Source: a virus. Taken from it: 64,000 bases of DNA. The notes beneath the pieces are model-generated. The model had not been told where the DNA came from. It ran no database searches and worked only from the letters and a program-made list of their open reading frames with translations. How positions within the stretch are numbered: position 1 is the stretch's first letter; each line of letters begins with the position of its first letter. Location of the stretch: positions 1-64,000 of IMG/VR virus record IMGVR_UViG_3300009160_000035. The stretch is one strand, 5' to 3'. Positions 1-64,000 of the stretch are shown here, piece after piece. The position numbers and the translations under genes are program-made.

Positions 1-3000
1 CTCATGCCTGCATGAAAAGCTTGATAAGCTGGATTTGCGGGAGAACTTATATCTCCTGCATAATTTCTAATATCCTGTAGTCCTAGAGTAGGATTATTAT
101 CTGCATCAAACCTATTCAACAAAAAACCTATTGCACTTTCTTGCTGAGTTCTTATTTGTCGGATATTGGTTCCTTTTGTAAAGTTACGACCTTCACCTAT
201 AAAGGTTGTAAATGGAAGAGTTCTGTTTGCTGCAGTTGATCCCATAAACGCAGGGTCAACTTGATTAAATGCATTTTCAATAGCAGGTGCAGATCTTGCT
301 GTCACTATATCATTAATTTTTCCTGTTCTGACGGAATCTCTTATTGATTCCCAACCACTTTTTGTTGCGTCTGGATCGTAACCGGGGAGTTGATCTTTAA
401 AACTAGCCAATTCTTCATTGATTGTTTTTAAAGCCTGGTGAGCTGCTGCAACTTGTGGTTTTAGATCAATTTGTTCAGCAACAGATCCAAACTTCTTAAC
501 TGCTTCCTGTTCTCCTAGATCTGCTGCTATTCTTCTATATGCAATTGTTTTTCCTTTTGCAATCATCTTATTTACTTGCTTAAGTCTATTAAGATTTTCT
601 TCCTTATAAGCAGCTTGCTCTTCTGCGTCACTGCCTATGACTTTCATTAAACTTTTATTAGCTTTTCTTTCTGCTAATGGAATGCCTGAACTATTCAGAG
701 TAGCACCTAATCTTCCTTCTCCTCTTTCAAAGAGACCTGTGCCGTGATCAGAGTAATATTTCTGAGAGGCACTATCTGGATCTGGATCACCTTCAACATT
801 GAAAAACATACCAAATGCTGATTGCTGAGATTTGTCTATTCCAAGTATTTCTTGGATCATATTTGTAGAAGCATCCCCTGCGCGGGCAGGATTTTCTTTG
901 TATTTTTTTGCAATTCTTTCTAAGACAGAATAATCACGCTTTGTCGGAGCAGTAAATGTTGATGTTAATGCTGTATCAAGTTTTACTCTTGATGCCCTCA
1001 TCCATGAGGGTTTGTTTTTGTCTTTTGCTCTTGATCTTTCAAGATTATCACGAAAGTATTTTTCAGCCTCAGCTAAAGGCCCAAATCCTCTTCTTCTAAA
1101 TTCAGTATCAAGTTCTTTTACTTTCTTTTGCTGCTTTTTTAGTCTTTTAGAAACACCGTCTCTGTATATACGTTTTCCATCTTCACCTTCTTCTACAGTT
1201 CCTCCAAAGTAATTTTGCATTCTTGACAGAAGCATTTTGTCTTTATCATCTAGGTTAGATTGATTAGATAACCAACCTATAGCATCTTTATTTTTATGCC
1301 AAAATTTTGCCTCTTCATGAATATTAAAAAGAGCTTGAACTTCACCTATAGCCTTAGCTTGGAAATCCATACTTTTGAGCCGGGGAAGTTTTTGTTTTCT
1401 AGTCTTTAGAAGCTGATCTCTTTCAGCTATCAAATCAAACAATGAAATAGATCCAGTTTCTGTTCCTTTACCAAAGCTTGGTCTATTTGGAAAAACAGCA
1501 TCAAGCAATTCAGATTCTGGAACTGTATATTTTTTTCTCCGGGTAAGATCGTTCTCGTCAAGATCTGCTATACTTTTTTTAATCTTATTAAGTCTTTTTG
1601 TTATGGCAGTTTTTGTTATAGAAGGACCTTTAGGTCCAACTGGAAAAATTTCAGACAGCCCTTCAGGCAGTCTCTCTAGCAATTCCCTTTCTTGACCAAG
1701 CGAAGCCCTATCATCAAGAGTTACCTTATGGCCTTCATAAGCTTTCTCAAGGGCTCCGCCTCTTAAGTTACCCATAAATCTCTTCTCTTCACCTCTAGTA
1801 AACTTTTTACGCTTGCCTAGCATTTCTTTTTGAGCTGCGGCAATTTTTTTCTTATTCGTTAGATCGTCTAGAGCCTTTTTTGCTGCGTCTATTTCTGGAG
1901 CACGTCTTTGGACTTCTTGATCATAAAGAGCAACTTTATTAGCTTTTGCCGATTCTTTAGCTTTTGTATAGAATTGGTTTTTCTGTTCCAAAGAAAAATC
2001 TTTTACTAATTGTTTTTCAGCATCAGATAGCCGTTCATCAAACAAAGAACTTTCTGTACTTGTTGTTGCGCCAAAGGTTTTAGTACCTTCACCAAATCCA
2101 CTTACTCTACCAATGCTAAAAGTATAATCATCCATTCCAGGAATAACGTCCAGAACAGCAAGTCTTCCTTGGCCAGGAACATTAACAGTAACGTCTGTTA
2201 TGTCATCTCCTTCTACTGACTTACCTAGCCAATCTCCTTCATTCAATAAAATAGGATTGGCTTCCAGTTCCCTTCTAATGGCGGCTTGTCTAGCGGCTGC
2301 GTCCCCAGTGCCAGCAGCCTCAGCTGCATCAATAATTCCTTTAAACTTGGCATTGAAAGAAAATGCCTGCCTTGAAGCTGGATCACCTTTTGTGCTTTTA
2401 TCAACAGTAAAGTGTCGGCCAGGATGAACTACTTGCTCTCCTTCACTTGCTCCTACTCTAATTCTAGTACCTTCAGGGACGGCCTGTGGATTTTCTCTCA
2501 TGCTTCTTTTAGTTGTTAACCAACTACCATGAACAAATCCAATCATGCCTGACTTCTCCATGTCAGCAAATGCGCCTGATCCTCTGAATGCATAGAGATC
2601 ACCAAGTGTTGCACGTAAATGACCAAGAGCTCTTTGAGAGCCTCTATTTTCTACGTTATAAGCATTGATAATATGTCTGCCAGGACGACGACCTATGTCG
2701 TTTACAGAATAGAATTCACCTGTGCTGGGATCTACTTCCCCAAGGGCTGCTCTGATATAGTCAGGAGTATTTGTACTTACAATCTGACCAGCGGCATCTC
2801 TCTCGACGCCTCTCCAGTTAAAGATATCTTTTCTTGTTTGGTTTGGACTTGTAAGTGGTTCAATTACATAATTATGACTAGCTGCTTGTCTTGATATTTC
2901 ATCAAAGTCACTTAGTCTACTAGCATCTGATGCATCAATATCTGCGTCAGGATCCATAGGATTCATAGAGCGAACAACTTTCATTTGTGCCGCTTTTAAT

Positions 3001-4355
3001 GACAAAGCTCTACTCGGAGTTCTTGCAGGATCCACATATTGAAGTATTTTATACTGATCATCTACGTCTACATCTTTTCCGCCAAATAAAGAACTACCAA
3101 TTCTTTGACCTTGCTTCATACTTTTATCAATGAGACTCATAATCTGCCCGCCAGAGCGAACACTCCTTCCAGCTTTATCTTTGCTTTCCTTGCCAAACAA
3201 GTACTCAAGTCCACTCATTACTTCACTGGACTTATCCTTGTTAATACGCATAACTTTGCCAGTTGGGCTATACATAACAGAACCAGCTGCATCTCTATGG
3301 TAGACTTGGCCTCCTGTGCTTTCATCTACATAATGAGCTAAATCTTGGACTGGAATCATAATGCTTTCAGCAGTATCACCATCTCCTATTCTATATTGTG
3401 CATATCTAAATTTCTTATAATCACTTGCTCCAATCTTTTGGTTAATTTCTACAATGTTAGATCTATCAAATGTAGCACCAACTCCTCTTTGGCGAATCTG
3501 TGATTCAAAATCTTTAACTCTTTCAAGTTCTTGAGTAGTTAAATCTGAATTAGAAAGAAAACTTACATTAGATAATGAATTGTTAGCTGTACTAAACTTA
3601 AGTAATCCTCGTGAGCCAGTTTCAAGCATAGCTCGATTACCATGTAATCTTTTTGCAAAAGTATCAGACATACCTTCAACGCCACCATAAAGCATATTAA
3701 AACTATTAAGAATTGGTTTTAATCCTCTTTGGGCTGCTTTGGAATTCATTGGTCCAAAACTTTCAGATTGTACTCGCTTTAGAAGTGAGTCGTAACTTCT
3801 TTGTTTTTGAGTTCCCGTGAACATGCCAGAGAAACGTTTATTTGTCATAATGTCAAGTATAGTTTGACGAGTAGCCTCAGCCTGTTGTCCAATAAAGGTT
3901 TGACCATCTGCTGCAAACGTAAAATTCTTCATAGGAGTAGGACCACCCAGAATAGGAATACCTCCGGGTACTCCAGTAGCTCCCATTGGAGTACTACTAG
4001 TAAATCTACTTGCTAAACTTAGACCTCCTCCTCTAACCCTGTCACCTTTGAACCTTTTTTGATGTTGATCAAATAGGTAAGCTAATTGTTCACTGCTTAA
4101 AGCGTGATTGACAGTATAGGCAAGGGAATCGTTGCTATTTGCTCTTCTGCTATTATTTCTATTTTGCTGACTTAGTACATCAAAAAATGTACCACCTTGA
4201 AACTCAGAAAGTGTCTCACCGGCAAGAGGAGACGCATTAGTTCCAGTAATCATAGTTCGAAGAGCATCTAATGTTAGATCTTTGCCTTTTGCTTTACCAA
4301 AGGCAAGTGCTCCTAATCCTATACTTAATAGATTAAAAATCTTATCGCTAATCAT
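1..4355 (-). CDS. Large protein of unknown function, partial (C-terminus beyond window)
   Basis: An uninterrupted minus-strand frame runs from ATG at 4355 (protein starts MISDKIFNLLSIG) off the left edge, giving at least 1451 residues. I translated the start, a stretch near 2160-2220 and the left end, and all are in the same frame, so no frameshift is evident. The protein is hydrophilic with many charged helical stretches (Lys/Glu/Arg-rich around 600-2000). The middle part reads as folded domain sequence (for example VNVPGQGRLAVLDVIPGMDD near 2110-2200). No family is recognised. It follows the 1631-aa gene by 8 bp, downstream of the tube and putative chaperone genes, so a virion role (tail, baseplate or ejected protein) is inferred from position only. 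Confidence 0.85.
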   Translation of the reverse strand, partial: MISDKIFNLLSIGLGALAFGKAKGKDLTLDALRTMITGTNASPLAGETLSEFQGGTFFDVLSQQNRNNSRRANSNDSLAYTVNHALSSEQLAYLFDQHQKRFKGDRVRGGGLSLASRFTSSTPMGATGVPGGIPILGGPTPMKNFTFAADGQTFIGQQAEATRQTILDIMTNKRFSGMFTGTQKQRSYDSLLKRVQSESFGPMNSKAAQRGLKPILNSFNMLYGGVEGMSDTFAKRLHGNRAMLETGSRGLLKFSTANNSLSNVSFLSNSDLTTQELERVKDFESQIRQRGVGATFDRSNIVEINQKIGASDYKKFRYAQYRIGDGDTAESIMIPVQDLAHYVDESTGGQVYHRDAAGSVMYSPTGKVMRINKDKSSEVMSGLEYLFGKESKDKAGRSVRSGGQIMSLIDKSMKQGQRIGSSLFGGKDVDVDDQYKILQYVDPARTPSRALSLKAAQMKVVRSMNPMDPDADIDASDASRLSDFDEISRQAASHNYVIEPLTSPNQTRKDIFNWRGVERDAAGQIVSTNTPDYIRAALGEVDPSTGEFYSVNDIGRRPGRHIINAYNVENRGSQRALGHLRATLGDLYAFRGSGAFADMEKSGMIGFVHGSWLTTKRSMRENPQAVPEGTRIRVGASEGEQVVHPGRHFTVDKSTKGDPASRQAFSFNAKFKGIIDAAEAAGTGDAAARQAAIRRELEANPILLNEGDWLGKSVEGDDITDVTVNVPGQGRLAVLDVIPGMDDYTFSIGRVSGFGEGTKTFGATTSTESSLFDERLSDAEKQLVKDFSLEQKNQFYTKAKESAKANKVALYDQEVQRRAPEIDAAKKALDDLTNKKKIAAAQKEMLGKRKKFTRGEEKRFMGNLRGGALEKAYEGHKVTLDDRASLGQERELLERLPEGLSEIFPVGPKGPSITKTAITKRLNKIKKSIADLDENDLTRRKKYTVPESELLDAVFPNRPSFGKGTETGSISLFDLIAERDQLLKTRKQKLPRLKSMDFQAKAIGEVQALFNIHEEAKFWHKNKDAIGWLSNQSNLDDKDKMLLSRMQNYFGGTVEEGEDGKRIYRDGVSKRLKKQQKKVKELDTEFRRRGFGPLAEAEKYFRDNLERSRAKDKNKPSWMRASRVKLDTALTSTFTAPTKRDYSVLERIAKKYKENPARAGDASTNMIQEILGIDKSQQSAFGMFFNVEGDPDPDSASQKYYSDHGTGLFERGEGRLGATLNSSGIPLAERKANKSLMKVIGSDAEEQAAYKEENLNRLKQVNKMIAKGKTIAYRRIAADLGEQEAVKKFGSVAEQIDLKPQVAAAHQALKTINEELASFKDQLPGYDPDATKSGWESIRDSVRTGKINDIVTARSAPAIENAFNQVDPAFMGSTAANRTLPFTTFIGEGRNFTKGTNIRQIRTQQESAIGFLLNRFDADNNPTLGLQDIRNYAGDISSPANPAYQAFHAGM

Positions 4356-4363
4356 ATTTAAAC

Positions 4364-7300
4364 TTACATAAACGGATTAAGAGTATTGTACTCATTAAAT
4401 GTTAAGCTAACAAAATCTTGGTTTCTATTAGGTCCTTGGATATTATAACTATTCACTCCATATGAGCTATACATCTTTGCTGCGTTAGCCATTCCATTCA
4501 GGCCATTTCTGGCACTTAAGTTATTCAAATCTTGCATTGCTTTTTCATCTATGTACGGCTTTCTTGGCATGTAAGAAGCACGACTTGGATAAATACCAAA
4601 GTCATGGTAGTTCATACCTTCGCTCTCAATGTACTTCAACTTAACATCTTCTAAGTCAACTGCAGGATTAAAACCAATCCAGTCAACAGCAGGCATAGAT
4701 CTATGATTAAAAAATTGAGATACTTCTTGTAGCTTTGCACTATCTACCAACTGAGGATCAGATACATCAAAGCCTTCTTTTTGTTTTTTCACAATAAGAT
4801 CTGCCGCATAGTCCATACCATAAGTCGACATAGGTGCAGCTCCAGCTGCGCGGTTTATTGCCTCTAGGTCTTGGTTCATATAGAAACCTTCCATGAGTCT
4901 TGCCTTGTAATCTGGCAATGCATCAATAATCTCTGCCTGTCTTCCAGGGTTCATTTCTCTGGCAAACCCTGCCGCAAACATAGATTCTCTACCTCCTAGA
5001 ACATTCCCTAGTCTTTCTTCCGAAACATAACCTGTTCCTCCTACGTATGTGTCCTGGGCAATATTCTGATATTGATTAGCTAATTGTGTATTTCCTTGAA
5101 TTTCTGCGGCCTGTGAAAGTCCTGAATACTTTACATATTTTAACTTATCAAAATATTCCTCTGTTTGTCTTTTTTCTCTGATACCAGGAGATTCAAAGTC
5201 AAACCCTAACCAATTATGCATTGCAGATTTAATAGCAGGAGCTATCCAACCAGCAACAGGACTATCCCATCCTTTCATTTCTGTACCATAAAGTTCTCTT
5301 GATTCGTATTCTTCAAGAGCATCTCTGAAGGGTAATAGTTTATTGACAGGCGACATACCAAACATACCAATGTGTTCTATTGGCTGAGCCACTCTATTTG
5401 CAATATGAGTTGTGGCTTCCCATGCTCTACCAAACATTTTGCCAATTGGATTACTCATTGCGTAATCGGCAATAGGCGAATCATCTTTTGCAAATTTACC
5501 TTCTTCCCTTATATCTTTGTTAACATTGAAGCCATTGTTACTAACGGCACCCCTGATTACGCCAGTACTGTCAACCGCTTGTCCAATGCTGGCTGGCACA
5601 TCAACTGTAACACCTTGGCCAACTTGGATTTTACTAGAGAAAGCTTTTTCATTCCTAGTCTTTAACTTTGCTGCCTGTTTAATTGATAAGTTAAAATCGC
5701 TAATTAAAGCATCTGAGTCATTAGATATTCCAGCTATGCCAAACCTGCCACCATATCCTGCAACAGTAAAGCTCATACTAGAAGCATCTACTGATGTAAT
5801 ATTTCCACTAATGGTGTCATAAGTACTTGGTTTAAACTGGTAAGAGTCTATTCCCTTGTCAGTGGCTTTGTTCTCTACCATTTGCTTATGTCTATAAAAG
5901 AACTTTTGTTCTTCTGTAGTCATTTCTCCTGAAGCTTTCATAAGTTCAGCTTGACGGCGATAACCCTTGTATTGCGGGGACTGAGGGGCAACATCTCCTA
6001 AAATATTCATTTTATGCAGTAAAGGATAATCTTCTGGGTTGACACCCTTTAGTTCAGTATGTAAAGCTACATATCCTTTTCCTGGCATTCTATATTCGCC
6101 TTCTCCGTATCTAGTACTGGTATACTGGTTACCAAACTTAAAACTATCTGGCATCCAGCTAGGCATAGAATTTCGAATTGGATTATATTGCTTTAGATCG
6201 TCCTTATGCAAGAAACGACGTATAGGTTCTGATACGAAAGGAATTCCTAAGAATGAACCACCACCTTGCAAGTCATAGAATCTGCTAGCCATATCCATGT
6301 TACGAGAAAAGGATTCTAACTCTTGTCTTTGATCAGCAATTCCCGGTGTACCTGTTAAGTAGTTTTTTGCAGTCTTTGCATAGAAACCAACAAGTCCACC
6401 AAGAGAGGTTGTTTGTTCCCAGAAATCTCCTAATACTCTACCAGGAGAGTACGGAGAATAAGGAGCAGGCATTCCTAATCCGCCAATACTTAAGTCTGGA
6501 ATTTCATCAAGCCCAGTAGAGCGTTCCACTAACTTAACGTTACCTTCTGAGTCTGCACGAGCCCACTCTCCTACGTGCATTAGTCTTGGCTTCTTTATAA
6601 GGTCAGCAATAGGTTGTATAAGTGGATAGATAAAAGGAACTTGATCAAACGCAGCTCCAGTTATAGGAGCTGGTCTAGTCCAGTAATTTTCCTTTTCAAG
6701 TTTATAAGTAAAGTTCTTCAGTGCCATTTCCATTAATGGACCATGGCCACCTGAGGCACCGGCCTGTGCAGCTCCAGAACTTAACCGCGCAGTTAGAGTA
6801 GGACGGTAATAGAGTATATCTGTTCCTTCATATCCTGTCTGACCCATTTCCCATTTCTGACCACGCCTAACAGCCTCAAGTCGTTTGCCTTGGTTTAGCT
6901 CTCTAAGCTCGGAGGGACGCTCAAGGGTACCGATACTGCCCGTGCCGACAAACCATGCTGCAGCTGCCACGGTAGAGGCATATAGAATACTTCTAGCTCT
7001 GGGTGCAACACGTATAGCCTCTCTCAGTCTCCCAAGAGCACTTTTTTCACTTGCAAAGATTTTACTTTTTGCTTCCGCATATGTATGGTCAGTTATATGT
7101 TCTGCTATTTGATCAAAGTTAGAGATGTCTGCAACCTTTCCTATTGGATTATTTAATAGTCCATACTCTCCTTCTCTCTCAAGAGAGGAAATATAAGAAT
7201 TCATATTTTGCTCTACAACCTCACTTTGCTTAGCAGATAGTCCACCAGTATCTCCTCTGATTTTTCTTATAGTAGACTCTAGCGTTCTTCTCGATCTTAT

Positions 7301-9259
7301 TTTTTCTTTATCAGAAAGATTTGCATAAGCATCTTGGTGTGCCTTATTAGCTCTAAGAACCCTGCCAGCTTGTTCTCTTACTTCATTGCCCATTTCGGCA
7401 AGAGTAATACCTTCTTTGCCTCTAAACTTAGCTCTTAGGAATTTTGCTCTTTCTTGTTGTTCAACAATCGTATCTTTAGATAATCCACCAATCTTAAGAG
7501 TGTCAGAAATTCTAATACCTCTAGTTGCTGCAACATAACTTGCACCAGCTAAAAATCCAATACCCATAGCAGGTATAACTCCAGTAGATCCAGGCATCAT
7601 CTCTTCAACGCTACGTCGCCACGCATTAATAGGAACAATTTCTCCTATGTAACTTCTAATCTCACTGCCTCTTGCTACAAGATTAGCAACTCCTGGAATT
7701 GGCCCAGCAGCAAATGGACCTACTCCGGCCATTCCCATAACACCTAAAGCTGCGCCCATCCCCGCGCCCACAAGCGTACGCCTTTGTGAATTACTTGTGA
7801 CTTGCATTGCCATCTTTTTAAAGACAGGAGCAAATCCTAAATCATCAGATAAGATCTCTGGAATTTTCTTTCCAAGATAAGCACCAGCAACAGTTAATCC
7901 AACTGTCTGAACTGCTCCTGAGGCAGTAGAAGTAACAGGATCTCCATTCATCATATTCCAGCCAAGCTGATTAACAGTTGCTAAAGTAAAAGCAACCTTA
8001 GCTGCCATGCCAGCATACCTAACAAGCATTGCTGCGCCATGGCCATGTTCTATTCTTGGAGCAAGATTATTCTTAGATAAGAAGTTGTAAATCTTCTGCT
8101 TAGGCGCAGGCGATATATATTCAAAAAAATCACCTACTTGGTTATACAATTCCGAGAACAATCTTGAGGTTCTTTGGAGTGCCATAGTTCCGTAAGCTTC
8201 AGTTAATAATGCTGTAGTTGCATATCTTTTTAAATTAGTGCTTTTAAAAAGTCCAAGATCAGCAAGCGAGTTTCCTCTCCCATTCGCACCAGGCAAAAAC
8301 CGTACTTTAGTTAAATTCTGCATTCGACCTATTAGTCGATTCAACTCTGGGTCTATGCTATCTTTGGCTAACAGAACAAACCCTTCCTTTCCACCAATGC
8401 CTTCGGCAAAAGTTGCCCCTGTCTTTCTATTTTTTAAACCAAGGGAAGGTTCAACTATTCCAAGTAAAGCTTCGGTAAACAAACCTTTGTCAACTAGTCT
8501 TGCTGCTTTCTTGTTTAGTTTTTTCTGAGGACCAGCTGCCGCTACTACTTCGCCGTACATATTCAATCTACCAGCAAATACGTCTCCATCCTCAAAGACT
8601 AGATAGTCTAATAACTCTAGCTTCTTTCGATTCATCTTTAATTGTTTTGCATATAAATCTAATGTTCTGGATCTATTAGTAGCCCCAAGAGCATTCATAC
8701 TTACGTTCAAAACTGTTCTACCTTTTCTTTTTGTAGTGTAGGATAAAACATCACTCATATATGTAGCTTTGGCAAAAAGCTTAACAACATTATCAAATAT
8801 AGGTAAATTTAATCCACTTTGCTCTACCTTCTTAATGCCAGCATACCAAAAACTTTGAGGATCATCTGATGAAGTAATATTCATCAATTCTTGACTAGCT
8901 CTAAAAGTAACAGCTCTTAGAGTCTTCATAGCCTCTTTGCCAGTCTTCAGGTTAAAGACATCGCTTACTTTATTGACGTGACTAAAACTTCCCCCTAATT
9001 GCCAAGACTGGAACTTTGTGCTTTTTGAAAGCTCACCGGCCCCACGTATTGCACTTGGTCCCATAAAAAAAACAAGACCACCAGCTGCACTCTTCATTGC
9101 AAGATTTAGAGCTTGGTCAGCTATAGTTATTTCTTCGCCTGCAGCTCCAGAGCTTTCTGCCCATGTTTGCTTATCTTCAGAATACTGTGATCTTTCCACA
9201 GATTGGGTAAGATCATGGTATTGAGCAAGTTGTTCTGCAATTACATTAGGTAGAGCCAT
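4364..9259 (-). CDS. Giant virion protein, tape-measure candidate
   Basis: A 1631-aa protein starting MALPNVIAEQLAQYHDLTQ. The central part (about residues 410-600) holds several Gly/Ala-rich hydrophobic segments such as GAGMGAALGVMGMAGVG, and another lies near 790-810. The rest is long, mostly helical and charged, and the C-terminal third is Tyr/Gly/Asn-rich. In contractile-tailed phages the gene after the tube and assembly chaperones is usually the tape-measure protein, which is very long and carries hydrophobic segments that enter the host membrane. Length, position and hydrophobic core fit, but I see no diagnostic motif. The downstream 1451+ aa gene is an equally placed alternative. Its start lies 47 bp from the preceding gene's stop. 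Confidence 0.6.
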   Translation of the reverse strand: MALPNVIAEQLAQYHDLTQSVERSQYSEDKQTWAESSGAAGEEITIADQALNLAMKSAAGGLVFFMGPSAIRGAGELSKSTKFQSWQLGGSFSHVNKVSDVFNLKTGKEAMKTLRAVTFRASQELMNITSSDDPQSFWYAGIKKVEQSGLNLPIFDNVVKLFAKATYMSDVLSYTTKRKGRTVLNVSMNALGATNRSRTLDLYAKQLKMNRKKLELLDYLVFEDGDVFAGRLNMYGEVVAAAGPQKKLNKKAARLVDKGLFTEALLGIVEPSLGLKNRKTGATFAEGIGGKEGFVLLAKDSIDPELNRLIGRMQNLTKVRFLPGANGRGNSLADLGLFKSTNLKRYATTALLTEAYGTMALQRTSRLFSELYNQVGDFFEYISPAPKQKIYNFLSKNNLAPRIEHGHGAAMLVRYAGMAAKVAFTLATVNQLGWNMMNGDPVTSTASGAVQTVGLTVAGAYLGKKIPEILSDDLGFAPVFKKMAMQVTSNSQRRTLVGAGMGAALGVMGMAGVGPFAAGPIPGVANLVARGSEIRSYIGEIVPINAWRRSVEEMMPGSTGVIPAMGIGFLAGASYVAATRGIRISDTLKIGGLSKDTIVEQQERAKFLRAKFRGKEGITLAEMGNEVREQAGRVLRANKAHQDAYANLSDKEKIRSRRTLESTIRKIRGDTGGLSAKQSEVVEQNMNSYISSLEREGEYGLLNNPIGKVADISNFDQIAEHITDHTYAEAKSKIFASEKSALGRLREAIRVAPRARSILYASTVAAAAWFVGTGSIGTLERPSELRELNQGKRLEAVRRGQKWEMGQTGYEGTDILYYRPTLTARLSSGAAQAGASGGHGPLMEMALKNFTYKLEKENYWTRPAPITGAAFDQVPFIYPLIQPIADLIKKPRLMHVGEWARADSEGNVKLVERSTGLDEIPDLSIGGLGMPAPYSPYSPGRVLGDFWEQTTSLGGLVGFYAKTAKNYLTGTPGIADQRQELESFSRNMDMASRFYDLQGGGSFLGIPFVSEPIRRFLHKDDLKQYNPIRNSMPSWMPDSFKFGNQYTSTRYGEGEYRMPGKGYVALHTELKGVNPEDYPLLHKMNILGDVAPQSPQYKGYRRQAELMKASGEMTTEEQKFFYRHKQMVENKATDKGIDSYQFKPSTYDTISGNITSVDASSMSFTVAGYGGRFGIAGISNDSDALISDFNLSIKQAAKLKTRNEKAFSSKIQVGQGVTVDVPASIGQAVDSTGVIRGAVSNNGFNVNKDIREEGKFAKDDSPIADYAMSNPIGKMFGRAWEATTHIANRVAQPIEHIGMFGMSPVNKLLPFRDALEEYESRELYGTEMKGWDSPVAGWIAPAIKSAMHNWLGFDFESPGIREKRQTEEYFDKLKYVKYSGLSQAAEIQGNTQLANQYQNIAQDTYVGGTGYVSEERLGNVLGGRESMFAAGFAREMNPGRQAEIIDALPDYKARLMEGFYMNQDLEAINRAAGAAPMSTYGMDYAADLIVKKQKEGFDVSDPQLVDSAKLQEVSQFFNHRSMPAVDWIGFNPAVDLEDVKLKYIESEGMNYHDFGIYPSRASYMPRKPYIDEKAMQDLNNLSARNGLNGMANAAKMYSSYGVNSYNIQGPNRNQDFVSLTFNEYNTLNPFM

Positions 9260-9306
9260 ATTAACTTACTATAAAAGAGTATATTCTTATTTTCTCCTAA
9301 ACCTTG

Positions 9307-10365
9307 CTATTCTGGTTTAGTTTTAAACCTCTTTTTGAAATTTGGCTTTTGTTTTGGCATTTTAGCAGCTTCGTCTCGCTCTCTTTCCTGCTTCTGTACA
9401 ATGAGTTCATACCCTGCTGGCATTAGTCCCATTTCCATTTGCATTGCCAATGCTTCTGCATCTGTCATGGTTGCGCCAGTAAAGTCAGAACTTTCAAATC
9501 CTCCAAGTCGGTTTTCTCTATTAATTTTAATTCCTGGGACATTAACAGCAACGCCATTTGAAATAGCCACAGCATCCTTTGGTGGAATGTATTCAGTTCT
9601 ACCTATTTTTTCTTGGACTTTTTTCTTGATCTCTTCTTCTTGTTTTGGTTTGTCTTGTTGCTCCCTTCTAACATCCTCTTCTTTCCTAAGCTTTGCTTCT
9701 TGTTTTTCTTGCTGTTCTCTTACTTTTAAGAGTTCCTTCAAGAAGCTACCCTCTTCAGAGTCTGGTGCAACATTAGTCTTCACAGGAGGTTTAGGCGCTG
9801 AATCCTCTTCTGGTATTTGGTCTTCGGGATTGTAAATTTCTAGTGGCTGCTTGAGCATACCATTCTCTAGCAAGTATCTTTCAGCGCTAGCAAACAGACT
9901 TGATATCTTGTCAAAAGATAGTTTATCTAGCATCTCAAAAGTATAGGCTTTGAACACCAGACAAATAACAGTATACATCTGATATTCAACATTTGTTCTT
10001 GCAATGCTTCTATACATATTTAATCTATATGTAAACGCAGGAATATTAATCCTGCCATCTTTATCAGGTATGATTCCGGAATCACTAACATACATAATAA
10101 GATCTGCAATAGTATCTACTACACCTGCAGGCAATAGATCTATTTCCATATCTGTCCAACCTGGATCTCTAACTGTATAATCCCTAAAGATTTTCATCTT
10201 TAGATCCCATGGAGCAATACTTTGAGCTCGTTCTGCAAAACGAATTCTCTTATATTCTCCCCATGGAATACGAGTATAGAATACAGTCAACTTACTAGAT
10301 AAGTTGTAAGGAATATCTATAACATATAAGGGAATATCTTTATGTTCAAAGATATCAATTTCCAT
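9307..10365 (-). CDS. Putative tail assembly chaperone (second of a pair)
   Basis: 352 aa. Residues 1-180 look globular (MEIDIFEHKDIPLYVIDIPYN...). Residues about 200-270 are a low-complexity Glu/Lys/Gln coiled-coil segment, and the C-terminus ends in a basic KKRFKTKPE tail. It lies between the tube genes and the giant tape-measure candidate, the place where many tailed phages encode one or two tail assembly chaperones that coat the tape measure during assembly. The assignment rests on position and composition only. The gap to the 172-aa gene upstream is 17 bp and I see no obvious slippery site there, so no fusion is proposed. Confidence 0.45.
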   Translation of the reverse strand: MEIDIFEHKDIPLYVIDIPYNLSSKLTVFYTRIPWGEYKRIRFAERAQSIAPWDLKMKIFRDYTVRDPGWTDMEIDLLPAGVVDTIADLIMYVSDSGIIPDKDGRINIPAFTYRLNMYRSIARTNVEYQMYTVICLVFKAYTFEMLDKLSFDKISSLFASAERYLLENGMLKQPLEIYNPEDQIPEEDSAPKPPVKTNVAPDSEEGSFLKELLKVREQQEKQEAKLRKEEDVRREQQDKPKQEEEIKKKVQEKIGRTEYIPPKDAVAISNGVAVNVPGIKINRENRLGGFESSDFTGATMTDAEALAMQMEMGLMPAGYELIVQKQERERDEAAKMPKQKPNFKKRFKTKPE

Positions 10366-10382
10366 TTTTTATCTTATTATGT

Positions 10383-10901
10383 TTAGAGCTCTTTGCTTAG
10401 CGAGAATGCAAGTTCAACTGGAATGAATGCACTAAGTCGGCTAATCATGTTAACAAGCAGATCCGGAAGACCAGCTGGAAGATCCGAAATGGCTTCTTCT
10501 GAAAGCATTGGGAATACACATCCTGCTTCTAGGATTTCCTTATTGAGCTTTTCGGGATCTTGTCCTGCAATCTCACGAATCATTTTCATTTCACGGACTC
10601 TGAGTGGTCTAACAACAAACCACTTGCCATCCTCATGTGGATAGACAATTACAGTACCATGGCGTTCCTTCATCTTAACTAGGTACGACTTTGAGCATCC
10701 AAGCTTTTCAAGTGAACTATAAAGCAGTTCCTTTTCGTCCATTGGCTCTGACTCAGGACCATCATCTGGGAGATCGGTTTCTGAAACAACAGAAGCAACG
10801 GCTTCAGCTTCCTTTTTCTCTTTTTCCTTTCTAGCTTTGTCAAGCTTTGCAGCTAATTTAATATCGGCTTCATCTTCTAAGTTATTATCTAAGTCTACCA
10901 T
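10383..10901 (-). CDS. Putative tail assembly chaperone (first of a pair)
   Basis: 172 aa. The N-terminal 60 residues are highly charged (Lys/Glu then Asp/Glu-rich). The C-terminal part is a compact alpha/beta region beginning near ELLYSSLEKLGC with a hydrophobic end (LSAFIPVELAFSLSKEL). An acidic or charged head plus a small folded domain just upstream of the tape-measure candidate suggests an assembly chaperone, but no family signature is recognised. The start is preceded by AGGAG (complement of ctcct at 10908-10912). Confidence 0.45.
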   Translation of the reverse strand: MVDLDNNLEDEADIKLAAKLDKARKEKEKKEAEAVASVVSETDLPDDGPESEPMDEKELLYSSLEKLGCSKSYLVKMKERHGTVIVYPHEDGKWFVVRPLRVREMKMIREIAGQDPEKLNKEILEAGCVFPMLSEEAISDLPAGLPDLLVNMISRLSAFIPVELAFSLSKEL

Positions 10902-10915
10902 AAAAACTCCTATTA

Positions 10916-11800
10916 TTATTTTTTACTTTCTTCTGCGACTTCAGGTTTAATTAATGTATATTTGTCTCTAGCTATAAACTTATAGACCTCCATCACAGGT
11001 TGATCATCCGCCATTACCTGTTGGCTTTCGCCTATAAAATGAACACTTTTCAATACAGTTGAAAAGGAGTTACTATAGTCTAGGATACCAGTTTGTTCGT
11101 TATTAAATTTAGGATCACCATATGTAATCACAATGTCTATACCTGGCCATACTGCTGCGCTTGAGTTATTGGAAAATTGGTCTGGTCTTTTATAAAGAGA
11201 ATCTTGTGATCCAAGATCACCAAATAATTGAATATTTCTTGGATCAGTTACTGACCCTGAAGCATAACCAAATTTTCCATTGCTTTTGCTAAGGTCAATT
11301 CCATTTAATTGATTTTCTCTTGGAGAAAACGCAGAGCGATAATCTTGTAGTTTTGAAGGACTATTAAACAAGTCATTTAACAGCTCATCGTAGTTCTTAT
11401 CTTGCCTTGCAGCACCGCCAATTGTAGTTCCAGTTACTATTTCTCTTATAGTATTTTCGGCATCCGCTTGAGCGTTCTCATCATTACGAATAAATGCATT
11501 TCTATCAATTACTCCATTAACTTGATCTTTTTTATAATCAGTAGATCTATTTGGAAAATTGTAGTAATCTCTCATAATTTTAGAAAGATAATTTGCATGT
11601 TGATAAGTTAAATATAACTGACCTATTACAATAACTTGTCCAGTTGAAATAGCATCAAATAGCGTACTGTTGTATCCATAAATAGGTCTTTTATTCTGAG
11701 AAAGATCATATGAAATACCAAAAGCATTACCAACTAATGTTTCTCCTATAGTAAGAGAAATATTAGATCCAGTATATATACTTGCAACTTGTCTTCCCAT
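10916..11800 (-). CDS. Tail tube-like protein, divergent third copy
   Basis: 294 aa. It resembles the two tube-like proteins upstream in layout. It has an N-terminal beta region (SIYTGSNISLTIGETLVGN), a segment equivalent to the tube's LIF.Q strand (QVIVIGQLYLTYQHANYL), an about 100-residue polar insertion, then a PGIDIVITYGDP strand matching the PPFDI strand of the paralogues, and a final VYKFIARDKYT matching their YxAR end. This is a pattern-level relationship seen by eye. It could be a tube initiator, a tube cap, or a baseplate-hub-adjacent tube protein. It sits last in a three-gene run and is followed by the putative chaperones. Confidence 0.5.
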   Translation of the reverse strand: MGRQVASIYTGSNISLTIGETLVGNAFGISYDLSQNKRPIYGYNSTLFDAISTGQVIVIGQLYLTYQHANYLSKIMRDYYNFPNRSTDYKKDQVNGVIDRNAFIRNDENAQADAENTIREIVTGTTIGGAARQDKNYDELLNDLFNSPSKLQDYRSAFSPRENQLNGIDLSKSNGKFGYASGSVTDPRNIQLFGDLGSQDSLYKRPDQFSNNSSAAVWPGIDIVITYGDPKFNNEQTGILDYSNSFSTVLKSVHFIGESQQVMADDQPVMEVYKFIARDKYTLIKPEVAEESKK

Positions 11801-11846
11801 TCAATCTCCAGAAATTATTTCTAGTATATAAATTACTTATTCAAGT

Positions 11847-12623
11847 TTAACTTGTTTCTTCCTCATGTGATGGGGCCGGTGATGAATCTGGTAGAGGAGC
11901 TACATCCTCAGATGCAACACTTGCAACCTTAGGTGAATTTGCTTGGCTTCTCCAGCTACGTGTATCACTAAGCCTAACGGCATGAAAATATTCGATGTCT
12001 CTTGCAATATACTGATATTGTACTTCAGTATATATATCTTCTACTGACATTGTTTGTGAATCATGTACAATGTCAACACCATATAGAATAATCTTGCCAA
12101 CATCATTATCCTCGTTTAGAAACAAAATAATAATGTCAAATGGCGGCAAGTCACTTGGCTTACTTACTTCTCCAAAGAGACTTGTATCCCAAGAAAAATC
12201 CCACTGCTTTTTTAGTTTTTCTTTGTTTATCTCTTCAGACTTCTCTGGGATTACATAGTCAACATCTCCTGAGCTATAAGTAAGGAATCCTCCCTTATCG
12301 TTTAAGGTTGTATATCCAGTTGCAAATGCATTCTCATTCAAAACATGTAGATGCATTTGGTTAAAGATCAAAGTGCCAGCAATGGTTCTTCCTCCTCTTG
12401 CTACTCCAATTGGACTTTTAAATCCCAAAGCCTTAACAGGAGTCTTAGCATTATAAGTTGAAATACTTATAGTTTGCAAAGTACCAATATTAAATACCTT
12501 TTCTTCATTCAACTGTTGGGTTCCTCTCATGTACTGTGGCAAACGAATAATAGCGTTTATATCACAACCAGAGAATCCCATTCTACCAGTTCTAGAGTAG
12601 CCTTGTGAGAATGTACCTGACAT
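11847..12623 (-). CDS. Tail tube-like protein, second copy
   Basis: 258 aa and clearly paralogous to the 212-aa tube protein just upstream. Shared landmarks are FSGxDIxA near the N-terminus, GxRxIAGTLIFNQ in the middle, GEVSKPSDLPPFDI (tube: GEVTKAFYADQIPPFDI), a Gly-containing turn with MSVED (tube: MGIED) and YIARD (tube: YLARA). The extra length lies in two insertions and a Ser/Pro/Glu-rich C-terminal tail. It probably belongs to the tube or its end structures. The three-gene tube array suggests specialised rings within the tail. Confidence 0.6.
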   Translation of the reverse strand: MSGTFSQGYSRTGRMGFSGCDINAIIRLPQYMRGTQQLNEEKVFNIGTLQTISISTYNAKTPVKALGFKSPIGVARGGRTIAGTLIFNQMHLHVLNENAFATGYTTLNDKGGFLTYSSGDVDYVIPEKSEEINKEKLKKQWDFSWDTSLFGEVSKPSDLPPFDIIILFLNEDNDVGKIILYGVDIVHDSQTMSVEDIYTEVQYQYIARDIEYFHAVRLSDTRSWRSQANSPKVASVASEDVAPLPDSSPAPSHEEETS

Positions 12624-12624
12624 G

Positions 12625-12753
12625 TTACCTTTTTAAGTGAGACTCAAATTTATTTAATATGTCTGTAAGATAGACATAGCCAAGAAACACTACAATAATT
12701 ATTATTATTGCTATAGATAATTTTATTCTATCAGTTAAAGATTGCTTTTCCAT
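12625..12753 (-). CDS. Small single-pass membrane protein
   Basis: A 42-aa ORF starting MEKQSLTDRIKLSIAI with ATG at 12753-12751 and TAA at 12627-12625. A strong Shine-Dalgarno (GGAGG, complement of cctcc at 12761-12765) lies 7 bases upstream. After a short polar N-terminus comes one membrane segment made almost wholly of Ile/Val/Phe/Leu (residues about 13-30), then a basic C-terminal tail ending SHLKR. It lies between the tube terminator and the second tube gene, with 1 bp separating it from the latter. A holin- or spanin-like or membrane-adaptor role is possible, but nothing in the sequence decides it. Confidence 0.7.
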   Translation of the reverse strand: MEKQSLTDRIKLSIAIIIIIVVFLGYVYLTDILNKFESHLKR

Positions 12754-12771
12754 AACCAATCCTCCATAAAT

Positions 12772-12803
12772 AAAAAACCCACGTATATATTATATACGTG
12801 GGC
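12772..12803 (-). terminator. Rho-independent terminator after tube gene
   Basis: On the minus strand a perfect 12+12-bp inverted repeat (CCCACGTATATA with its complement, 12778-12802) is followed by six T (12777-12772). It lies 23 bp past the stop of the 212-aa tube gene. It would limit transcription into the second and third tube-like genes, which fits a tube protein needed in excess. Confidence 0.85.
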
Positions 12804-12825
12804 TTCCTATTGTCTGACTTTAGTA

Positions 12826-13464
12826 CTAGGAGATAGTGATCGAGCCACCATCGCGCTTGATTGTACCAACGTTGGTAATACCCGAGCCTTCGTCTCTGCT
12901 AGCGGTCCAACGAGTAACCGCACGGGCAAGATATGTTGTCTGCATATCAGCTTGACGGTCTTCGATACCCATACCCCAACCTTCATTCATGAGTTCACAG
13001 CCGTGAATAACGCAACGAGCTTGAATGCCAAACTCATTACAAGCCGCAACTGTAATGTCGAAAGGAGGAATCTGGTCGGCATAGAAAGCCTTTGTGACTT
13101 CACCAAGTGCGGCTGTATCAAGAGTTGATGCAATAGCACTAAGAGCTGCGTCATCTTTCTTTAGATCTCCAGGAGAGATTTCATACTTCTTCTTGACAAA
13201 GTTACCAAGGTCACCACCTTGGAACTGTTCAAGAATAGCATGGGTATCAAACTGAATAAAGATAAGTGAACCAGCAATACCACGCTTGCCACGTGAGAAA
13301 CCACGAGGGTTTGCTTCACCTAGAACGTAGATAGGAGCCTTTTCACGCTGAATTGCGTAAGAGACTGCCATTAGGTTACCAACTTCCTTAGCGCCAAAGA
13401 CAGCTTTAATGTCTGCTCCGGAGAAGCTGTTAAATGATCTTGTTGTAAAATCTGCTGCGGCCAT
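12826..13464 (-). CDS. Tail tube protein
   Basis: 212 aa (MAAADFTTRSFNSFSGADIKA). Short length, all-beta character, position directly after the sheath and a dedicated terminator fit the major tail tube protein of contractile-tailed phages. Internal landmarks are IAGSLIFIQFD, IPPFDITVAACNEFG and a C-terminal ARAVTRWTAS. Cys residues occur at NEFGIQARCVIHGCEL. The start is supported by AAGGAG just upstream (complement of ctcctt at 13472-13477). It is the shortest and best-defined of three tube-like paralogues here. I infer that it is the abundant copy because it sits between sheath and terminator. Confidence 0.75.
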   Translation of the reverse strand: MAAADFTTRSFNSFSGADIKAVFGAKEVGNLMAVSYAIQREKAPIYVLGEANPRGFSRGKRGIAGSLIFIQFDTHAILEQFQGGDLGNFVKKKYEISPGDLKKDDAALSAIASTLDTAALGEVTKAFYADQIPPFDITVAACNEFGIQARCVIHGCELMNEGWGMGIEDRQADMQTTYLARAVTRWTASRDEGSGITNVGTIKRDGGSITIS

Positions 13465-13482
13465 TTTTGTTCTCCTTTAGAA

Positions 13483-16400
13483 TTACTGTGCGCTTAAGTT
13501 GACTGAGAAGGTAATCTGGCGAAGCTCAAATACCGGAGTAATTGTAAGCCTCACTTTCATCTTACCAAGAACACGGTCTGAAGCGCTTTGCTCAATCTTG
13601 AACGAAGCACTAGTAACCGTCTGGATAGGCTCACCAGCAATGTTATCCTTAAGGACTTCACCAATGGCGGATTCAAGAGCAGCTCTCATGGGCGCGGAAA
13701 GACCCTTGCCAATGAAAGGACGAGTCGCAACTCTCAACTGATCAACTAGTCTTGAGATGATTCTGACCGTTGTAAGTCTTGTGTAGTCAGAGGTTGGTGA
13801 TGCAAATGTCGGTGAGTCAGCAATTGAAGCAGAGACACCATTAGGCTCGCTCTTAGCCATAACAAGACCAAGACCGCAACCAGCATCAATAACCTTAGTC
13901 TCAGTTCTGTAGTCAACAGTAAGCTGAGTAAGCTTTTCGTTGATTAGTGAGTTTGCAACTGAAATTGTAGGAAGAAGACCAGCAACCATTGTAGCAGCAT
14001 TCAAAATGTAGTTAGGACGACGAGGATTCAAGTCATCCGTAGTTCTACCAAAGAAGGCAACAACACTGATATACTTACCAAGATCAACCTTTTTCTGATT
14101 CTCGTCAAGAACAAGATTGGCATCAGCATAATCGATTAGGCCATCCTTGGTAAGGAAAAGGCCACCATGTTTAAGACCATTATTGAAAGTAGTATGACCA
14201 CCAACAAACTTATGACCAAGAAGACCAACGCCATTCTCTGTCACATAGTAAGCATTCTCTTCGCCGTCAAAGACGTAAGAAGGAGCGCTACCATAGTAAG
14301 CTCTAATGGCACGAGGATTAAGGCCACTTGGAAGAGTTGTACCAATTACACCATGAACAAACTTGTAATCACTTGAGTTTTCATGACAGTACTTAGCTAG
14401 AAGATGAGCAAAGTTCACTTCAGTGTAAAGAAGAGAAGGTGATGCATCTTCTACAACGCCAGCGCTTGCAATCTTAGCAGAAATGGAGTCATCTGACCAG
14501 TAGTAAGTATAGGTATAGTCGCCATTGTTAACAGTAGCAAGATAACCAAGAACGTCCTTCGAGGACCCAGGAACTGGGTAAGAACTATCAGCCCATGTAG
14601 TCTCAAGGCCATCTGCAATGTTAGGACTATTTAGATGGACAGAAAGAGGAACAATAAAGTCGAATGCGGCAAGGTCAAGATCCTCAAATGCAGTATGAAT
14701 CTTTTCGTATCTCTTTATAAGGGATAGGCTTTGCCCTGTATCGCCAAGATCATAAACAACTTGACTTGTACCAAGAGCATTTGCAGCTAGATAGGCTGAA
14801 GATCCGCACTGATAGAAAGCGGAACCACGAAGACCGTAGGAAAGAACCGCACCACCATCTTTAACCTTTGACAGAGGCACATAGACACCACCCTGAACAG
14901 AAGAAAAAGCTCTGTCAAGAGATAGAGGATAAAGGCCAATATCACGACTACGACGATGTGAGGCAGAACTACCCGCAATTGTTATTCCTGACCCACCAAC
15001 AACAAGAGGGGCACTAACAAAGGGTCTAGCTGCATAGCCAGCCCAAGGATGATCAGAAGGGTACACTAGTACATTAGATGTTCCATTTGTAGGACCATTA
15101 GGTGTAAATGTAATTTCTCCAGAAGAACGATTAATAGAAAAAATTTCAGACAAAGTAGACGCCACAAAGTCTGCCTCAAGTCTTGTAGCAATAGCAGTTG
15201 GCGTTAACGTTTGAGCTTGACGACTACCCGTAACACTGACGGTAGAGATTAAGCCAAGAGAGGTTACACTTGTAACTGTAAGAGTAAGATCATGTGCAGC
15301 TGTTGAACCTCCTAGTGCAGTACCTAGAATGGTAAGGGTACTTGGTGAAACGCCAGCTTTAAATGGCTTGTGTACAAATCTTGTACCAGAAACAATAAAG
15401 CCAGTAACTGTACCACCTTCCCCTGCATCAACTTCAGTAACAGTAAGTGTAAGATCATTGGCGCTTGTCCCACCAAGGTCTGTGCCCTTCCAAACAAGTA
15501 CGTCGCCAACCATATAATCTTGGCCTGCATCAGTAACGTTAACTTGTGAAACTGTATAAGCACCTGATGTAGCATAATTAATTGAGACATCAATCTCAAG
15601 GCCAGATCCATCGGCCCCTTCCCCTCTGTCAACAAGGAAGACACTTGAGGTATTAGTACCAGCAATAAGACCATCATAAAGTTTAACTTCATTTGCTGCG
15701 TCCATGCCACCGTCCACAATGCTAACCTGAGCAGCAGTATAGACACCGGTGCCACTGCCTGTTGGAAGTGTAACCGTAAACTTTGGCATTGTATGGAAAT
15801 ACCATTCCGTAACACCTACTGGCTGATTGGTATTAGTGCTAGAAGCTGCAGAGACTTCTTCATAAGCAACCGATGAAAGATCACCTGTTACAGTCACGCC
15901 AGAGACCGAAACGGAATAATCTCCACCACTGTAACTACCAGGAATGGTGACCGCAAGCTTTAAAGTCTCTAGTGCATCTGAATCTTTTGCAGAACCAAGA
16001 CCAAGATCAATGTCTGCCATATCAAAGCTTACATCAACTTCACCATTATCAGAAGTAGCGCCGTCAAAGGCATCCCCCATCCAGACAATAGCGTCAGTCG
16101 TAAGATTGACAACAACAAGTTGAGCTACAACACGGCTTTTGTCCGCTAGTTCTCCGGCTCCATCACTTGAGTAAAGTTCAGCATGCTTATAGGCAACAGC
16201 ATAATTTGCAGCTGCTTCTGGAGATTGTTGAATCGGGGTAATCTTAATACCAGCAACACCTGAGCCATCGTAGTCAGCGCCAATGGCAGAGACAGAAGGA
16301 GCAGTGCCAGGAAGACGATATAGGTAAATGTTTGTACCACCACCTTTCTTGACTTCGGAAGCACCACGAGTTAGCTCGGATGTCGCACCAAACTCACGAA

Positions 16401-16557
16401 CGACAGAAGCAATATCAGTCACTTGATAGGGCTCACTTGTTAAACCTTTGCTAGCTGTACCAATTACTAGAACTGACTGACTAGTATTTGCCGAAATCTG
16501 GCCGAGGTTTCCGTCCTGAAGCTCTACATAACTACCAGGTAAATTTACATATGGCAT
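13483..16557 (-). CDS. Contractile tail sheath protein (large, with inserted repeats)
   Basis: 1024 aa. The N-terminus (MPYVNLPGSYVELQDGN, then VLVIGTASKG and GGGTNIYLYRLPG) and the C-terminal 250 residues (VVAFFGRTTDD, RTETKVIDAGCGLGLVMAK, LRVATRPFIGKG, KVRLTITPVFEL) are typical of tail sheath proteins, which polymerise round the tube and contract on infection. Residues about 200-500 are a long Thr/Val/Gly-rich beta insertion not needed for the sheath core. It contains near-repeats such as VTDAGQDYMVGDVL and paired LTLTVT segments (near 15240-15290 and 15430-15460). The insert probably decorates the outer surface. It is followed by the tube gene after an 18-bp gap. Confidence 0.9.
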   Translation of the reverse strand: MPYVNLPGSYVELQDGNLGQISANTSQSVLVIGTASKGLTSEPYQVTDIASVVREFGATSELTRGASEVKKGGGTNIYLYRLPGTAPSVSAIGADYDGSGVAGIKITPIQQSPEAAANYAVAYKHAELYSSDGAGELADKSRVVAQLVVVNLTTDAIVWMGDAFDGATSDNGEVDVSFDMADIDLGLGSAKDSDALETLKLAVTIPGSYSGGDYSVSVSGVTVTGDLSSVAYEEVSAASSTNTNQPVGVTEWYFHTMPKFTVTLPTGSGTGVYTAAQVSIVDGGMDAANEVKLYDGLIAGTNTSSVFLVDRGEGADGSGLEIDVSINYATSGAYTVSQVNVTDAGQDYMVGDVLVWKGTDLGGTSANDLTLTVTEVDAGEGGTVTGFIVSGTRFVHKPFKAGVSPSTLTILGTALGGSTAAHDLTLTVTSVTSLGLISTVSVTGSRQAQTLTPTAIATRLEADFVASTLSEIFSINRSSGEITFTPNGPTNGTSNVLVYPSDHPWAGYAARPFVSAPLVVGGSGITIAGSSASHRRSRDIGLYPLSLDRAFSSVQGGVYVPLSKVKDGGAVLSYGLRGSAFYQCGSSAYLAANALGTSQVVYDLGDTGQSLSLIKRYEKIHTAFEDLDLAAFDFIVPLSVHLNSPNIADGLETTWADSSYPVPGSSKDVLGYLATVNNGDYTYTYYWSDDSISAKIASAGVVEDASPSLLYTEVNFAHLLAKYCHENSSDYKFVHGVIGTTLPSGLNPRAIRAYYGSAPSYVFDGEENAYYVTENGVGLLGHKFVGGHTTFNNGLKHGGLFLTKDGLIDYADANLVLDENQKKVDLGKYISVVAFFGRTTDDLNPRRPNYILNAATMVAGLLPTISVANSLINEKLTQLTVDYRTETKVIDAGCGLGLVMAKSEPNGVSASIADSPTFASPTSDYTRLTTVRIISRLVDQLRVATRPFIGKGLSAPMRAALESAIGEVLKDNIAGEPIQTVTSASFKIEQSASDRVLGKMKVRLTITPVFELRQITFSVNLSAQ

Positions 16558-16577
16558 ATTTTCTCCTTTGAATTAAA

Positions 16578-17321
16578 TTAACTTGAGGGTGTTATCTGTA
16601 GAATAATTTGTTTGAGGACAAGAATACTGGTCCAAGTAAGTTTTTCAATTGAAACAGCATATTTTAAAGTTCTTTTGTGTCTAAGGGCTTCTGTGTCATC
16701 TCCTGTATCCTCAACAAACGTGAAGTCTAGGACTCCACTGTATTTAACATACCATAGATAAGTCTTTATAATATCTGCAATCCACTCCTTGATCTGGTCC
16801 GCCTCATGCGCAGTTTTCCCGTATATACTAAGATTGATATTGTAATCTAATCTTTGACCATATATGTAAACCTCAGAGGTATCATCCTGCGGATCAATAT
16901 ACTTCCCAAGAAGTATGCTAGTCACCATTCTTCGAGAAGGTGAGTTGACTGGACCACTACCAGCAGCGCCAGGTTTTCCGTCTCTTACTAAAAAAACAAT
17001 ATTAGGAGTTTCACTTTCAACGTTAATAATTGGTCTTTGAATTATAAGACGATCATTATTTAACCAAGCTGGCTTCATAGTTGAAGTAGCCATATTGATA
17101 ATCTGCTGAAGAATCTCCATAACCTCGTAAATTGTATTTACCTTAAATCTTTCATTCTGAAGTCTAACTATAGCTTTGCCACCTGGCTCAAGAATTATAT
17201 TAGTAGGCATTGGCTCAAGTTGGACATTGCCTAAATTCTCCGACTCCATAATAGTAACAAGAGTAGTTTGCTGAGCTTCATTTAAATCTTTTAGAAGTTG
17301 AGGAGTTAAAGGATTTAACAT
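16578..17321 (-). CDS. Probable tail completion/terminator (neck) protein
   Basis: 247 aa (MLNPLTPQLLKDLNEAQQTT). It is an alpha/beta protein with a disordered Gly/Ala/Pro/Ser linker near residue 125 (RDGKPGAAGSGPVNSPSRR) and a C-terminal part ending in beta strands. It lies directly upstream of the sheath. In tailed phages the genes between capsid and sheath encode head completion, neck and tail-terminator proteins, and a 200-250-aa protein at this place is commonly the tail terminator. This is inference from gene order, as no family signature is recognised. Confidence 0.45.
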   Translation of the reverse strand: MLNPLTPQLLKDLNEAQQTTLVTIMESENLGNVQLEPMPTNIILEPGGKAIVRLQNERFKVNTIYEVMEILQQIINMATSTMKPAWLNNDRLIIQRPIINVESETPNIVFLVRDGKPGAAGSGPVNSPSRRMVTSILLGKYIDPQDDTSEVYIYGQRLDYNINLSIYGKTAHEADQIKEWIADIIKTYLWYVKYSGVLDFTFVEDTGDDTEALRHKRTLKYAVSIEKLTWTSILVLKQIILQITPSS

Positions 17322-17322
17322 A

Positions 17323-17871
17323 TTAATATTTCCTGCAGTATAAGATTATGTACTCTATTCGACCAGTATCTGATCTCTTCTCATTTAGTGTATTGATTGT
17401 CCATATAATATTGCGGCGCTCTGGTTTAACAAGGGCACCATCAGGTTCCAAAGCAAGTTCTATGATCTTATCTTCGTAGTCTATTCCAACTGTATTCTGT
17501 ACATAAAACTTGCAGAATTGCTTTTTGCTTCTACCTATTTCAGTTAAAAGAGATGCGCCTGCTTTTTCTTGATCACTTCCAATATCTACTTTAAAAGTAT
17601 CTACATAGTGCTCATCCCAGAGATATCCCTCCCCTAAGCAGACACTGCATTTCTGATGACCTTGTCCTTCTTTTGCTACATTACAAGAACAGGGAATTCT
17701 ATACTTGTTTTCGTTGCGCCTAAACTTCCTAAGCATAACCTTGAATGCCTTTGGGATTTCATAAACTGAACCTGTAAAAGTATCCTTGGTTTCTTTGCGC
17801 AAGTCTACTTCTTTTTGTGTAGTCTTTGGACCTGAACTGGACCGATAAAAACGACTTTTTCCTATTGGCAT
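17323..17871 (-). CDS. Neck/connector candidate with DnaJ-like Cys cluster
   Basis: 182 aa, basic N-terminus. Residues 61-78 contain C-x-C...H...C-x-x-C (Cys61, Cys63, His72, Cys75, Cys78) followed by GEGY, resembling a single DnaJ-type zinc knuckle. The C-terminal half is beta-rich and ends IEYIILYCRKY. Zinc-bound structural proteins are known in phage necks and connectors. Here the role is inferred from position between capsid and sheath genes. The stop is 1 bp from the next gene, and the start is preceded by AGGAGG (complement at 17876-17881), which overlaps the previous stop. Confidence 0.45.
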   Translation of the reverse strand: MPIGKSRFYRSSSGPKTTQKEVDLRKETKDTFTGSVYEIPKAFKVMLRKFRRNENKYRIPCSCNVAKEGQGHQKCSVCLGEGYLWDEHYVDTFKVDIGSDQEKAGASLLTEIGRSKKQFCKFYVQNTVGIDYEDKIIELALEPDGALVKPERRNIIWTINTLNEKRSDTGRIEYIILYCRKY

Positions 17872-17880
17872 TAGTCCTCC

Positions 17881-18969
17881 TTAGCTGCCATAATCTGGAT
17901 AGTTACCATTTATATTTCTATAGAGGTACCGGTAACGATAACGGTTTTGATAGGCATAGTCTGGGTAGTATCTGTAAGATCCAGGTAGCCTAGTCTTAAC
18001 GTTGACGCTAGGTGCAAACTTAGGCATATTATCAATTGATCTACCAAAAGCAGGATAGTCTGCTCCAAGATATCCTTTGATTGCCATACCCGCATTAAGA
18101 CTAGCACCATAAGATAGATTGCCATTGCTGTGAAGAATTCTATGTAAGTCTTCATCACGCTTTCTCATTTGTTCAATTTTTGCTTTTAGTGCAGTAGCAT
18201 TATCGGCCCACTCAACTTTAAGATCACCAAGTTGCTTAGCACGAGGAGCACCTAAAGCAAGTGAAATATTTTCAATAAGATCAACAGAACTATTGATGAT
18301 TACATATTCCATCTTGACATAATCAAGCCACTTCTGTGTTCCATTTTGACGAGGCATATTAAAGACCATTGCGTCAACAATCTTTGAATATCTATAGATA
18401 AGATAGTTAACTGTATCAGCATCTACGTCGCCTACAATGCTACCTACGCTTGATATTACCTGATCATAAGTTGCATACATAGGAGTATATCTACTAGTAA
18501 ACCAAGACTCGTCTTCTATACCGACAGAGTCAACGGCTGCGCCGACTTCCTTAATACCTCTAATCTCAATAACATATTGATTATTATTAAGTAAAGTATC
18601 AAAACCCTCATCTTGTGAATAGGCATTGATGTCATCACCGCTAGAGCCAACAGTAAATGGAATAAGGCTTGTAAACATAACAGGAACAAGTGCTGTTCCA
18701 ACATTCACTTCAAAGTAAGCCCACCATTCACCAACTTGTGCGTCATCAGCAGTCAAATAACTATAAGTGTACTGACCATATTTAGTTGCCGCGCCAGGAT
18801 CGTCCTGGTAGACAATTGCATCATCTTCCAGATTTACCCCAGGTAAACCAGGCTTTCTACCATAAGGATAAATAGACACAACAGGACTAAGCCCATTAGC
18901 TAAGTATCCATTACCATCTCTGACTTGGCAAACAATATCTACTGTGTCTCCTTGGCTTACGGTTAACAT
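17881..18969 (-). CDS. Virion structural protein of unknown function
   Basis: 362 aa. The first 115 residues look like a beta-sandwich (MLTVSQGDTVDIVCQVRDGNG, VGEWWAYFEVNVG), resembling an Ig-like or carbohydrate-binding fold. The middle is helical, and the last 70 residues are extremely Tyr/Arg/Asn-rich (YRYRYLYRNINGNYPDYG) and probably disordered. It is flanked by the Ig-like 368-aa gene and the Zn-knuckle gene in the head-tail interval. It may belong to the neck or be a head-associated decoration. Not recognised. Confidence 0.5.
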   Translation of the reverse strand: MLTVSQGDTVDIVCQVRDGNGYLANGLSPVVSIYPYGRKPGLPGVNLEDDAIVYQDDPGAATKYGQYTYSYLTADDAQVGEWWAYFEVNVGTALVPVMFTSLIPFTVGSSGDDINAYSQDEGFDTLLNNNQYVIEIRGIKEVGAAVDSVGIEDESWFTSRYTPMYATYDQVISSVGSIVGDVDADTVNYLIYRYSKIVDAMVFNMPRQNGTQKWLDYVKMEYVIINSSVDLIENISLALGAPRAKQLGDLKVEWADNATALKAKIEQMRKRDEDLHRILHSNGNLSYGASLNAGMAIKGYLGADYPAFGRSIDNMPKFAPSVNVKTRLPGSYRYYPDYAYQNRYRYRYLYRNINGNYPDYGS

Positions 18970-18970
18970 A

Positions 18971-20077
18971 TTATTCCCTTATTATGTTAATGATAATTTT
19001 TTTGCCATTAACAATCCAAGAGTAGCCAACATCGACTGCGTCTTGATTGCCATCCATAATATTCCTAAACAACTTAACAGTATCTGCCGTTACAGTGGTG
19101 GGATCAACATTTTTATTAAAAGTAAGAATGATTTGCTTAGTTTTTAAAGATATATTACTAGAGCCGTACTCAGGCTCAATCTTTACTAGTTGGAATTCAG
19201 TGGCAGCTATGTTTATCTCTGCCTGCGTTGGAGCGTCTAGCCCAATGGGACTCTGTGAGACTGCAGTAGGTAATTCTTTAACTTGATTTACTGCCGTTGA
19301 GAAGTCAACTTTATAAGTATCCGCAAGATATTCTATTGGACGTAAATTGATAGTCCAGGCATCACCTATTTTAAATGCGTCAGATGCCCCACCAATTAAC
19401 TCTAAATAGATATCTTTATCCTTTGCAATCTTATTGCGCCCAGTCAAGGGTAGCAGATCATGGGTCACAAGTGAGGTGCTTTCAAAATACCAATTTAACT
19501 TACAGGTTGAAGAACTTCCTGCTTTGGTAACTTCAACAACAAGAACATCATCTGCTTCACCGGTGTAATACCCACTAGTTCTAAGTATTCCTTCTCCAGT
19601 CGAAGTTAATAAATCTTTTTCTGCATCAAATACAGTTCGAGATCCAATATAACTCCATTCATTATCAGGGGTAGATGAACCACTGATTAATAAACGGTAG
19701 TCTGTCTTCTCTTGTAGGAATGACTTAGGTCTAACAATTAATTTGCTTTTGACATCCGCATCATATGCATAACTCATTTGATCTTCAAGAGTTGCACCGG
19801 AAGCGTCGCATCTAACAATCTCTAACTCGACTGGAACTTCACCTTTAAGATGTAGAGTCTCAAGTACTTTTGAATAGTTTGTGTCATTTGAGAACTTATA
19901 AAGTCTCTCTTCAAATTCAATACCAGTAACAATATGATTATCAGGACCAACTAAACTAATACTATTCTCAGCAAGAAACTCAGAAACTTCTTGGTTAAAA
20001 AGAATTTCAATCTTTTCCCCTGTAGGAAAAACATTAAAGCCATCATCTGGCCAAACTGAAGCAATAGTAAAAGCCAT
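18971..20077 (-). CDS. Ig-like (Big_5/SbsA-type) virion protein
   Basis: 368 aa. The N-terminus (VWPDDGFNVFPTGEKIEILFNQEV) and the C-terminus (KTKQIILTFNKNVDPTTVTADTVKLF) both match the pattern of bacterial Ig-like Big_5/SbsA domains, where a P..G.......I...F...V core is followed by an NS/TV-x-L strand. A longer beta-rich region lies between. In phages such domains decorate capsids, necks or tails and may bind host-surface glycans weakly. Its stop is 1 bp before the 362-aa gene and its start is 2 bp from the preceding stop, so the genes are tightly coupled. Confidence 0.6.
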   Translation of the reverse strand: MAFTIASVWPDDGFNVFPTGEKIEILFNQEVSEFLAENSISLVGPDNHIVTGIEFEERLYKFSNDTNYSKVLETLHLKGEVPVELEIVRCDASGATLEDQMSYAYDADVKSKLIVRPKSFLQEKTDYRLLISGSSTPDNEWSYIGSRTVFDAEKDLLTSTGEGILRTSGYYTGEADDVLVVEVTKAGSSSTCKLNWYFESTSLVTHDLLPLTGRNKIAKDKDIYLELIGGASDAFKIGDAWTINLRPIEYLADTYKVDFSTAVNQVKELPTAVSQSPIGLDAPTQAEINIAATEFQLVKIEPEYGSSNISLKTKQIILTFNKNVDPTTVTADTVKLFRNIMDGNQDAVDVGYSWIVNGKKIIINIIRE

Positions 20078-20079
20078 TG

Positions 20080-20298
20080 TTAAAACTCCTCAATGTAAGA
20101 TTCAAGAGTACATTCAACTTCGCAGCCAGTAACTAAAGTAATTTCTTGGGTCTCAAGACTCTCAACCTCAACAACAGCATCTTCATTCTCCATGATTGCT
20201 TGATATTCTTCAAAAGCCAACCTCTTAAATAAAGCATCCATTTCCTTCTGAGAAGTAATATTGGCTAAAGCTTTTGCAATTCTATCTTCTACACTCAT
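20080..20298 (-). CDS. Small acidic protein
   Basis: 72 aa (MSVEDRIAKALANITSQKEM). The first half is helical and mixed-charge, the second half strongly acidic (ENEDAVVEVESLETQE, ending LESYIEEF) with two Cys. It is the first gene after the capsid-gene terminator. AGGAG (complement of ctcct) lies just upstream of its ATG. Could be a small head-completion or assembly factor. Not recognised. Confidence 0.55.
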   Translation of the reverse strand: MSVEDRIAKALANITSQKEMDALFKRLAFEEYQAIMENEDAVVEVESLETQEITLVTGCEVECTLESYIEEF

Positions 20299-20340
20299 GT
20301 CTACTCCTAGTAACTAATATCTAGATACCGACATTATAAC

Positions 20341-20376
20341 AAAAAGAAAGCCCCCAGGCCTTTCGACCTGAGGGCT
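20341..20376 (-). terminator. Rho-independent terminator after major capsid gene
   Basis: On the minus strand a 12-bp stem with a GAAA tetraloop (AGCCCTCAGGTC / GGCCTGGGGGCT, 20349-20376, with G-U pairs) is followed by TTTCTTTTT. It lies 20 bp past the stop of the 427-aa capsid gene and would separate high-level capsid transcription from the downstream neck and tail genes. Confidence 0.9.
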
Positions 20377-20396
20377 ATTTATTACTTACCTAGTTA

Positions 20397-21680
20397 TTAA
20401 CCAGGGAAGTTAGAGCCACCATCAACGTCAGTGCCAGCAGGATCAAAACTACCGTCAGTAACATTGTAGTAAGGACGTGCAATTTCAGGCGAGTAGAAGT
20501 TCTGGTCGCAGAAGATATTCTTAAGCGTAACTAGACCCTGGCCTTCGTTATACATAAAGATACCCCACTTCTCTGACCACTTCATCTTGAAGGTCTCAAA
20601 GTACTTGTCCTCCCACTCGTCAGCAACAATGCCTGAACCAACGATTAGAGCACCAAGTGACTTGCTATCGCAAAGAACAATATCGGTAAGCTTAGTAGCA
20701 GGATCGTAAGGCATGAAGCGTGAGGTCACGATGCGAAGGCCAAACGGAAGACCAAGAGGAAGGTTAGGAGCAGCTGTAATGGCATTAACGTTGAAGTCCT
20801 TAAGCGAGGCCTTGGAGCCATCGGCACCAGTACCAAGCTGACCGCGTGAGTAACCCTTTGAAAGAACACCCTTAACGGCGTCAGGAACACCGGTAACGTT
20901 AGCGGCTGAACCCGAATAGTTGCCAAAGAGATTGCCGCTGCCGCTCTGCATTGCAAATGCACGAAGGACGGGGTCGCGGACAAACATAAGGTACGTAAGA
21001 GGATGGCAGATAAGCGTATCAGGGGTAAAGCCTCTCTGAATGAGAAGATGATAAGCGTTGAAGAGGTCATCCATGGTAAGAGTACCATTGGTCTTCATCG
21101 TGATGTCACGACCAGTCGTGATACCAAGAGCTGACTGAGTAGGATTAAGATTGTCAAACGCAGGAACGCTGATATTCGTGATATGCTTAGCGATTTCGGT
21201 CTCCTTGCGGCGAGCGAAAGCACGACCAGCCTCACGGGCAAGATAACCAAGGAGATTCCAGTTGGAAGCCTTGATAGCCTCTTGCGTAAGGGAGATCATA
21301 ACACCCCACTTGTCGATGGCGGCCGTAGCCATACCACCGCCAGTTGTCACACGCTCTTCACGGTAACCTTCAAGCTCAGTGACCTTATGGACAGTGAAAG
21401 CTGAAAGGGCAGGAAGGCGGAACTCAGTAATACCATCCGGCGCAGGAATGGTATCAAGGAGTGGGGTAAGGTTCATCATGGGCTCCATTGGCTCCATCAT
21501 AATCTCAACAATTGAGTGCTTGACCCAGGGCCCAAGCTCAGCTGACGTAATCGCGTCTTCAATTGAAAGACGTGAGTCGCTGGAGTGGTCTGAGCCAGGA
21601 AGCCAACCGTTGTTCTTGATGAGCGCTGTAAGCTCACTCTGATCAGCAATTTCTAGGTTCTTGTGCTTTAGTCTTGACAT
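20397..21680 (-). CDS. Major capsid protein (HK97 fold)
   Basis: 427 aa. The pattern of an HK97-type capsid protein is visible: a charged N-terminal arm, a long-helix region (SLTQEAIKASNWNLLGYLAR), an E-loop-like Gly-rich turn (TTGGGMATAAIDKWG), and a C-terminal P/A-domain stretch (TDIVLCDSKSLGALIVGSG, FKMKWSEKWGIFMYNEGQG). Codon use is enriched in abundant-type codons. It has a strong ribosome site (AAGGAG, complement at 21690-21695) and is followed directly by a strong terminator, both expected for the most abundant virion protein. It forms the icosahedral shell. Confidence 0.85.
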   Translation of the reverse strand: MSRLKHKNLEIADQSELTALIKNNGWLPGSDHSSDSRLSIEDAITSAELGPWVKHSIVEIMMEPMEPMMNLTPLLDTIPAPDGITEFRLPALSAFTVHKVTELEGYREERVTTGGGMATAAIDKWGVMISLTQEAIKASNWNLLGYLAREAGRAFARRKETEIAKHITNISVPAFDNLNPTQSALGITTGRDITMKTNGTLTMDDLFNAYHLLIQRGFTPDTLICHPLTYLMFVRDPVLRAFAMQSGSGNLFGNYSGSAANVTGVPDAVKGVLSKGYSRGQLGTGADGSKASLKDFNVNAITAAPNLPLGLPFGLRIVTSRFMPYDPATKLTDIVLCDSKSLGALIVGSGIVADEWEDKYFETFKMKWSEKWGIFMYNEGQGLVTLKNIFCDQNFYSPEIARPYYNVTDGSFDPAGTDVDGGSNFPG

Positions 21681-21714
21681 TTTTCGGTTCTCCTTATTGA
21701 GATTATGATTTTAA

Positions 21715-23247
21715 TTAGAGTAGGACGCGCACGATGGCAGCGAACTGACCACCAAGTGATTGATGAATTTCTGCAGGATGACCGTCATTAGCCGAACCAG
21801 GAGTACGATCAGCGAGTGACACGCCTTCATAATCATGGAAAGTCTTGACGGTAGCAAGATCAGCCTTAGGTGAACGATCAAGAGTATAGCACTTACCAAC
21901 AATGTCCTCTGGACGATGGAATGCCGTAGCAACAGTGTCTACTGACCCACCGTTATTATTATCGGTCTCGTCAGGACGAGCAATGTAAGGAACAAAGTTT
22001 GAAAATCTGTCATAAGCAAGATAGTCGCCAGGCTTGACAGCCTTACCAACAGCAGCAAAAACATTACCTGTATATGCTTCGGTATCAGCAGCAAGACGGA
22101 AACCAATAGCCGTATTACCAGTGGCTGGGAAACTAGCCTCTACAAAAAGAAGGCCAAGATCACGATCCACAAAATAATCGCCTACAGCTTTAACACCAGC
22201 AGGGCTTGTCTTCTCGGACTTTAGCCAAGTTGAAGTAATGCTTGTACCCTTGACTAGTGTGTCACCGCCTGAGTAAGTAGCAGTCCAAACTTCAATAGTA
22301 TTGTAAATATTAGACTCAACACCTTGATGACCAAGTGCAATGACAAGACCTGTTGCGCTTGTTGCAAGAGCAGCATAACGGCTGTCAAAGGCAGTTGTTA
22401 ATTGAGCATAAGTAGCCTTTTTAGCAACATCTGTAGCATGGTAGAAATGAGCAATTGTTGTTGCCGATGCAGCACCAACAGTATTGCCTGCACCGCAAAC
22501 AACAAGCTTCTTAGTTGCATCCCATGAGGCGCTAGCATCATAAGGATCACCATCAATGGTAAGATTGACTATGTCATAGGACTTAGCTGGCGCAACTGGA
22601 AGACGAAGAGTGTGGTCCTGACCAGTCCAGAACGTTGACTTGTTCTCACGACGATAATTCATGAAACGAAGGCCCTTAGGCTGCGTACCATCACCACCGG
22701 CCCAAGCGTAAACCACGTTAGCAGCTACACCAATTGGACGAGAGATAAAGGCATCAAGTGTCTCTGATGGGGTAAGTAAACCACGCTCACGAAGCTTTTC
22801 AGCAAGGACTAGCTTGGTATAGGTCTTCGCGCCTTCAACTGGTAGACCAGTGCCAAGATCTTCAATGCGTTCAGCAACGTCAGCTGCAGTATACTCAAGG
22901 ACAACATCCACAGTGTCAGCCGCAGCCTTCCAGGCAATACGAACACCAGCGGGGACTAGACGGCCAACACTACCCTTATTGATTTCAGCAAGGCCAGCGC
23001 CGCTATCTGTAAGTGACTCACGAGTAAGAGCAACAAGCTTGCCGGGCATAATAACAATCTTGTCGGTAAAGACGTGACGTTGGTAGTCATATGAATGGAA
23101 TCCCATTGCTGTGTTTGCATCGCTGCCATTGACAGGAAGCCAAGCCGCAGCGGCAAGGTCATTCTGAGGGGCAACTGTGTCGCCGTGCGTAGGGGCAATA
23201 ATCGGCTTACCGTAATCGATATCTCTAAACTTTCTGTATGTTGCCAT
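21715..23247 (-). CDS. Second abundant head protein (capsid-associated/decoration candidate)
   Basis: 510 aa (MATYRKFRDIDYGKPIIAP), beta-rich with Ala/Thr/Val/Gly composition and few Cys or Trp. Codon choice resembles that of the adjacent major capsid gene, suggesting high expression. It lies directly upstream of the capsid gene and downstream of the Dps-like gene, so it is probably a decoration, fibre-base or minor capsid protein. No specific fold signature is recognised. A ribosome site AGGAG (complement at 23255-23259) precedes the ATG. Confidence 0.6.
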   Translation of the reverse strand: MATYRKFRDIDYGKPIIAPTHGDTVAPQNDLAAAAWLPVNGSDANTAMGFHSYDYQRHVFTDKIVIMPGKLVALTRESLTDSGAGLAEINKGSVGRLVPAGVRIAWKAAADTVDVVLEYTAADVAERIEDLGTGLPVEGAKTYTKLVLAEKLRERGLLTPSETLDAFISRPIGVAANVVYAWAGGDGTQPKGLRFMNYRRENKSTFWTGQDHTLRLPVAPAKSYDIVNLTIDGDPYDASASWDATKKLVVCGAGNTVGAASATTIAHFYHATDVAKKATYAQLTTAFDSRYAALATSATGLVIALGHQGVESNIYNTIEVWTATYSGGDTLVKGTSITSTWLKSEKTSPAGVKAVGDYFVDRDLGLLFVEASFPATGNTAIGFRLAADTEAYTGNVFAAVGKAVKPGDYLAYDRFSNFVPYIARPDETDNNNGGSVDTVATAFHRPEDIVGKCYTLDRSPKADLATVKTFHDYEGVSLADRTPGSANDGHPAEIHQSLGGQFAAIVRVLL

Positions 23248-23268
23248 AATTTTCTCCTATAATTTGGG

Positions 23269-24081
23269 TTAGACTTTCACATCTAGTGGGTTAAACTTTC
23301 CTGAAACAAAGCCAGAACGCACTTGTTGAACAAGATAGTTCTCAGCTTTATTTATATCATGATTTCGTAATTCTTTGTATTTACTAGCCACTCTGCGCTC
23401 TACAGATGTGTAGTATTCCTCTGTAGTATCTATTGCGTCTTCAATGGTATTCACATCAAGCTTCTTACCCAGCTCTTTAGGCTCAGCAGAATCCTCAATA
23501 AGAATCTCTTCTGACTCTGAACTATCTGTAATCTCAGTTGTTGCTTCTTCTGCAGAATCCATAGGACCACTCATCTCTTCTGTAACTTCTTGCGCAGGAT
23601 CTTCAACTGGAATTTGCATACCAGCAGTCTGCAAAGAAGAACCAAGTTGCCATTGCCACTTCTGATGCATATCAATACGCTCAGCAACAAAATTAGCAAC
23701 GCCTTGTTCGTTTGCAGCATTACAAGCATCAAAAGCAGCCTTAAGCATTGCAATCATAGTAACATTCTTTTTATAAATGTCGAGAGCAAGTTCTTTTGCT
23801 TCGGTAGTCGTAGAATCATCTTTAAATGATGCCGTCTCTACTATATGACCAAGAGCAGGAGGAAACTCACCAAGCTTACGAATGTTCTCAGCAAGATCAT
23901 CTATTGACTCAAAAACGTCATCATAGATAGCTCCAAAAAGTTGATGATATTCAGTAAAGTCAGGACCAGCTACATTCCAGTGTGCACGATGAGCAGAGAA
24001 GTAGAAAACTACTACGTTACAAAGTAGATCTTCAAGGGCATCAGCTACTTGGCTAGCGCCAGGTGTCATTTCAGTTTCCAT
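23269..24081 (-). CDS. Dps/ferritin-like protein with C-terminal extension
   Basis: 270 aa. Residues 10-120 match the Dps family: AHWNVAGPDFTEYHQLF then ESIDDLAENIRKLG. The spacing of His34, His46, Asp61 and Glu65 equals that of the Dps ferroxidase ligands (His51, His63, Asp78, Glu82 in E. coli Dps), while the Asp67 equivalent is Gly50. Dps proteins form 12-mers that oxidise iron and can bind DNA. Residues 160-215 are an acidic Ser/Glu/Thr linker, and the last 50 residues are a basic helical tail. Placed between the protease/scaffold gene and the capsid genes, it may be a virion protein that borrows the four-helix fold or protects packaged DNA. Activity is uncertain because one ligand is changed. 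Confidence 0.75.
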   Translation of the reverse strand: METEMTPGASQVADALEDLLCNVVVFYFSAHRAHWNVAGPDFTEYHQLFGAIYDDVFESIDDLAENIRKLGEFPPALGHIVETASFKDDSTTTEAKELALDIYKKNVTMIAMLKAAFDACNAANEQGVANFVAERIDMHQKWQWQLGSSLQTAGMQIPVEDPAQEVTEEMSGPMDSAEEATTEITDSSESEEILIEDSAEPKELGKKLDVNTIEDAIDTTEEYYTSVERRVASKYKELRNHDINKAENYLVQQVRSGFVSGKFNPLDVKV

Positions 24082-24148
24082 ATTATTCCTCCAAAAGGAT
24101 TAAGTTAAATTAATAATTACATAGTGATTCTAGCATAATTTCTATACT

Positions 24149-26887
24149 TTAGCCACCTATACCAGGAGCAGGATAAGCGCCAAGCGGAGGAGTCTCTTTC
24201 TTACTCCACACAATAGGAGCCATAATCTTTCTTAGCTCAGACCTCTTCTTGACAGTTACTTCCTCAGTCTTGTCATACAAGCCATCTTCACCCATCTTAG
24301 CAATAGTAAGAATAGTAGCAGGATCTTCCTCTGATGCATCTACACTTAGACCAGGACCATGAGTAACAGTTCCTTTGCTATGCATAGCATCAATCACTCC
24401 ATATCCTTCTTTCATTTCAACTGCGTCATCCTGTTCACCAAGTGAACCTGAACTAATACCAACTTCATTACCCTTGCTATCAAGACGATAGGCAACAAAA
24501 TCACCAACTGCAAATGTGGGAGTAGATGGAGTTGTATAAGTCTTTTCTGGAGTATACGCATCTTCAACTGCAGTTTCAATTGTAGACTCAGTAGCGGGCT
24601 CATTGTAAACAAAGTCGCCCATAACCCAAGGACCCTTTACGGAATCTTCAGCTCTCATACGTTCAACTTGAGCAGCTTTAGCATTTGCCCAGCTCTTGCC
24701 ACCATCGCCTCCCCAAAGATCCCAAGCAATACGACCAGGAGAAGGAAAACCTTCTTCGCCTTGATTGAAGCCAGAAGCTTTCTTGTCAACTTCATGACGT
24801 GCAAAGAAACTCTTCATACGCATAACAGTAGAAGGAGAAAGCTCTTTCTTATTGATAATATCTCGTGCACGCGCTACGCCTACGCCAGTACCACCGCGCT
24901 TAAACTCTGCACGCCACTCAAGAGCACGTTTTGCAGCTGACGCCATACCAGGTGTAGGCACAAAACCCTGAGCCTCATCATCCATTTCTGGACCAAATAA
25001 ATCTTGAATATCTTCACCAAATTCACTCTCATCCATCTTGGACTTGCCAGCATCTTGCATACGTGCAAGCATCTTCTGGGCACGAGACTGGATTGACTTA
25101 ACCTTCTCAGGTGCAAGACCACTAACCTGAGGTGCTCTAGCAATTGCATTACGAAGATGAGGAAGATCAACCTTACCATCGTCTCCCTTGTATGGAAGAT
25201 GGCGAAGTGAACGAGGCTTAGTCTTGCCCTCTTCATCTTTCTCGCCACCTGGAGTGATATAGAAGAATGAACTATCTGGAAGATTGTTAACGTAAGCAGT
25301 TGTCCAGACGGCATCATCAATAGTGATTGTTTTGACCATCTCAGAAAACATCTCAGCTGACATATCATCGGCTAGTTCTACATTGAAGTTACTAGCAAGA
25401 AACTCTTTAACAGAGTCTAGTAGTGACTTAGTATCAAGTTCAACTTTAGCAAGCTTTTCATCTGCAATAGCTTTACCAGAGCGTAGCTCTTCAAGTTCTG
25501 AAATTACTTCTACAGGAACAACAGACTTTAACTTAATGTATTCGTCAACAATTGAAAGGATTTCCTTCTTATTGTCTTCTGATAGTACGCTGGGCATTTC
25601 TTGCTCCTCTTGATTAGTTAGGTTGGCTTGGTCTTCCATAGGTTCTATCTTGTTTGCTGTTACAAGTCCGTCTGGAATAACAGCAAATCTGCAGTAGCCA
25701 TTTGGCTCTATGGTTTGGGAAATAATTTTACAACGATTCTCGCTGGCATGAAGCGCACAGTTTCCGCACTTAACACCAATGCTAAGATTTTCATTCTCTG
25801 GGCCACTTTCATAGCCAACCCAAATACCAGGAGCTTTATCAAGAGGTCCGACTTTACTAGCAAGAGTCATCAAAGAATCAGCCAAAGCTTTTTCTTCTTC
25901 TGAAAGTTGAGTATAAAGATCAGCATGATCTTCTACAATTTCAACTGGTATTGTTGCAACTGGACCATTGTCAAAGCTTGCCATAATCTCTGAGTCACTA
26001 ATATCAGTAACAGCATTCTTGAAACAATCAGTCATTACCATAGTAGTCTTGAAGTTATCTAGATATTGCTGAAGAGCATCGCCTCCAACCTCTTTATAAT
26101 TCATTACTCTGGCATGAACGTCGGCAGGATGTGTAACGTAAGCATAGCCACGGTAACGAAGACCACTTGGTACACCATAAGCTTTAACGCCATCAATGTC
26201 ATCACCAATATCCCATTCCATTTCGTCAGTCTTGTATGATCTGCCGCTAATAGAATCATAAAGATCATTAGGAGTCATTTCAACGCTAACTGTAAGATAG
26301 CGCCCATCAAGAGTTTTCTCTACAGCCTCTGGATCCGTAACAAGTCCCTTGACGAGTACCCATCCAAGGCCTTCAAAATCCTCATCAGTCATCATTCCAG
26401 ACTTAGCAAACTTCTTCATATAGGGAGCCATAGCAACGTCAGGAGCCTTAAGCATAAGGCCATCCTTGATCATTGTAGAGCTAACATTATAAGCAGCCTT
26501 AGGGTTGTCTACCCAAGTTCCACCAATTGCACGGCCAACTGCACCTACCTCTCTATTTTCAATTTTCTTACCATCAACAACTGCAACTTCCTTATGCATA
26601 GGCTTAATAGGAATGTTGTATGGGTTAGTAAGTGTAGGGATTGCGTCTTTAAGATCAGACGGCATATAGATAAGATTATTTTGAGTGGGCCTCATCCCAT
26701 GAGTAACCTTTGTAAGAGTTACTAGACCAACCTTGTTCTCTGCTACGCCATCACTAATAAAGTATTTAAAATCAAGAAAGTGTGGGCTTTTCTTGTCCCA
26801 GACTTCATGAGTAAAATCACCCTTAACACTATTAACAAAATAGTCCTGAACAATACCTTCTTGTAATAGTCTCTTACTTATCTTCAT
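24149..26887 (-). CDS. Prohead protease fused to scaffold-like and accessory domains
   Basis: 912 aa. Residues 40-215 fit a phage prohead protease of the S78/U35 type: PIKPMHKEVAV (His98), then after about 100 residues GRYLTVSVEMTPND (Ser201). A Cys4 knuckle follows (Cys374, 377, 386, 399, in CGNC...C...GYCRF). Residues 430-520 are acidic coiled coil, scaffold-like. Residues 540-590 carry the SLRHLP...HLRNAIAR motif seen in many phage head proteins, and 690-740 carry FFARHEVDKK...GRIAWDLWGGDGG..W. About 793-895 is a small SH3/Tudor-like segment (FAVGDFVAYR). The enzyme would cleave capsid and scaffold proteins during maturation. Its start overlaps the MuF-like frame by 14 bp. Confidence 0.75.
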   Translation of the reverse strand: MKISKRLLQEGIVQDYFVNSVKGDFTHEVWDKKSPHFLDFKYFISDGVAENKVGLVTLTKVTHGMRPTQNNLIYMPSDLKDAIPTLTNPYNIPIKPMHKEVAVVDGKKIENREVGAVGRAIGGTWVDNPKAAYNVSSTMIKDGLMLKAPDVAMAPYMKKFAKSGMMTDEDFEGLGWVLVKGLVTDPEAVEKTLDGRYLTVSVEMTPNDLYDSISGRSYKTDEMEWDIGDDIDGVKAYGVPSGLRYRGYAYVTHPADVHARVMNYKEVGGDALQQYLDNFKTTMVMTDCFKNAVTDISDSEIMASFDNGPVATIPVEIVEDHADLYTQLSEEEKALADSLMTLASKVGPLDKAPGIWVGYESGPENENLSIGVKCGNCALHASENRCKIISQTIEPNGYCRFAVIPDGLVTANKIEPMEDQANLTNQEEQEMPSVLSEDNKKEILSIVDEYIKLKSVVPVEVISELEELRSGKAIADEKLAKVELDTKSLLDSVKEFLASNFNVELADDMSAEMFSEMVKTITIDDAVWTTAYVNNLPDSSFFYITPGGEKDEEGKTKPRSLRHLPYKGDDGKVDLPHLRNAIARAPQVSGLAPEKVKSIQSRAQKMLARMQDAGKSKMDESEFGEDIQDLFGPEMDDEAQGFVPTPGMASAAKRALEWRAEFKRGGTGVGVARARDIINKKELSPSTVMRMKSFFARHEVDKKASGFNQGEEGFPSPGRIAWDLWGGDGGKSWANAKAAQVERMRAEDSVKGPWVMGDFVYNEPATESTIETAVEDAYTPEKTYTTPSTPTFAVGDFVAYRLDSKGNEVGISSGSLGEQDDAVEMKEGYGVIDAMHSKGTVTHGPGLSVDASEEDPATILTIAKMGEDGLYDKTEEVTVKKRSELRKIMAPIVWSKKETPPLGAYPAPGIGG

Positions 26888-27518
26888 TAGCCTTCCTTAT
26901 AATGACTTTGCTATTAGGATGATCAGGCGGTAAATCATAATACTTACTATCTGAGATTTTTCTATTATCTATTATAGACTGACTACTTTGATTATATACC
27001 TGGTATGATTCTTCGCCACTATCCTTCAACGCATTGAAAACACCCCAGTTATAACTTCTCATTCTTTCTGTCTCATAGATAGTCATCATTCTATGACCTA
27101 TAGTCTTTGCTGTGTCAGTTATAGTATTGCCTTGGCGATTGCGCATTTCAATATGCAACTTATCTATAAAAAACTTCTGGACCTTCAACTGGAACTCTAT
27201 GTTTCCGGTGTGAGTCTCAGAAGTTAAATTAGAAGAATCCGCATATTCAGAATAGCCCTTTATGTATGCCTTAATACTGTTATCTTTAAGCATAACAGAA
27301 AAACGCTCAAAAGCGGCATCAATGGTAAATTCAGGATGAACGTCGTAGTCAGCTTTTTCTTTAAGATGACTAACTAATCCATTCACATCCTCTCGATACT
27401 CATCAAAGTCCAGAATACTATTCGTAACTAAACTTCCTGGGCCGCTTTTAGTACCATGCTGATTTGATGGTCTGACGGCATTCGCATTAGTTTTACCGCT
27501 AGGAGACGCTATCGAATT
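26874..27518 (-). CDS. MuF-like head morphogenesis domain, reached from portal by -1 frameshift
   Basis: The frame is open from the A-run inside the portal gene's end (27518) to 26874 (about 214 residues). It has no ATG until deep inside the domain; the only upstream alternative is GTG at 27386 with no convincing Shine-Dalgarno. The translated junction reads KKKNSIASPSGKTNANAV. The core resembles the MuF/SPP1-gp7 minor head family: helical, with IYETERMRSYNWGVFNALKDS matching the family's T/S-E...N.G...A pattern. Such proteins sit inside the head near the portal and can be fused to it. I infer expression as a portal-MuF fusion through slippage on ten A. A homopolymer sequencing error splitting one gene is the main alternative. 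Confidence 0.65.
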   Translation of the reverse strand, partial: NSIASPSGKTNANAVRPSNQHGTKSGPGSLVTNSILDFDEYREDVNGLVSHLKEKADYDVHPEFTIDAAFERFSVMLKDNSIKAYIKGYSEYADSSNLTSETHTGNIEFQLKVQKFFIDKLHIEMRNRQGNTITDTAKTIGHRMMTIYETERMRSYNWGVFNALKDSGEESYQVYNQSSQSIIDNRKISDSKYYDLPPDHPNSKVIIRKANEDK

Positions 27519-29038
27519 TTTTTTTTAACAGCAGGTTTCCCAGAAGATTTAGCAGCCGACTTGGCTTGTAGTTCTCTTGCCTTATTTAAATCAGACGAGG
27601 ACATAGGTGTTTTGTCACTTCTAGCAGAGGTTTCTGCAATAGGTGACATTACGTTAGCTCCAAGTTTCAAGAGCTCTTGGGCTTCTGTAACCATCTTGTA
27701 ATAAGAATGATCCCAGTCATCTTCCTGAGCAGCAGAAAGACCAATCCGATCTCTAAGCTCATCATGGCTGATGGCGCTGTTCAACCAAAGCTGAATTGCA
27801 GCATTCTCTTTCTTTATTTGGTTTTCAACATCTATCTCTTTAAATCTTAAAACAACTTTATTGTCTGGATCTAGCCAGTCAAAGCTATTATCTTTAGCAC
27901 TTTCTTGTAAAAGAGGAACAATCAAATGAGCATAGATTTGTTCTTCGAAAACCAGCTGGTCACTCTTTACTGCATTAATAAGACTACTAGACATAGTCGC
28001 AGCAGTTGATCTATTTGCAGTATCGCCTTCACCAATGTCAACCGTAGACAAACCAAGCGCAGCAAGAACACGCTTCTTGAAATAGTCAAGATAACCTTCG
28101 GCTCTAAGCGAACGACCCTCTGCGCCAATCATTTTAATTTCATGACGCTCAGGAGTAACAAAGAAACCTTCAGGTGGCTGATTATTAATAACCTCAGTAA
28201 CCATACTAATCTCATCTCTTCCATCTGGAAGAATAGTAGCAGGCATGGCATCAGTACCAATCTTGTACTGGACAATTGGAAAGATACTTTGATGAAGTAA
28301 AACTTCTACATCTGTTTCAATGCGACGCAAAGCTTTAATATCTTCAATTGCTGCGCTGCATCTTGGAGTACCAACAATAAAGCCTTCAAGCTTATTAACA
28401 TGGAAATGAATAATTTCATTAGGCTCATATATAGCAGTAGGACGAGTATTCTCAGTCCAGTCTTCTTCACTGTATTGTCGATACTTTATGGGCTGCTTAA
28501 GGTCGTTCACCTTAACCTGGATCATACTGGTGGGAAGTACATGAAGTGAGCTAATTGGGGCTATTTTGCGGCCTTTAGAGTCTGTTCTAGTATAGCCGCC
28601 AGATGTCTTATCATCTCGTTTAACAAGAACAAAACAATTACTATATCTAATAATATTTTTGGCTATATCAGTTATAAACTGGCGAGGTGTAGTCCGGCTA
28701 ACATAACAAACTTCCTTCAAGCGGCGCTCTACGTATTCTACAAGATCTCGATCTTTACCTACAACCTCATAACCTTCTTTCATAAATAAAGATAGTTTCT
28801 TGTCAAAGCTTATTTGTAAATAAGCTTCAATGGTAGCAACTTTATCTATCTCCTTAAAATCATGTTCTAATTTCTGCCAATCGTTCATAAAGTATGGACG
28901 AGTTGTTCTATAGTTAAATACTGGATCTTTTGTTTTTTCTAAACTTGGCGCAGGTATCTTACTCTCCGCATCATCTATTATTTGAATAGAAGATGCAAGA
29001 TTTTTTAGATTAATAACTTGTGCTTTTAATTTAAACAT
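27509..29038 (-). CDS. Portal protein
   Basis: 509 aa. The order TerL, (two genes), portal, MuF-like, protease, capsid and the sequence pattern identify the portal, the dodecameric ring through which DNA enters and leaves. Visible features are RPYFMNDWQKLEHDFKEID, EPNEIIHFHVNKLEGFIVG (typical portal wing strand), RRIETDVEVLLHQSIFP, a clip/stem helix region (YLDYFKKRVLAALGLSTVD) and NRSTAATMSSSLINAVKSD. The C-terminus becomes Lys/Ala/Ser-rich and ends with the Lys codons encoded by the ten-A run, then TAG. The 5' end overlaps the 752-aa gene by 8 bp. Confidence 0.85.
   Translation of the reverse strand: MFKLKAQVINLKNLASSIQIIDDAESKIPAPSLEKTKDPVFNYRTTRPYFMNDWQKLEHDFKEIDKVATIEAYLQISFDKKLSLFMKEGYEVVGKDRDLVEYVERRLKEVCYVSRTTPRQFITDIAKNIIRYSNCFVLVKRDDKTSGGYTRTDSKGRKIAPISSLHVLPTSMIQVKVNDLKQPIKYRQYSEEDWTENTRPTAIYEPNEIIHFHVNKLEGFIVGTPRCSAAIEDIKALRRIETDVEVLLHQSIFPIVQYKIGTDAMPATILPDGRDEISMVTEVINNQPPEGFFVTPERHEIKMIGAEGRSLRAEGYLDYFKKRVLAALGLSTVDIGEGDTANRSTAATMSSSLINAVKSDQLVFEEQIYAHLIVPLLQESAKDNSFDWLDPDNKVVLRFKEIDVENQIKKENAAIQLWLNSAISHDELRDRIGLSAAQEDDWDHSYYKMVTEAQELLKLGANVMSPIAETSARSDKTPMSSSDLNKARELQAKSAAKSSGKPAVKKKIR
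27517..27526 (-). promoter_or_regulatory. Candidate -1 programmed frameshift / slippage site (A10)
   Basis: Ten consecutive A on the minus strand lie 4 codons before the portal stop. The portal reads them as three AAA codons plus ATT. A -1 slip reads AAT and enters the MuF-like frame, which is closed immediately upstream by TAA and open for the following 645 bp. A AAA AAA is the classical bacterial -1 slippery heptamer, and long A runs also cause RNA polymerase slippage. Confidence 0.6.
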
Positions 29039-31289
29039 TGTCTACGTTTGCTCCTAATGCAACTCGTCTCCAGAAATCCAGACTTTCACCTTTGCTTATT
29101 ATAGACGATTTTGCTCTATCGCAATTGGTAAGATTAAATCTACTATCAGTTGCAGGATTTATTAGATATCTAATCGGCTTTGTCTTTTTGTTACTCTTGT
29201 TATTCCTTGCCTTTTCCTGGTAAACAGGTTGGCTATTGAAGTACTCCTTCATTGGAAAGTCACTATTAGGATCCGGATCCCAGGGATCCCATGGGCTTTC
29301 ATTTGTTAGGTTACCATTATCATCTTTCATAGGAATGCAAGGTTCAATTCCCTTAGAGGTTGCTGCTTTGTAAACTCCTAGAGCAAAGGCTAGAGTCTGA
29401 GACAAAGCCATAATCTTTGTACAGAGAACAATATTGGTATCAGCTTGAGTACCCATCAAAGCCTTCAAGGCATCAAGGCCATACTTTACAATGTCTGACT
29501 GAGAAGAAACCCAATCAATAAAGTCGTATATGACAGACTTGATCATTTCAATTGAGTCAAGAGCATCGCCTTTACCAAAAAGGGGATTTGTTATTGTTGA
29601 TAAAAACTTCATACCATTATTATTTAATGCCCCTTCTAAGGCTGTTCCTACGGCTTGCTGGTCTACGCCAACTTGACCATTGCTATTATTGAAGTATGTT
29701 TCACTAAATTTTGTAAGCGCACTTATTTTGCTTTCATCTTCTGCTGTCCCTGAATTCACCCAATTAGAAAGTTCTTCAGTTGTAAATCCATACTGCTTTC
29801 CAGCCTTATCAATGTCTTGAACACTAATAAGACTGTTAATAGTACATAAAGCATAGTTAGGCAAAGGACTAATATTTGCACGAATACTCATTTGCAAAAG
29901 ATTTAAAAGGGGCTCAACAACTCCACGTAAAATGAGATCTCTTAGAAAATTTAATCCAAAGTTTGCATTTGCAGAGAATATCTCAGACCAAGTATAAACT
30001 AGAAGTCCACCTAAGCTTGCAATAACAAACAATAATTCAAGAGGACACAAAGAGCCAAGTCGTAGAAGAGAGCAATAGTTAGCTTTTAACTGAAACTCAA
30101 TGTCACTAGCAAATCTTATTTTGTCAAGAAGAGCTTTTGTAATTGCTAACTGCTCTTTAAGTTTTACTTCAAGATCAACACCAAATACAAAGTCACTGCC
30201 TTTAAATATATCTCCTGGGCCTTTAATATCTCCTAACTTGTCTGCTAACTTAGCCCACTCCCCACCAAAGCACTCATAGCAACCTTCCCAGTTCGTTACT
30301 AGATCTCCAAGACTCTTAGCAGGTTCTCCTATTGCTCTTGCCTTTACATTTGAAGGTTCTTTGCCTCTCATCAAGACGTCAATAGCACTATTTTGCTTGT
30401 CTATTCCATTAAGGGTACTCTCTATGCCATGAACAACTTCCCTAGTCTTCTCGGCCTCATTAAACAAAGGTATCAACCCAACTTTTGCACTAATATTGTC
30501 TTCACTCAGTTTTGTTTCATTTTGAGCTAAAGTTGTTTCAAGTCCAAACATATCTCTAAAAATATCAAATTCTTCGTAAACTTTGAATCTCTTATCTTCT
30601 TCTAGCTCATTAAGCCAATCAGACGCCATCTTTCCCAATGTCTTTTTAGGCTCAGGATCATAATCTTTTTTAGCAGTCTTTTCTGTCTGGTAAGCGTAAG
30701 CCAATTTAATTACTTGACCATACTTTGAATTAAGATCTTCATCTTCATCCATTCCAACCATTGGATCATTTTTTATATCTTTTGTAGCAGACCTTAATTG
30801 ATTATCAGCTTTAAGTTCTCTATATAGCTTTGTATATTGTTTAAGTTGTTTGATTTCCTGATAAGTTAATTTTCCTTTTTGATGATTAGGAAATAAAAAG
30901 TTAGCAACTAGACATTGGTCATGGTCTTCTTTTGCATACTCAACACTATAGTTTATATCTTCTAATCTTTCTGCTGTAACTCTCAAAAAATTGTCTAGAA
31001 TAGCTGCTTGTCGTTTTGCTTCTTCTCTATTTTCCTTGCGCAAAGCTTCTACTCCAAGAAAGTCAAGATTCTTTGCCTTACCATTGTAAAGGTTACTATC
31101 TAAGATTTGATTATATTCTTTGTTGGGTTCTATTGCAGAAAGAAGATCTTTAATAAGACCATCCAGTTCATTTTTAGATAGTTTGTTTACATCTTTATTG
31201 TCGCTAGAACCAACTTCTTCTAGTGTAATGTCTTGTTGCGTATTTGTTATCGAAAAGATTTGTCTTTTCTGTAAAGGGAGTCTTTCCAT
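29031..31289 (-). CDS. Unknown head/packaging-region protein with hydrophobic segment
   Basis: 752 aa. The N-terminal 250 residues are highly charged helix (MERLPLQKRQIFSITN...). The middle contains a Cys-containing segment (GCYECFGGEWAKLADK) and a strongly hydrophobic stretch LELLFVIASLGGLLVYTW (about residues 420-440), long enough for a membrane or buried helix. The C-terminus is polar. It lies between terminase and portal and overlaps the portal start by 8 bp, implying translational coupling. No family recognised. An internal-head protein ejected with DNA is possible but unproven. Confidence 0.5.
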   Translation of the reverse strand: MERLPLQKRQIFSITNTQQDITLEEVGSSDNKDVNKLSKNELDGLIKDLLSAIEPNKEYNQILDSNLYNGKAKNLDFLGVEALRKENREEAKRQAAILDNFLRVTAERLEDINYSVEYAKEDHDQCLVANFLFPNHQKGKLTYQEIKQLKQYTKLYRELKADNQLRSATKDIKNDPMVGMDEDEDLNSKYGQVIKLAYAYQTEKTAKKDYDPEPKKTLGKMASDWLNELEEDKRFKVYEEFDIFRDMFGLETTLAQNETKLSEDNISAKVGLIPLFNEAEKTREVVHGIESTLNGIDKQNSAIDVLMRGKEPSNVKARAIGEPAKSLGDLVTNWEGCYECFGGEWAKLADKLGDIKGPGDIFKGSDFVFGVDLEVKLKEQLAITKALLDKIRFASDIEFQLKANYCSLLRLGSLCPLELLFVIASLGGLLVYTWSEIFSANANFGLNFLRDLILRGVVEPLLNLLQMSIRANISPLPNYALCTINSLISVQDIDKAGKQYGFTTEELSNWVNSGTAEDESKISALTKFSETYFNNSNGQVGVDQQAVGTALEGALNNNGMKFLSTITNPLFGKGDALDSIEMIKSVIYDFIDWVSSQSDIVKYGLDALKALMGTQADTNIVLCTKIMALSQTLAFALGVYKAATSKGIEPCIPMKDDNGNLTNESPWDPWDPDPNSDFPMKEYFNSQPVYQEKARNNKSNKKTKPIRYLINPATDSRFNLTNCDRAKSSIISKGESLDFWRRVALGANVDNV

Positions 31290-31292
31290 TTT

Positions 31293-31742
31293 TTATCCTG
31301 CTAGGGTTGTCTCAGTCGCATTGATCTTGATTGTTGCCTCATTGAAAAAGTTTACACCATTTCCTTTTGGTACAAAAGTCTTTAACATAAGATACCTGTT
31401 TGCGATTGCTCCTGGCTCAATATCTGCTAATGTGAGCGTATTATTATATGGAAGATTTTCCCAGTTCTGATCACGTATGTCTGCCGTTGTTGATTCCATT
31501 GGCATTAACTGGTAAATAATTCCATTATTTGAAATAGGACCATTCTCTACTCCATTGATAGCGATAGCTACTGATATGTTTGTATAACCAAGATTCTCAT
31601 CTGTGTTCTGCAGAGTTAAAGTCTGATAACGATAAGACCCATCAGTTGTATCGTGAAAAGCTATTATCTTTGTATTGGTGTTGTCCACCATCTGATCAGA
31701 AAGTGCAGTAACTGGATCATTAATGTATAGTGCAAGTGCCAT
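31293..31742 (-). CDS. Small beta-rich virion protein, unknown
   Basis: 149 aa (MALALYINDPVTALSDQM). The sequence alternates hydrophobic and polar residues with many Asn/Thr, typical of a beta-sandwich virion protein (LTLQNTDENLGYTNISVAI, NRYLMLKTFVPKG). It lies between the large terminase (9 bp away) and the 752-aa gene. Could be a head-decoration or connector component. No Cys and no membrane segment. Confidence 0.5.
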   Translation of the reverse strand: MALALYINDPVTALSDQMVDNTNTKIIAFHDTTDGSYRYQTLTLQNTDENLGYTNISVAIAINGVENGPISNNGIIYQLMPMESTTADIRDQNWENLPYNNTLTLADIEPGAIANRYLMLKTFVPKGNGVNFFNEATIKINATETTLAG

Positions 31743-31751
31743 TAAAATTCC

Positions 31752-33890
31752 TTATTTAATTGTTCGACCACTTGGTCTTTGATAGTTGTGACGAGAATTA
31801 AATACTGGAGCTATTGCCTGTCCAATATTGCCTTTGCCGTCTCTAGTAACAATCATATCTCTTTCCCAAGCTCTTCTATCAAGGTCACTGTAGTGTTCTG
31901 TTGTTTTTTGGTAAGGACCAGAACCATTTTTTCTGCTATCTATAGCAGAATTCCTTTCACTTTGCAAGTGTCTTAGTAGTTCTCCTCCAGTCAACTTCTT
32001 GCTATGAGGATCTTGAGTTTGATCATTTAATATTGAATGTCCAAGTGTCTCCGTTATTCCCAAACTAGAAACCATATTCTTAGAAAGAGCCATTGGTCCT
32101 TCTTCTATTGTAAAGGCAACAAGACTTAACATAAATGCGTCAAGTGCATGGTCACCAATACTTGTATTATCTTGGCCAAACACTGGAGTTCCATTTGGCT
32201 GTCTAGACTTAATGATATAGTTAAGTAGTTGTTTTCTAAGAAGATCATCCTCAAAAGAAAACTTAATAATTCTGTCTTCGAAGCGTCTGACTGCATTCTC
32301 AACTAGAAACGGCTTAGCTGGATGTTCAATAAGCCGACCAGTTGAAGGTTCTCTTATAGAAATTTTACTACCAAAATCATATGCTTTAATTCTTCTTTGG
32401 ACATTGAACTCGTACGTGCCTGCTTTCTGCTGTGATGACCACATCTTCAATGTTTCCCACTGAGTTGCTCCGTGACCTTTGTCCACATAAATATGTTGAG
32501 GCTGCCAGAAGCTAAGTAATTCTGTTATTTTCTGAAGACCTTGTAACTGTGTAAAGTTTTGCTTTGGAACATTAACTATCTCCATAACTTGTAATCCAAC
32601 TTGAGGATGGAATCCAGTAATACATATCCAAGTACCAAAGCTAGTGTTCCAGTCAACACCAAGGCTATATCTAAATCCTGCTAGTTCTCCTTGCATCTTT
32701 GCATCACGCATTTGAGCATATGAGTATCCTTCCATCGCAGTAGTAACAAGAGGTGCAGCAAATACGCCATCAGCATTGCTGATAAACATTGCCATAACTT
32801 CTTGTAACCAGCCGTCACTGGTATATTCTCTACGCATTTCATTTCTAAGAGACTTCCAGTTAATCTTTGTTTGAGCAAATGGTGTTTCATCAATAACTGC
32901 AGTTGGGAAATAAAACTCTTTCCAGTCTGGAGCTTCTTGGCACCACTCATAAAACTTACTACGGAGTCCACTAGGAGTAGAAGCTACACGAATAAGACAA
33001 TCACTATGAGATTGTGCAATAGGAAGGATTGTTGTAAAGTCCTTCTCAGTCATATAGTCAACCTCATCAAGTATTATTACGTGCGCGTCCTGACCGCGAA
33101 CAGCGCTAGCGCCGTTGCTACCAGTAGTAAATCCAGAAATAATTGCACCATTCTCTAATCTTATTTGATGGTAGGGAGATTGCTTGTATCTAAATTCTTT
33201 TTTCAAACTTGAGTTGCTATTAAGCAATTCAAGTATTCTATTAAAAATTGCAGTTACTTGAGAGTCAAAAGGGCAACAAATAAGAATCTTAATGCCATTG
33301 ACATTCTCTCTTATCTCTTCGTCAAAGTATTCTCTGACTCTAGTAAAAGCATGAAACAAAATCTCAATAGCAAGAGCGTCTGACTTCCCAGATCGTCTTC
33401 CAAACCTGAATACTTTCTTTTTGCTTTGGCAGCGAAGAGCAATCTCTTGGTGTGCTCTAGGTTTCCATCCAAACATTTTACTTGCAAATGTAACTGGATC
33501 AGTATTAATAATCAATGCATCCTTTTCTTCAGCAGACAACTCATTGGCAAATTCTGAATATTGCTCTAAGTAATTCTCAGGTATCAAAGGACAACTAATC
33601 TGAAAAGGATGAGTAGCAAAAGCTTTAGGATCAGCCTTTACTTTTCTTTTACTTTCAATAGGATGAGTAGAATAGTCTTTCTTGTACTTCTCAATATGAG
33701 ATACTTGGCAATTCTCACAACCAGAAATACATTTAGCTCCAGACTTTGTTTTAGTTCTTAGACCGTAGTTCTCAATGTAATCGGTAATTATATTTTTAGA
33801 AATTTTAGTCCAATAGTCCACATAAGATATGTCTGAACTTTCAGTTTCTACTTTCTTATATAATTCTTCTATTTTAAGTATTTGATTCAT
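31752..33890 (-). CDS. terL: Terminase large subunit
   Basis: 712 aa DNA-packaging motor. The ATPase has Walker A GRRSGKS (residues 164-170) and Walker B VIILDE (271-276), followed by the coupling motif STPSG (near 305). The nuclease domain carries the three acidic clusters of the RNase-H-like fold: GVDWN (Asp413), IYVDKG (Asp470) and GDHALDA (Asp580/Asp584). An N-terminal extension of about 130 residues has a Cys cluster (Cys54, 58, 61, 100; CISGCENC...SCP), unusual for a terminase and possibly metal-binding. It pumps DNA through the portal and cuts concatemers. Confidence 0.92.
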   Translation of the reverse strand: MNQILKIEELYKKVETESSDISYVDYWTKISKNIITDYIENYGLRTKTKSGAKCISGCENCQVSHIEKYKKDYSTHPIESKRKVKADPKAFATHPFQISCPLIPENYLEQYSEFANELSAEEKDALIINTDPVTFASKMFGWKPRAHQEIALRCQSKKKVFRFGRRSGKSDALAIEILFHAFTRVREYFDEEIRENVNGIKILICCPFDSQVTAIFNRILELLNSNSSLKKEFRYKQSPYHQIRLENGAIISGFTTGSNGASAVRGQDAHVIILDEVDYMTEKDFTTILPIAQSHSDCLIRVASTPSGLRSKFYEWCQEAPDWKEFYFPTAVIDETPFAQTKINWKSLRNEMRREYTSDGWLQEVMAMFISNADGVFAAPLVTTAMEGYSYAQMRDAKMQGELAGFRYSLGVDWNTSFGTWICITGFHPQVGLQVMEIVNVPKQNFTQLQGLQKITELLSFWQPQHIYVDKGHGATQWETLKMWSSQQKAGTYEFNVQRRIKAYDFGSKISIREPSTGRLIEHPAKPFLVENAVRRFEDRIIKFSFEDDLLRKQLLNYIIKSRQPNGTPVFGQDNTSIGDHALDAFMLSLVAFTIEEGPMALSKNMVSSLGITETLGHSILNDQTQDPHSKKLTGGELLRHLQSERNSAIDSRKNGSGPYQKTTEHYSDLDRRAWERDMIVTRDGKGNIGQAIAPVFNSRHNYQRPSGRTIK

Positions 33891-33891
33891 A

Positions 33892-36645
33892 CTAGTAAGA
33901 TAGCATTGAAGACGTTCCGTATATAGCAGTTGAGCTTGAGTATCTTGCCTTTGGAGCGCTCATCATATAACTTTCATTGCCTATAGCCTTCATTGCACTA
34001 AACCTTGAATTTTCCATTGCATTTATTGCTCTCTGCCTAACACTAGCTCCCATAGAACTTGACATACCAGGAGTTGGGCCACGATTCCAAGAAATACCAC
34101 CCATTCGACCTGATCTCATATATTGAGCGCCTTTGTTTCTAACATCAAAAACCTTGAAAGCAGTATAGCCAGCTGCAGCGGCAACCGCTCCGCCAGTCAA
34201 ACCAATTGCAGGATTTAATAAAGCACCAGCAATGACTTTATTTTGGACTAGTCCAGTAGTTATTCCAAGTGCTGTATTTCCTATTCCACCTAAGACACCT
34301 CCAGTGCGGTATCCAGACTTAAAGTCACCTATTGCGCCATAACCCATTAGGGCAGGAGCAATCATCGTAGATAATCCGCCCATTTTGACTAGTTGCTTAT
34401 TCAGCCATCCATCGCCAACAGAGTCAAGTAGCTTAAATCCAGAGTAACGTGCACCATGAAAAAACTTAGCTATACCACTAGATCTACTAGCTGATGTGCT
34501 AATATAATTTTTCCATCCTTGGTAGGCATCATCTAAGTTATTAGCAACTTGCCAAAAAGCTTCTTCAGCACGGTATACAGGGTGGACATATCCGGTAGAC
34601 CCAAGAGCCTTACCAAAGAATGAGTCTAGGAAACCTGAAGCTTTGCCACTCTGGTCAAAGCCACTAATTCTGCGGTTAAGACCAAAGTCGTTAATGACTG
34701 ACCCAATACCGGCAAAAAAACCTCTAGTAGTTAAATCTAGCTCACCTTGGATAAATCCACTGTTATAGATTCTTGAACCAGTATTCCTATTAATTGTGCC
34801 ACCACCTGGTCCAGACATAATATTTCCTAGTACACTTGGAATTTTGGCTGCTTTCGCTCCCTTATACGCAGCAACACCTAATCCTGTTGCTACTCCTATC
34901 CCTCCTATTATAGCAGCGCCTGTTATCAGGGTAGAGCCTAATCCACCGCCACCACCCACTGCACCGGTCGAGGCTGAAGCTACAGCAGGAACACCAATAC
35001 CTAAGGCTAATGCTAATCCTCCAACTTTTCCTATTTTAACTAATTTTTCTAAAACCTCTCGTCCAAACTTAGCTTCTAACCTTGCTGCACTTCCCTTTGG
35101 GCTAAGAAATTGTGCCCTTAAATGATTCGTTCGAACTGACCTAAATGTAGGACCAGCAGGGGCCGGAGGAAGTCCTCCTTCTTTATCTACAGCTTTTGCT
35201 ATTTCTTTCGAATTCTCAATTATATTATTCAGCATCTCTTTTGGAGATAAATTATTTACAACAGCAGTTTTTACTGAGCCTATAGTCTCCTCCAGCCTTG
35301 CATCACCCGCTACATCAATTTGATATGGATTAGCAGGATAAATGGGCAAAATATGTTCATCTAACTCATTTCTTCTTAAGAATGAACGAAGTTCAGTACT
35401 TTCTGGAGTATAGCCTAAAAGGCTACGTATCTCTTTGTCAAATGCCTCAGTTTCTGGATCAAAATCAAGACTTGACAACTGCTCTGCAAAAGGAGCACCA
35501 AAAACTGCATCAAGATCAAGATGTTGATTTTCTTGAATAAGACTTTTAATTTTTTCAATAGTTTCAGGCTTACCTAAAAAATATCCTTTATTTCCAAGTT
35601 CAAACTCTTCTTCAAATTCAACTAAAGCTCCAGAACCTTTCATTTGAACGGCAGTTTTTGCTGCTTTAAGAGGACTATTATCATCAGGCGTAGTACTGAG
35701 CAGGAAAGATTTTTTAAATTCTTCTTTGGTCCCAGCAAAAAATAATGCTGGCCTCCTACCATGAATAACATCCTCCATTTCGGTCAGAGGACTTACTAAA
35801 TCAAAACCCATCCTAGAAGCTTCTGTTACTTTTTCTCTTGTACTTGAAACTGGAAGAATTGAAGTATGTGAACTAATAGATGGATTAAATGTTGAGACCG
35901 GATCATCAATTACTTCCAGCTTACTACTACCAACAAAACTCGGAACTGTAGATTCAGGTGATCTGATTTTTAAAAAAGGATATTTACCTTGAACTTGATT
36001 AGGATAACAACATGCTACATATGCATTTTTAAGGTCATCTACCCGTTCAAGAGGTAATTTACCGCCTGCGTCATATAAGTCTCCTTCTGATGAACCATGA
36101 ATAGTAACAAATTGCTCCCTCGGGTTACCATGAATTGTTAAGTCTCTAGGAGATCCTTTTTCTATATATTCCCTTTCTAGCCGCTCTCTCTGGCTAGGTA
36201 ATGCGATGTCTGCTTGCACTCCGTGGACTCTACCAAACGTTGTAAAATTGTCCATGAGTTGCCCATGCTCTGAAAGCATAGGATTCCCAGCAATTACCTG
36301 CTCAATTTGTTTAAATGCGACATCTTGTCGGAAAGCTGCTTCTTTGTAATAATCCACACCAAGAGAAAAAGCTTCAGTATTTGAAGCAAGAGGGCGTACA
36401 GTTTCTGAAGGATCCCCAAACCAATGTTTAGTAAGTCGATCTCTTTCTTTTCTTAACTCTTCATTAAAATGAAAATCTTGGCGCTTACCTAAAAAATCTT
36501 TAACCTCAGGAGCATTTTTCCAAGCAGATATAAGCGCAGGATAACCTTGGCTAGTATCTACACCTTGACTTTTAAAGAAATCAAGAGCATCATTACTGCC
36601 TACAAACTCAGCAAAGGGAATAAGTTTTCCGTCTCTAAAAAACAT
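33892..36645 (-). CDS. Virion-type protein A of a tandem pair, with His-Gly...Cys motif
   Basis: 917 aa and a paralogue of the next gene upstream. The C-terminal 330 residues are strongly similar between the two (NSGFIQGELDLTTRGFFAG, LDSVGDGWLNKQLVK, SGRMGGISWNRGPTPG, KAIGNESYMM). They contain several Gly/Ala hydrophobic helices. The N-terminal region contains FVTIHGSSEGDL (His183-Gly184) and NAYVACCYPNQ (Cys212/213), an arrangement like the His-Gly and hydrophobic-Cys dyad of clan CD cysteine peptidases. A hydrophobic Gly-rich segment lies at about 545-600. Function unknown. An ejected or internal virion protein with a possible peptidase domain is an inference. Its stop is 1 bp from the terminase start. 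Confidence 0.6.
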   Translation of the reverse strand: MFFRDGKLIPFAEFVGSNDALDFFKSQGVDTSQGYPALISAWKNAPEVKDFLGKRQDFHFNEELRKERDRLTKHWFGDPSETVRPLASNTEAFSLGVDYYKEAAFRQDVAFKQIEQVIAGNPMLSEHGQLMDNFTTFGRVHGVQADIALPSQRERLEREYIEKGSPRDLTIHGNPREQFVTIHGSSEGDLYDAGGKLPLERVDDLKNAYVACCYPNQVQGKYPFLKIRSPESTVPSFVGSSKLEVIDDPVSTFNPSISSHTSILPVSSTREKVTEASRMGFDLVSPLTEMEDVIHGRRPALFFAGTKEEFKKSFLLSTTPDDNSPLKAAKTAVQMKGSGALVEFEEEFELGNKGYFLGKPETIEKIKSLIQENQHLDLDAVFGAPFAEQLSSLDFDPETEAFDKEIRSLLGYTPESTELRSFLRRNELDEHILPIYPANPYQIDVAGDARLEETIGSVKTAVVNNLSPKEMLNNIIENSKEIAKAVDKEGGLPPAPAGPTFRSVRTNHLRAQFLSPKGSAARLEAKFGREVLEKLVKIGKVGGLALALGIGVPAVASASTGAVGGGGGLGSTLITGAAIIGGIGVATGLGVAAYKGAKAAKIPSVLGNIMSGPGGGTINRNTGSRIYNSGFIQGELDLTTRGFFAGIGSVINDFGLNRRISGFDQSGKASGFLDSFFGKALGSTGYVHPVYRAEEAFWQVANNLDDAYQGWKNYISTSASRSSGIAKFFHGARYSGFKLLDSVGDGWLNKQLVKMGGLSTMIAPALMGYGAIGDFKSGYRTGGVLGGIGNTALGITTGLVQNKVIAGALLNPAIGLTGGAVAAAAGYTAFKVFDVRNKGAQYMRSGRMGGISWNRGPTPGMSSSMGASVRQRAINAMENSRFSAMKAIGNESYMMSAPKARYSSSTAIYGTSSMLSY

Positions 36646-36649
36646 AATC

Positions 36650-36718
36650 TTATCCTCTTCTTAATGTGCTAAACGCCATCTGATTTATAACTTTTTTAAG
36701 ATATTGATTCTCAGCCAT
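36650..36718 (-). pseudogene. 22-codon micro-ORF, probable duplication scar
   Basis: A 22-aa frame (MAENQYLKKV...TLRRG, TAA at 36650-36652) with a Shine-Dalgarno AAGAGG lies between the tandem paralogues. Its end (ACATTAAGAAGAGGATAA) is nearly identical to the end of the 825-aa gene that precedes the other paralogue (CACTAAGAAGAGGATAA at about 39389-39406). It therefore looks like the copied 3' end of that gene, carried along when the downstream gene was duplicated. It may still be translated for coupling. Confidence 0.6.
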
Positions 36719-36731
36719 GTTAACCTCTTAT

Positions 36732-39383
36732 TTAATAGGATAGTACAGGAGTTATCCCATGTATTGCAGTTGAATTGGCATATCTGCTTTTGGGTGCATT
36801 CATCATGTAACTTTCATTTCCCATTGCTTTCATTGCATTAAATCTTGAGTTATTCATAGCATTAAGTCCGCGCTGTCTTGCTGTTGCTGCCATTGAGCCA
36901 GACATACCTGGCGTAGGCCCACGGTTCCATGATAGTCCACCCATGCGGCCAGACCTTATATACTCAGCGCCTTTGTTTCTTACGTCAAAGATCTTAAAGG
37001 CAGTATATCCCGCCGCTGCTGTAATACCTGCACCAAGCAAACCAGTTGCTGGATTAAGAAGAATACCTGCAATAACTTTATTCTGAACTAACCCACTTAT
37101 AAGACCTGTCACAGTTTTGAATGCGCCACCAATTAAGCCACCTCTCCTATAACCCTCTTTAAAGTCACCTAAAGCACCATGTGCCATAAGTGCAGGTGCA
37201 ATTATAGTAGAAAAACCGCCAGCCTTAACCAACTGCTTATTAAGCCATCCATCTCCAACAGAATCTAAAATCTTAAAACCACGATATCTAACTCCTTGAA
37301 AAAGTTTAGTAATTCCACTTGAGTTATCGTACGAAGTTTTTACAAAATCTTTCCATCCTTTGTATGCATCATCTAAGTTACTTGCAACTCTCCAAGTGGC
37401 TTCTTCTGCCCTGAAAACAGGGTGAACATATCCGTCTTGTTTTAATGCTTTACCAAAAAGCGAATCAATAAAACTATCAGGTTTACCACTGGTATCAAAG
37501 CTGCCAGTTCTTCTGTTAAAACCAAAGTCATTAATTACTGAACCAATACCAGCAAAAAATCCTCTAGTTGTAAGATCAAGTTCTTCTTGGACAAATCCGC
37601 TATTGTAAATCCAAGAACCCCTATTCCTATTTACTGCACCTGCTGCGGCTCCTGCCGCACCTGCCGCCCCACCACCTGCTGCTCCTCCAGCAACCCTTGG
37701 ATTTAAACCTGCTTTTCTTATCTTCGAATAAGAATAAGCTCCAACTCCAGCAACAGTAGCAACCCCAACAGCCCCAGCTCCAATAGCTAAAGTACTACCA
37801 AGTCCGCCATCTACTGGACTAGTGCCTGTCGAGGCAGATGCTATAGAAGGAAAACCAATCCCTATACCTAGCGCAGCAGCAAGTCCAGCTATAGGAGCAA
37901 TTGTGCGGCCTATATTTATTTTCTTAGTTATTTTTTCAATTGCAGTTTCAACTGTGCGAAGACTTTTTCCGCCAGGAATTAAATCAGTAGGGAGATCTCC
38001 AATAAAAGTTTCTATATTTTTAGCTATATTTTCTTGTATATCTCTTGGCTTTAATCCGGATATAAGTGCTTGGTCAATTGTAGGACTGCTTTTTATTTCC
38101 TTTTCTACAAACTCAGTAATAGGATATTCGCCGTCCGCATGCGTACTACCTAATGCGTCTTTCACAGCAGGAGAGTTAGTAAATTCTAATAAATCAATTC
38201 CTTCGTCACTAAATCCTAAAGCTTTGGCTACTTCTCTACGATACTCTGTTGTGTTTTGTGTTTTGGCAGTTGCATGTTTTCTTATAATGTCAATAATAGG
38301 AACAATATCCTCTGCTTTCCCAAAAACATGCTCATAAAAATTTGTAGCATTTGGGACTAAATCTCCTACCCGGACACTTTTAAATCCACCAGCTTCAGTA
38401 AAAAGTCCGCCAGTTCTAGTAGCTTTTTTAAAATCTTCATGTACTTTTTCTAGATATTTGTCAGATTTATTCTCTGATCTTAACAAATCAAGTTTTTCTG
38501 CTGGATTTGGACCCATATATATAGGTCCTCTAGACTGCATTGTTAAATCTATTCTACTTGGAACATCCAAAACTGTTGGAGAATGTCTTGCTAGTGCCTC
38601 TTTTCTTTCATAAACAGCAGGAGAGAGTTCGTCATGTCCTGTTACAAGCCATTGGTACTCGGAGCCTGCATCTTCTCCAAAACCACCATGATATTTTGAA
38701 TAAAACTCCACCATGCTTTTCGTTTTTGATTCGGGATCAGCCATTCTAAGAAAACGATATCGTTGTCCAACTTGATTAGGATAACAAGTTGCTACATATA
38801 AATCTTCTACAGAATTGCTAAGATCTGATACGTCTTTATCAGTTAATACCTTAAATGGGTTAAACACACTTGTGGCCATCTCTCCTGTAGGACTGCCATG
38901 GATAGTCAAGAGATTTATTCTTTCGCCCGGAGAAGTACCTCTAATTTGCTCTCCAAAAATTTGCACACCACGAAAAAGAGATTCGCCTTTATTATCGAAA
39001 TCATTAGCCAGATCTCTTGCCGAACTTCCATCAAGAGGCTTAAATGCCATAAGCTTATTCGTAAATGCTTTACCAGACCTACGTGTATCAGGATTTAGAC
39101 TTCCTAATACACTAGTCATCATATAAGGAAAACGCCTTGCTTGCTGATGCATCTCTGCTATGTCTGCATAAAACTTTCTATTAGCTCTATAGTCAACTTT
39201 TGGTGATAGACTTTTTGGATTAAGCGACACACTACCATTCTGTCGTATTAAGGAACTTTCATTCCTGTCTGTCATTTGTGGAGGGTGGAGTTCTGATATC
39301 TTATCGGGCCCAAAAAAATCTTTTACCTTATTGGTAATCTTTGTGCTAATATTGTTACGAAGAAAATTTAAAAGCTTATTCAT
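36732..39383 (-). CDS. Virion-type protein B of a tandem pair, with His-Gly...Cys motif
   Basis: 883 aa and a paralogue of the 917-aa gene downstream. The C-terminal third is closely similar, while the N-terminal halves have diverged except round the motif INLLTIHGSPTGE (His162-Gly163) ... DLYVATCYPNQ (Cys200). Both motif elements follow a short hydrophobic strand, as in clan CD cysteine peptidases (caspase, gingipain, separase type). The Cys-Tyr-Pro-Asn-Gln end is identical in the two paralogues despite divergence around it, which suggests function. Gly/Ala-rich hydrophobic helices lie near 490-590 and 720-790. The stop is 13 bp before the micro-ORF start. Confidence 0.6.
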   Translation of the reverse strand: MNKLLNFLRNNISTKITNKVKDFFGPDKISELHPPQMTDRNESSLIRQNGSVSLNPKSLSPKVDYRANRKFYADIAEMHQQARRFPYMMTSVLGSLNPDTRRSGKAFTNKLMAFKPLDGSSARDLANDFDNKGESLFRGVQIFGEQIRGTSPGERINLLTIHGSPTGEMATSVFNPFKVLTDKDVSDLSNSVEDLYVATCYPNQVGQRYRFLRMADPESKTKSMVEFYSKYHGGFGEDAGSEYQWLVTGHDELSPAVYERKEALARHSPTVLDVPSRIDLTMQSRGPIYMGPNPAEKLDLLRSENKSDKYLEKVHEDFKKATRTGGLFTEAGGFKSVRVGDLVPNATNFYEHVFGKAEDIVPIIDIIRKHATAKTQNTTEYRREVAKALGFSDEGIDLLEFTNSPAVKDALGSTHADGEYPITEFVEKEIKSSPTIDQALISGLKPRDIQENIAKNIETFIGDLPTDLIPGGKSLRTVETAIEKITKKINIGRTIAPIAGLAAALGIGIGFPSIASASTGTSPVDGGLGSTLAIGAGAVGVATVAGVGAYSYSKIRKAGLNPRVAGGAAGGGAAGAAGAAAGAVNRNRGSWIYNSGFVQEELDLTTRGFFAGIGSVINDFGFNRRTGSFDTSGKPDSFIDSLFGKALKQDGYVHPVFRAEEATWRVASNLDDAYKGWKDFVKTSYDNSSGITKLFQGVRYRGFKILDSVGDGWLNKQLVKAGGFSTIIAPALMAHGALGDFKEGYRRGGLIGGAFKTVTGLISGLVQNKVIAGILLNPATGLLGAGITAAAGYTAFKIFDVRNKGAEYIRSGRMGGLSWNRGPTPGMSGSMAATARQRGLNAMNNSRFNAMKAMGNESYMMNAPKSRYANSTAIHGITPVLSY

Positions 39384-39388
39384 ACTTT

Positions 39389-41866
39389 TTATCCTCTTCT
39401 TAGTGCACTCAAGGCAAGGGTTAGATTACCATCATCATGATACTGGCCCGGTCTAGATCTACTTCTAGTAGGTTTAAGGCTTGGATTTTGGAAATACAAC
39501 TCATCCGCATCATTAAGTCCGATCATTGATGGGTTTGTCATCCTAACTCTATTAGAGTTATCTGCTTGCATTTGAGCTTCTGCGCTAATATTTTGTTTGG
39601 TCATGCCTCCTAATGCATTAATAGGATGATCCGCAGGTGCACCATAGGCAGAAGCTTTTGTTGCTGCACCTACAAATCCAGCTGCGGCCCCTGCGCCTCC
39701 TAATCCAAACAATAGACCATTAGTTATATCTTTTCCCATTGCAGGTTGAATAGGCACCCCAGCAGGCGCTGCCGGTGCCTTCGCAGGTTGTCCAGGCTTT
39801 GCAGCTTTAGCAGCAGGAGTAACAGTATGAATGCCAGGTTTCGCAGGATCAAATTCGTATGATCTATTTACTCGATCAAAAGCTCTACCAGGAAGTTTAC
39901 TTCCATCTCTGTATTGCTGTAAAACATTTAATTCATTTTTCTCAACTGCAGTAAGTTTACGACTATTTTTGCCTATATCGTCTAGTTGCAATTGTCTTTG
40001 TGCAACAGTAGGACTCTGTACATCCCTTTCACGATAAGGTTTAAGAACATCATTTTCATAAGTATGGGCAGCATATCTACCAAGATAAATAGGAGCACCA
40101 GCCGCCATACCAGCTGCACCTGCACCAATTCTTCCAATATCTTGCAATGCCGCACCTCCTAGGTCTACTGATCCAGGATCAACAATTGCATTCTTATCAG
40201 TCTTTTCAAATATTTTTGCTAATTTACTAGTTTCTGCATTCTCAGCAATAGGTGTATTCTTTTTTTGTTGGGCCAACATTTCTTTCTTCGAGTTCTGTGC
40301 TGCCTTTAATTGTTCTCTGGCTGCTGTTTCTTCGCTAGCCGCAACAGCATGTTCCTCATAATCTTGGCTAAATTCTTCTGCACCTTTGCCTGCAGGTCTC
40401 GGCCTTCTGTGACCAGGAAGAGTATGAGTAGGAGGCGCTGGAGGAGGAGGCGGCGGTGGCGCAGGAGGTTTAGGTGGCTTTGAAGGAAACCCACCACCAA
40501 AAGCAGGTCCAAGTTTATCCAGTCGGGCTGTCTCTGCTTGCCTCTGTGCATCTGTCATTGGAGATGGGTACGCAGAAGATGGACCCACAGGTGTGTTTGA
40601 CATAGGCAACGGTGGGGAGGTCGGCGCTGAAGCAGGTGTCGGAGCCTTTGCAGATCTTCCTCGCTTTGGAGCTTCATACTTAATTTCAGGAGGAGTATAT
40701 GCAGGACTAGCTGGCGTACCCTTTACTTGTCGATTCATTTCGTCTAGTTGTTGCCTTGCCCAATCCTGACTCTCACCTTTAAAAGGGTTAGCACTGTCAG
40801 CCCCTTCAAAATTTTCTGGATTTGTGGGATCAATCCTAGATTCTAAATTTGCCATTCTCTCTTTCCGAGCCTCTAACTCTTCTGGAGTTGCTACTTTTAC
40901 CCCATTCTTAGCTGCAGCTCTATTGCCCTCTAATTCCTCTGTAAGCTTTGCTTGCCTTGAATTTAATCCTTCAAGTCTTTCATTTAAATGAGCTTGGTTA
41001 TTATTCAATGATGAGGTAATTGTTCCAATCTCGGCTTTTTGATTTGGATCAGTTAAAAGTTTTTGAATATCGGCATCATGTGCATTATTATCTAACCCTA
41101 CACTTTTTGCCAATCGAGCTCTTCTCCTCATTAGGTTGCGAGCTTCAATCGCTTGTTTTTCCATTTCTTCTGGCGTAAGTTTAGGTGCACTTCCAAGATG
41201 CTTATTAATTCCACCTATTTCACGATTAACTTGATTTAATTCACGATCAATCTGATCCGTTGGTCGACTTATAACAGTAGGCGCAGTAGCCGGAGTAGCA
41301 GGTCTTGGTTGCCATTTCTTTACTACTTCTTCTTGTTTGGCTTTTGCTGCTTGTGCCGCTTGACTAGCAGCGTGGATATCTCTATCAACTCCTGGCAATT
41401 TACCTTTAACTTTCTCGACAGCGGCTGCTGCTTGCTTCTGTCTCTGTACTGCCATAGTTGGAGTACTTCCAACAGCTTCCATTACGGAGTCAGTGTATCC
41501 TTCAAAGTCTGTAACATCTCCACCAGCTACTCTTTGAAATCCTTGTCTAAGTGCTCCAAATAAAGTCTTTGGTCTATTAGGATTAACAGCATCGTAAGCC
41601 TTTAATCCTTCAGAGCTCATCATTGATCTACCTATGCCTCTTAATGCATAGTCTCCACCTTGTAACACTACACCGGCCGCTGCACCAACTGCAGCACCAG
41701 AAACTGCTGCTCCTAATCTTCCGGCAACAGGAGTTGCTCCTAAAACTTCATCCTCTTCTGGGTTATAGTTATAGGCAGATCTAGCAGCATTAGCAACAGC
41801 GCCAACTCCAGCTAAACCTAAGGTTCCACCTGCGTGCTTGAAAAAATTAACAATTGCATTTGCCAT
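39389..41866 (-). CDS. Pro/Ala-rich virion-type protein, unknown
   Basis: 825 aa. The N-terminal 80 residues carry Gly/Ala hydrophobic helices (LGAAVSGAAVGAAAGVVL). Residues 130-360 are Gln/Lys/Glu coiled coil. A disordered proline-rich region near 380-500 includes a run of Pro (PPPPPPPAPP). Another hydrophobic Gly/Ala helix lies near 700-760 (LLFGLGGAGAAAGFVGAA). Composition resembles ejected or internal virion proteins, but no family is recognised. Its ATG overlaps the stop of the 1318-aa gene (shared base 41866), so translation is coupled. Confidence 0.55.
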   Translation of the reverse strand: MANAIVNFFKHAGGTLGLAGVGAVANAARSAYNYNPEEDEVLGATPVAGRLGAAVSGAAVGAAAGVVLQGGDYALRGIGRSMMSSEGLKAYDAVNPNRPKTLFGALRQGFQRVAGGDVTDFEGYTDSVMEAVGSTPTMAVQRQKQAAAAVEKVKGKLPGVDRDIHAASQAAQAAKAKQEEVVKKWQPRPATPATAPTVISRPTDQIDRELNQVNREIGGINKHLGSAPKLTPEEMEKQAIEARNLMRRRARLAKSVGLDNNAHDADIQKLLTDPNQKAEIGTITSSLNNNQAHLNERLEGLNSRQAKLTEELEGNRAAAKNGVKVATPEELEARKERMANLESRIDPTNPENFEGADSANPFKGESQDWARQQLDEMNRQVKGTPASPAYTPPEIKYEAPKRGRSAKAPTPASAPTSPPLPMSNTPVGPSSAYPSPMTDAQRQAETARLDKLGPAFGGGFPSKPPKPPAPPPPPPPAPPTHTLPGHRRPRPAGKGAEEFSQDYEEHAVAASEETAAREQLKAAQNSKKEMLAQQKKNTPIAENAETSKLAKIFEKTDKNAIVDPGSVDLGGAALQDIGRIGAGAAGMAAGAPIYLGRYAAHTYENDVLKPYRERDVQSPTVAQRQLQLDDIGKNSRKLTAVEKNELNVLQQYRDGSKLPGRAFDRVNRSYEFDPAKPGIHTVTPAAKAAKPGQPAKAPAAPAGVPIQPAMGKDITNGLLFGLGGAGAAAGFVGAATKASAYGAPADHPINALGGMTKQNISAEAQMQADNSNRVRMTNPSMIGLNDADELYFQNPSLKPTRSRSRPGQYHDDGNLTLALSALRRG

Positions 41867-44800
41867 TATCTCCGCTCCTTGCGTCTACCTCTGTTTCGCT
41901 CTAAGCCTCCAGCCATTGCTACAGTTTGCATATCAGCCATAACATTTTTTCTATTACTAGAAAGTGCATTTACAGAATGGAATATTTCATTGTAATCATT
42001 ATAAGACATATCCATTGCATAGCTCATTTCTTCATTTCTTGCCTGTGAAGCCTCTATTGCCTGTTGTTTTGACGTACCAGGACTTCTATCAAATTTGAAT
42101 TTATAAGCGTTTGACGGACTTAAAACGTTGTAACCTTTTCGTTCTTTTCCTCCTACGCCCACGTGTACGCCCGCGTAGAATGGATCGGCAAATAATCCCT
42201 TATTAGACGCTCTGGCAACTCTTTCAGCTGCATTAAATTGCTTCTGACTTACAAGATCTTCTTGTGCACTATTTCTATATAGTATAGTTGCTAAGCCTTG
42301 GTTTACCATTTCATAAGAGTAGTTAATCCCAGAATCGTCTGTGACGATACCAACTGAACGACCAAAAGTACTACCTTGACCTACGGCAACAGTAGCTCCA
42401 CTTCTTGCTGAAAGAACGTTAGACAAGTATTGTTTGCCAGGTTGAGAGAACGGCATTTCTCCTGGGCCACCAAAGCCTTCATGTGCAGTTTCAGGCGCAT
42501 CTATGCCAGAAAGACGCACACTTCCAAGTTTACGTTGGCCTATACCCATAAAACCTTTGCTAATAATTTCAACAGTATCTGCGTCACCAACTGCATAGTC
42601 AACTTTACTGGAATCAATAGCAGAAACAGCAAATCCTGCAGGATTCATTTTATCTATATTTGTGTTGGTAGCTACCATCACGTTCTTCATTCCTCCGCTT
42701 TGGCTACCTCTTACATCTTCAGGGTTATAAATTTTTCTTTCATCACCAGACATTTTTAATATATCTTTTGTCGTTGGCTTGTAGCTAGGCATATCAAGCA
42801 TATAATTACCTGAAACCCCAGCCGCTATAATGCCAGCACCTCCCATCATACGAATTCCTCTACCGGCATTCTTCATTATATATTCAGATATCTCAGGACT
42901 TGCCCCTGACATCTTGCTTAACAGTCCACTTTCTAATCCTCTAGGGCTGAAAAGAACTGACCCTAGCGTATCAATTCCAAGTTTTAATTTATCTTTTGCG
43001 GAAGTAGCAAAATTGTAAACTTTTCCAACTGTTTCATAGTTTGGCGTTTGGACTTTAGGAGTTGAATACTCTCCTGTGGCTACAAGTTCTTTTTTTCTTT
43101 CTGAGATAGCTTCATACAGAAAATCAGCTGCAGAACTAGCTCTCTGTGCAACTGAAGTAGGTCCAAGCCTGTCCTTGATACCTTGCAAAACAGGCATTAA
43201 AGCGCTATCCATATCCTTTTTAAAACCATCAGCGCCAGACATCCTTAATGCTAGGGAGGCTCTAGAAACTTCATCTTCTGACATATTAGGAGTAACAGAT
43301 ATACCTTGTTCACCTAGGGTTTTAATTTGCTCTTGTGAAAATAAAGTCCCGGCAGCATGTCTTGAGCTAAGACCACTTTTTAAAGTACCAAGCCGGGTCT
43401 CAAGATCTTCAGCATTTATTCCTTTTGCTTTGAGATTATCTCCTTCTGCATATCTTTTAATTAAAGTCTTTTTTACTTTGGACCTAGCTGAAGTTTGCAT
43501 TTCTTCAAGAGTTAAAACTGGACTCGATGGACCAGGCGTATTCAAGTAGTTACTAATAATGTCTTCGGTTGAGTGGCCTAGTCCTTGGAGATTCTCAAAA
43601 GTTCCTGGCCCAAACCTTAAGTCAACTTCACTACTAGTAGCACTAGAAAGTTCTCTTTGGTATTCGTCTCTTATAAAGTTCTGAATATTCCAATCTGACT
43701 GAGTTTTTAAAACACTGACTTCTGTACCAGATCCAGTTAACATTGTGTGTTTTACTTTCCCAACGGCCATTGGCATAGAAAATGCTTCATGCATTGCTGG
43801 GTTTACATTGATAGTTTGCAAGGCACCTGCTTCATCGGTGTATGTATGCGTAATCATCTTAGCAGGATTAGGTGCGTATAATCCTCCACTTACCCCAGTA
43901 TAACTATCAACCGTCTCACTTAGTCGTAAAAGCTCTTTATCAAGATTGTAAGATCTTGTTAGCTCCGAGTGTGTACCTCTGGTGACTCCACGTAATTGAC
44001 TAGTTTTAACGCTTCCTTGCCGACTACCCAAAGGGTCATCTCCTAGCCAAGAACTATCAATCTCTAAATTTGTATCCTTAACCTTAGCAAGTTCTAACCA
44101 TCCTAATTTCTTAGAATCACCTAGTATTGACAGCGAAGAGATAACAGATCTGACCTGATCAAGTGCCGACCCAGACTCTTTTCCTCTATATATATTAGAA
44201 ATATCGCTAACAACTTCTCCTAGCTTTCCTTCCTGTAATAGCCGACCCTGGACCATAACGTCAGACAAAGCTTTGTGAGCTTCATCAAACCCAAGTATTA
44301 TCTGCGAAGCTAAGTTAATGTTAGTTCCAGAGGCAACGTCGCCACTTGTCTCAATTAATCCAGTCTGCATTAGTCCGGAAAAAGCCATCTTTGTTAAATC
44401 AAGCTGGTCTCTTGTATTCAATCCAGCTGACACATTCTTCACATAAGCAGGTAATAGAGAAATTAAATCTTCATTCTTGCCCTGTTCTTTTAAGACTCTA
44501 GCCTGTTCTGTAAAGAAGAAATTATTAGCATCAAGAATATTTCTTTTTCTCTCACTGCGCCAAGTTGCGGAAAGCATACTTCTCATATCTCTAAGGCTAG
44601 TAATTTTTCCACCAAAGGCTTTTACAACGTCTTTATCTTTGTTTAAATAGTTGCCATGATTTTCTAGTGAAGGCTCAAACGCGTCCTGAACACCACTACC
44701 TTTCTGTGTTAAGAAATGCTCCCATAACTTGCCTACTCGAAAAGATTCATACGGCAAATTAGCAGCCATAAGGGTTCTGCCTTGCTTACTTCCTTCCTTC

Positions 44801-45822
44801 GCAAATAGCATAGAATACTTTGCGCCTTCTTTCTGGCTGTAAACTCTTTGTCCAGACTTTAACTCTACATAACCCTTATCTTGGAGTTGCTTTTGTAGTT
44901 CTTGAATTCTAGCTTCGCTTATAATCTTGTCCCCTGTGGGACCTTCTCCGTATTCTTCATAAAATTCACTAAGCCAAGGAAACTTGCCACTAGCCCAGGT
45001 ACCAAATCTTTGCTTAAACTCAGCCTCGCTTCTTGGAATATAACTAAAGCTTCTAAACGTAGCTTTTCTACTTCCGTCTGGGGCATCTTCTACATCTCTA
45101 ATAATTGCCTCAGGTACAAGATTCATTGAAAGAAAACCTTGTGCCATTTGCTCTTTAGGAGACATTCTCTCAATGGCGTCTGTTGCGCCAAGTGCAGCAG
45201 TATGATCACTTGCACCAACTGTTTTCTTTAACTCGTCAAGTCTAGCCATGTCACCCATAGCTATCTGAAGAATTGGAGCATCCTTAAAAAGACCACCAGT
45301 TTCAATGTCAATAATTAAAGCATTCTTGACAATATCATCTAACTTAAAATTAAATCCTGCCATTGCCATAGCTTCAAGTTTTAATTGCTTAATAGCTGTG
45401 CTTGTTAGTCCACCAATCATCTCAGAAGGCCTTGCCTTATCTTTGCCAACGGAGAAATTAGCCATTTGCTTGCCAACTTCTCTGTACATTCTTACTGCAT
45501 CTTTCTTTACCTCATCTGTGTAAGAAAAGAAATTATCAGTATTCTCTGTTCCTATCAAGGTTTCCATAGTTGTGACAATCTTTTTATTGGCACCACTTAT
45601 GTCATTGATAAACTTTGTAGCACCAAGAGTTGCCTTATAGGTACCCTTAAGTATTGACGTAGAAAGAGTAAAAGTTCCACGAACCGCAGCATCTACACCA
45701 GATATAAAGTTAGTATGGTCGTACTTGCCTTTAAGCGCAGTGATAGCTTTAATAGGATCAGCATCAGGATTAACAAAGTAATCCTTTAAGGTATATACCT
45801 TATCTCCTTTCCCATCTGCCAT
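41866..45822 (-). CDS. Giant putative nuclease: DEDD-exonuclease-like motif plus staphylococcal nuclease domain
   Basis: 1318 aa. Residues about 165-360 contain ALIIDIETGGLFKDAPILQIA (Asp172, Glu174), a good exonuclease motif I of the DnaQ/DEDD superfamily, and a possible motif II (AANLPYES, Asn355/Glu359). Residues about 1073-1215 are a staphylococcal-nuclease domain: GDADTVEI (Asp21 equivalent), VRLSGIDAPE (Arg35, Asp40, Glu43 equivalents) and FGRSVG (Arg87 equivalent), ending in the usual VNQGLA and GLFAD. About 700 residues between them are helical and unrecognised, and the tail is basic. Two nuclease modules in a structural operon suggest a DNA-processing or ejected virion protein. The SNase call is firm, the exonuclease call moderate. 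Confidence 0.8.
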   Translation of the reverse strand: MADGKGDKVYTLKDYFVNPDADPIKAITALKGKYDHTNFISGVDAAVRGTFTLSTSILKGTYKATLGATKFINDISGANKKIVTTMETLIGTENTDNFFSYTDEVKKDAVRMYREVGKQMANFSVGKDKARPSEMIGGLTSTAIKQLKLEAMAMAGFNFKLDDIVKNALIIDIETGGLFKDAPILQIAMGDMARLDELKKTVGASDHTAALGATDAIERMSPKEQMAQGFLSMNLVPEAIIRDVEDAPDGSRKATFRSFSYIPRSEAEFKQRFGTWASGKFPWLSEFYEEYGEGPTGDKIISEARIQELQKQLQDKGYVELKSGQRVYSQKEGAKYSMLFAKEGSKQGRTLMAANLPYESFRVGKLWEHFLTQKGSGVQDAFEPSLENHGNYLNKDKDVVKAFGGKITSLRDMRSMLSATWRSERKRNILDANNFFFTEQARVLKEQGKNEDLISLLPAYVKNVSAGLNTRDQLDLTKMAFSGLMQTGLIETSGDVASGTNINLASQIILGFDEAHKALSDVMVQGRLLQEGKLGEVVSDISNIYRGKESGSALDQVRSVISSLSILGDSKKLGWLELAKVKDTNLEIDSSWLGDDPLGSRQGSVKTSQLRGVTRGTHSELTRSYNLDKELLRLSETVDSYTGVSGGLYAPNPAKMITHTYTDEAGALQTINVNPAMHEAFSMPMAVGKVKHTMLTGSGTEVSVLKTQSDWNIQNFIRDEYQRELSSATSSEVDLRFGPGTFENLQGLGHSTEDIISNYLNTPGPSSPVLTLEEMQTSARSKVKKTLIKRYAEGDNLKAKGINAEDLETRLGTLKSGLSSRHAAGTLFSQEQIKTLGEQGISVTPNMSEDEVSRASLALRMSGADGFKKDMDSALMPVLQGIKDRLGPTSVAQRASSAADFLYEAISERKKELVATGEYSTPKVQTPNYETVGKVYNFATSAKDKLKLGIDTLGSVLFSPRGLESGLLSKMSGASPEISEYIMKNAGRGIRMMGGAGIIAAGVSGNYMLDMPSYKPTTKDILKMSGDERKIYNPEDVRGSQSGGMKNVMVATNTNIDKMNPAGFAVSAIDSSKVDYAVGDADTVEIISKGFMGIGQRKLGSVRLSGIDAPETAHEGFGGPGEMPFSQPGKQYLSNVLSARSGATVAVGQGSTFGRSVGIVTDDSGINYSYEMVNQGLATILYRNSAQEDLVSQKQFNAAERVARASNKGLFADPFYAGVHVGVGGKERKGYNVLSPSNAYKFKFDRSPGTSKQQAIEASQARNEEMSYAMDMSYNDYNEIFHSVNALSSNRKNVMADMQTVAMAGGLERNRGRRKERR

Positions 45823-45831
45823 AACTTAACC

Positions 45832-47157
45832 TTAGTCATCGTCAAAGTCCATTGGATCTACAGTATTATCCCTTATTAAACTATTAATCTTGCTTAATGC
45901 AGCAGACATTTTTGTCATAGTTGAACTAACGCTCTCAGCCTTAGTAGCTTCTATCTTTGCTCTGGCATTTAGCTTGGCTTCTGGGGTACTTAATAGCTCC
46001 TTCATTAGTTGACTACGCATTTTCTGAAAACGCTCTTTCAATGCAAAGGCAGGATGTTCCTTCATCGCAGTCTTAACAGGATTACCATGCATATCATTGC
46101 TTAGTACGGCTTCCTGCATTAGGTCTCGACCTTCACCAAGGCTATCACCTTGACTTAATAGCATATTAACTCGAATCTCATAGATATCTAACTCAGCCAA
46201 CTTAGTAGCTAAGCTAACAATAGTAGGAGTAATGTAATTTAAATTATGAAAGTTTTCACTACAGTATTGCTTAACCTTAACCTGAAGAATACTTGCTTCT
46301 ACGGGGCAAGGTTGAAGCAAGGGGAATTTACTAGCAGCAAGATCAACACTACCGTTATCTCTCTTAACAGCAAACCAACAAGAACTACGGATTGGACAAC
46401 TCTCATAGCCTTTACAGATTAAGGGTACACTAGCATAAGTTCCATGCTTAACAGCGGCAAGATGCGACCTCATTCTAGCAGCACTCTGAGGTGTTATATG
46501 TAAGTCTCTATATAAATCAGGGTCACTACCAAGAAACGCCCCTAAACTACTATTAGAAAAAAAGTTAGCAGCATCTACAGTGCCAAGATCACTACTATCT
46601 AAGGCACTTTGAAAAGCATCACGTAAGCTAATACTAGTAGAAGAAGTATTATCAAGGGGCTCAACTCTTTCCAATAGTGTTTCATCGTTATCTAAAAGCT
46701 CACCTACTCTGTCAAGTAGAACTTGGGTATTAGCCTCCACGCCGCCGAGACCATTAGCATTTCTATTACCTGAAATCATACTAGAGTCTTTCAGGAGGGG
46801 TGAGGTCTTATCAAAGGCTTTATCCTCAGATATTTCCATTTGCCTAGTAGGTAGTCCCTTAGCACTAGAACTAATGTCTACATTTTCCTCTAATGCATTT
46901 AAATCAAAAGGCATCCCTTCCTCCTTTGAGGAGAACTCCAATCTATTAGATAGCTTACTAGACAATGTATAAGGATCTATAACTTGTCCAGTCATAGTAC
47001 CAGTATAAGTAGGGTTCTCTAAACGCGGTGCATTCTTATAGGGATTATCGGCTCCACGCCCTGCACTGTTGTCGTGTGAGGATCTAGGTTTATTCCTATT
47101 AGCCTTGTTTATATCATTGTAATGAGCCAAAACAGAATTCTTCTTACTAGTAATCAA
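45832..47157 (-). CDS. Cys-cluster protein, possible small terminase/packaging factor
   Basis: 441 aa and the first gene of the leftward operon. The N-terminal 200 residues are polar and Asn/Ser/Asp-rich, probably disordered. Residues 248-284 hold CKGYESCPIRSSC...PCPVE (Cys248, 254, 260, 284), a likely metal or Fe-S site. The C-terminal 130 residues are helical (basic coiled coil, ending DPMDFDDD). The large terminase also has a Cys cluster, so the two may act together. A small-terminase role is suggested by that and by operon position only. The start ATG is at 47157, with no strong Shine-Dalgarno visible. Confidence 0.5.
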   Translation of the reverse strand: MITSKKNSVLAHYNDINKANRNKPRSSHDNSAGRGADNPYKNAPRLENPTYTGTMTGQVIDPYTLSSKLSNRLEFSSKEEGMPFDLNALEENVDISSSAKGLPTRQMEISEDKAFDKTSPLLKDSSMISGNRNANGLGGVEANTQVLLDRVGELLDNDETLLERVEPLDNTSSTSISLRDAFQSALDSSDLGTVDAANFFSNSSLGAFLGSDPDLYRDLHITPQSAARMRSHLAAVKHGTYASVPLICKGYESCPIRSSCWFAVKRDNGSVDLAASKFPLLQPCPVEASILQVKVKQYCSENFHNLNYITPTIVSLATKLAELDIYEIRVNMLLSQGDSLGEGRDLMQEAVLSNDMHGNPVKTAMKEHPAFALKERFQKMRSQLMKELLSTPEAKLNARAKIEATKAESVSSTMTKMSAALSKINSLIRDNTVDPMDFDDD

Positions 47158-47265
47158 ACTAAAGTTTAAACTTTACTAACTTGATACCATAAGAAACCAT
47201 AAGAAACGCTATACATGGGAAAAAGAACTACGTGAGGGGGAAAGGGTCATAGGCTTAGGGCAAAA

Positions 47266-47325
47266 GGCCTTTATATATATTTTTATATATTTATATATAT
47301 TTTTTATAGAAAAGAGTGAAAGGCC
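47266..47325. repeat. AT-rich 60-bp interrupted inverted repeat
   Basis: GGCCTTT (47266-47272) and AAAGGCC (47319-47325) flank an almost pure A/T core with TATATATA steps that can itself fold back. It could form a cruciform, serve as an origin-unwinding element, or be a protein site between the divergent operons. Confidence 0.5.
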
Positions 47326-47386
47326 AAGTATTAAGGTATAGGTACAGCCTCTATTTATATATATATTTTTTTTTCGGAAAAGAGCG
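47291..47386 (+). repeat. Duplicated TTTATATATA...GAAAAGAG element
   Basis: Two similar stretches, 47291-47318 and about 47355-47386, share TTATATATAT, a T-run, and GAAAAGAG(T/C)G in the same order. They lie about 65 bp apart in the divergent region. Duplicated promoter or operator elements are a reasonable reading. Confidence 0.45.
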
Positions 47387-47497
47387 GGTACTTATACTCC
47401 TGGGCCCCTATACTTACCCATACCCTATTCGTTTTTAGCCCACCCCCTTTTAAGACTATGTACTAAGGGATGAGGGTCTTTCCAACTCTCACCAACT

Positions 47498-47515
47498 GCT
47501 AGCGATTCCGCTAGC
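47498..47515 (+). promoter_or_regulatory. Perfect 7-bp hairpin in 5' leader
   Basis: GCTAGCG-ATTC-CGCTAGC is a perfect stem-loop 37 bases before the first rightward ATG and 27 before its Shine-Dalgarno. There is no T-run, so it is not a terminator. It may stabilise the mRNA 5' end or bind a regulator. Confidence 0.5.
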
Positions 47516-47552
47516 TTTGGACATCGCCCCCACAAGGGCAGTAAGGAACGCC

Positions 47553-49712
47553 ATGTGCACGCTCGCACAAACCCCTACCACCATCACCAACACCATCATC
47601 AATAACAAGACTATGAATAATAACACTCATAGCAACAACAAGGTGACTGTCATGACTAGCCTGATCAACGTTCTTTTCAATAGCAATAACCCCAGCTACC
47701 AGGCTGATAACGAGGTGGACGCCATGTCGAATAAGATTCAGTATACGAATGAGTATGAGGTTGACCTCAATAATAATCACCCGGTGTACAGTGATGTTAC
47801 CGAAGATGCGCAGTTTGAGGCTGAGATTGAGGCCCTGTACGAGGATGACAGCGAGATGCCTGTGATGAGCACTGCTAGCATGGAGGCTATCATGGCCTTT
47901 GCTGCACAGCAGGCTTGGGTTAAGAAGGATGTCAATAACAACGTCAATTCCGACGTTAATGAAGAGGATGTCATGAAGAACGAGGAGAATAAGATGTTTA
48001 GTATTGTACCTGTGTTGGCCATTGCTAGTGCAAACATGACTCAGGATAGGATCATGATTGTTATCGCGTTGATTGCCATGGTTGTCGCAATGATTGCTGC
48101 AGTTGTTGCTATGTTCTGGTATGAGAACAAGCAGAAGACTGATAAGCTTGCTAAGCAAGTGCGCAAGATGGCTGCTGAGAGTGAGCAGCAGCGCATGCAT
48201 GACGCCTTCTACATGATGGAGCGTCGTGAGCGTAACATTGCATATGCGCGTCAGCAGGCGTTGGATCAGGCAGAGCGCATTGCTCGTCTTGAGCGTGAAG
48301 CTGCTGAGCATGAGGCGTGGTGCCGCCAGGAGGAAGAGCGCGAAGCTCAGCGAATTGCACGCAATGCCCGGCTTTCCCTTGAAATCGCAGAAAGACAGCG
48401 CAAAAATCTTGAGATGCAAGCAGAACTTGGCTGTAAGCAGAGCGCAGAGACGATGAAGTACCAGGACTTTATCAAATCGATCGAAAACGCTACCGATATT
48501 AATGCCCTCTGGACTATGTTTGATACGCAACTCAAGGAAGAGATTACTTTTGAGTCCTTTATCAAGGCTGAAAAGAATCTTCAAGAGTCTGCGGACTACA
48601 GTTTCTTCTACAAGAATGCTAGTATTCAAGGCATCCGTTCGTACTGGCTAATGCTGGCTAACGTTGACGAAAGCAATCGTAATGCTGCGGCCTATAACAA
48701 TTTGGCCATCAAGTTCTCAGAATTTGCTCGCGCTCTCGAAAAAGCCATGAGAAATAGCGAAAATGAATACTACCACTTTATCTGCCAAACAAATTGGCAG
48801 CATGGTTACAACTGGCAGGCCTATCGTATTCTCACGAAGGCTGAGTGGCAAGCGGCAAAGTTGCTCATTGAGAAGAAGACCATTCAATTCTTTAGCCGCT
48901 GGTGCTTGCCGCTTAATGACGCGGCAACAGGTGGTTTGCTCGTTGCTATGAGCAAAGACGCTGCTTTTGCTGACGAAATGCATGCAATGAAGACTGAGGA
49001 AAACTTCTGGTGCAGCAAAGAAATGAATGCTGAGAAAAACCTCTGGAAGGCTAATCAGTGGAAGACTTATGCTCAGCGCTATAACAAGGTCAAGCAGCTC
49101 AAGGAAGACTTGATGCCTATCTTTGCTCTTGAGGAAGTTGCAATCTGCAAGCTTACGACTGACGTTGTTGTTGGCTTCAAGTTTGGTAGCAAAGAATTCA
49201 AGAGCTGTGACGTAGCTGACACTGAGCAGGTTGAGAAGATTCTTGCTGCTGGCTACGATCAGGTTCTTCGTATTCGTCGTACGGATGCCGCTGGTATGTG
49301 GAATGAGTCTCAGCAGATCAACAGCAAGTACACGGGTAAGTTCTGCACCGGTCATGGCACTCAGCAGAGCCATGGTTACTACCAGGAGAAGTTCCTCAAT
49401 GGTACGAATATCCCCTGGATTGCAGACATCCAGATCAACGGCGAATGGGATAACTTTGGCGTTATCCTTACGAACAGTGCTGGTGTTGTTGACTTCGGTA
49501 TGGGCGATAACAACCGCAGTAGCAAGCACCGTCCTATTCTGATTGGTATGTTTGGTGACGGCGAAAGCTCGGAGACCAAGAAGACCCCGGGTCAGATTGA
49601 GGCCATGAAAATCTCTAACACCTGGTTTATCCAGCGTGAATTCAATATCAACCATGTTGTGGCGCAGATCAAGGCTAAGCTTGCTGCCGATAGCTACAAC
49701 GATGTCTGGTAA
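47553..49712 (+). CDS. Membrane-anchored coiled-coil protein with C-terminal shared module
   Basis: 719 aa from ATG 47553, chosen because AAGGAA lies 5 bases upstream; in-frame ATGs at 47613, 47652 and 47724 are alternatives. Residues 1-160 are Asn/Asp/Glu-rich and probably disordered. A strong membrane helix (IVIALIAMVVAMIAAVVAMFW, about 166-188) is followed by about 100 residues of Arg/Glu/Gln coiled coil (193-293) and a helical region. Residues about 575-665 (INSKYTGKFCTGHGT ... FGVILTNSAGVVDFGMGDNNR) are clearly related to a segment of the 658-aa protein at 55578. No named family is recognised. The neighbouring membrane proteases suggest a membrane-associated complex. Confidence 0.7.
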   Translation: MCTLAQTPTTITNTIINNKTMNNNTHSNNKVTVMTSLINVLFNSNNPSYQADNEVDAMSNKIQYTNEYEVDLNNNHPVYSDVTEDAQFEAEIEALYEDDSEMPVMSTASMEAIMAFAAQQAWVKKDVNNNVNSDVNEEDVMKNEENKMFSIVPVLAIASANMTQDRIMIVIALIAMVVAMIAAVVAMFWYENKQKTDKLAKQVRKMAAESEQQRMHDAFYMMERRERNIAYARQQALDQAERIARLEREAAEHEAWCRQEEEREAQRIARNARLSLEIAERQRKNLEMQAELGCKQSAETMKYQDFIKSIENATDINALWTMFDTQLKEEITFESFIKAEKNLQESADYSFFYKNASIQGIRSYWLMLANVDESNRNAAAYNNLAIKFSEFARALEKAMRNSENEYYHFICQTNWQHGYNWQAYRILTKAEWQAAKLLIEKKTIQFFSRWCLPLNDAATGGLLVAMSKDAAFADEMHAMKTEENFWCSKEMNAEKNLWKANQWKTYAQRYNKVKQLKEDLMPIFALEEVAICKLTTDVVVGFKFGSKEFKSCDVADTEQVEKILAAGYDQVLRIRRTDAAGMWNESQQINSKYTGKFCTGHGTQQSHGYYQEKFLNGTNIPWIADIQINGEWDNFGVILTNSAGVVDFGMGDNNRSSKHRPILIGMFGDGESSETKKTPGQIEAMKISNTWFIQREFNINHVVAQIKAKLAADSYNDVW

Positions 49713-49716
49713 TACA

Positions 49717-50466
49717 ATGAAAATCAACACCCTCAACACCAACAAGGTGAACGTCATGAATAAGATTACTGAAGAAATCGCCGTTTCGGCTAAGATGGAG
49801 GAAACCATGAAGACTATGCGTGTTATTCACTGGACTGCGCCTAACTTTGGCGACATCATTGCTAAGGATGGCGTTCCCGCAATGGAAGTCACCAATCACC
49901 TTCACCCGGAAGGAAAGAAAGTGATGGGCACTTGGGCTGTTCCGGCAAATGCCAATCTGGATGCTTTCTGGGCTGCATACATTACCAAGAAGCACTCTTC
50001 GAGTGCTGTACAGGTAATCGCGGACGTTCCGATCTCCACTATCAAAGTCATGAAGGAAGGATTCCCGATTAAGTTCAATCTTGATCGTTGCAATGACCCT
50101 GTTATCTTTCGTGAGCTTGCTGAGCTTATGATGGACAACGACAACGGCCTGATCTGCTCTGAAGGTATCAAGCATGAGTGGATTGTTGAGGTCAACTATG
50201 CAGTTGAAATCTACAAGCCTGAAATTATGCTTGCACGAGAAATCAGAAAGTCTCCTCCTTTTCGCGACTGGAAGCCGACTGGACTTGACTGGGAAGGCGG
50301 TTGTCCTGCTTGTTCTCGCGTCGGTGACTACCTGTTCGAAGGGTACGCTCAGCGCTTTGGTCTTTGCGACGACTATAGCCTCGCTCGCAACCGTTCCATT
50401 GGCACAAAGGATGACAACTTTGACTTTATCGACCTTTTCGCCTGCGAAATCGTAAAGGTGTACTAA
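49717..50466 (+). CDS. Unknown protein with Cys pair
   Basis: 249 aa from ATG 49717, 4 bp past the preceding stop. A second in-frame ATG at 49756 follows AACAAGGTG. The body is alpha/beta (MRVIHWTAPNFGDIIAKDG, MGTWAVPANANLDAFWAAY). Near the C-terminus a GGCPACSRVGDY pair plus GLCDDY could bind metal. No membrane segment. No family recognised. Its stop overlaps the start of the first serine protease gene (TAATG), so the two are translationally coupled. Confidence 0.65.
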   Translation: MKINTLNTNKVNVMNKITEEIAVSAKMEETMKTMRVIHWTAPNFGDIIAKDGVPAMEVTNHLHPEGKKVMGTWAVPANANLDAFWAAYITKKHSSSAVQVIADVPISTIKVMKEGFPIKFNLDRCNDPVIFRELAELMMDNDNGLICSEGIKHEWIVEVNYAVEIYKPEIMLAREIRKSPPFRDWKPTGLDWEGGCPACSRVGDYLFEGYAQRFGLCDDYSLARNRSIGTKDDNFDFIDLFACEIVKVY

Positions 50467-51809
50467 TGAACACCATCGACAATTCTGTCGTCAACAAGGA
50501 GTCTGCTATGTCAATTGCATTCGTCATTTTTGCCATCCTGGCTATCATCACCGCTGTCTGGAAGGGGTCTGTCATGAACAAGTTTGTTGCCAACAAGGAG
50601 TCCGTCATGCTTGTCGTTAGCAAGAGGTCCATTGGGCTTGCGTTCAGCATTGTCTGCACTGCAGCTCTCTTCATTCCCTACGCCCTTGTGGCTACGTTCC
50701 AGGATATGGTCGTGTGCACTCTCGCACTTGCCCCCTTGGCATTTACTGCCATTGATATCCTCATCCACGTTGAGTACCATGACGATGTGCGCAGCATTGC
50801 ACTTGCAACCAACGCCTTCCATAATCTGAAGGTTAACGAGGCTCTTGTGAAAGCTAACTATGCGGAAATGATGGCAAAGATTGCAACCTTCCTTCTCCTC
50901 GTAATCACTACGGCTTGCGGTACCGATGCTAAGCCTGAGATTGAAAATGCGCAGTCGACCGCTAATGCTGTTACTAATTATGAGCAGGTTGATAATACTG
51001 CTAAGGCCTATGGCAAAATTGAGTCTCCTGTATACAAGGACGGTGAAGTTCTGTACGGCACCTGCAGCGCATGGAAATGGAACGGTAAGACCTACACCAT
51101 CCAGCACTGCAATGACTACCTGGAAAAGCACGGCAACACAGACCGCGTCCAGCAGTCAACAGCCGATAACACTATCTCTGGTGACTTCTACAAGGAAGGT
51201 ACAGAGTGCAGCCCTGATATCCGCTGGTGGGGCACAACCACCAATAAGTGGGTAACTATTCCTATGGAGCAGATCTTCAAGAAGACAAGAAACTATCTTG
51301 GTGCTCCTTACGAAATGCAACAAGAGCTTATTGACTCTAAGTATAAGGCTATTGCCGCTCTTAACGATTACAAGTACACAATCGAAGAGAACAGCATGAA
51401 GACTAATAGCGATAATACGAAGAAAGCAAAAGAAAAAGCACATGCAGCGTTCAACAAATTCTACAACCAGTTGAAGTACATCAAAGAGCACTACACAAGC
51501 CAAGAGTATCTCTGTGCTTCTTCTGTGGCGGAAGATAGCATCAAGAAGGGTGACTCTGGTGGCCCCATCATGCTTGGTGACGAAGTCATTGGTAGTGTCT
51601 CGTTTTTCGTTCGGACCGACAACCAGATGTTTGATGACTTCTATCCGGAAGCTCATAGCAACTATCAGGTCTCTTGCTTTGCTATGGTTGACAATAAGCC
51701 GGTTGCATCGCCGTTCATTGATGAAATGGCGTCAAGCTACTCGGATATCTTTAGCGATTACACGAATGTCTTTGACATCATTGAAATGCTGGGGTGGACT
51801 CATGAATAA
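50466..51809 (+). CDS. Membrane-attached trypsin-fold (S1-like) serine protease 1
   Basis: 447 aa from ATG 50466. The catalytic triad is visible: His214 in YTIQHC, Asp251 in CSPDIRWWG and Ser364 in KKGDSGGP. Cys200 and Cys215 are spaced like the chymotrypsin C42-C58 disulfide. The position equivalent to residue 189 is Ser358, hinting at a chymotrypsin-like rather than trypsin-like S1 pocket. Before the protease lie hydrophobic segments at about 16-33, 55-79, 80-102 and 138-150, the last ending TTACG (Cys151), a possible lipobox. Internal in-frame starts with Shine-Dalgarnos occur at 50508 and 50607, and an ATG at 50871 would give a clean lipoprotein signal. Related to the next gene. Substrate unknown; action outside the cytoplasm inferred. 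Confidence 0.85.
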   Translation: MNTIDNSVVNKESAMSIAFVIFAILAIITAVWKGSVMNKFVANKESVMLVVSKRSIGLAFSIVCTAALFIPYALVATFQDMVVCTLALAPLAFTAIDILIHVEYHDDVRSIALATNAFHNLKVNEALVKANYAEMMAKIATFLLLVITTACGTDAKPEIENAQSTANAVTNYEQVDNTAKAYGKIESPVYKDGEVLYGTCSAWKWNGKTYTIQHCNDYLEKHGNTDRVQQSTADNTISGDFYKEGTECSPDIRWWGTTTNKWVTIPMEQIFKKTRNYLGAPYEMQQELIDSKYKAIAALNDYKYTIEENSMKTNSDNTKKAKEKAHAAFNKFYNQLKYIKEHYTSQEYLCASSVAEDSIKKGDSGGPIMLGDEVIGSVSFFVRTDNQMFDDFYPEAHSNYQVSCFAMVDNKPVASPFIDEMASSYSDIFSDYTNVFDIIEMLGWTHE

Positions 51810-52953
51810 CGTTACTGTTCTAGACATTGCTGCTAACTCAACAAACAAGGAGAAGGTCATGGACAACTGGGAAGAAATGCAACAGGCCGAGCTTAAGGCG
51901 TACCGTGAGAGGGAGGACAAGATGAAGAAGGCAGACCGCCGCGAGAACATCCTCTTTGTGCTGGCAATGGTTGCAATCTTTGCAGCCTTTGCTGGTATCT
52001 TTGTGACCATGACGGGTAATAACACCCGCCTTCGCCAGGAAGAAGCTGCTGCGGCACGGAAGGAGGAAATCCGTCAGGCAGAGTGGGTTGCTAACAGCGA
52101 CTATTACGAGGTTGTTCAGGAAGTGGAAGAATTCCTGGAAGAGAAGTACCGGGCAGAGAACAACATCCACCCTGGAATTGGTCCTGTCAACACCAGGGAA
52201 AATGAAGGCCCCCTTGATGAGAGCGGGAACTGCACTGCATGGAAGTGGAAAGGTAAGATCTACACGGCAGAGCACTGCACACGTAACGGTTACCGTGAAA
52301 ACGCTGGCGATATCGTTGTGCCGGCTGACCATTATCCTAACGAAATCAAGGAAGATCTCTATGAGATTGGTCTTGAGTGCAGCACTGACTTCCGTTGGTG
52401 GGGTAAGACCACAGACATGTGGGGTTATGTGCCTTTTGAGCAGGTCTTTGACCACATGAAGAAGGGTACGCCTAGCATGAAAGAGCAGAATGACATGAGA
52501 TGGGCATTCATTGATGCCAGAAAAGCACTTGAGGATGTAAGTCTGAAAAGCCCCGAGGTTATCTTCAAGAATCTTGTTGATACCTACAAGAGGTACATTG
52601 CAGGCGCTAGCAACCAACGCTTTATCTGTGCTGCCAGCCTCAGCCTTGAAGTTTCTCCTGACCATGGTGACTCTGGTGGGCCTTTGATGGCCGGCGATGA
52701 AGTGATTGGCTTCGTATCTTATGCGGAAAGCCCTCAGCGCCAAGCCCTTGGCACAGGTGATGCTGAAGACTTTCAAGTCAAGTACAATGATGCCTTGTAC
52801 ATTGGCCAAACTGACTGCTGGGGTAGCTTGGACCGCAGCAAGGATACGGTAAACCTGGCTTACGCCAAGGAAAACATGGAATGGTACAAGGACCTTTATC
52901 AACAGTTCCTGCTTAAATACGGGCAGGAGACTATCAGCAACTGGGAGAAGTAA
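51802..52953 (+). CDS. Membrane-attached trypsin-fold (S1-like) serine protease 2
   Basis: 383 aa from ATG 51802, overlapping the previous stop; a second in-frame ATG at 51859 follows AACAAGGAG. Charged N-terminus, one membrane helix (LFVLAMVAIFAAFAGIFVTM, 51-70), a Glu/Arg coiled coil, then the protease: Cys144...Cys159, His158 in YTAEHC, Asp196 in CSTDFRWWG, Ser291 in DHGDSGGP, and Ser285 at the residue-189 position. It is paralogous to protease 1, sharing TAWKW.GK.YT..HC and WWGKTT-type segments as well as an inserted helical region between Asp and Ser. Topology (N-in, protease outside) is inferred from the charged N-terminus. Complete triads argue that both are active. Confidence 0.87.
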   Translation: MNNVTVLDIAANSTNKEKVMDNWEEMQQAELKAYREREDKMKKADRRENILFVLAMVAIFAAFAGIFVTMTGNNTRLRQEEAAAARKEEIRQAEWVANSDYYEVVQEVEEFLEEKYRAENNIHPGIGPVNTRENEGPLDESGNCTAWKWKGKIYTAEHCTRNGYRENAGDIVVPADHYPNEIKEDLYEIGLECSTDFRWWGKTTDMWGYVPFEQVFDHMKKGTPSMKEQNDMRWAFIDARKALEDVSLKSPEVIFKNLVDTYKRYIAGASNQRFICAASLSLEVSPDHGDSGGPLMAGDEVIGFVSYAESPQRQALGTGDAEDFQVKYNDALYIGQTDCWGSLDRSKDTVNLAYAKENMEWYKDLYQQFLLKYGQETISNWEK

Positions 52954-52954
52954 C

Positions 52955-53125
52955 ATGATTGTCGTCCTGTTTGTCCTAATTTTCCTCCTTATTAAGGGGG
53001 AGATGACCGCCAAGGTTGCAGCTAACGCTGAGGCCAAGGCTATTGAAAAGGCTGCTGTCAAGAAGGCAGTGGCTCGCCGTTTCCGTCACTCCCGCATCGG
53101 CCGCATTGGCCGGCGTATCCACTAG
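52955..53125 (+). CDS. Small membrane protein with basic tail
   Basis: A 56-aa frame starting MIVVLFVLIFLLIKGEM, 1 base past the protease stop (GGAGAAGTAAC upstream supplies the Shine-Dalgarno). It has one short hydrophobic helix at the very N-terminus, an Ala/Lys-rich middle and an Arg-rich end (RRFRHSRIGRIGRRIH). TAG is at 53123-53125. Small membrane proteins with cationic tails can act as holins, antimicrobial-like peptides or protein partners. Nothing here decides between them. The AAGGGGGAG before the internal ATG is suggestive of a second start. Confidence 0.6.
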   Translation: MIVVLFVLIFLLIKGEMTAKVAANAEAKAIEKAAVKKAVARRFRHSRIGRIGRRIH

Positions 53126-53142
53126 TGCCTAGGGAGAACGTC

Positions 53143-55581
53143 ATGGATAAGCAAATGAATGTATCTATTTGTACTATTACAAAGGTTGTTCCAATGAATG
53201 ATATGAAGATTGATAGGCCTACCAAGGAGATTAAAATGGAAAAGGTTTTCGTTGGCGATATTCACGCACGTCCCTCTCTCGTCACTTCTGCCATTGAGAT
53301 GGCAAACGGCAGAGACATTATCTTCCTCGGAGATATCTTCGATGGGGAAGGTGGCGCACAGGGTGCCAAGGATTGCCTTGACATCATTCGTGCCTCTGGC
53401 TCGGAGCTCATCTTGGGCAACCATGAGCTGTATCCTCTCTTCTTTGGCAATAGCCAGGAAGAATTGACAAAGGCTTGGAGCCTGCACTATAACCTGGCAG
53501 ACGAAGACTATGTACGCATCTGGAATGAGTGGTGCAAGCTTCGTGCTCTACTTACGGAGGACGATATGGTCTGGTTGCGCTCTCGGCCTCTATGGGTCAA
53601 GGACACAACCTGGACGGCTGTCCATGCCAAACTTCCAGCTGGTAAATTGCCTCCTAGGTTTGTCAAAGGTAAGCCGACTGCAGCCCAGATCGAGCTTGTT
53701 GATAACACTGACCCTGATAACTTCTGGGCCAAAGATTACAAGGGTAAGCACGGGCTTGCTATTGTTGGTCATACTCGTCGTTCAAAGATTCCTCAGGGGC
53801 AATGCTCTTGGGATCATGTGCGCCTTATTGACTGGGATGCCAAAAAAGGTGGTCCTGGTTGTGTCTATGTGCTAGAGGAGGACAAGATGAGTGAGATTGT
53901 GAACCAACCTGAACCAACACCCCCACCGCCACTGGAGACTACAATGGCAATGAAGATCGCGCTCGACGCACTCATCCGCATGCTTACCCACGATGTCAAG
54001 ATTGCCGCAATGTGTGGCATCAGCGACACCGGAAACCCGCACTACACGGAGCGCCCCATGAAGAACAAGAAGTCCCGTCCACCCAAGGATATCGTCATGC
54101 GTAACAAGTCCAAATCCCCCCGTCCTCCAAAGGATCTCGTCATGCGTCAGTCTCGTATGTCCCGCCGGTCTCGCCGTCGCCTCCTTCACCTCTGGCGCAA
54201 GCGTGCCGGCATCCGCTTCCACGGCGTGTCGGTCCCCCGCCCCGAGGTCCAATACATCTACACCGAGAGCTACAAGGTTGGGGGTGGCCGCAAGAGCGGT
54301 CACGTCGGCGGCTGGTCGATTGGCCTCATTGGTCAGCGCCAGAAAGAGAAAGCAACGGGGCCGGCGAACAATCGACCTGGCACTGCCCTTCGGAAGCTGC
54401 TCGCCAAGAAGGCAAACCGCGCCAACCGCTACACTCGCCCCGAGACTGCGGTGAAGATCGAGGTTGCTCAGCGCAAGGCTAAGGCCAAGCGCAACGAGCT
54501 TCCCATCCTTCGTGCACAGGCCAAGCCGTTCGTGGCAAAGCCTGTGGTCAAGAGCGCCGCAAAGGTCAAGGTCGTCCGTAACAACGACTACTTGGATGCC
54601 ACCCGCCTCGTCAAGGCAGCATTCGGGCCTCGTTCGGCGAACACGGGGGTCAAGACCCTCGACAAGACCGTTCGCACCGCTCGTCGTGCTGCTGCCGCAC
54701 GGCTCAGCTCCTTCTGCCGTTTTTGGAACGTCAATGAGGTCGGGGTGCGCTGGGCTGATCAGAACCCTGCCCAGATCGCCAACCAGAGTGCCACTGCCAA
54801 GGCTGCGCGTCTTGCTGTCGAAGCCGAGGTAAAGGCTGCACAGGCTGCAGTCCTCGCCAAGGTGGACGCCGAGAAGAAGGCCGTCAAGGCCAAGGTCACG
54901 GCAATCCGCGCTGCAATCGCTGCACGCAAGGCACAGGAGCTCTCGGAGGCTCGCGCTGCCAAGAGCGCCAAGGCGGCAACTCGCAAGGCCAAGGCTGCGA
55001 AGGCAAAGGCAAAGGTCAAGGCCGTGATCAAGGCCAAGGCTGGCATCACGACGGTCACCACGGTTGCGCCGACTGCTAAGCCTGCTGCTGCCAAGGTTAT
55101 GGTCGTCATGACCAAGCCTGAGGCCGCTCCCAAGGCTGAGGTCAAGCCTGCCGTCAACGCACCCGCCAACGCACCCGCCAAGCCCCGTCTGGGCACCGGC
55201 TGTTCGTTCGTCTCGCTTCCTCACAACCTCCGGAAGGAGATCGCTGTGGTGAAGTTCGGTCGACCTGCTGCGCCTGCACGTGAGCATGCCCAGGTGACCA
55301 TGTCTGACCTCAAGGCTGTGGCCAAGTTCCGCAAGCCTGTGGTTGCAACTGTGCCTATGGCCGACGCAGAGCCGCGTCCTTCCTTGCTTCTGCGACTGTT
55401 CGAGTTGCTTCCTGCGGTCAATCCTGCGCCTACAGCGCTCACGATTGAACAGGCTGCTGACTTGTTCATTGACGTAGTGATCGGTAAGAAGACCGAACTG
55501 CGCAATGACATCCAAGTTAGCCGGAAGATTAATCATGGAATTGTTAACTGTGCCAAAGTGGCAAAGGGGGTAAATCAATGA
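53143..55581 (+). CDS. Calcineurin-like metallophosphatase with histone-H1-like Lys/Ala tail
   Basis: 812 aa from ATG 53143 (AGGGAG upstream). The stronger start is ATG 53236 behind AAGGAG, giving MEKVFVGDIHARP. Counting from 53236, phosphoesterase motifs are GDIH (Asp8, His10), GDIFD (Asp33, Asp36), GNHE (61-64), AVHA (His130) and GHT (178-180), the order seen in PP2A/ApaH-type enzymes. From about residue 218 (MSEIVNQPEP, ATG 53887 with GAGGAGG upstream) the frame continues into a Pro-rich linker, an Arg-rich segment, and about 250 residues of Ala/Lys/Val repeats like histone H1, then a short folded end. The tail region is distinctly GC-richer. Either one fused protein or two nested products; the tail probably binds nucleic acid. 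Confidence 0.75.
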   Translation: MDKQMNVSICTITKVVPMNDMKIDRPTKEIKMEKVFVGDIHARPSLVTSAIEMANGRDIIFLGDIFDGEGGAQGAKDCLDIIRASGSELILGNHELYPLFFGNSQEELTKAWSLHYNLADEDYVRIWNEWCKLRALLTEDDMVWLRSRPLWVKDTTWTAVHAKLPAGKLPPRFVKGKPTAAQIELVDNTDPDNFWAKDYKGKHGLAIVGHTRRSKIPQGQCSWDHVRLIDWDAKKGGPGCVYVLEEDKMSEIVNQPEPTPPPPLETTMAMKIALDALIRMLTHDVKIAAMCGISDTGNPHYTERPMKNKKSRPPKDIVMRNKSKSPRPPKDLVMRQSRMSRRSRRRLLHLWRKRAGIRFHGVSVPRPEVQYIYTESYKVGGGRKSGHVGGWSIGLIGQRQKEKATGPANNRPGTALRKLLAKKANRANRYTRPETAVKIEVAQRKAKAKRNELPILRAQAKPFVAKPVVKSAAKVKVVRNNDYLDATRLVKAAFGPRSANTGVKTLDKTVRTARRAAAARLSSFCRFWNVNEVGVRWADQNPAQIANQSATAKAARLAVEAEVKAAQAAVLAKVDAEKKAVKAKVTAIRAAIAARKAQELSEARAAKSAKAATRKAKAAKAKAKVKAVIKAKAGITTVTTVAPTAKPAAAKVMVVMTKPEAAPKAEVKPAVNAPANAPAKPRLGTGCSFVSLPHNLRKEIAVVKFGRPAAPAREHAQVTMSDLKAVAKFRKPVVATVPMADAEPRPSLLLRLFELLPAVNPAPTALTIEQAADLFIDVVIGKKTELRNDIQVSRKINHGIVNCAKVAKGVNQ

Positions 55582-57554
55582 GTAAGATGACCAAAAACAT
55601 GACCACCGAACAGAAGGAGGCCCTTATGAAGGCCAAGCAAATGCGTCTCGAACAGCGGCAATATATTGCCAATGAGATCCAGCCTGAAATGCCTGGGTTC
55701 TCGCTGTCAAACCTGATGAGTGTGCGTAAGCGCATCATTGCTCTAAAGGAGCAGGGAGTTGACATGTACCGCATTCGGTGCTTTGGCTCTGAGCGTCAGG
55801 TTAAGTGGTCGCCGCCGACGGGCCGGACCAAGGTGATCAAGGTAAAGGTCATGAATGTTGCGGCATTCAACAAGTTTGCCAGTATCCTCCTTGCCAATAA
55901 GGAAATGATGGCCTGGTTCAAGGAGGTTACTCATGAGCCTACCTGGGAGACCTTCTTCCAGGACATTGCCAAGCTGGCCAAGAAGAAGAATTGTATTGAA
56001 ACATGGTCAGCTGCCGAATGGCACGTTGTTCGCAATCGGTACACTAGCACAGTTGAGCTTGTGAATAGCTTGTCTGTCAAGTTCCTGGGCGCGGTCATCG
56101 GCGAGGCATCCCTCAAGACCTGTGAAGTAACGGCTCTCTTCAACAAGGAGACGTATTACTTCCGCTGGGTTGATCCCCAGCAGGCGTGGGATGAATGCAA
56201 GAGCATCAATTCACGCTACAAGGGGCACTTCTGCGTTGGTGGTGGCACCTATCAACAGCAGATGAAGTCTGGACAATACCACGGCTATATTGTTGATAAA
56301 ACAGTAGATGCCAAGACGGGCACCGATGGCAACGGGAATAAGTTCTCGTTTGGCTTTGTCCTGACTGCTGGCGGTGGTGTCTCTGACTGGGGCTTTGGCA
56401 ATGAAAACCGCTGGGATGGCCAAGAAGAGCAACTTGCCAAGCAGGTGTTTGGAGAGGCCAAACTCAACCCCAATGGCCCTGAAGAGAAGTGGATCAGAAT
56501 GATCCTTACGTCCTGGTACAAGATGCGGAAGATGACCTATAACGAATGGGTATCGGAAATCGAACGCATTACAGAGTTTGCAAAAACCACTGACGTGTAC
56601 GAAAGTGGCGAGATTGCTCACTTTGGCAAAAGAGAGGAAGTTCTTACTTGGTCAAAAACTGGTAAGACTTGCATTCAAAACCTTGCCTGTGGAAGAGCAG
56701 TTCGGAATACATACCTGTGCGACAAGGGTGTATTTAGAGTCGAACTCGTTAATCGTGTTGTGGTAACCGCAACTGGCTTTGTAGAACAGGCTGTACCTCA
56801 GAACAAAAGGTACCAAAGGTTCTATCTGACCAATGTGGACAGCACGAGCCAAGCATATTATCATATGCTACGGTATCTGCAGCTTTTCAAAGCTAGTGAA
56901 TGTAATGGTATGTATGCTTATGACTTGCATAATCTTGCGAATGAGCAGAGTGGTACCCTTTGGACTGACTGCAACCGTCCGGACTTGGATTGGGGGTACT
57001 TCGAAGACGAGTATCGTCAAAAGTGGGAAACAACAGAATATGGGATGCTTCCGCACCTTGCTGGTCTGTCTTTCCCGGAATTCAAGGCTCGGTACCATGC
57101 AGAGCTTCAAGAAAGCAAAGCCTCGCGTGCTGTCTACTCGCTGAAGACAAAACTACCAATGGCAAACTCTGAGTTGCGAGCTCAGGTTCACATGTTCGAT
57201 AAAATCGACATGAATCTTCGTTTGTCCATGGTGCAGACGGATGTATCGGACAACAAGAAGGGTTCGTCTAGGAAGCAATTAGCCGGACTAGATCTGGCGA
57301 TAAAGCTCTTTTTCGACTTCGGTTACGACTGGATGAAGACCAAGTGCGGCTTTATGTTGGTTCATCCTGAGATTGCAAAAGCTAATCCTCATCGGATGAT
57401 GACTGCCGAAGAACGTGCAATGCTTAACTACACAGACTGCAACTCAAAGCATACATCAACTCGTGAGGGTTGGGACTCTGGCTTCAAGATGGAGACAGTA
57501 TCAGTAGTTGCTCCGACTCTTCCTGTTGTTACAATGGATATGGGCGAATGGTAG
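55578..57554 (+). CDS. Unknown protein sharing a module with the 719-aa membrane protein
   Basis: 658 aa from ATG 55578, overlapping the previous stop (ATGA). A second in-frame ATG at 55626 follows GAAGGAGG. The N-terminal 195 residues are basic and helical. Residues about 195-280 (INSRYKGHFCVGGGTYQQ ... FGFVLTAGGGVSDWGFGNENR) correspond to residues 575-665 of the gene at 47553, with conserved Cys, Gly-Gly-Thr, and D(F/W)GxGxxNR features. A Cys-containing region (KTCIQNLACGRAVRNTYLC) and a helical C-terminus follow. No membrane segment, unlike its relative. Function unknown. The shared module may bind a common ligand or partner. Confidence 0.65.
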   Translation: MSKMTKNMTTEQKEALMKAKQMRLEQRQYIANEIQPEMPGFSLSNLMSVRKRIIALKEQGVDMYRIRCFGSERQVKWSPPTGRTKVIKVKVMNVAAFNKFASILLANKEMMAWFKEVTHEPTWETFFQDIAKLAKKKNCIETWSAAEWHVVRNRYTSTVELVNSLSVKFLGAVIGEASLKTCEVTALFNKETYYFRWVDPQQAWDECKSINSRYKGHFCVGGGTYQQQMKSGQYHGYIVDKTVDAKTGTDGNGNKFSFGFVLTAGGGVSDWGFGNENRWDGQEEQLAKQVFGEAKLNPNGPEEKWIRMILTSWYKMRKMTYNEWVSEIERITEFAKTTDVYESGEIAHFGKREEVLTWSKTGKTCIQNLACGRAVRNTYLCDKGVFRVELVNRVVVTATGFVEQAVPQNKRYQRFYLTNVDSTSQAYYHMLRYLQLFKASECNGMYAYDLHNLANEQSGTLWTDCNRPDLDWGYFEDEYRQKWETTEYGMLPHLAGLSFPEFKARYHAELQESKASRAVYSLKTKLPMANSELRAQVHMFDKIDMNLRLSMVQTDVSDNKKGSSRKQLAGLDLAIKLFFDFGYDWMKTKCGFMLVHPEIAKANPHRMMTAEERAMLNYTDCNSKHTSTREGWDSGFKMETVSVVAPTLPVVTMDMGEW

Positions 57555-57559
57555 AAAAC

Positions 57560-60500
57560 ATGAAACAGAACGTAACCATTTTGGTTACTGACAAGGAGGG
57601 TACTATGTACCGTAGCTATCGAGAGCATCTCGAGTATTCCGGGGTTAAGAGCCCCTATTCCGATCTTCCGGGCTTTGAAAGCCTCCTCGACCACCCTGTG
57701 GTTGAGAAAGGGCAGAAATGCCCGGACGGTCACGTTGCCCTCTTTGCTGTTAGCAGCATGGAGACGCTGATGGTGCCTAAGGCGCTGAAGGCAAAGCTTG
57801 TGGGTTCTGTTGGGTATACCAGCAAGACCGCTCAGAAGGGCCGCAAGTATGCGCGTTCCATGATGACGGCCACCTACAGCGCCATCGTATCTGCAACTGG
57901 CAAGGTTGTAGACATGGCTGACTTGGATCCTGCCTACAAGGCAATCCAGGACGGTGTCCACTACATGGGCACTGCAGAGCTCACCCCTGGCCCCATGACG
58001 CAGGGCATGCAGGTTCGCCGTGTGGTTAAGCTCGAAGCGTACTATAAGGGCGCAATGGGTGCGGTCAAGCTTTGGCTTCCGCCCCATGTCTTCCTGCTGA
58101 GCTCCGAAGGCAAGCAGGATCTCAAGCCTGATCTCTCTCCCGATGTTGCGCTTATGGTGCAGCCGACCGTTGGTGAGATGAAGTCTGAGCCTGGTGTCCT
58201 TCTCGGCGTCCAGAACTTGAGCGCCCTGTTTGGTCAGGTGCTCAACGACCCGAAGTTCCATGCGATCCTCAACGAGATGATTGACTGGAACATCTCGCAC
58301 TGGGATGACTACGTCAAGAATGCCCTTAAGGGTCTCGATGGCGACGTCCTTGAGGCAACGGAAACGTCCTCAACATTCAAGGCAAAGATCACCAAGATGC
58401 TTCTTAGCCTTGGTGTTCACCCTGGCGCAATTCCTGCTACTGTGACTACTCTAGTCAACAGTGTCAGCGAAGACGTTACGCAGAGCAAGCTTCGCATCAA
58501 CGCGGTTACAAAGGACGGCCCTTGTGGCTTTACCTCGTATCCCCGCGCTCTTGTCTGGCGTATGTTCCGTGACCTGTGGCTCCATGAGGAGAAGCAGGGT
58601 GCCTTTGCAAACGAAACCGCTGGCCTGAAGAAGCGTCGTCTTCTCATCATGGCTGAGCTTGACCGCAAGGCAAAGATCGAGGAAGCGTTCAACGCCAAGT
58701 CGGAACAGATCCTTGCCAAGACGGGATTTGCGGCAATTGCTATCACGGCAGAAGCTGCGAAGAACCTCAACGTTCCTGCTCTTAACATCCATGATGTGAA
58801 GGGTGAGAACGAGAAGGAGCTTGCCGTCAACCATCGGGATAGCCTTGGCGCTGCGGCTCGTTGGCCTACTTCGGCTAAGGTCGATGTGCGGGTTATCTAT
58901 GTTGTCCTTAAGGACGACATGTTCCTGCACGCTACTGCATACTTCGGCAGCACGGAGATCATGCAGAAGGCTGTCCTTGTTAGCATGGACGGCGGTGACG
59001 CTGACGACAAGGCGTTCTTCCTGTGCGGTAAGCTTGGCTTGCTTGCGCTGCGTTCTATGAACCTGCGTAACTACAAGCTGAGCCAGTTCACCGTTCAGCA
59101 GGTCCAGGATACTTACGAGAAGGCACACACCTTCCTTGCTAAGCTTCCTGAAAAGCTTGATCTTGTGAACACCATTCCGAATGGTCACAAGCTGCTGTCG
59201 TCGTACTTTGATGTCAAGACGGTCGAGACTGTCTCGCCTTCTGGCTTGATCAAGTACAACATTACGGCCCTTGCTGAGAAGGCTCAGCCTGCAGATCCTT
59301 CGGTTGCCGACAAGACTGCTGAAGAGAAGTGGGACATGATTCACCTTCCTGGTGATAACGAGTTCATGCCCATCGTTGGCGCAATGGCAAATGCTCAGAT
59401 GTTCGGCAGCTATCTGCTTGCTGACCTGATCATTCTGCCGTCGGTAGTCAAGACTCCATCCGCCCTTCTTGCAGCTTGCATGATGGAAGGTGAGATCTCG
59501 CTGGTGGTCGATGCTGCTCAGAGCGGCACTGACTTCCCCGGCGCTTGGCGTGCATGGCACAACATCGACGCTATCATGACGATGATTGCTGTCAGCTGGG
59601 TACTCAACGACCGCAATGCGATGCGTGAGAATCCCGATGCTAAGCCTAGCAAGATGACGGCCCTTAAGCCTGTGCGCAAGCGGCTTGGTGTCAGCCTTCT
59701 TTCGCTTGTAACTGCACCTGTTGCTGTGCGTTACACGGGAGAAATCTCCGAGATCACGGGCGAGAACATCATTGCTCCTGCCTTGTTCAAGGACGAAGAG
59801 GGCAAGATCCCGATGACCGCTAAGATCTGCCAGAGCCTTCGTCAGACGGTTGTCACGGCAGATGGTCGGTCTGTCAAGGTTGAGCATCCCATCATCCGCA
59901 GCTTCACACGCTACTGGAAGACGATGACCTCGAACCTCAAGTCGTTCATCGATGAGGGTCACAGCACTCAGACTGCTACTCTCCTGACCTCCAATCTTCA
60001 GGCGTTCCTTGAAGAGCACTCGCATGAGCTTGATGAGCTGATCAGCAAGCACTACCGGGATGAGCAGGAGCAATACGAGGGTGAGTTCAATCTCACGACC
60101 TTCGGCTCCTTCATGTTCCGTAAGTATCATGCGGTCAATCGCTACAGCCAGGACAATGGTCACATGATGACTGTGCCTGAGGCAATGAAGCATCGTTACG
60201 AGGAAATCGACAAGGTTCGCTACATGATGAACGCTGAAGAGCTCAAGACCCTTCGTCGGGTTTACGCTCAGAAGCCCATCCATGCAGCCTTCGCAGCACG
60301 TCACGAGGATCTCTGGCCTCTCTTCGAAGAGGTCTACGAGGATAAGGCTGAGTACAAGTACGAAATGTTCGTGCTTTCTGAGCTGATGTCCGCTCTCGGT
60401 ACGTCTGCGGAAAAGCCTATTACTCTGTCCATGGGCAAGGGTAAGGTCGAGTTCCTTGATGACGAAGAAGGCAACAAGACAAAGATCATCGACTCTGACG

Positions 60501-61963
60501 CCATCGACGCGCAGGGTGAGCTTACCTCCAGCGGTGGTTACAGCCGCAAGATGTACTTTGCCTCGACCGGTAACTACAAGGGCTACGCAGAAGTTCTCTG
60601 CAAGTTCCTTGAGGATGCTGCCGTGAAGAAGACTCAGGATAAGCTTCTTGCTGCCGACGTTCGCGCCGCCTTCCTCATTCGTGAGAGCAAGGATGGCAAG
60701 ACTGTTGATCCTCAGTCGCTTGTTGGCCTCAACATCCAGCAGCTCCTCAGCGACAACCGCATTCAGCTTGCATACGGTGGACAGCGCGGTAACCCTGACC
60801 AGGACCATCGCGCCGCCGCAGTTGCTTACTTGGTCTTCCGCAAGACCAGCGAGACGCGCAAGGCATTCGAGAACAACGGTGCCTTCAAGGGCAAGACTCA
60901 GTGGCAGATTGCCGGCATGATGGGCTACCACGGTACTCTCAACAACTTCTTCAGCGGTGCTACCGTTGAGGCAAGCGAAGTGGAGAAGCGTGACGGTCAT
61001 GGTGCCAACGGCAAGACCTACACTCGTAACTTCGTCTGGCTGACCTTCAAGGGTCAAGAGCCGGTCAAGCCCGAGCCTCCTCCCGAGAAGGAGTTCTTCG
61101 ATATCTCTGTCTCTGAGAATATCGACTACGACAAGATGCTGGAGAGCGCAGGCATGGCAGACTTCAACTTTGAAGATGCCTTTGGTTCTGAGAATCCAGT
61201 CAGCGCTGAAGAGCTGGAGCAGTATGCTAGCGAGTACGACAGTGACGAGGAAGAGTCTGAGACTCAAATCTTCAGTGAAGTACTTGAAGGCACGTACACT
61301 GCGGCACAGCCTGTACAACTTGTAATGGTCAACGGCAAGTGGCAGCCTAAGAACATGGCAGATGTCAATTGGGTCCCGGTTGACGCTCCTGCTGTTGAAG
61401 CCAAGCCTGCTCCTGCTGTGCCTGTTGTTGCCGTGGAAGCAAAGCCCTACAGGATTGCATTCACTGGTCATCGCCCCGAAAAGATTGGCGGCTATGACGA
61501 GAATCATCCTCTGCGTGTTGCTGTAAAGAATGCAATCGCAGATGCATTAAAGCGTGCCATTGCCAAGTACAGTGCAACTCGTGAGATCATCGTCGTTACT
61601 GGTGGTGCTCTTGGCGTTGACACTGATGCCGCACGTGAGGCTCACAAGCTTGGCCTCAAGTTCATCGTGGCTCGTCCTTGCAGCGACCATGGTGATTACT
61701 TCAAGGGTGACGAAGCTAAGATGCGTTACAAGAAGATGCTTGCTCTTGCTCATCAAGTTGTGCTTGTCAATAAGAAAGGCTACGACCTTGCAGGCAAAGA
61801 GAAGTGTCTCCACGCACGGAACTACTGGATGGTTGATAACTGCGAGGCGGTTGTCGCAATCTGGGATGGTTCTCCGAGTGGCACATCCAACTGTGTCAAC
61901 TACGCCAAGAAGGTCAATCGTCCGATGATTATCATCAACCCGAACGACCTTGCAAAGAAGTAG
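57560..61963 (+). CDS. Giant protein with C-terminal SLOG (YspA/DUF1273-type) domain
   Basis: 1467 aa from ATG 57560, or 1452 aa from ATG 57605, which has AAGGAGGG 6 bases upstream and is the better start. The first about 1220 residues are unrecognised: alpha/beta with a Pro/Glu-rich linker followed by a very acidic segment (SEYDSDEEESETQ) and an Ala/Pro/Val linker. The last about 175 residues (61440-61963) are a SLOG Rossmann domain of the YspA/DUF1273 type: FTGHRPEKIGGY, VVTGGALGVDTDAA, VAIWDGSPSGTSNCVNYA. SLOG domains bind nucleotides or NAD-derived ligands, and in Thoeris ThsA one senses a cyclic ADP-ribose isomer. Here it may regulate the large N-terminal part or bind a host signal. Confidence 0.75.
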   Translation: MKQNVTILVTDKEGTMYRSYREHLEYSGVKSPYSDLPGFESLLDHPVVEKGQKCPDGHVALFAVSSMETLMVPKALKAKLVGSVGYTSKTAQKGRKYARSMMTATYSAIVSATGKVVDMADLDPAYKAIQDGVHYMGTAELTPGPMTQGMQVRRVVKLEAYYKGAMGAVKLWLPPHVFLLSSEGKQDLKPDLSPDVALMVQPTVGEMKSEPGVLLGVQNLSALFGQVLNDPKFHAILNEMIDWNISHWDDYVKNALKGLDGDVLEATETSSTFKAKITKMLLSLGVHPGAIPATVTTLVNSVSEDVTQSKLRINAVTKDGPCGFTSYPRALVWRMFRDLWLHEEKQGAFANETAGLKKRRLLIMAELDRKAKIEEAFNAKSEQILAKTGFAAIAITAEAAKNLNVPALNIHDVKGENEKELAVNHRDSLGAAARWPTSAKVDVRVIYVVLKDDMFLHATAYFGSTEIMQKAVLVSMDGGDADDKAFFLCGKLGLLALRSMNLRNYKLSQFTVQQVQDTYEKAHTFLAKLPEKLDLVNTIPNGHKLLSSYFDVKTVETVSPSGLIKYNITALAEKAQPADPSVADKTAEEKWDMIHLPGDNEFMPIVGAMANAQMFGSYLLADLIILPSVVKTPSALLAACMMEGEISLVVDAAQSGTDFPGAWRAWHNIDAIMTMIAVSWVLNDRNAMRENPDAKPSKMTALKPVRKRLGVSLLSLVTAPVAVRYTGEISEITGENIIAPALFKDEEGKIPMTAKICQSLRQTVVTADGRSVKVEHPIIRSFTRYWKTMTSNLKSFIDEGHSTQTATLLTSNLQAFLEEHSHELDELISKHYRDEQEQYEGEFNLTTFGSFMFRKYHAVNRYSQDNGHMMTVPEAMKHRYEEIDKVRYMMNAEELKTLRRVYAQKPIHAAFAARHEDLWPLFEEVYEDKAEYKYEMFVLSELMSALGTSAEKPITLSMGKGKVEFLDDEEGNKTKIIDSDAIDAQGELTSSGGYSRKMYFASTGNYKGYAEVLCKFLEDAAVKKTQDKLLAADVRAAFLIRESKDGKTVDPQSLVGLNIQQLLSDNRIQLAYGGQRGNPDQDHRAAAVAYLVFRKTSETRKAFENNGAFKGKTQWQIAGMMGYHGTLNNFFSGATVEASEVEKRDGHGANGKTYTRNFVWLTFKGQEPVKPEPPPEKEFFDISVSENIDYDKMLESAGMADFNFEDAFGSENPVSAEELEQYASEYDSDEEESETQIFSEVLEGTYTAAQPVQLVMVNGKWQPKNMADVNWVPVDAPAVEAKPAPAVPVVAVEAKPYRIAFTGHRPEKIGGYDENHPLRVAVKNAIADALKRAIAKYSATREIIVVTGGALGVDTDAAREAHKLGLKFIVARPCSDHGDYFKGDEAKMRYKKMLALAHQVVLVNKKGYDLAGKEKCLHARNYWMVDNCEAVVAIWDGSPSGTSNCVNYAKKVNRPMIIINPNDLAKK

Positions 61964-61998
61964 CAGAACATAACACTGCACGTAAGGAATAGGCAACA

Positions 61999-62292
61999 AT
62001 GAAAAAGTCATTTAATGGCCACATCATTGAAACAAACCGCAAACCAAAGCCAACCGGCACTATTAGGGCATGGGACGGGACGTTGGTTGGAGCAGGAGAA
62101 GTTGTGATCTGTGTTGATTTACGTATCAACAAAGGTTACTATGTACTTCGCCATGAAATTCAAATCTTCTTTGACATCAAAGATCCTCCTCCAAAATGGG
62201 TTACCCAAAAGGAGAATGAGCACAATGCAAAGATGGCTCGCGGTCTTCTGGAAATGCTAGAAGCAAACAGAAAGAAGAACGGCAATAACTAG
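61999..62292 (+). CDS. Small basic protein of unknown function
   Basis: 97 aa starting MKKSFNGHIIETNRKPKP, with TAAGGAAT upstream of the ATG. The N-terminal half is beta-rich (GTLVGAGEVVICVDLRINKG), and the C-terminal half is a charged helix ending in Lys/Asn. It is the last gene of the rightward block and is followed within a few bases by a terminator. It has only one start, unlike most of its upstream neighbours. Not recognised. Confidence 0.65.
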   Translation: MKKSFNGHIIETNRKPKPTGTIRAWDGTLVGAGEVVICVDLRINKGYYVLRHEIQIFFDIKDPPPKWVTQKENEHNAKMARGLLEMLEANRKKNGNN

Positions 62293-62296
62293 AGAA

Positions 62297-62330
62297 TAGC
62301 CTGCCCATCATGGGTGGGCTATTTTTTTCT
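62297..62330 (+). terminator. Rho-independent terminator ending the rightward block
   Basis: A 10-bp stem (AGCCTGCCCA / TGGGTGGGCT, 62298-62320, two G-U pairs) with loop TCA is followed by seven T (62322-62328) then CTTT. It starts 5 bases past the stop of the 97-aa gene. Confidence 0.9.
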
Positions 62331-62566
62331 TTCATCCAAAAAAGGTCCAATTACTCCGCTGCCGCTCGCTTCGCTCGCGCCGTCCGTTTGTTCCTTAGTT
62401 CTTCGCTTGTAGAGCTCGCTTCGCTCGGGGGCTATCGCCCCTTCTTTCTGCGGAGTCCAGATGTCCTGGCTCCCGTTGATCCAACGAGATGGATCGCCAG
62501 AGGGCCTAACGGCCCTTGTTTGTGCGGAGAGAGGGATGGTCCTTCTCTCCACACTGGAGCGCACCC
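62331..62566 (+). promoter_or_regulatory. SSB 5' leader with repeated GC-rich elements
   Basis: About 236 bases without a convincing gene. It holds two copies of CTCGCTTCGCTCG (62365-62377 and 62415-62427), a hairpin GGGGCTATCGCCCC followed by TTCTTTC (62428-62448), and a second hairpin AGGGCC-TAAC-GGCCCT followed by TGTTTGTGCGGAG (near 62500-62527). Both hairpins resemble weak attenuators. The sequence is abruptly GC-richer than the terminator upstream. A short frame at 62310-62570 is judged non-coding because it is built from these repeats. Confidence 0.5.
62428..62448 (+). repeat. GC hairpin + TTCTTTC repeat, copy 1
   Basis: GGGGCTATCGCCCC then TTCTTTC, identical over 21 bases to 63115-63135. 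Each copy sits in the leader of a gene (SSB and the 78-aa gene). A perfect GC stem with a pyrimidine-rich 3' side suggests an attenuator, processing site or mRNA stabiliser. Confidence 0.6.
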
Positions 62567-62989
62567 ATGAGCATGGGCTTTGAGCGTACTCAGGTCGTCG
62601 GCAACCTTGGAGCCGACCCTATTCTCCTGACGGGCCAGTCGGGAACTTCCATCTGCGCCATGCGCGTCGCTGTCAACCGCAAGGTCAAGGGCGTCGCTGT
62701 CGTGAAGTGGCGGGACGTCGTGTGCTTCGGCGCACTCGCGGAGAACATGGCGAAGATCCTCAAGAAGGGCGACACCGTGTTCGTGGACGGAACCCCCGAA
62801 GACGAAGAGTTCCTCCGCAAGGATGGCTCCAAGGGCTTCGCCGTCAAGATCCTCGCCAACGTCGTCGTCAAGACTGGCTCCCCCGCTGGCGCTTCGGCTC
62901 CCGCGGCCTCATCCGCTGGTGCAGATGCCGCTGCGGAGGCCCTTGCGGCGCTTCGCGAGACGGCCACTGCGGACGACGGCACCTTCTAG
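62567..62989 (+). CDS. ssb: Single-stranded DNA-binding protein
   Basis: 140 aa from ATG 62567 (CTGGAG 8 bases upstream), MSMGFERTQVVGNLGADP. The OB-fold pattern of bacterial SSB is clear: N-terminal VVGNLGADP, ICAMRVAVNRK, VVKWRDVVCFGALAEN, ILKKGDTVFVDGTPEDEEF, AVKILANVVV. An Ala/Ser/Gly linker leads to an acidic tip DDGTF, a variant of the usual DDDIPF tip that recruits partner proteins. It coats single-stranded DNA in replication and recombination. The gene is markedly GC-rich compared with the rest of the window, which may indicate separate acquisition. It is followed by its own hairpin terminator. Confidence 0.9.
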   Translation: MSMGFERTQVVGNLGADPILLTGQSGTSICAMRVAVNRKVKGVAVVKWRDVVCFGALAENMAKILKKGDTVFVDGTPEDEEFLRKDGSKGFAVKILANVVVKTGSPAGASAPAASSAGADAAAEALAALRETATADDGTF

Positions 62990-63007
62990 GTCGCAGGTCC
63001 AGCTCAA

Positions 63008-63040
63008 CCCCCCTTCGCCCTAACGGGCGTCGGGGGGTTT
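63008..63040 (+). terminator. GC-rich terminator after ssb
   Basis: CCCCCC-TT-CGCCC-TAAC-GGGCG-TC-GGGGGG followed by TTT (63008-63040) is an 11-bp stem with one internal loop, 19 bases past the ssb stop. The T-run is short, so termination may be partial. Confidence 0.75.
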
Positions 63041-63114
63041 CGGCTCCTGGGCCAGCTGAGTGAAAATAGGCCCAAATAATTATGGGTCCCACTCCGCTAC
63101 AGTACAAATCCTGA

Positions 63115-63135
63115 GGGGCTATCGCCCCTTCTTTC
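63115..63135 (+). repeat. GC hairpin + TTCTTTC repeat, copy 2
   Basis: Second copy of the 21-base element described at 62428-62448, here 15 bases before the ATG of the 78-aa gene. Confidence 0.6.
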
Positions 63136-63149
63136 GGTGAGAATTGGTA

Positions 63150-63386
63150 ATGTCTACCAATGCAAAGAGGTATATCATGTTGTTTAGTGCTGCTACGATC
63201 TTGACTGATAGTTTCGAAGAGGTTCAGAAGGAGACTCTGAGCCTGGATGACGTGAACCATGAGTCTTATGACCCGTGGGATGCCATCAATGAGCGTCTCG
63301 ATGAGAAGAAGTACGAGAGCGACGCCAACACTGGCTCTGATTCTCTTATCGAGGCAGTGCATACGGCCCGTCGCTTCTTCGTATAA
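63150..63386 (+). CDS. Small acidic protein, unknown
   Basis: 78 aa from ATG 63150 (MSTNAKRYIMLFSAATIL). A second in-frame ATG at 63177 follows AAAGAGG and would give 69 aa. The protein is acidic and helical (SFEEVQKETLSLDDVNHE), ending VHTARRFFV. It follows the GC-hairpin leader and precedes the structured RNA region. Not recognised. Confidence 0.6.
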   Translation: MSTNAKRYIMLFSAATILTDSFEEVQKETLSLDDVNHESYDPWDAINERLDEKKYESDANTGSDSLIEAVHTARRFFV

Positions 63387-63428
63387 TCCTCAGACCTGAG
63401 TAGGTCTCTAAAATGCTCACAAGTTTAC

Positions 63429-63942
63429 GGCGTCACGCAGGTTACATTGCGAATAATAGGGGATGTAAACCCTATTGTTCGTACTGCAAGACGTCATCCT
63501 TTGAGAGTTTACTAGTACAATCATAAGTGCGCCTGCCGCTTATGGGAACCTAGTGAGAGTTAGGGTTGTAACCCTGGCTATATAAAAAGGCTGGTTACTA
63601 GTTGGAGCCCTGCCGCTAGTAACGAGATAAACATGGGCTTCAAATCCTCTAGAAAAACCATAGGTGAGCCTGCCACTTATTGGGAACCTAGAGGTAGTCA
63701 GGGTTGCAAACCTGGTTATAGCGATGGGCTGGCTGTTAGTGGACCCCTGCCACTAATGGAGAAGATGAACATGAGGTGGTTACTAGTAGAGCCCTGCTAC
63801 TAGTGACGAGATAGACATGGGCTTTGTCGCTAGTGGAGCCCTGCCACTAGTGCCGAGGTAAAGACATGGGTGGTCTGCTGCAGCGGGCCTTTGATCAGTC
63901 TGGTGACGCTATGTATGCCGCAGTTGCGGTTCTAGTACATAG
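63429..63942 (+). ncRNA. Structured RNA array with three hairpin families
   Basis: Hairpins recur with compensatory changes. Family A has a 7-nt loop A(G/C)CCCTG in copies at 63594-63623, 63735-63757, 63779-63807 and 63828-63852; stems differ but stay paired (CTAGTGG/CCACTAG, TTAGTGG/CCACTAA, CTAGTAG/CTACTAG). Family B has loop (C/A)GCCTGC at 63522-63544 and 63658-63683, each inside an outer helix that also covaries (TTACTAG/CTAGTGA and CCTCTAG/CTAGAGG). Family C has a 7-bp stem and 8-nt loop G(A/T)TG(T/C)AA(A/C) at 63455-63476, 63558-63579 and 63696-63717. The order B-C-A repeats with a period near 137. Further hairpins lie at 63872-63889 and 63909-63942. It may be a phage ncRNA or a long structured leader of the next gene. 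Confidence 0.65.
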
Positions 63943-63996
63943 TTATAGGTTCGATTCCCATATGATTGAATTACCACCGTCCTAAAGGAGGACAAG

Positions 63997-64000
63997 ATGT
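63997..64000 (+). CDS. Start of next gene (partial, 1 codon visible)
   Basis: ATG at 63997 behind a strong Shine-Dalgarno (AAAGGAGG, 63984-63991). A 7-codon leader frame (MIELPPS, 63962-63985) ends with TAA overlapping the Shine-Dalgarno. The product lies outside the window. Confidence 0.55.

Follow-up and report, generated by a model that had tools for sequence, protein, structure and literature searches.

Tandem trypsin-like putative proteases in a tailed-phage membrane island that may process its own products

What would a tailed phage do with two adjacent, membrane-anchored serine proteases of the trypsin kind? The question is raised by a locus in the 64,000-nucleotide stretch of viral DNA analyzed here (positions 1 to 64,000 of IMG/VR record IMGVR_UViG_3300009160_000035; hereafter, the window), in which all of the island features given below with coordinates lie on the plus strand. 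The first gene, P1 (50466..51809), is a maximal ORF of 447 aa, and the second, P2 (51802..52953), encodes 383 aa from the ATG at 51802 and overlaps the P1 stop. The products share 33% identity across 248 aa (E 2e-32), and are therefore paralogues; an earlier note described them as a tandem pair with His, Asp, and Ser in trypsin order and a Cys beside the His, and this holds, with the ORFs as placed and each residue mapped. In P1 these are C200, H214-C215 (TIQHC), D251 (CSPDIRWWG), and S364 (GDSGGP): the Cys42-like to His57-Cys58-like block, CSAWKWNGKTYTIQHC, occupies 51063..51110, the candidate catalytic Asp 51216..51218, and the GDSGGP block 51549..51566 (Ser codon 51555-51557). The P2 counterparts, numbered from ATG 51802, are C144, H158-C159 (TAEHC), D196 (CSTDFRWWG), and S291 (GDSGGP), with the Cys42-like to His-Cys block, CTAWKWKGKIYTAEHC, at 52231..52278 (His codon 52273-52275), the candidate catalytic Asp at 52387..52389, and the Ser block at 52666..52683 (Ser codon 52672-52674).

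Membership in S1 (PA clan), together with a complete set of triad residues, is supported for both predicted proteins. P1 and P2 score 27.1 and 31.6 bits against the Pfam Trypsin model (PF00089; gathering cut-off 20.6), with significant similarity limited to the Ser part, which is the last third of the model. Both proteases were recovered by six-frame search in each of the records G000 to G003, where 8/8 copies exceed this cut-off; the protease of a further relative, G004, reaches 33.2 bits, and the ORF of another, G005, falls under it at 17.5 bits. For the His half, the pattern C-x(10,12)-T-x2-H-C arose in 38 shuffled sequences for the P2 region and in 54 for P1, each among 200,000. By profile score, none of 1000 shuffles reached P2 or the G004 protease and four reached protease B of G005, while 137 reached P1 and 776 reached protease A of G005; taken alone, the His half of these last two does not rise above shuffled sequence. 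When nine protease domains (five distinct types) were combined in a profile, it found kallikrein and trypsin chains among solved structures, the best being kallikrein 6 (E 3.9e-5); single-sequence searches gave weaker matches, with P2 reaching kallikrein 6 at E 0.018. Compared profile to profile with aligned S1 members (nine sequences from bacteria or phages, and bovine trypsin), the Ser part alone was aligned (E 4.2e-7 and 2.2e-7). Common to all nine domains are C42, H57, C58, GDSGG, S214, three further Cys, and two candidate Asp. These lie 28 and 39 residues past the His in the first aligned sequence, and the later one (D-[LFI]-R-W-W) is favored by eye.

Structure prediction gave poor models, with a mean AlphaFold pLDDT of 40.9 for full P2 and 50.6 for the domain alone with six sequences, and a Foldseek search with the latter returned nothing under E 1.1, the best 50 of its 64 matches including no protease. 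Two other matches of P1 are taken as composition effects: its top match, to a chain from a large-virus capsid entry (E 1.1e-6), covers residues 149-197, outside the protease domain, with no stretch passing alone, and a match to SF3a60_bindingd (20.1 bits) is under the cut-off. Of the earlier interpretation, S1/PA-clan membership, the triad residues, rarity, and, from sequence, membrane anchoring have stood, while for the double barrel there are these poor models.

Hydropathy places membrane segments ahead of the protease domain in both proteins, in agreement with the claim that each protease follows membrane segments and that one of these ends in a possible lipobox. P1 has approximately four predicted segments (residues 13-31, 58-76, 82-100, and 133-151), the first at 50502..50558, the second and third within 50637..50765, and the last at 50862..50918, ending in a lipobox-like ITTAC whose Cys is at 50916-50918. 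This motif, internal to the ORF, reads ITTAC in two relatives as well as in the window, and LGGC in G005. P2 has a single predicted segment (residues 50-68; 51949..52005), preceded by basic residues. Because P2 has one segment after basic residues, P1 has a lipobox-like end, and the Cys beside the His is conserved, the protease domains would face the periplasm, and both enzymes are probably extracytoplasmic.

The proteases lie outside the virion operon, as the earlier note had placed them, and on the opposite strand, and they belong to an island whose modules are, in the window phage, separate genes split by stop codons. Upstream are gA (47550..49712), with one predicted membrane segment, a coiled coil by eye, and, at its C-terminus, a domain related to a portion of the g658 module, and gB (49699..50466; 255 aa), with no family match. 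Downstream are an MPP gene (53125..55581), with a calcineurin-like phosphoesterase N-terminus and an Ala/Lys-rich C-terminus, g658 (55578..57554), whose homologue is codons 1512-2066 of the G005 ORF, and gSLOG (57554..61963; 1469 aa), with a C-terminal YpsA-type SLOG domain and parts homologous to stretches in the G005, G004, G006, and G009 ORFs. The description of the neighbors as other membrane proteins is correct for the 731-aa ORF upstream (gA) and not for the 255-aa ORF, the phosphoesterase, or g658, for which hydropathy gives no segment, with weak ones in gSLOG. A reading of gSLOG as an RNA polymerase, from R-x-P-T and GGDxDD motifs seen by eye, is no more than a lead; profile searches of solved structures gave no polymerase.

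At the same locus in G005 and G007, the whole island is one open frame of 3,766 codons that contains two protease domains, membrane segments, homologues of the downstream genes, and a HIRAN domain, with the modules in the order protease, protease, MPP-like (weak), g658, and gSLOG. In 16/16 blocks, GC content is lowest at the second codon position. Because G005 and G007 have identical DNA across 19.7 kb, the giant ORF represents a single population. In G004, one protease gene is accompanied by a separate ORF of 2,189 codons. In G006 and G009, which keep a TerL 89% and a neighboring virion gene 84% identical, no such protease was found; protease presence is patchy among phages with the same neighboring virion gene. 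G009 carries gSLOG-like parts in an ORF of 2,266 codons, and the matches in G006 are the same, which indicates that the core does not need the protease.

Strong Shine-Dalgarno (SD) sites followed by ATG recur in frame within these ORFs. Inside the P1 ORF, AAGGAG, 6 nt, and ATG (50508) occur at 50496..50510, and a second in-frame site at 50595..50609 (ATG 50607), which matches that at codon 494 of the G005 ORF, is likely the main P1 start (MLVVSKRS); similarly, a site at 51847..51861 (ATG 51859) is likely the main P2 start (MDNWEEM). Such sites are in frame with an upstream start in 6/6 cases on the plus strand of the window island, 6/6 in G005 (five within the giant ORF and one just beyond its end), and 1/1 in G004, compared with 2/17 control sites elsewhere (Fisher p 0.0003 for the window island alone versus control). 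By alignment offsets, codons 494 and 1499 of the G005 ORF correspond to the P1 and g658 internal starts, and codon 2281 is near the start of the gSLOG homologue. K-E-x-x-M was considered as a cleavage motif, but of the 13 places where it occurs in island ORFs (window, G005, and G004), 12 are encoded with AAGGAG, and it is therefore better read as a ribosome-binding site.

Purifying selection acts on the protease domains (dN/dS 0.13-0.24), and the N-terminal parts evolve faster. Codon usage of P1 and P2 is like that of the capsid protein (MCP), at ranks 10 and 11 of 106, from which both are probably strongly expressed. Import of the GC-rich island was also considered; its codon preferences correlate with those of the capsid protein and its neighbor at r 0.82, versus r 0.34 with other genes, and high expression is the simpler reading, with a reference set of one or two genes.

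Taken together, we tentatively favor a reading in which P1 and P2 are compact, membrane-anchored, and probably extracytoplasmic putative proteases of the trypsin kind (S1, PA clan; double beta-barrel unconfirmed), with the membrane-anchored polyprotein (or proteins) of the island itself as their first substrate; this reading falls somewhat short of an even prospect. The multi-module membrane island would have the organization of a polyprotein, or of one that has been split up, and the main job of P1 and P2 would be to cut its products, in cis in the relatives with a single chain and, for the window phage, mostly in trans. A cut at the lipobox-like end in P1 may also be made by host signal peptidase II. 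Because no stop codon intervenes in G005, internal starts alone cannot yield separate modules, and if these modules work separately, as in the window phage, proteolysis would have to release them. Counting against self-processing, the modules are separate genes in the window phage, the core occurs without the protease in G009 and G006, the giant ORF comes from a single population and stays under the Trypsin cut-off, and junctions on the cytoplasmic side would be out of reach of periplasmic proteases. Among the four functions suggested earlier, processing of neighboring phage proteins gains most, given that the proteases and homologues of their neighbors share one open frame in relatives. Cutting of a polyprotein by an embedded chymotrypsin-like protease is a hallmark of many RNA viruses, and from the one-frame island of G005 it seems that polyprotein synthesis and cutting of this sort may also occur in a tailed phage. 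The fuller proposal is a shade more doubtful: that large tailed DNA phages of one lineage express a self-cut membrane polyprotein with two embedded trypsin-like proteases and nested in-frame SD starts, its modules also beginning their own C-terminal nested chains, in convergence with RNA viruses and in fused, partly fused, and split states. If true, a tailed phage whose modules exist fused, half-fused, and split would allow the origin of polyprotein expression to be studied in bacteria.

The main rival to self-processing of the island, which we consider unlikely, is that P1 and P2 act in the cell envelope on a host receptor, a periplasmic defense or stress protein, or the proteins of an incoming phage (superinfection exclusion), the fusion being incidental. 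A periplasmic location would fit the membrane anchors and the conserved Cys, and the patchy presence noted above is as expected for host-interaction genes; the faster-evolving N-terminal parts and the codon usage suggestive of high expression also agree with such a role. However, a scan for defense families gave no match for the proteases, and host-directed cleavage does not predict the single-frame fusion with downstream modules in G005. An alternative that takes the fusion at face value, with the giant ORF as a large membrane protein that stays uncut, its protease domains acting within a complex on another target and its internal starts giving shorter forms, is improbable: very long ORFs do occur without a protease (G009) or beside a separate protease gene (G004), and the in-frame SD-ATG sites could tune the dose of C-terminal forms, but the chain holds two triad-bearing protease domains and five strong starts, and the homologous modules are separate proteins in the window phage.

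Two further roles have far less in their favor. A single-segment anchor and a lipobox-like signal in adjacent, overlapping genes would fit a lysis or envelope-remodeling pair, in which inner-membrane P2 and P1 as an outer-membrane lipoprotein clear periplasmic proteins near lysis; this is very improbable, as the candidate endolysin, a CHAP-domain protein (22.2 bits, under the Pfam cut-off of 26), is ∼94 kb away in the G001 record, unlike the spanin-type placement beside an endolysin or lysis cassette, and G005 has both proteases in one chain with downstream modules. Tailed phages usually need a head maturation protease, and no such enzyme was clearly identified among the scanned virion genes (part of the operon), in which the one weak head-maturation-protease match is located on the capsid protein. 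That P1 and P2 supply this activity is nonetheless the most remote of the readings, given their membrane anchors and position on the strand opposite to the virion operon, and the retention of TerL and the neighboring virion gene by G006 and G009, where the protease was not found.

Comparison with known systems begins with peptidase family S1 itself (PF00089; kallikrein 6, bacterial trypsins), with which P1 and P2 share GDSGGP followed by GD-x-x-x-G-x-V-S, the Cys182-like position, the C42/H57-C58 block, an Asp followed by hydrophobic residues, and the His-Asp-Ser order. They differ in that an IVGG-type mature N-terminus (∼26 residues ahead of Cys42 in S1A) is absent by eye before P2 C144 and P1 C200, in the predicted anchors (up to four segments in the set), in an Asp-to-Ser spacing of 54 (G004) to 113 (P1) residues, and in a stretch modeled as helical in the window pair (52477..52644 in P2; mostly missing in the G004 protease and G005 protease B), with the barrel unconfirmed. 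The claim that trypsin-fold enzymes are rare in phages is supported: among 50,697 phage records, bovine trypsin matched one at E 0.01, gene 109 of Rhodococcus phage Shagrat, and P1 and P2 matched none at E 1. In two scans of bacterial and archaeal genomes, short patterns fitted 100 and 62 stretches, none of which was confirmed; relatives without the patterns would be missed. Like P1 and P2, the Shagrat gene is a phage-encoded S1 protease, but it is a single 257-aa gene among other annotated genes, nearer to classical trypsin and neither tandem nor fused. A trypsin-like serine protease is also named in two rhizobial phages, Rhizobium phage P10VF and Sinorhizobium phage phiM9 (PMC10783043), and such an enzyme is therefore not unprecedented in phages; it is likened by this name to P1 and P2, which match no phage record at E 1. 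The jumbo-phage proteases ClpP, prohead S77, XkdF, and SprT, for which virion or host proteins have been proposed as targets, belong to other peptidase families, and the word "trypsin" is absent from the main text of that account (PMC7824862). As a phage envelope protease family without a match among deposited phages, they are good candidates for a part in host control or exclusion.

A phage counterpart of the RNA-virus polyprotein was not found in the open-licence PMC literature, among the matches listed. In plus-strand RNA viruses, chymotrypsin-like proteases (3C and 3C-like) are embedded in the polyprotein, and in nidoviruses they are flanked by membrane segments. The island differs from these in belonging to a tailed DNA phage, in its probable periplasmic side, in its internal SD starts, in having no known cleavage sites, and, in the window, in the separation of its modules into genes. 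The likeness lies in G005, where two protease domains sit between predicted membrane segments in one ORF with the downstream modules.

P1 (50466-51809) and P2 (51802-52953) are paralogs (33% identity over 248 aa), and the trypsin-family motifs that the earlier note had read in them, in the order His-Asp-Ser, were confirmed in both sequences. Both genes lie in a plus-strand block of seven ORFs that begins at about 47.5 kb, for which we coined the labels gA (47550-49712), gB (49699-50466), P1, P2, MPP (calcineurin-like phosphoesterase; 53125-55581), g658 (55578-57554), and gSLOG (57554-61963). The GC content of the block is 0.47-0.58, versus about 0.39. The minus strand to about 47.2 kb is a virion operon (tail sheath, major capsid protein, portal, terminase), whose portal shares 29-33% identity with its counterparts in Acinetobacter phage ME3, a Moorella phage, and a Bacillus phage; the whole virus record measures 80,099 bases, of which the window represents 64,000. 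The virion operon also encodes a ferritin-like domain protein, two genes ahead of the major capsid gene (23269-24081, minus strand; PF00210, E = 2.7e-15).

Relatives of the proteases are few. Against 50,697 phage records, P1 and P2 gave zero matches at E 1, and a pattern-based first look at a bacterial and archaeal genome collection confirmed no relative. Close relatives of P2 are present in three IMG/VR contigs, G001 (174 kb, 100%), G002 (176 kb, 89%), and G003 (49 kb, 83%), each of which has both proteases. The same locus was reached in more distant phages using as baits the virion gene adjoining the block (45835-47157; 9 loci) and the terminase (19 loci), which gave 17 further records; with two of 4.3 and 5.7 kb left out, the protease profile matched 3 of the 15 searched (G004, G005, and G007). 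Nine of the 12 matchless records are shorter than 20 kb and perhaps without the locus, and G008 (112 kb) ends at the neighboring gene. The profile found no protease in G006 or G009, which have an identical ORF list beside the virion gene; there (L084, L085), small ORFs replace the proteases, one with a lipoprotein-like start (MDKLKIALLASLLTACSS). A scan with the wider A5, a profile of nine protease domains, recovered all six of these IMG/VR records without adding any. Other genes seen were an adenylosuccinate synthetase in G001 (L027, 14202-15305, minus strand; PF00709, E = 2e-78), in which GDEGKGK is visible by eye as in PurA, and a PcfJ-like protein at the family cut-off of 25 bits (L028, 13284-14681, minus strand).

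The organization of the block differs among the distant relatives. In G004, a 2,189-codon ORF comes after a single protease gene (313 aa), and in G005 and G007 the whole block is one frame of 3,766 codons, in which codon position 2 is the GC-poorest in 16/16 blocks. It begins with membrane segments, protease A, further membrane segments, and a P1-like segment pair with a lipobox-like LGGC. Protease B (TAAHC, GDSGGP) comes next, followed by more membrane segments, a coiled region rich in charge, the g658 and gSLOG modules, and a HIRAN domain. Because their DNA is identical across 19,743 bases, G005 and G007 count as one population. G009 has a 2,266-codon ORF with gSLOG-like parts and no protease (L085, 3177-9968, minus strand), and G006 gives the same gSLOG-like matches. 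The G009 ORF also matches phrog_464 (unknown function; E = 3.5e-33) and, around residues 1752-1851, a ribonucleotide-reductase-like PHROG (E = 2.5e-7). A YpsA-type SLOG domain is found at the gSLOG C-terminus and in G004, and the HIRAN domain is near the end of both the G005 and G004 ORFs (L081, L082). The gSLOG core (also L081 ORF codons 2282-3400, L082, and L085) carries R-x-P-T and GGDxDD-type motifs, by eye reminiscent of double-psi beta-barrel RNA polymerases; when solved structures were searched by profile, no polymerase was found. One domain is common to the g658 module and part of gA, and by eye it is faintly similar to the PcfJ-like protein.

P1 and P2 pass the Pfam Trypsin threshold, as do 8/8 copies in four records, with the match confined to the last third of the model; six of six close domain sequences (alignment A2) match it (best E = 2.9e-8), and PHROGs gave no match below E 0.04 for either protease. 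When the His half was scored against an S1 profile, shuffles reached as high a score in 0/1000 cases for P2 and for the G004 protease, 4/1000 for G005 protease B, 137/1000 for P1, and 776/1000 for G005 protease A; at the level of sequence, this half is weaker S1 evidence than the Ser part. The C-x(10,12)-T-x2-H-C spacing is rare (38 and 54 of 200,000 shuffles). AlphaFold, run twice with six close sequences, gave mean pLDDT of 40.9 and 50.6, too poor for use of the fold, and Foldseek with the poor model showed no relevant structure among the matches listed. The better-predicted regions are a C-terminal helix and a helical stretch separating Asp from Ser; since this stretch is mostly missing in the G004 protease and G005 protease B, it resembles an insert in a compact core. 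An S1-like fold is likely, though unproven.

The block is further marked by internal start sites, defined here as AAGGAG-N(4-8)-ATG followed by 60 codons or more. All six plus-strand sites in the window block fall inside a same-frame ORF begun upstream, each with a spacer of 6. Outside the block, the two strands of the window and G001 together have 17 distinct sites, of which 2 are nested in this way and 6 have spacer 6 (Fisher p = 0.0003 for 6/6 versus 2/17). These six strong sites (50496-57607) leave genes with a short in-frame leader. In G005, 6/6 strong sites are in frame (five within the ORF and a sixth immediately beyond it), as is the one site in G004; by alignment offsets, G005 codons 494 and 1499 are counterparts of the P1 and g658 internal starts, and the site at codon 2281 is near the start of the gSLOG homolog. 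The K-E-x-x-M motif of the island ORFs is best explained as a side effect of the ribosome-binding site, since 12 of its 13 occurrences use AAGGAG codons. The gene overlaps suggest coupled as well as independent starts.

In comparisons of the window with G002 and G003, dN/dS is lower in the protease domain than in the N-terminal part, for both P1 (0.13-0.14 versus 0.23-0.35) and P2 (0.20-0.24 versus 0.47-0.55). Codon choice in the block resembles that of the major capsid protein (correlation 0.82 with the capsid gene and its neighbor, 0.34 with the remaining genes), and among 106 genes (those of the window plus those of G001 with 150 codons or more, virion-gene duplicates left out) P2 comes 10th and P1 11th; this suggests high expression of the block, judged against a reference of one or two genes.

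With ribosome starts but no stops, all products of the G005 frame would share one C-terminus, and the chain would have to be cut to yield modules like those made singly in the window phage; two proteases with triad residues sit within that chain. For these reasons, we tentatively propose that the substrates of the proteases are membrane-anchored products of the island itself, cut in cis in G005 but in trans in the window phage, a reading that is possible rather than probable. We infer a periplasmic position from the P2 anchor (a single segment with basic residues ahead), the lipobox-like end of P1 and its G005 counterpart, and the conserved Cys beside His. The first internal start of P1 adds one membrane segment relative to the second, and, speculatively, start choice could flip the side that the protease faces.

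Several observations argue against self-processing: stop codons already separate the modules in the window phage, G006 and G009 manage without a protease, and the giant frame, seen in a single population, falls short of the Trypsin cut-off (17.5 versus 20.6 bits). Cleavage is itself putative, and cytoplasmic junctions would be beyond the reach of a periplasmic protease. The main rival, in which the proteases would attack host envelope proteins, suits the patchy distribution and is somewhat less likely still. The extracytoplasmic role suggested by the earlier note, which ranged from cleavage of host surface proteins to processing of neighboring products, has partial support, with self- or neighbor-processing now favored.

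Trypsin-fold proteases are rare in the phage collection (a bovine trypsin query matched 1 of 50,697 records at E 0.01), and the word trypsin is absent from the main text of a survey of 224 jumbo phages (PMC7824862). The von Willebrand-like protein beside an AAA+ ATPase at L016 (16653-19310) resembles, by eye, the MoxR-vWA pair of jumbo phages described there. No phage polyproteins appeared among the matches listed from the open-licence literature. Precedents for a phage trypsin-type protease are Shagrat and the enzyme named in two rhizobial phages (PMC10783043); the kind of enzyme is already known and occurs here in a new variant form, within an island whose mode of expression may be new to tailed phages.
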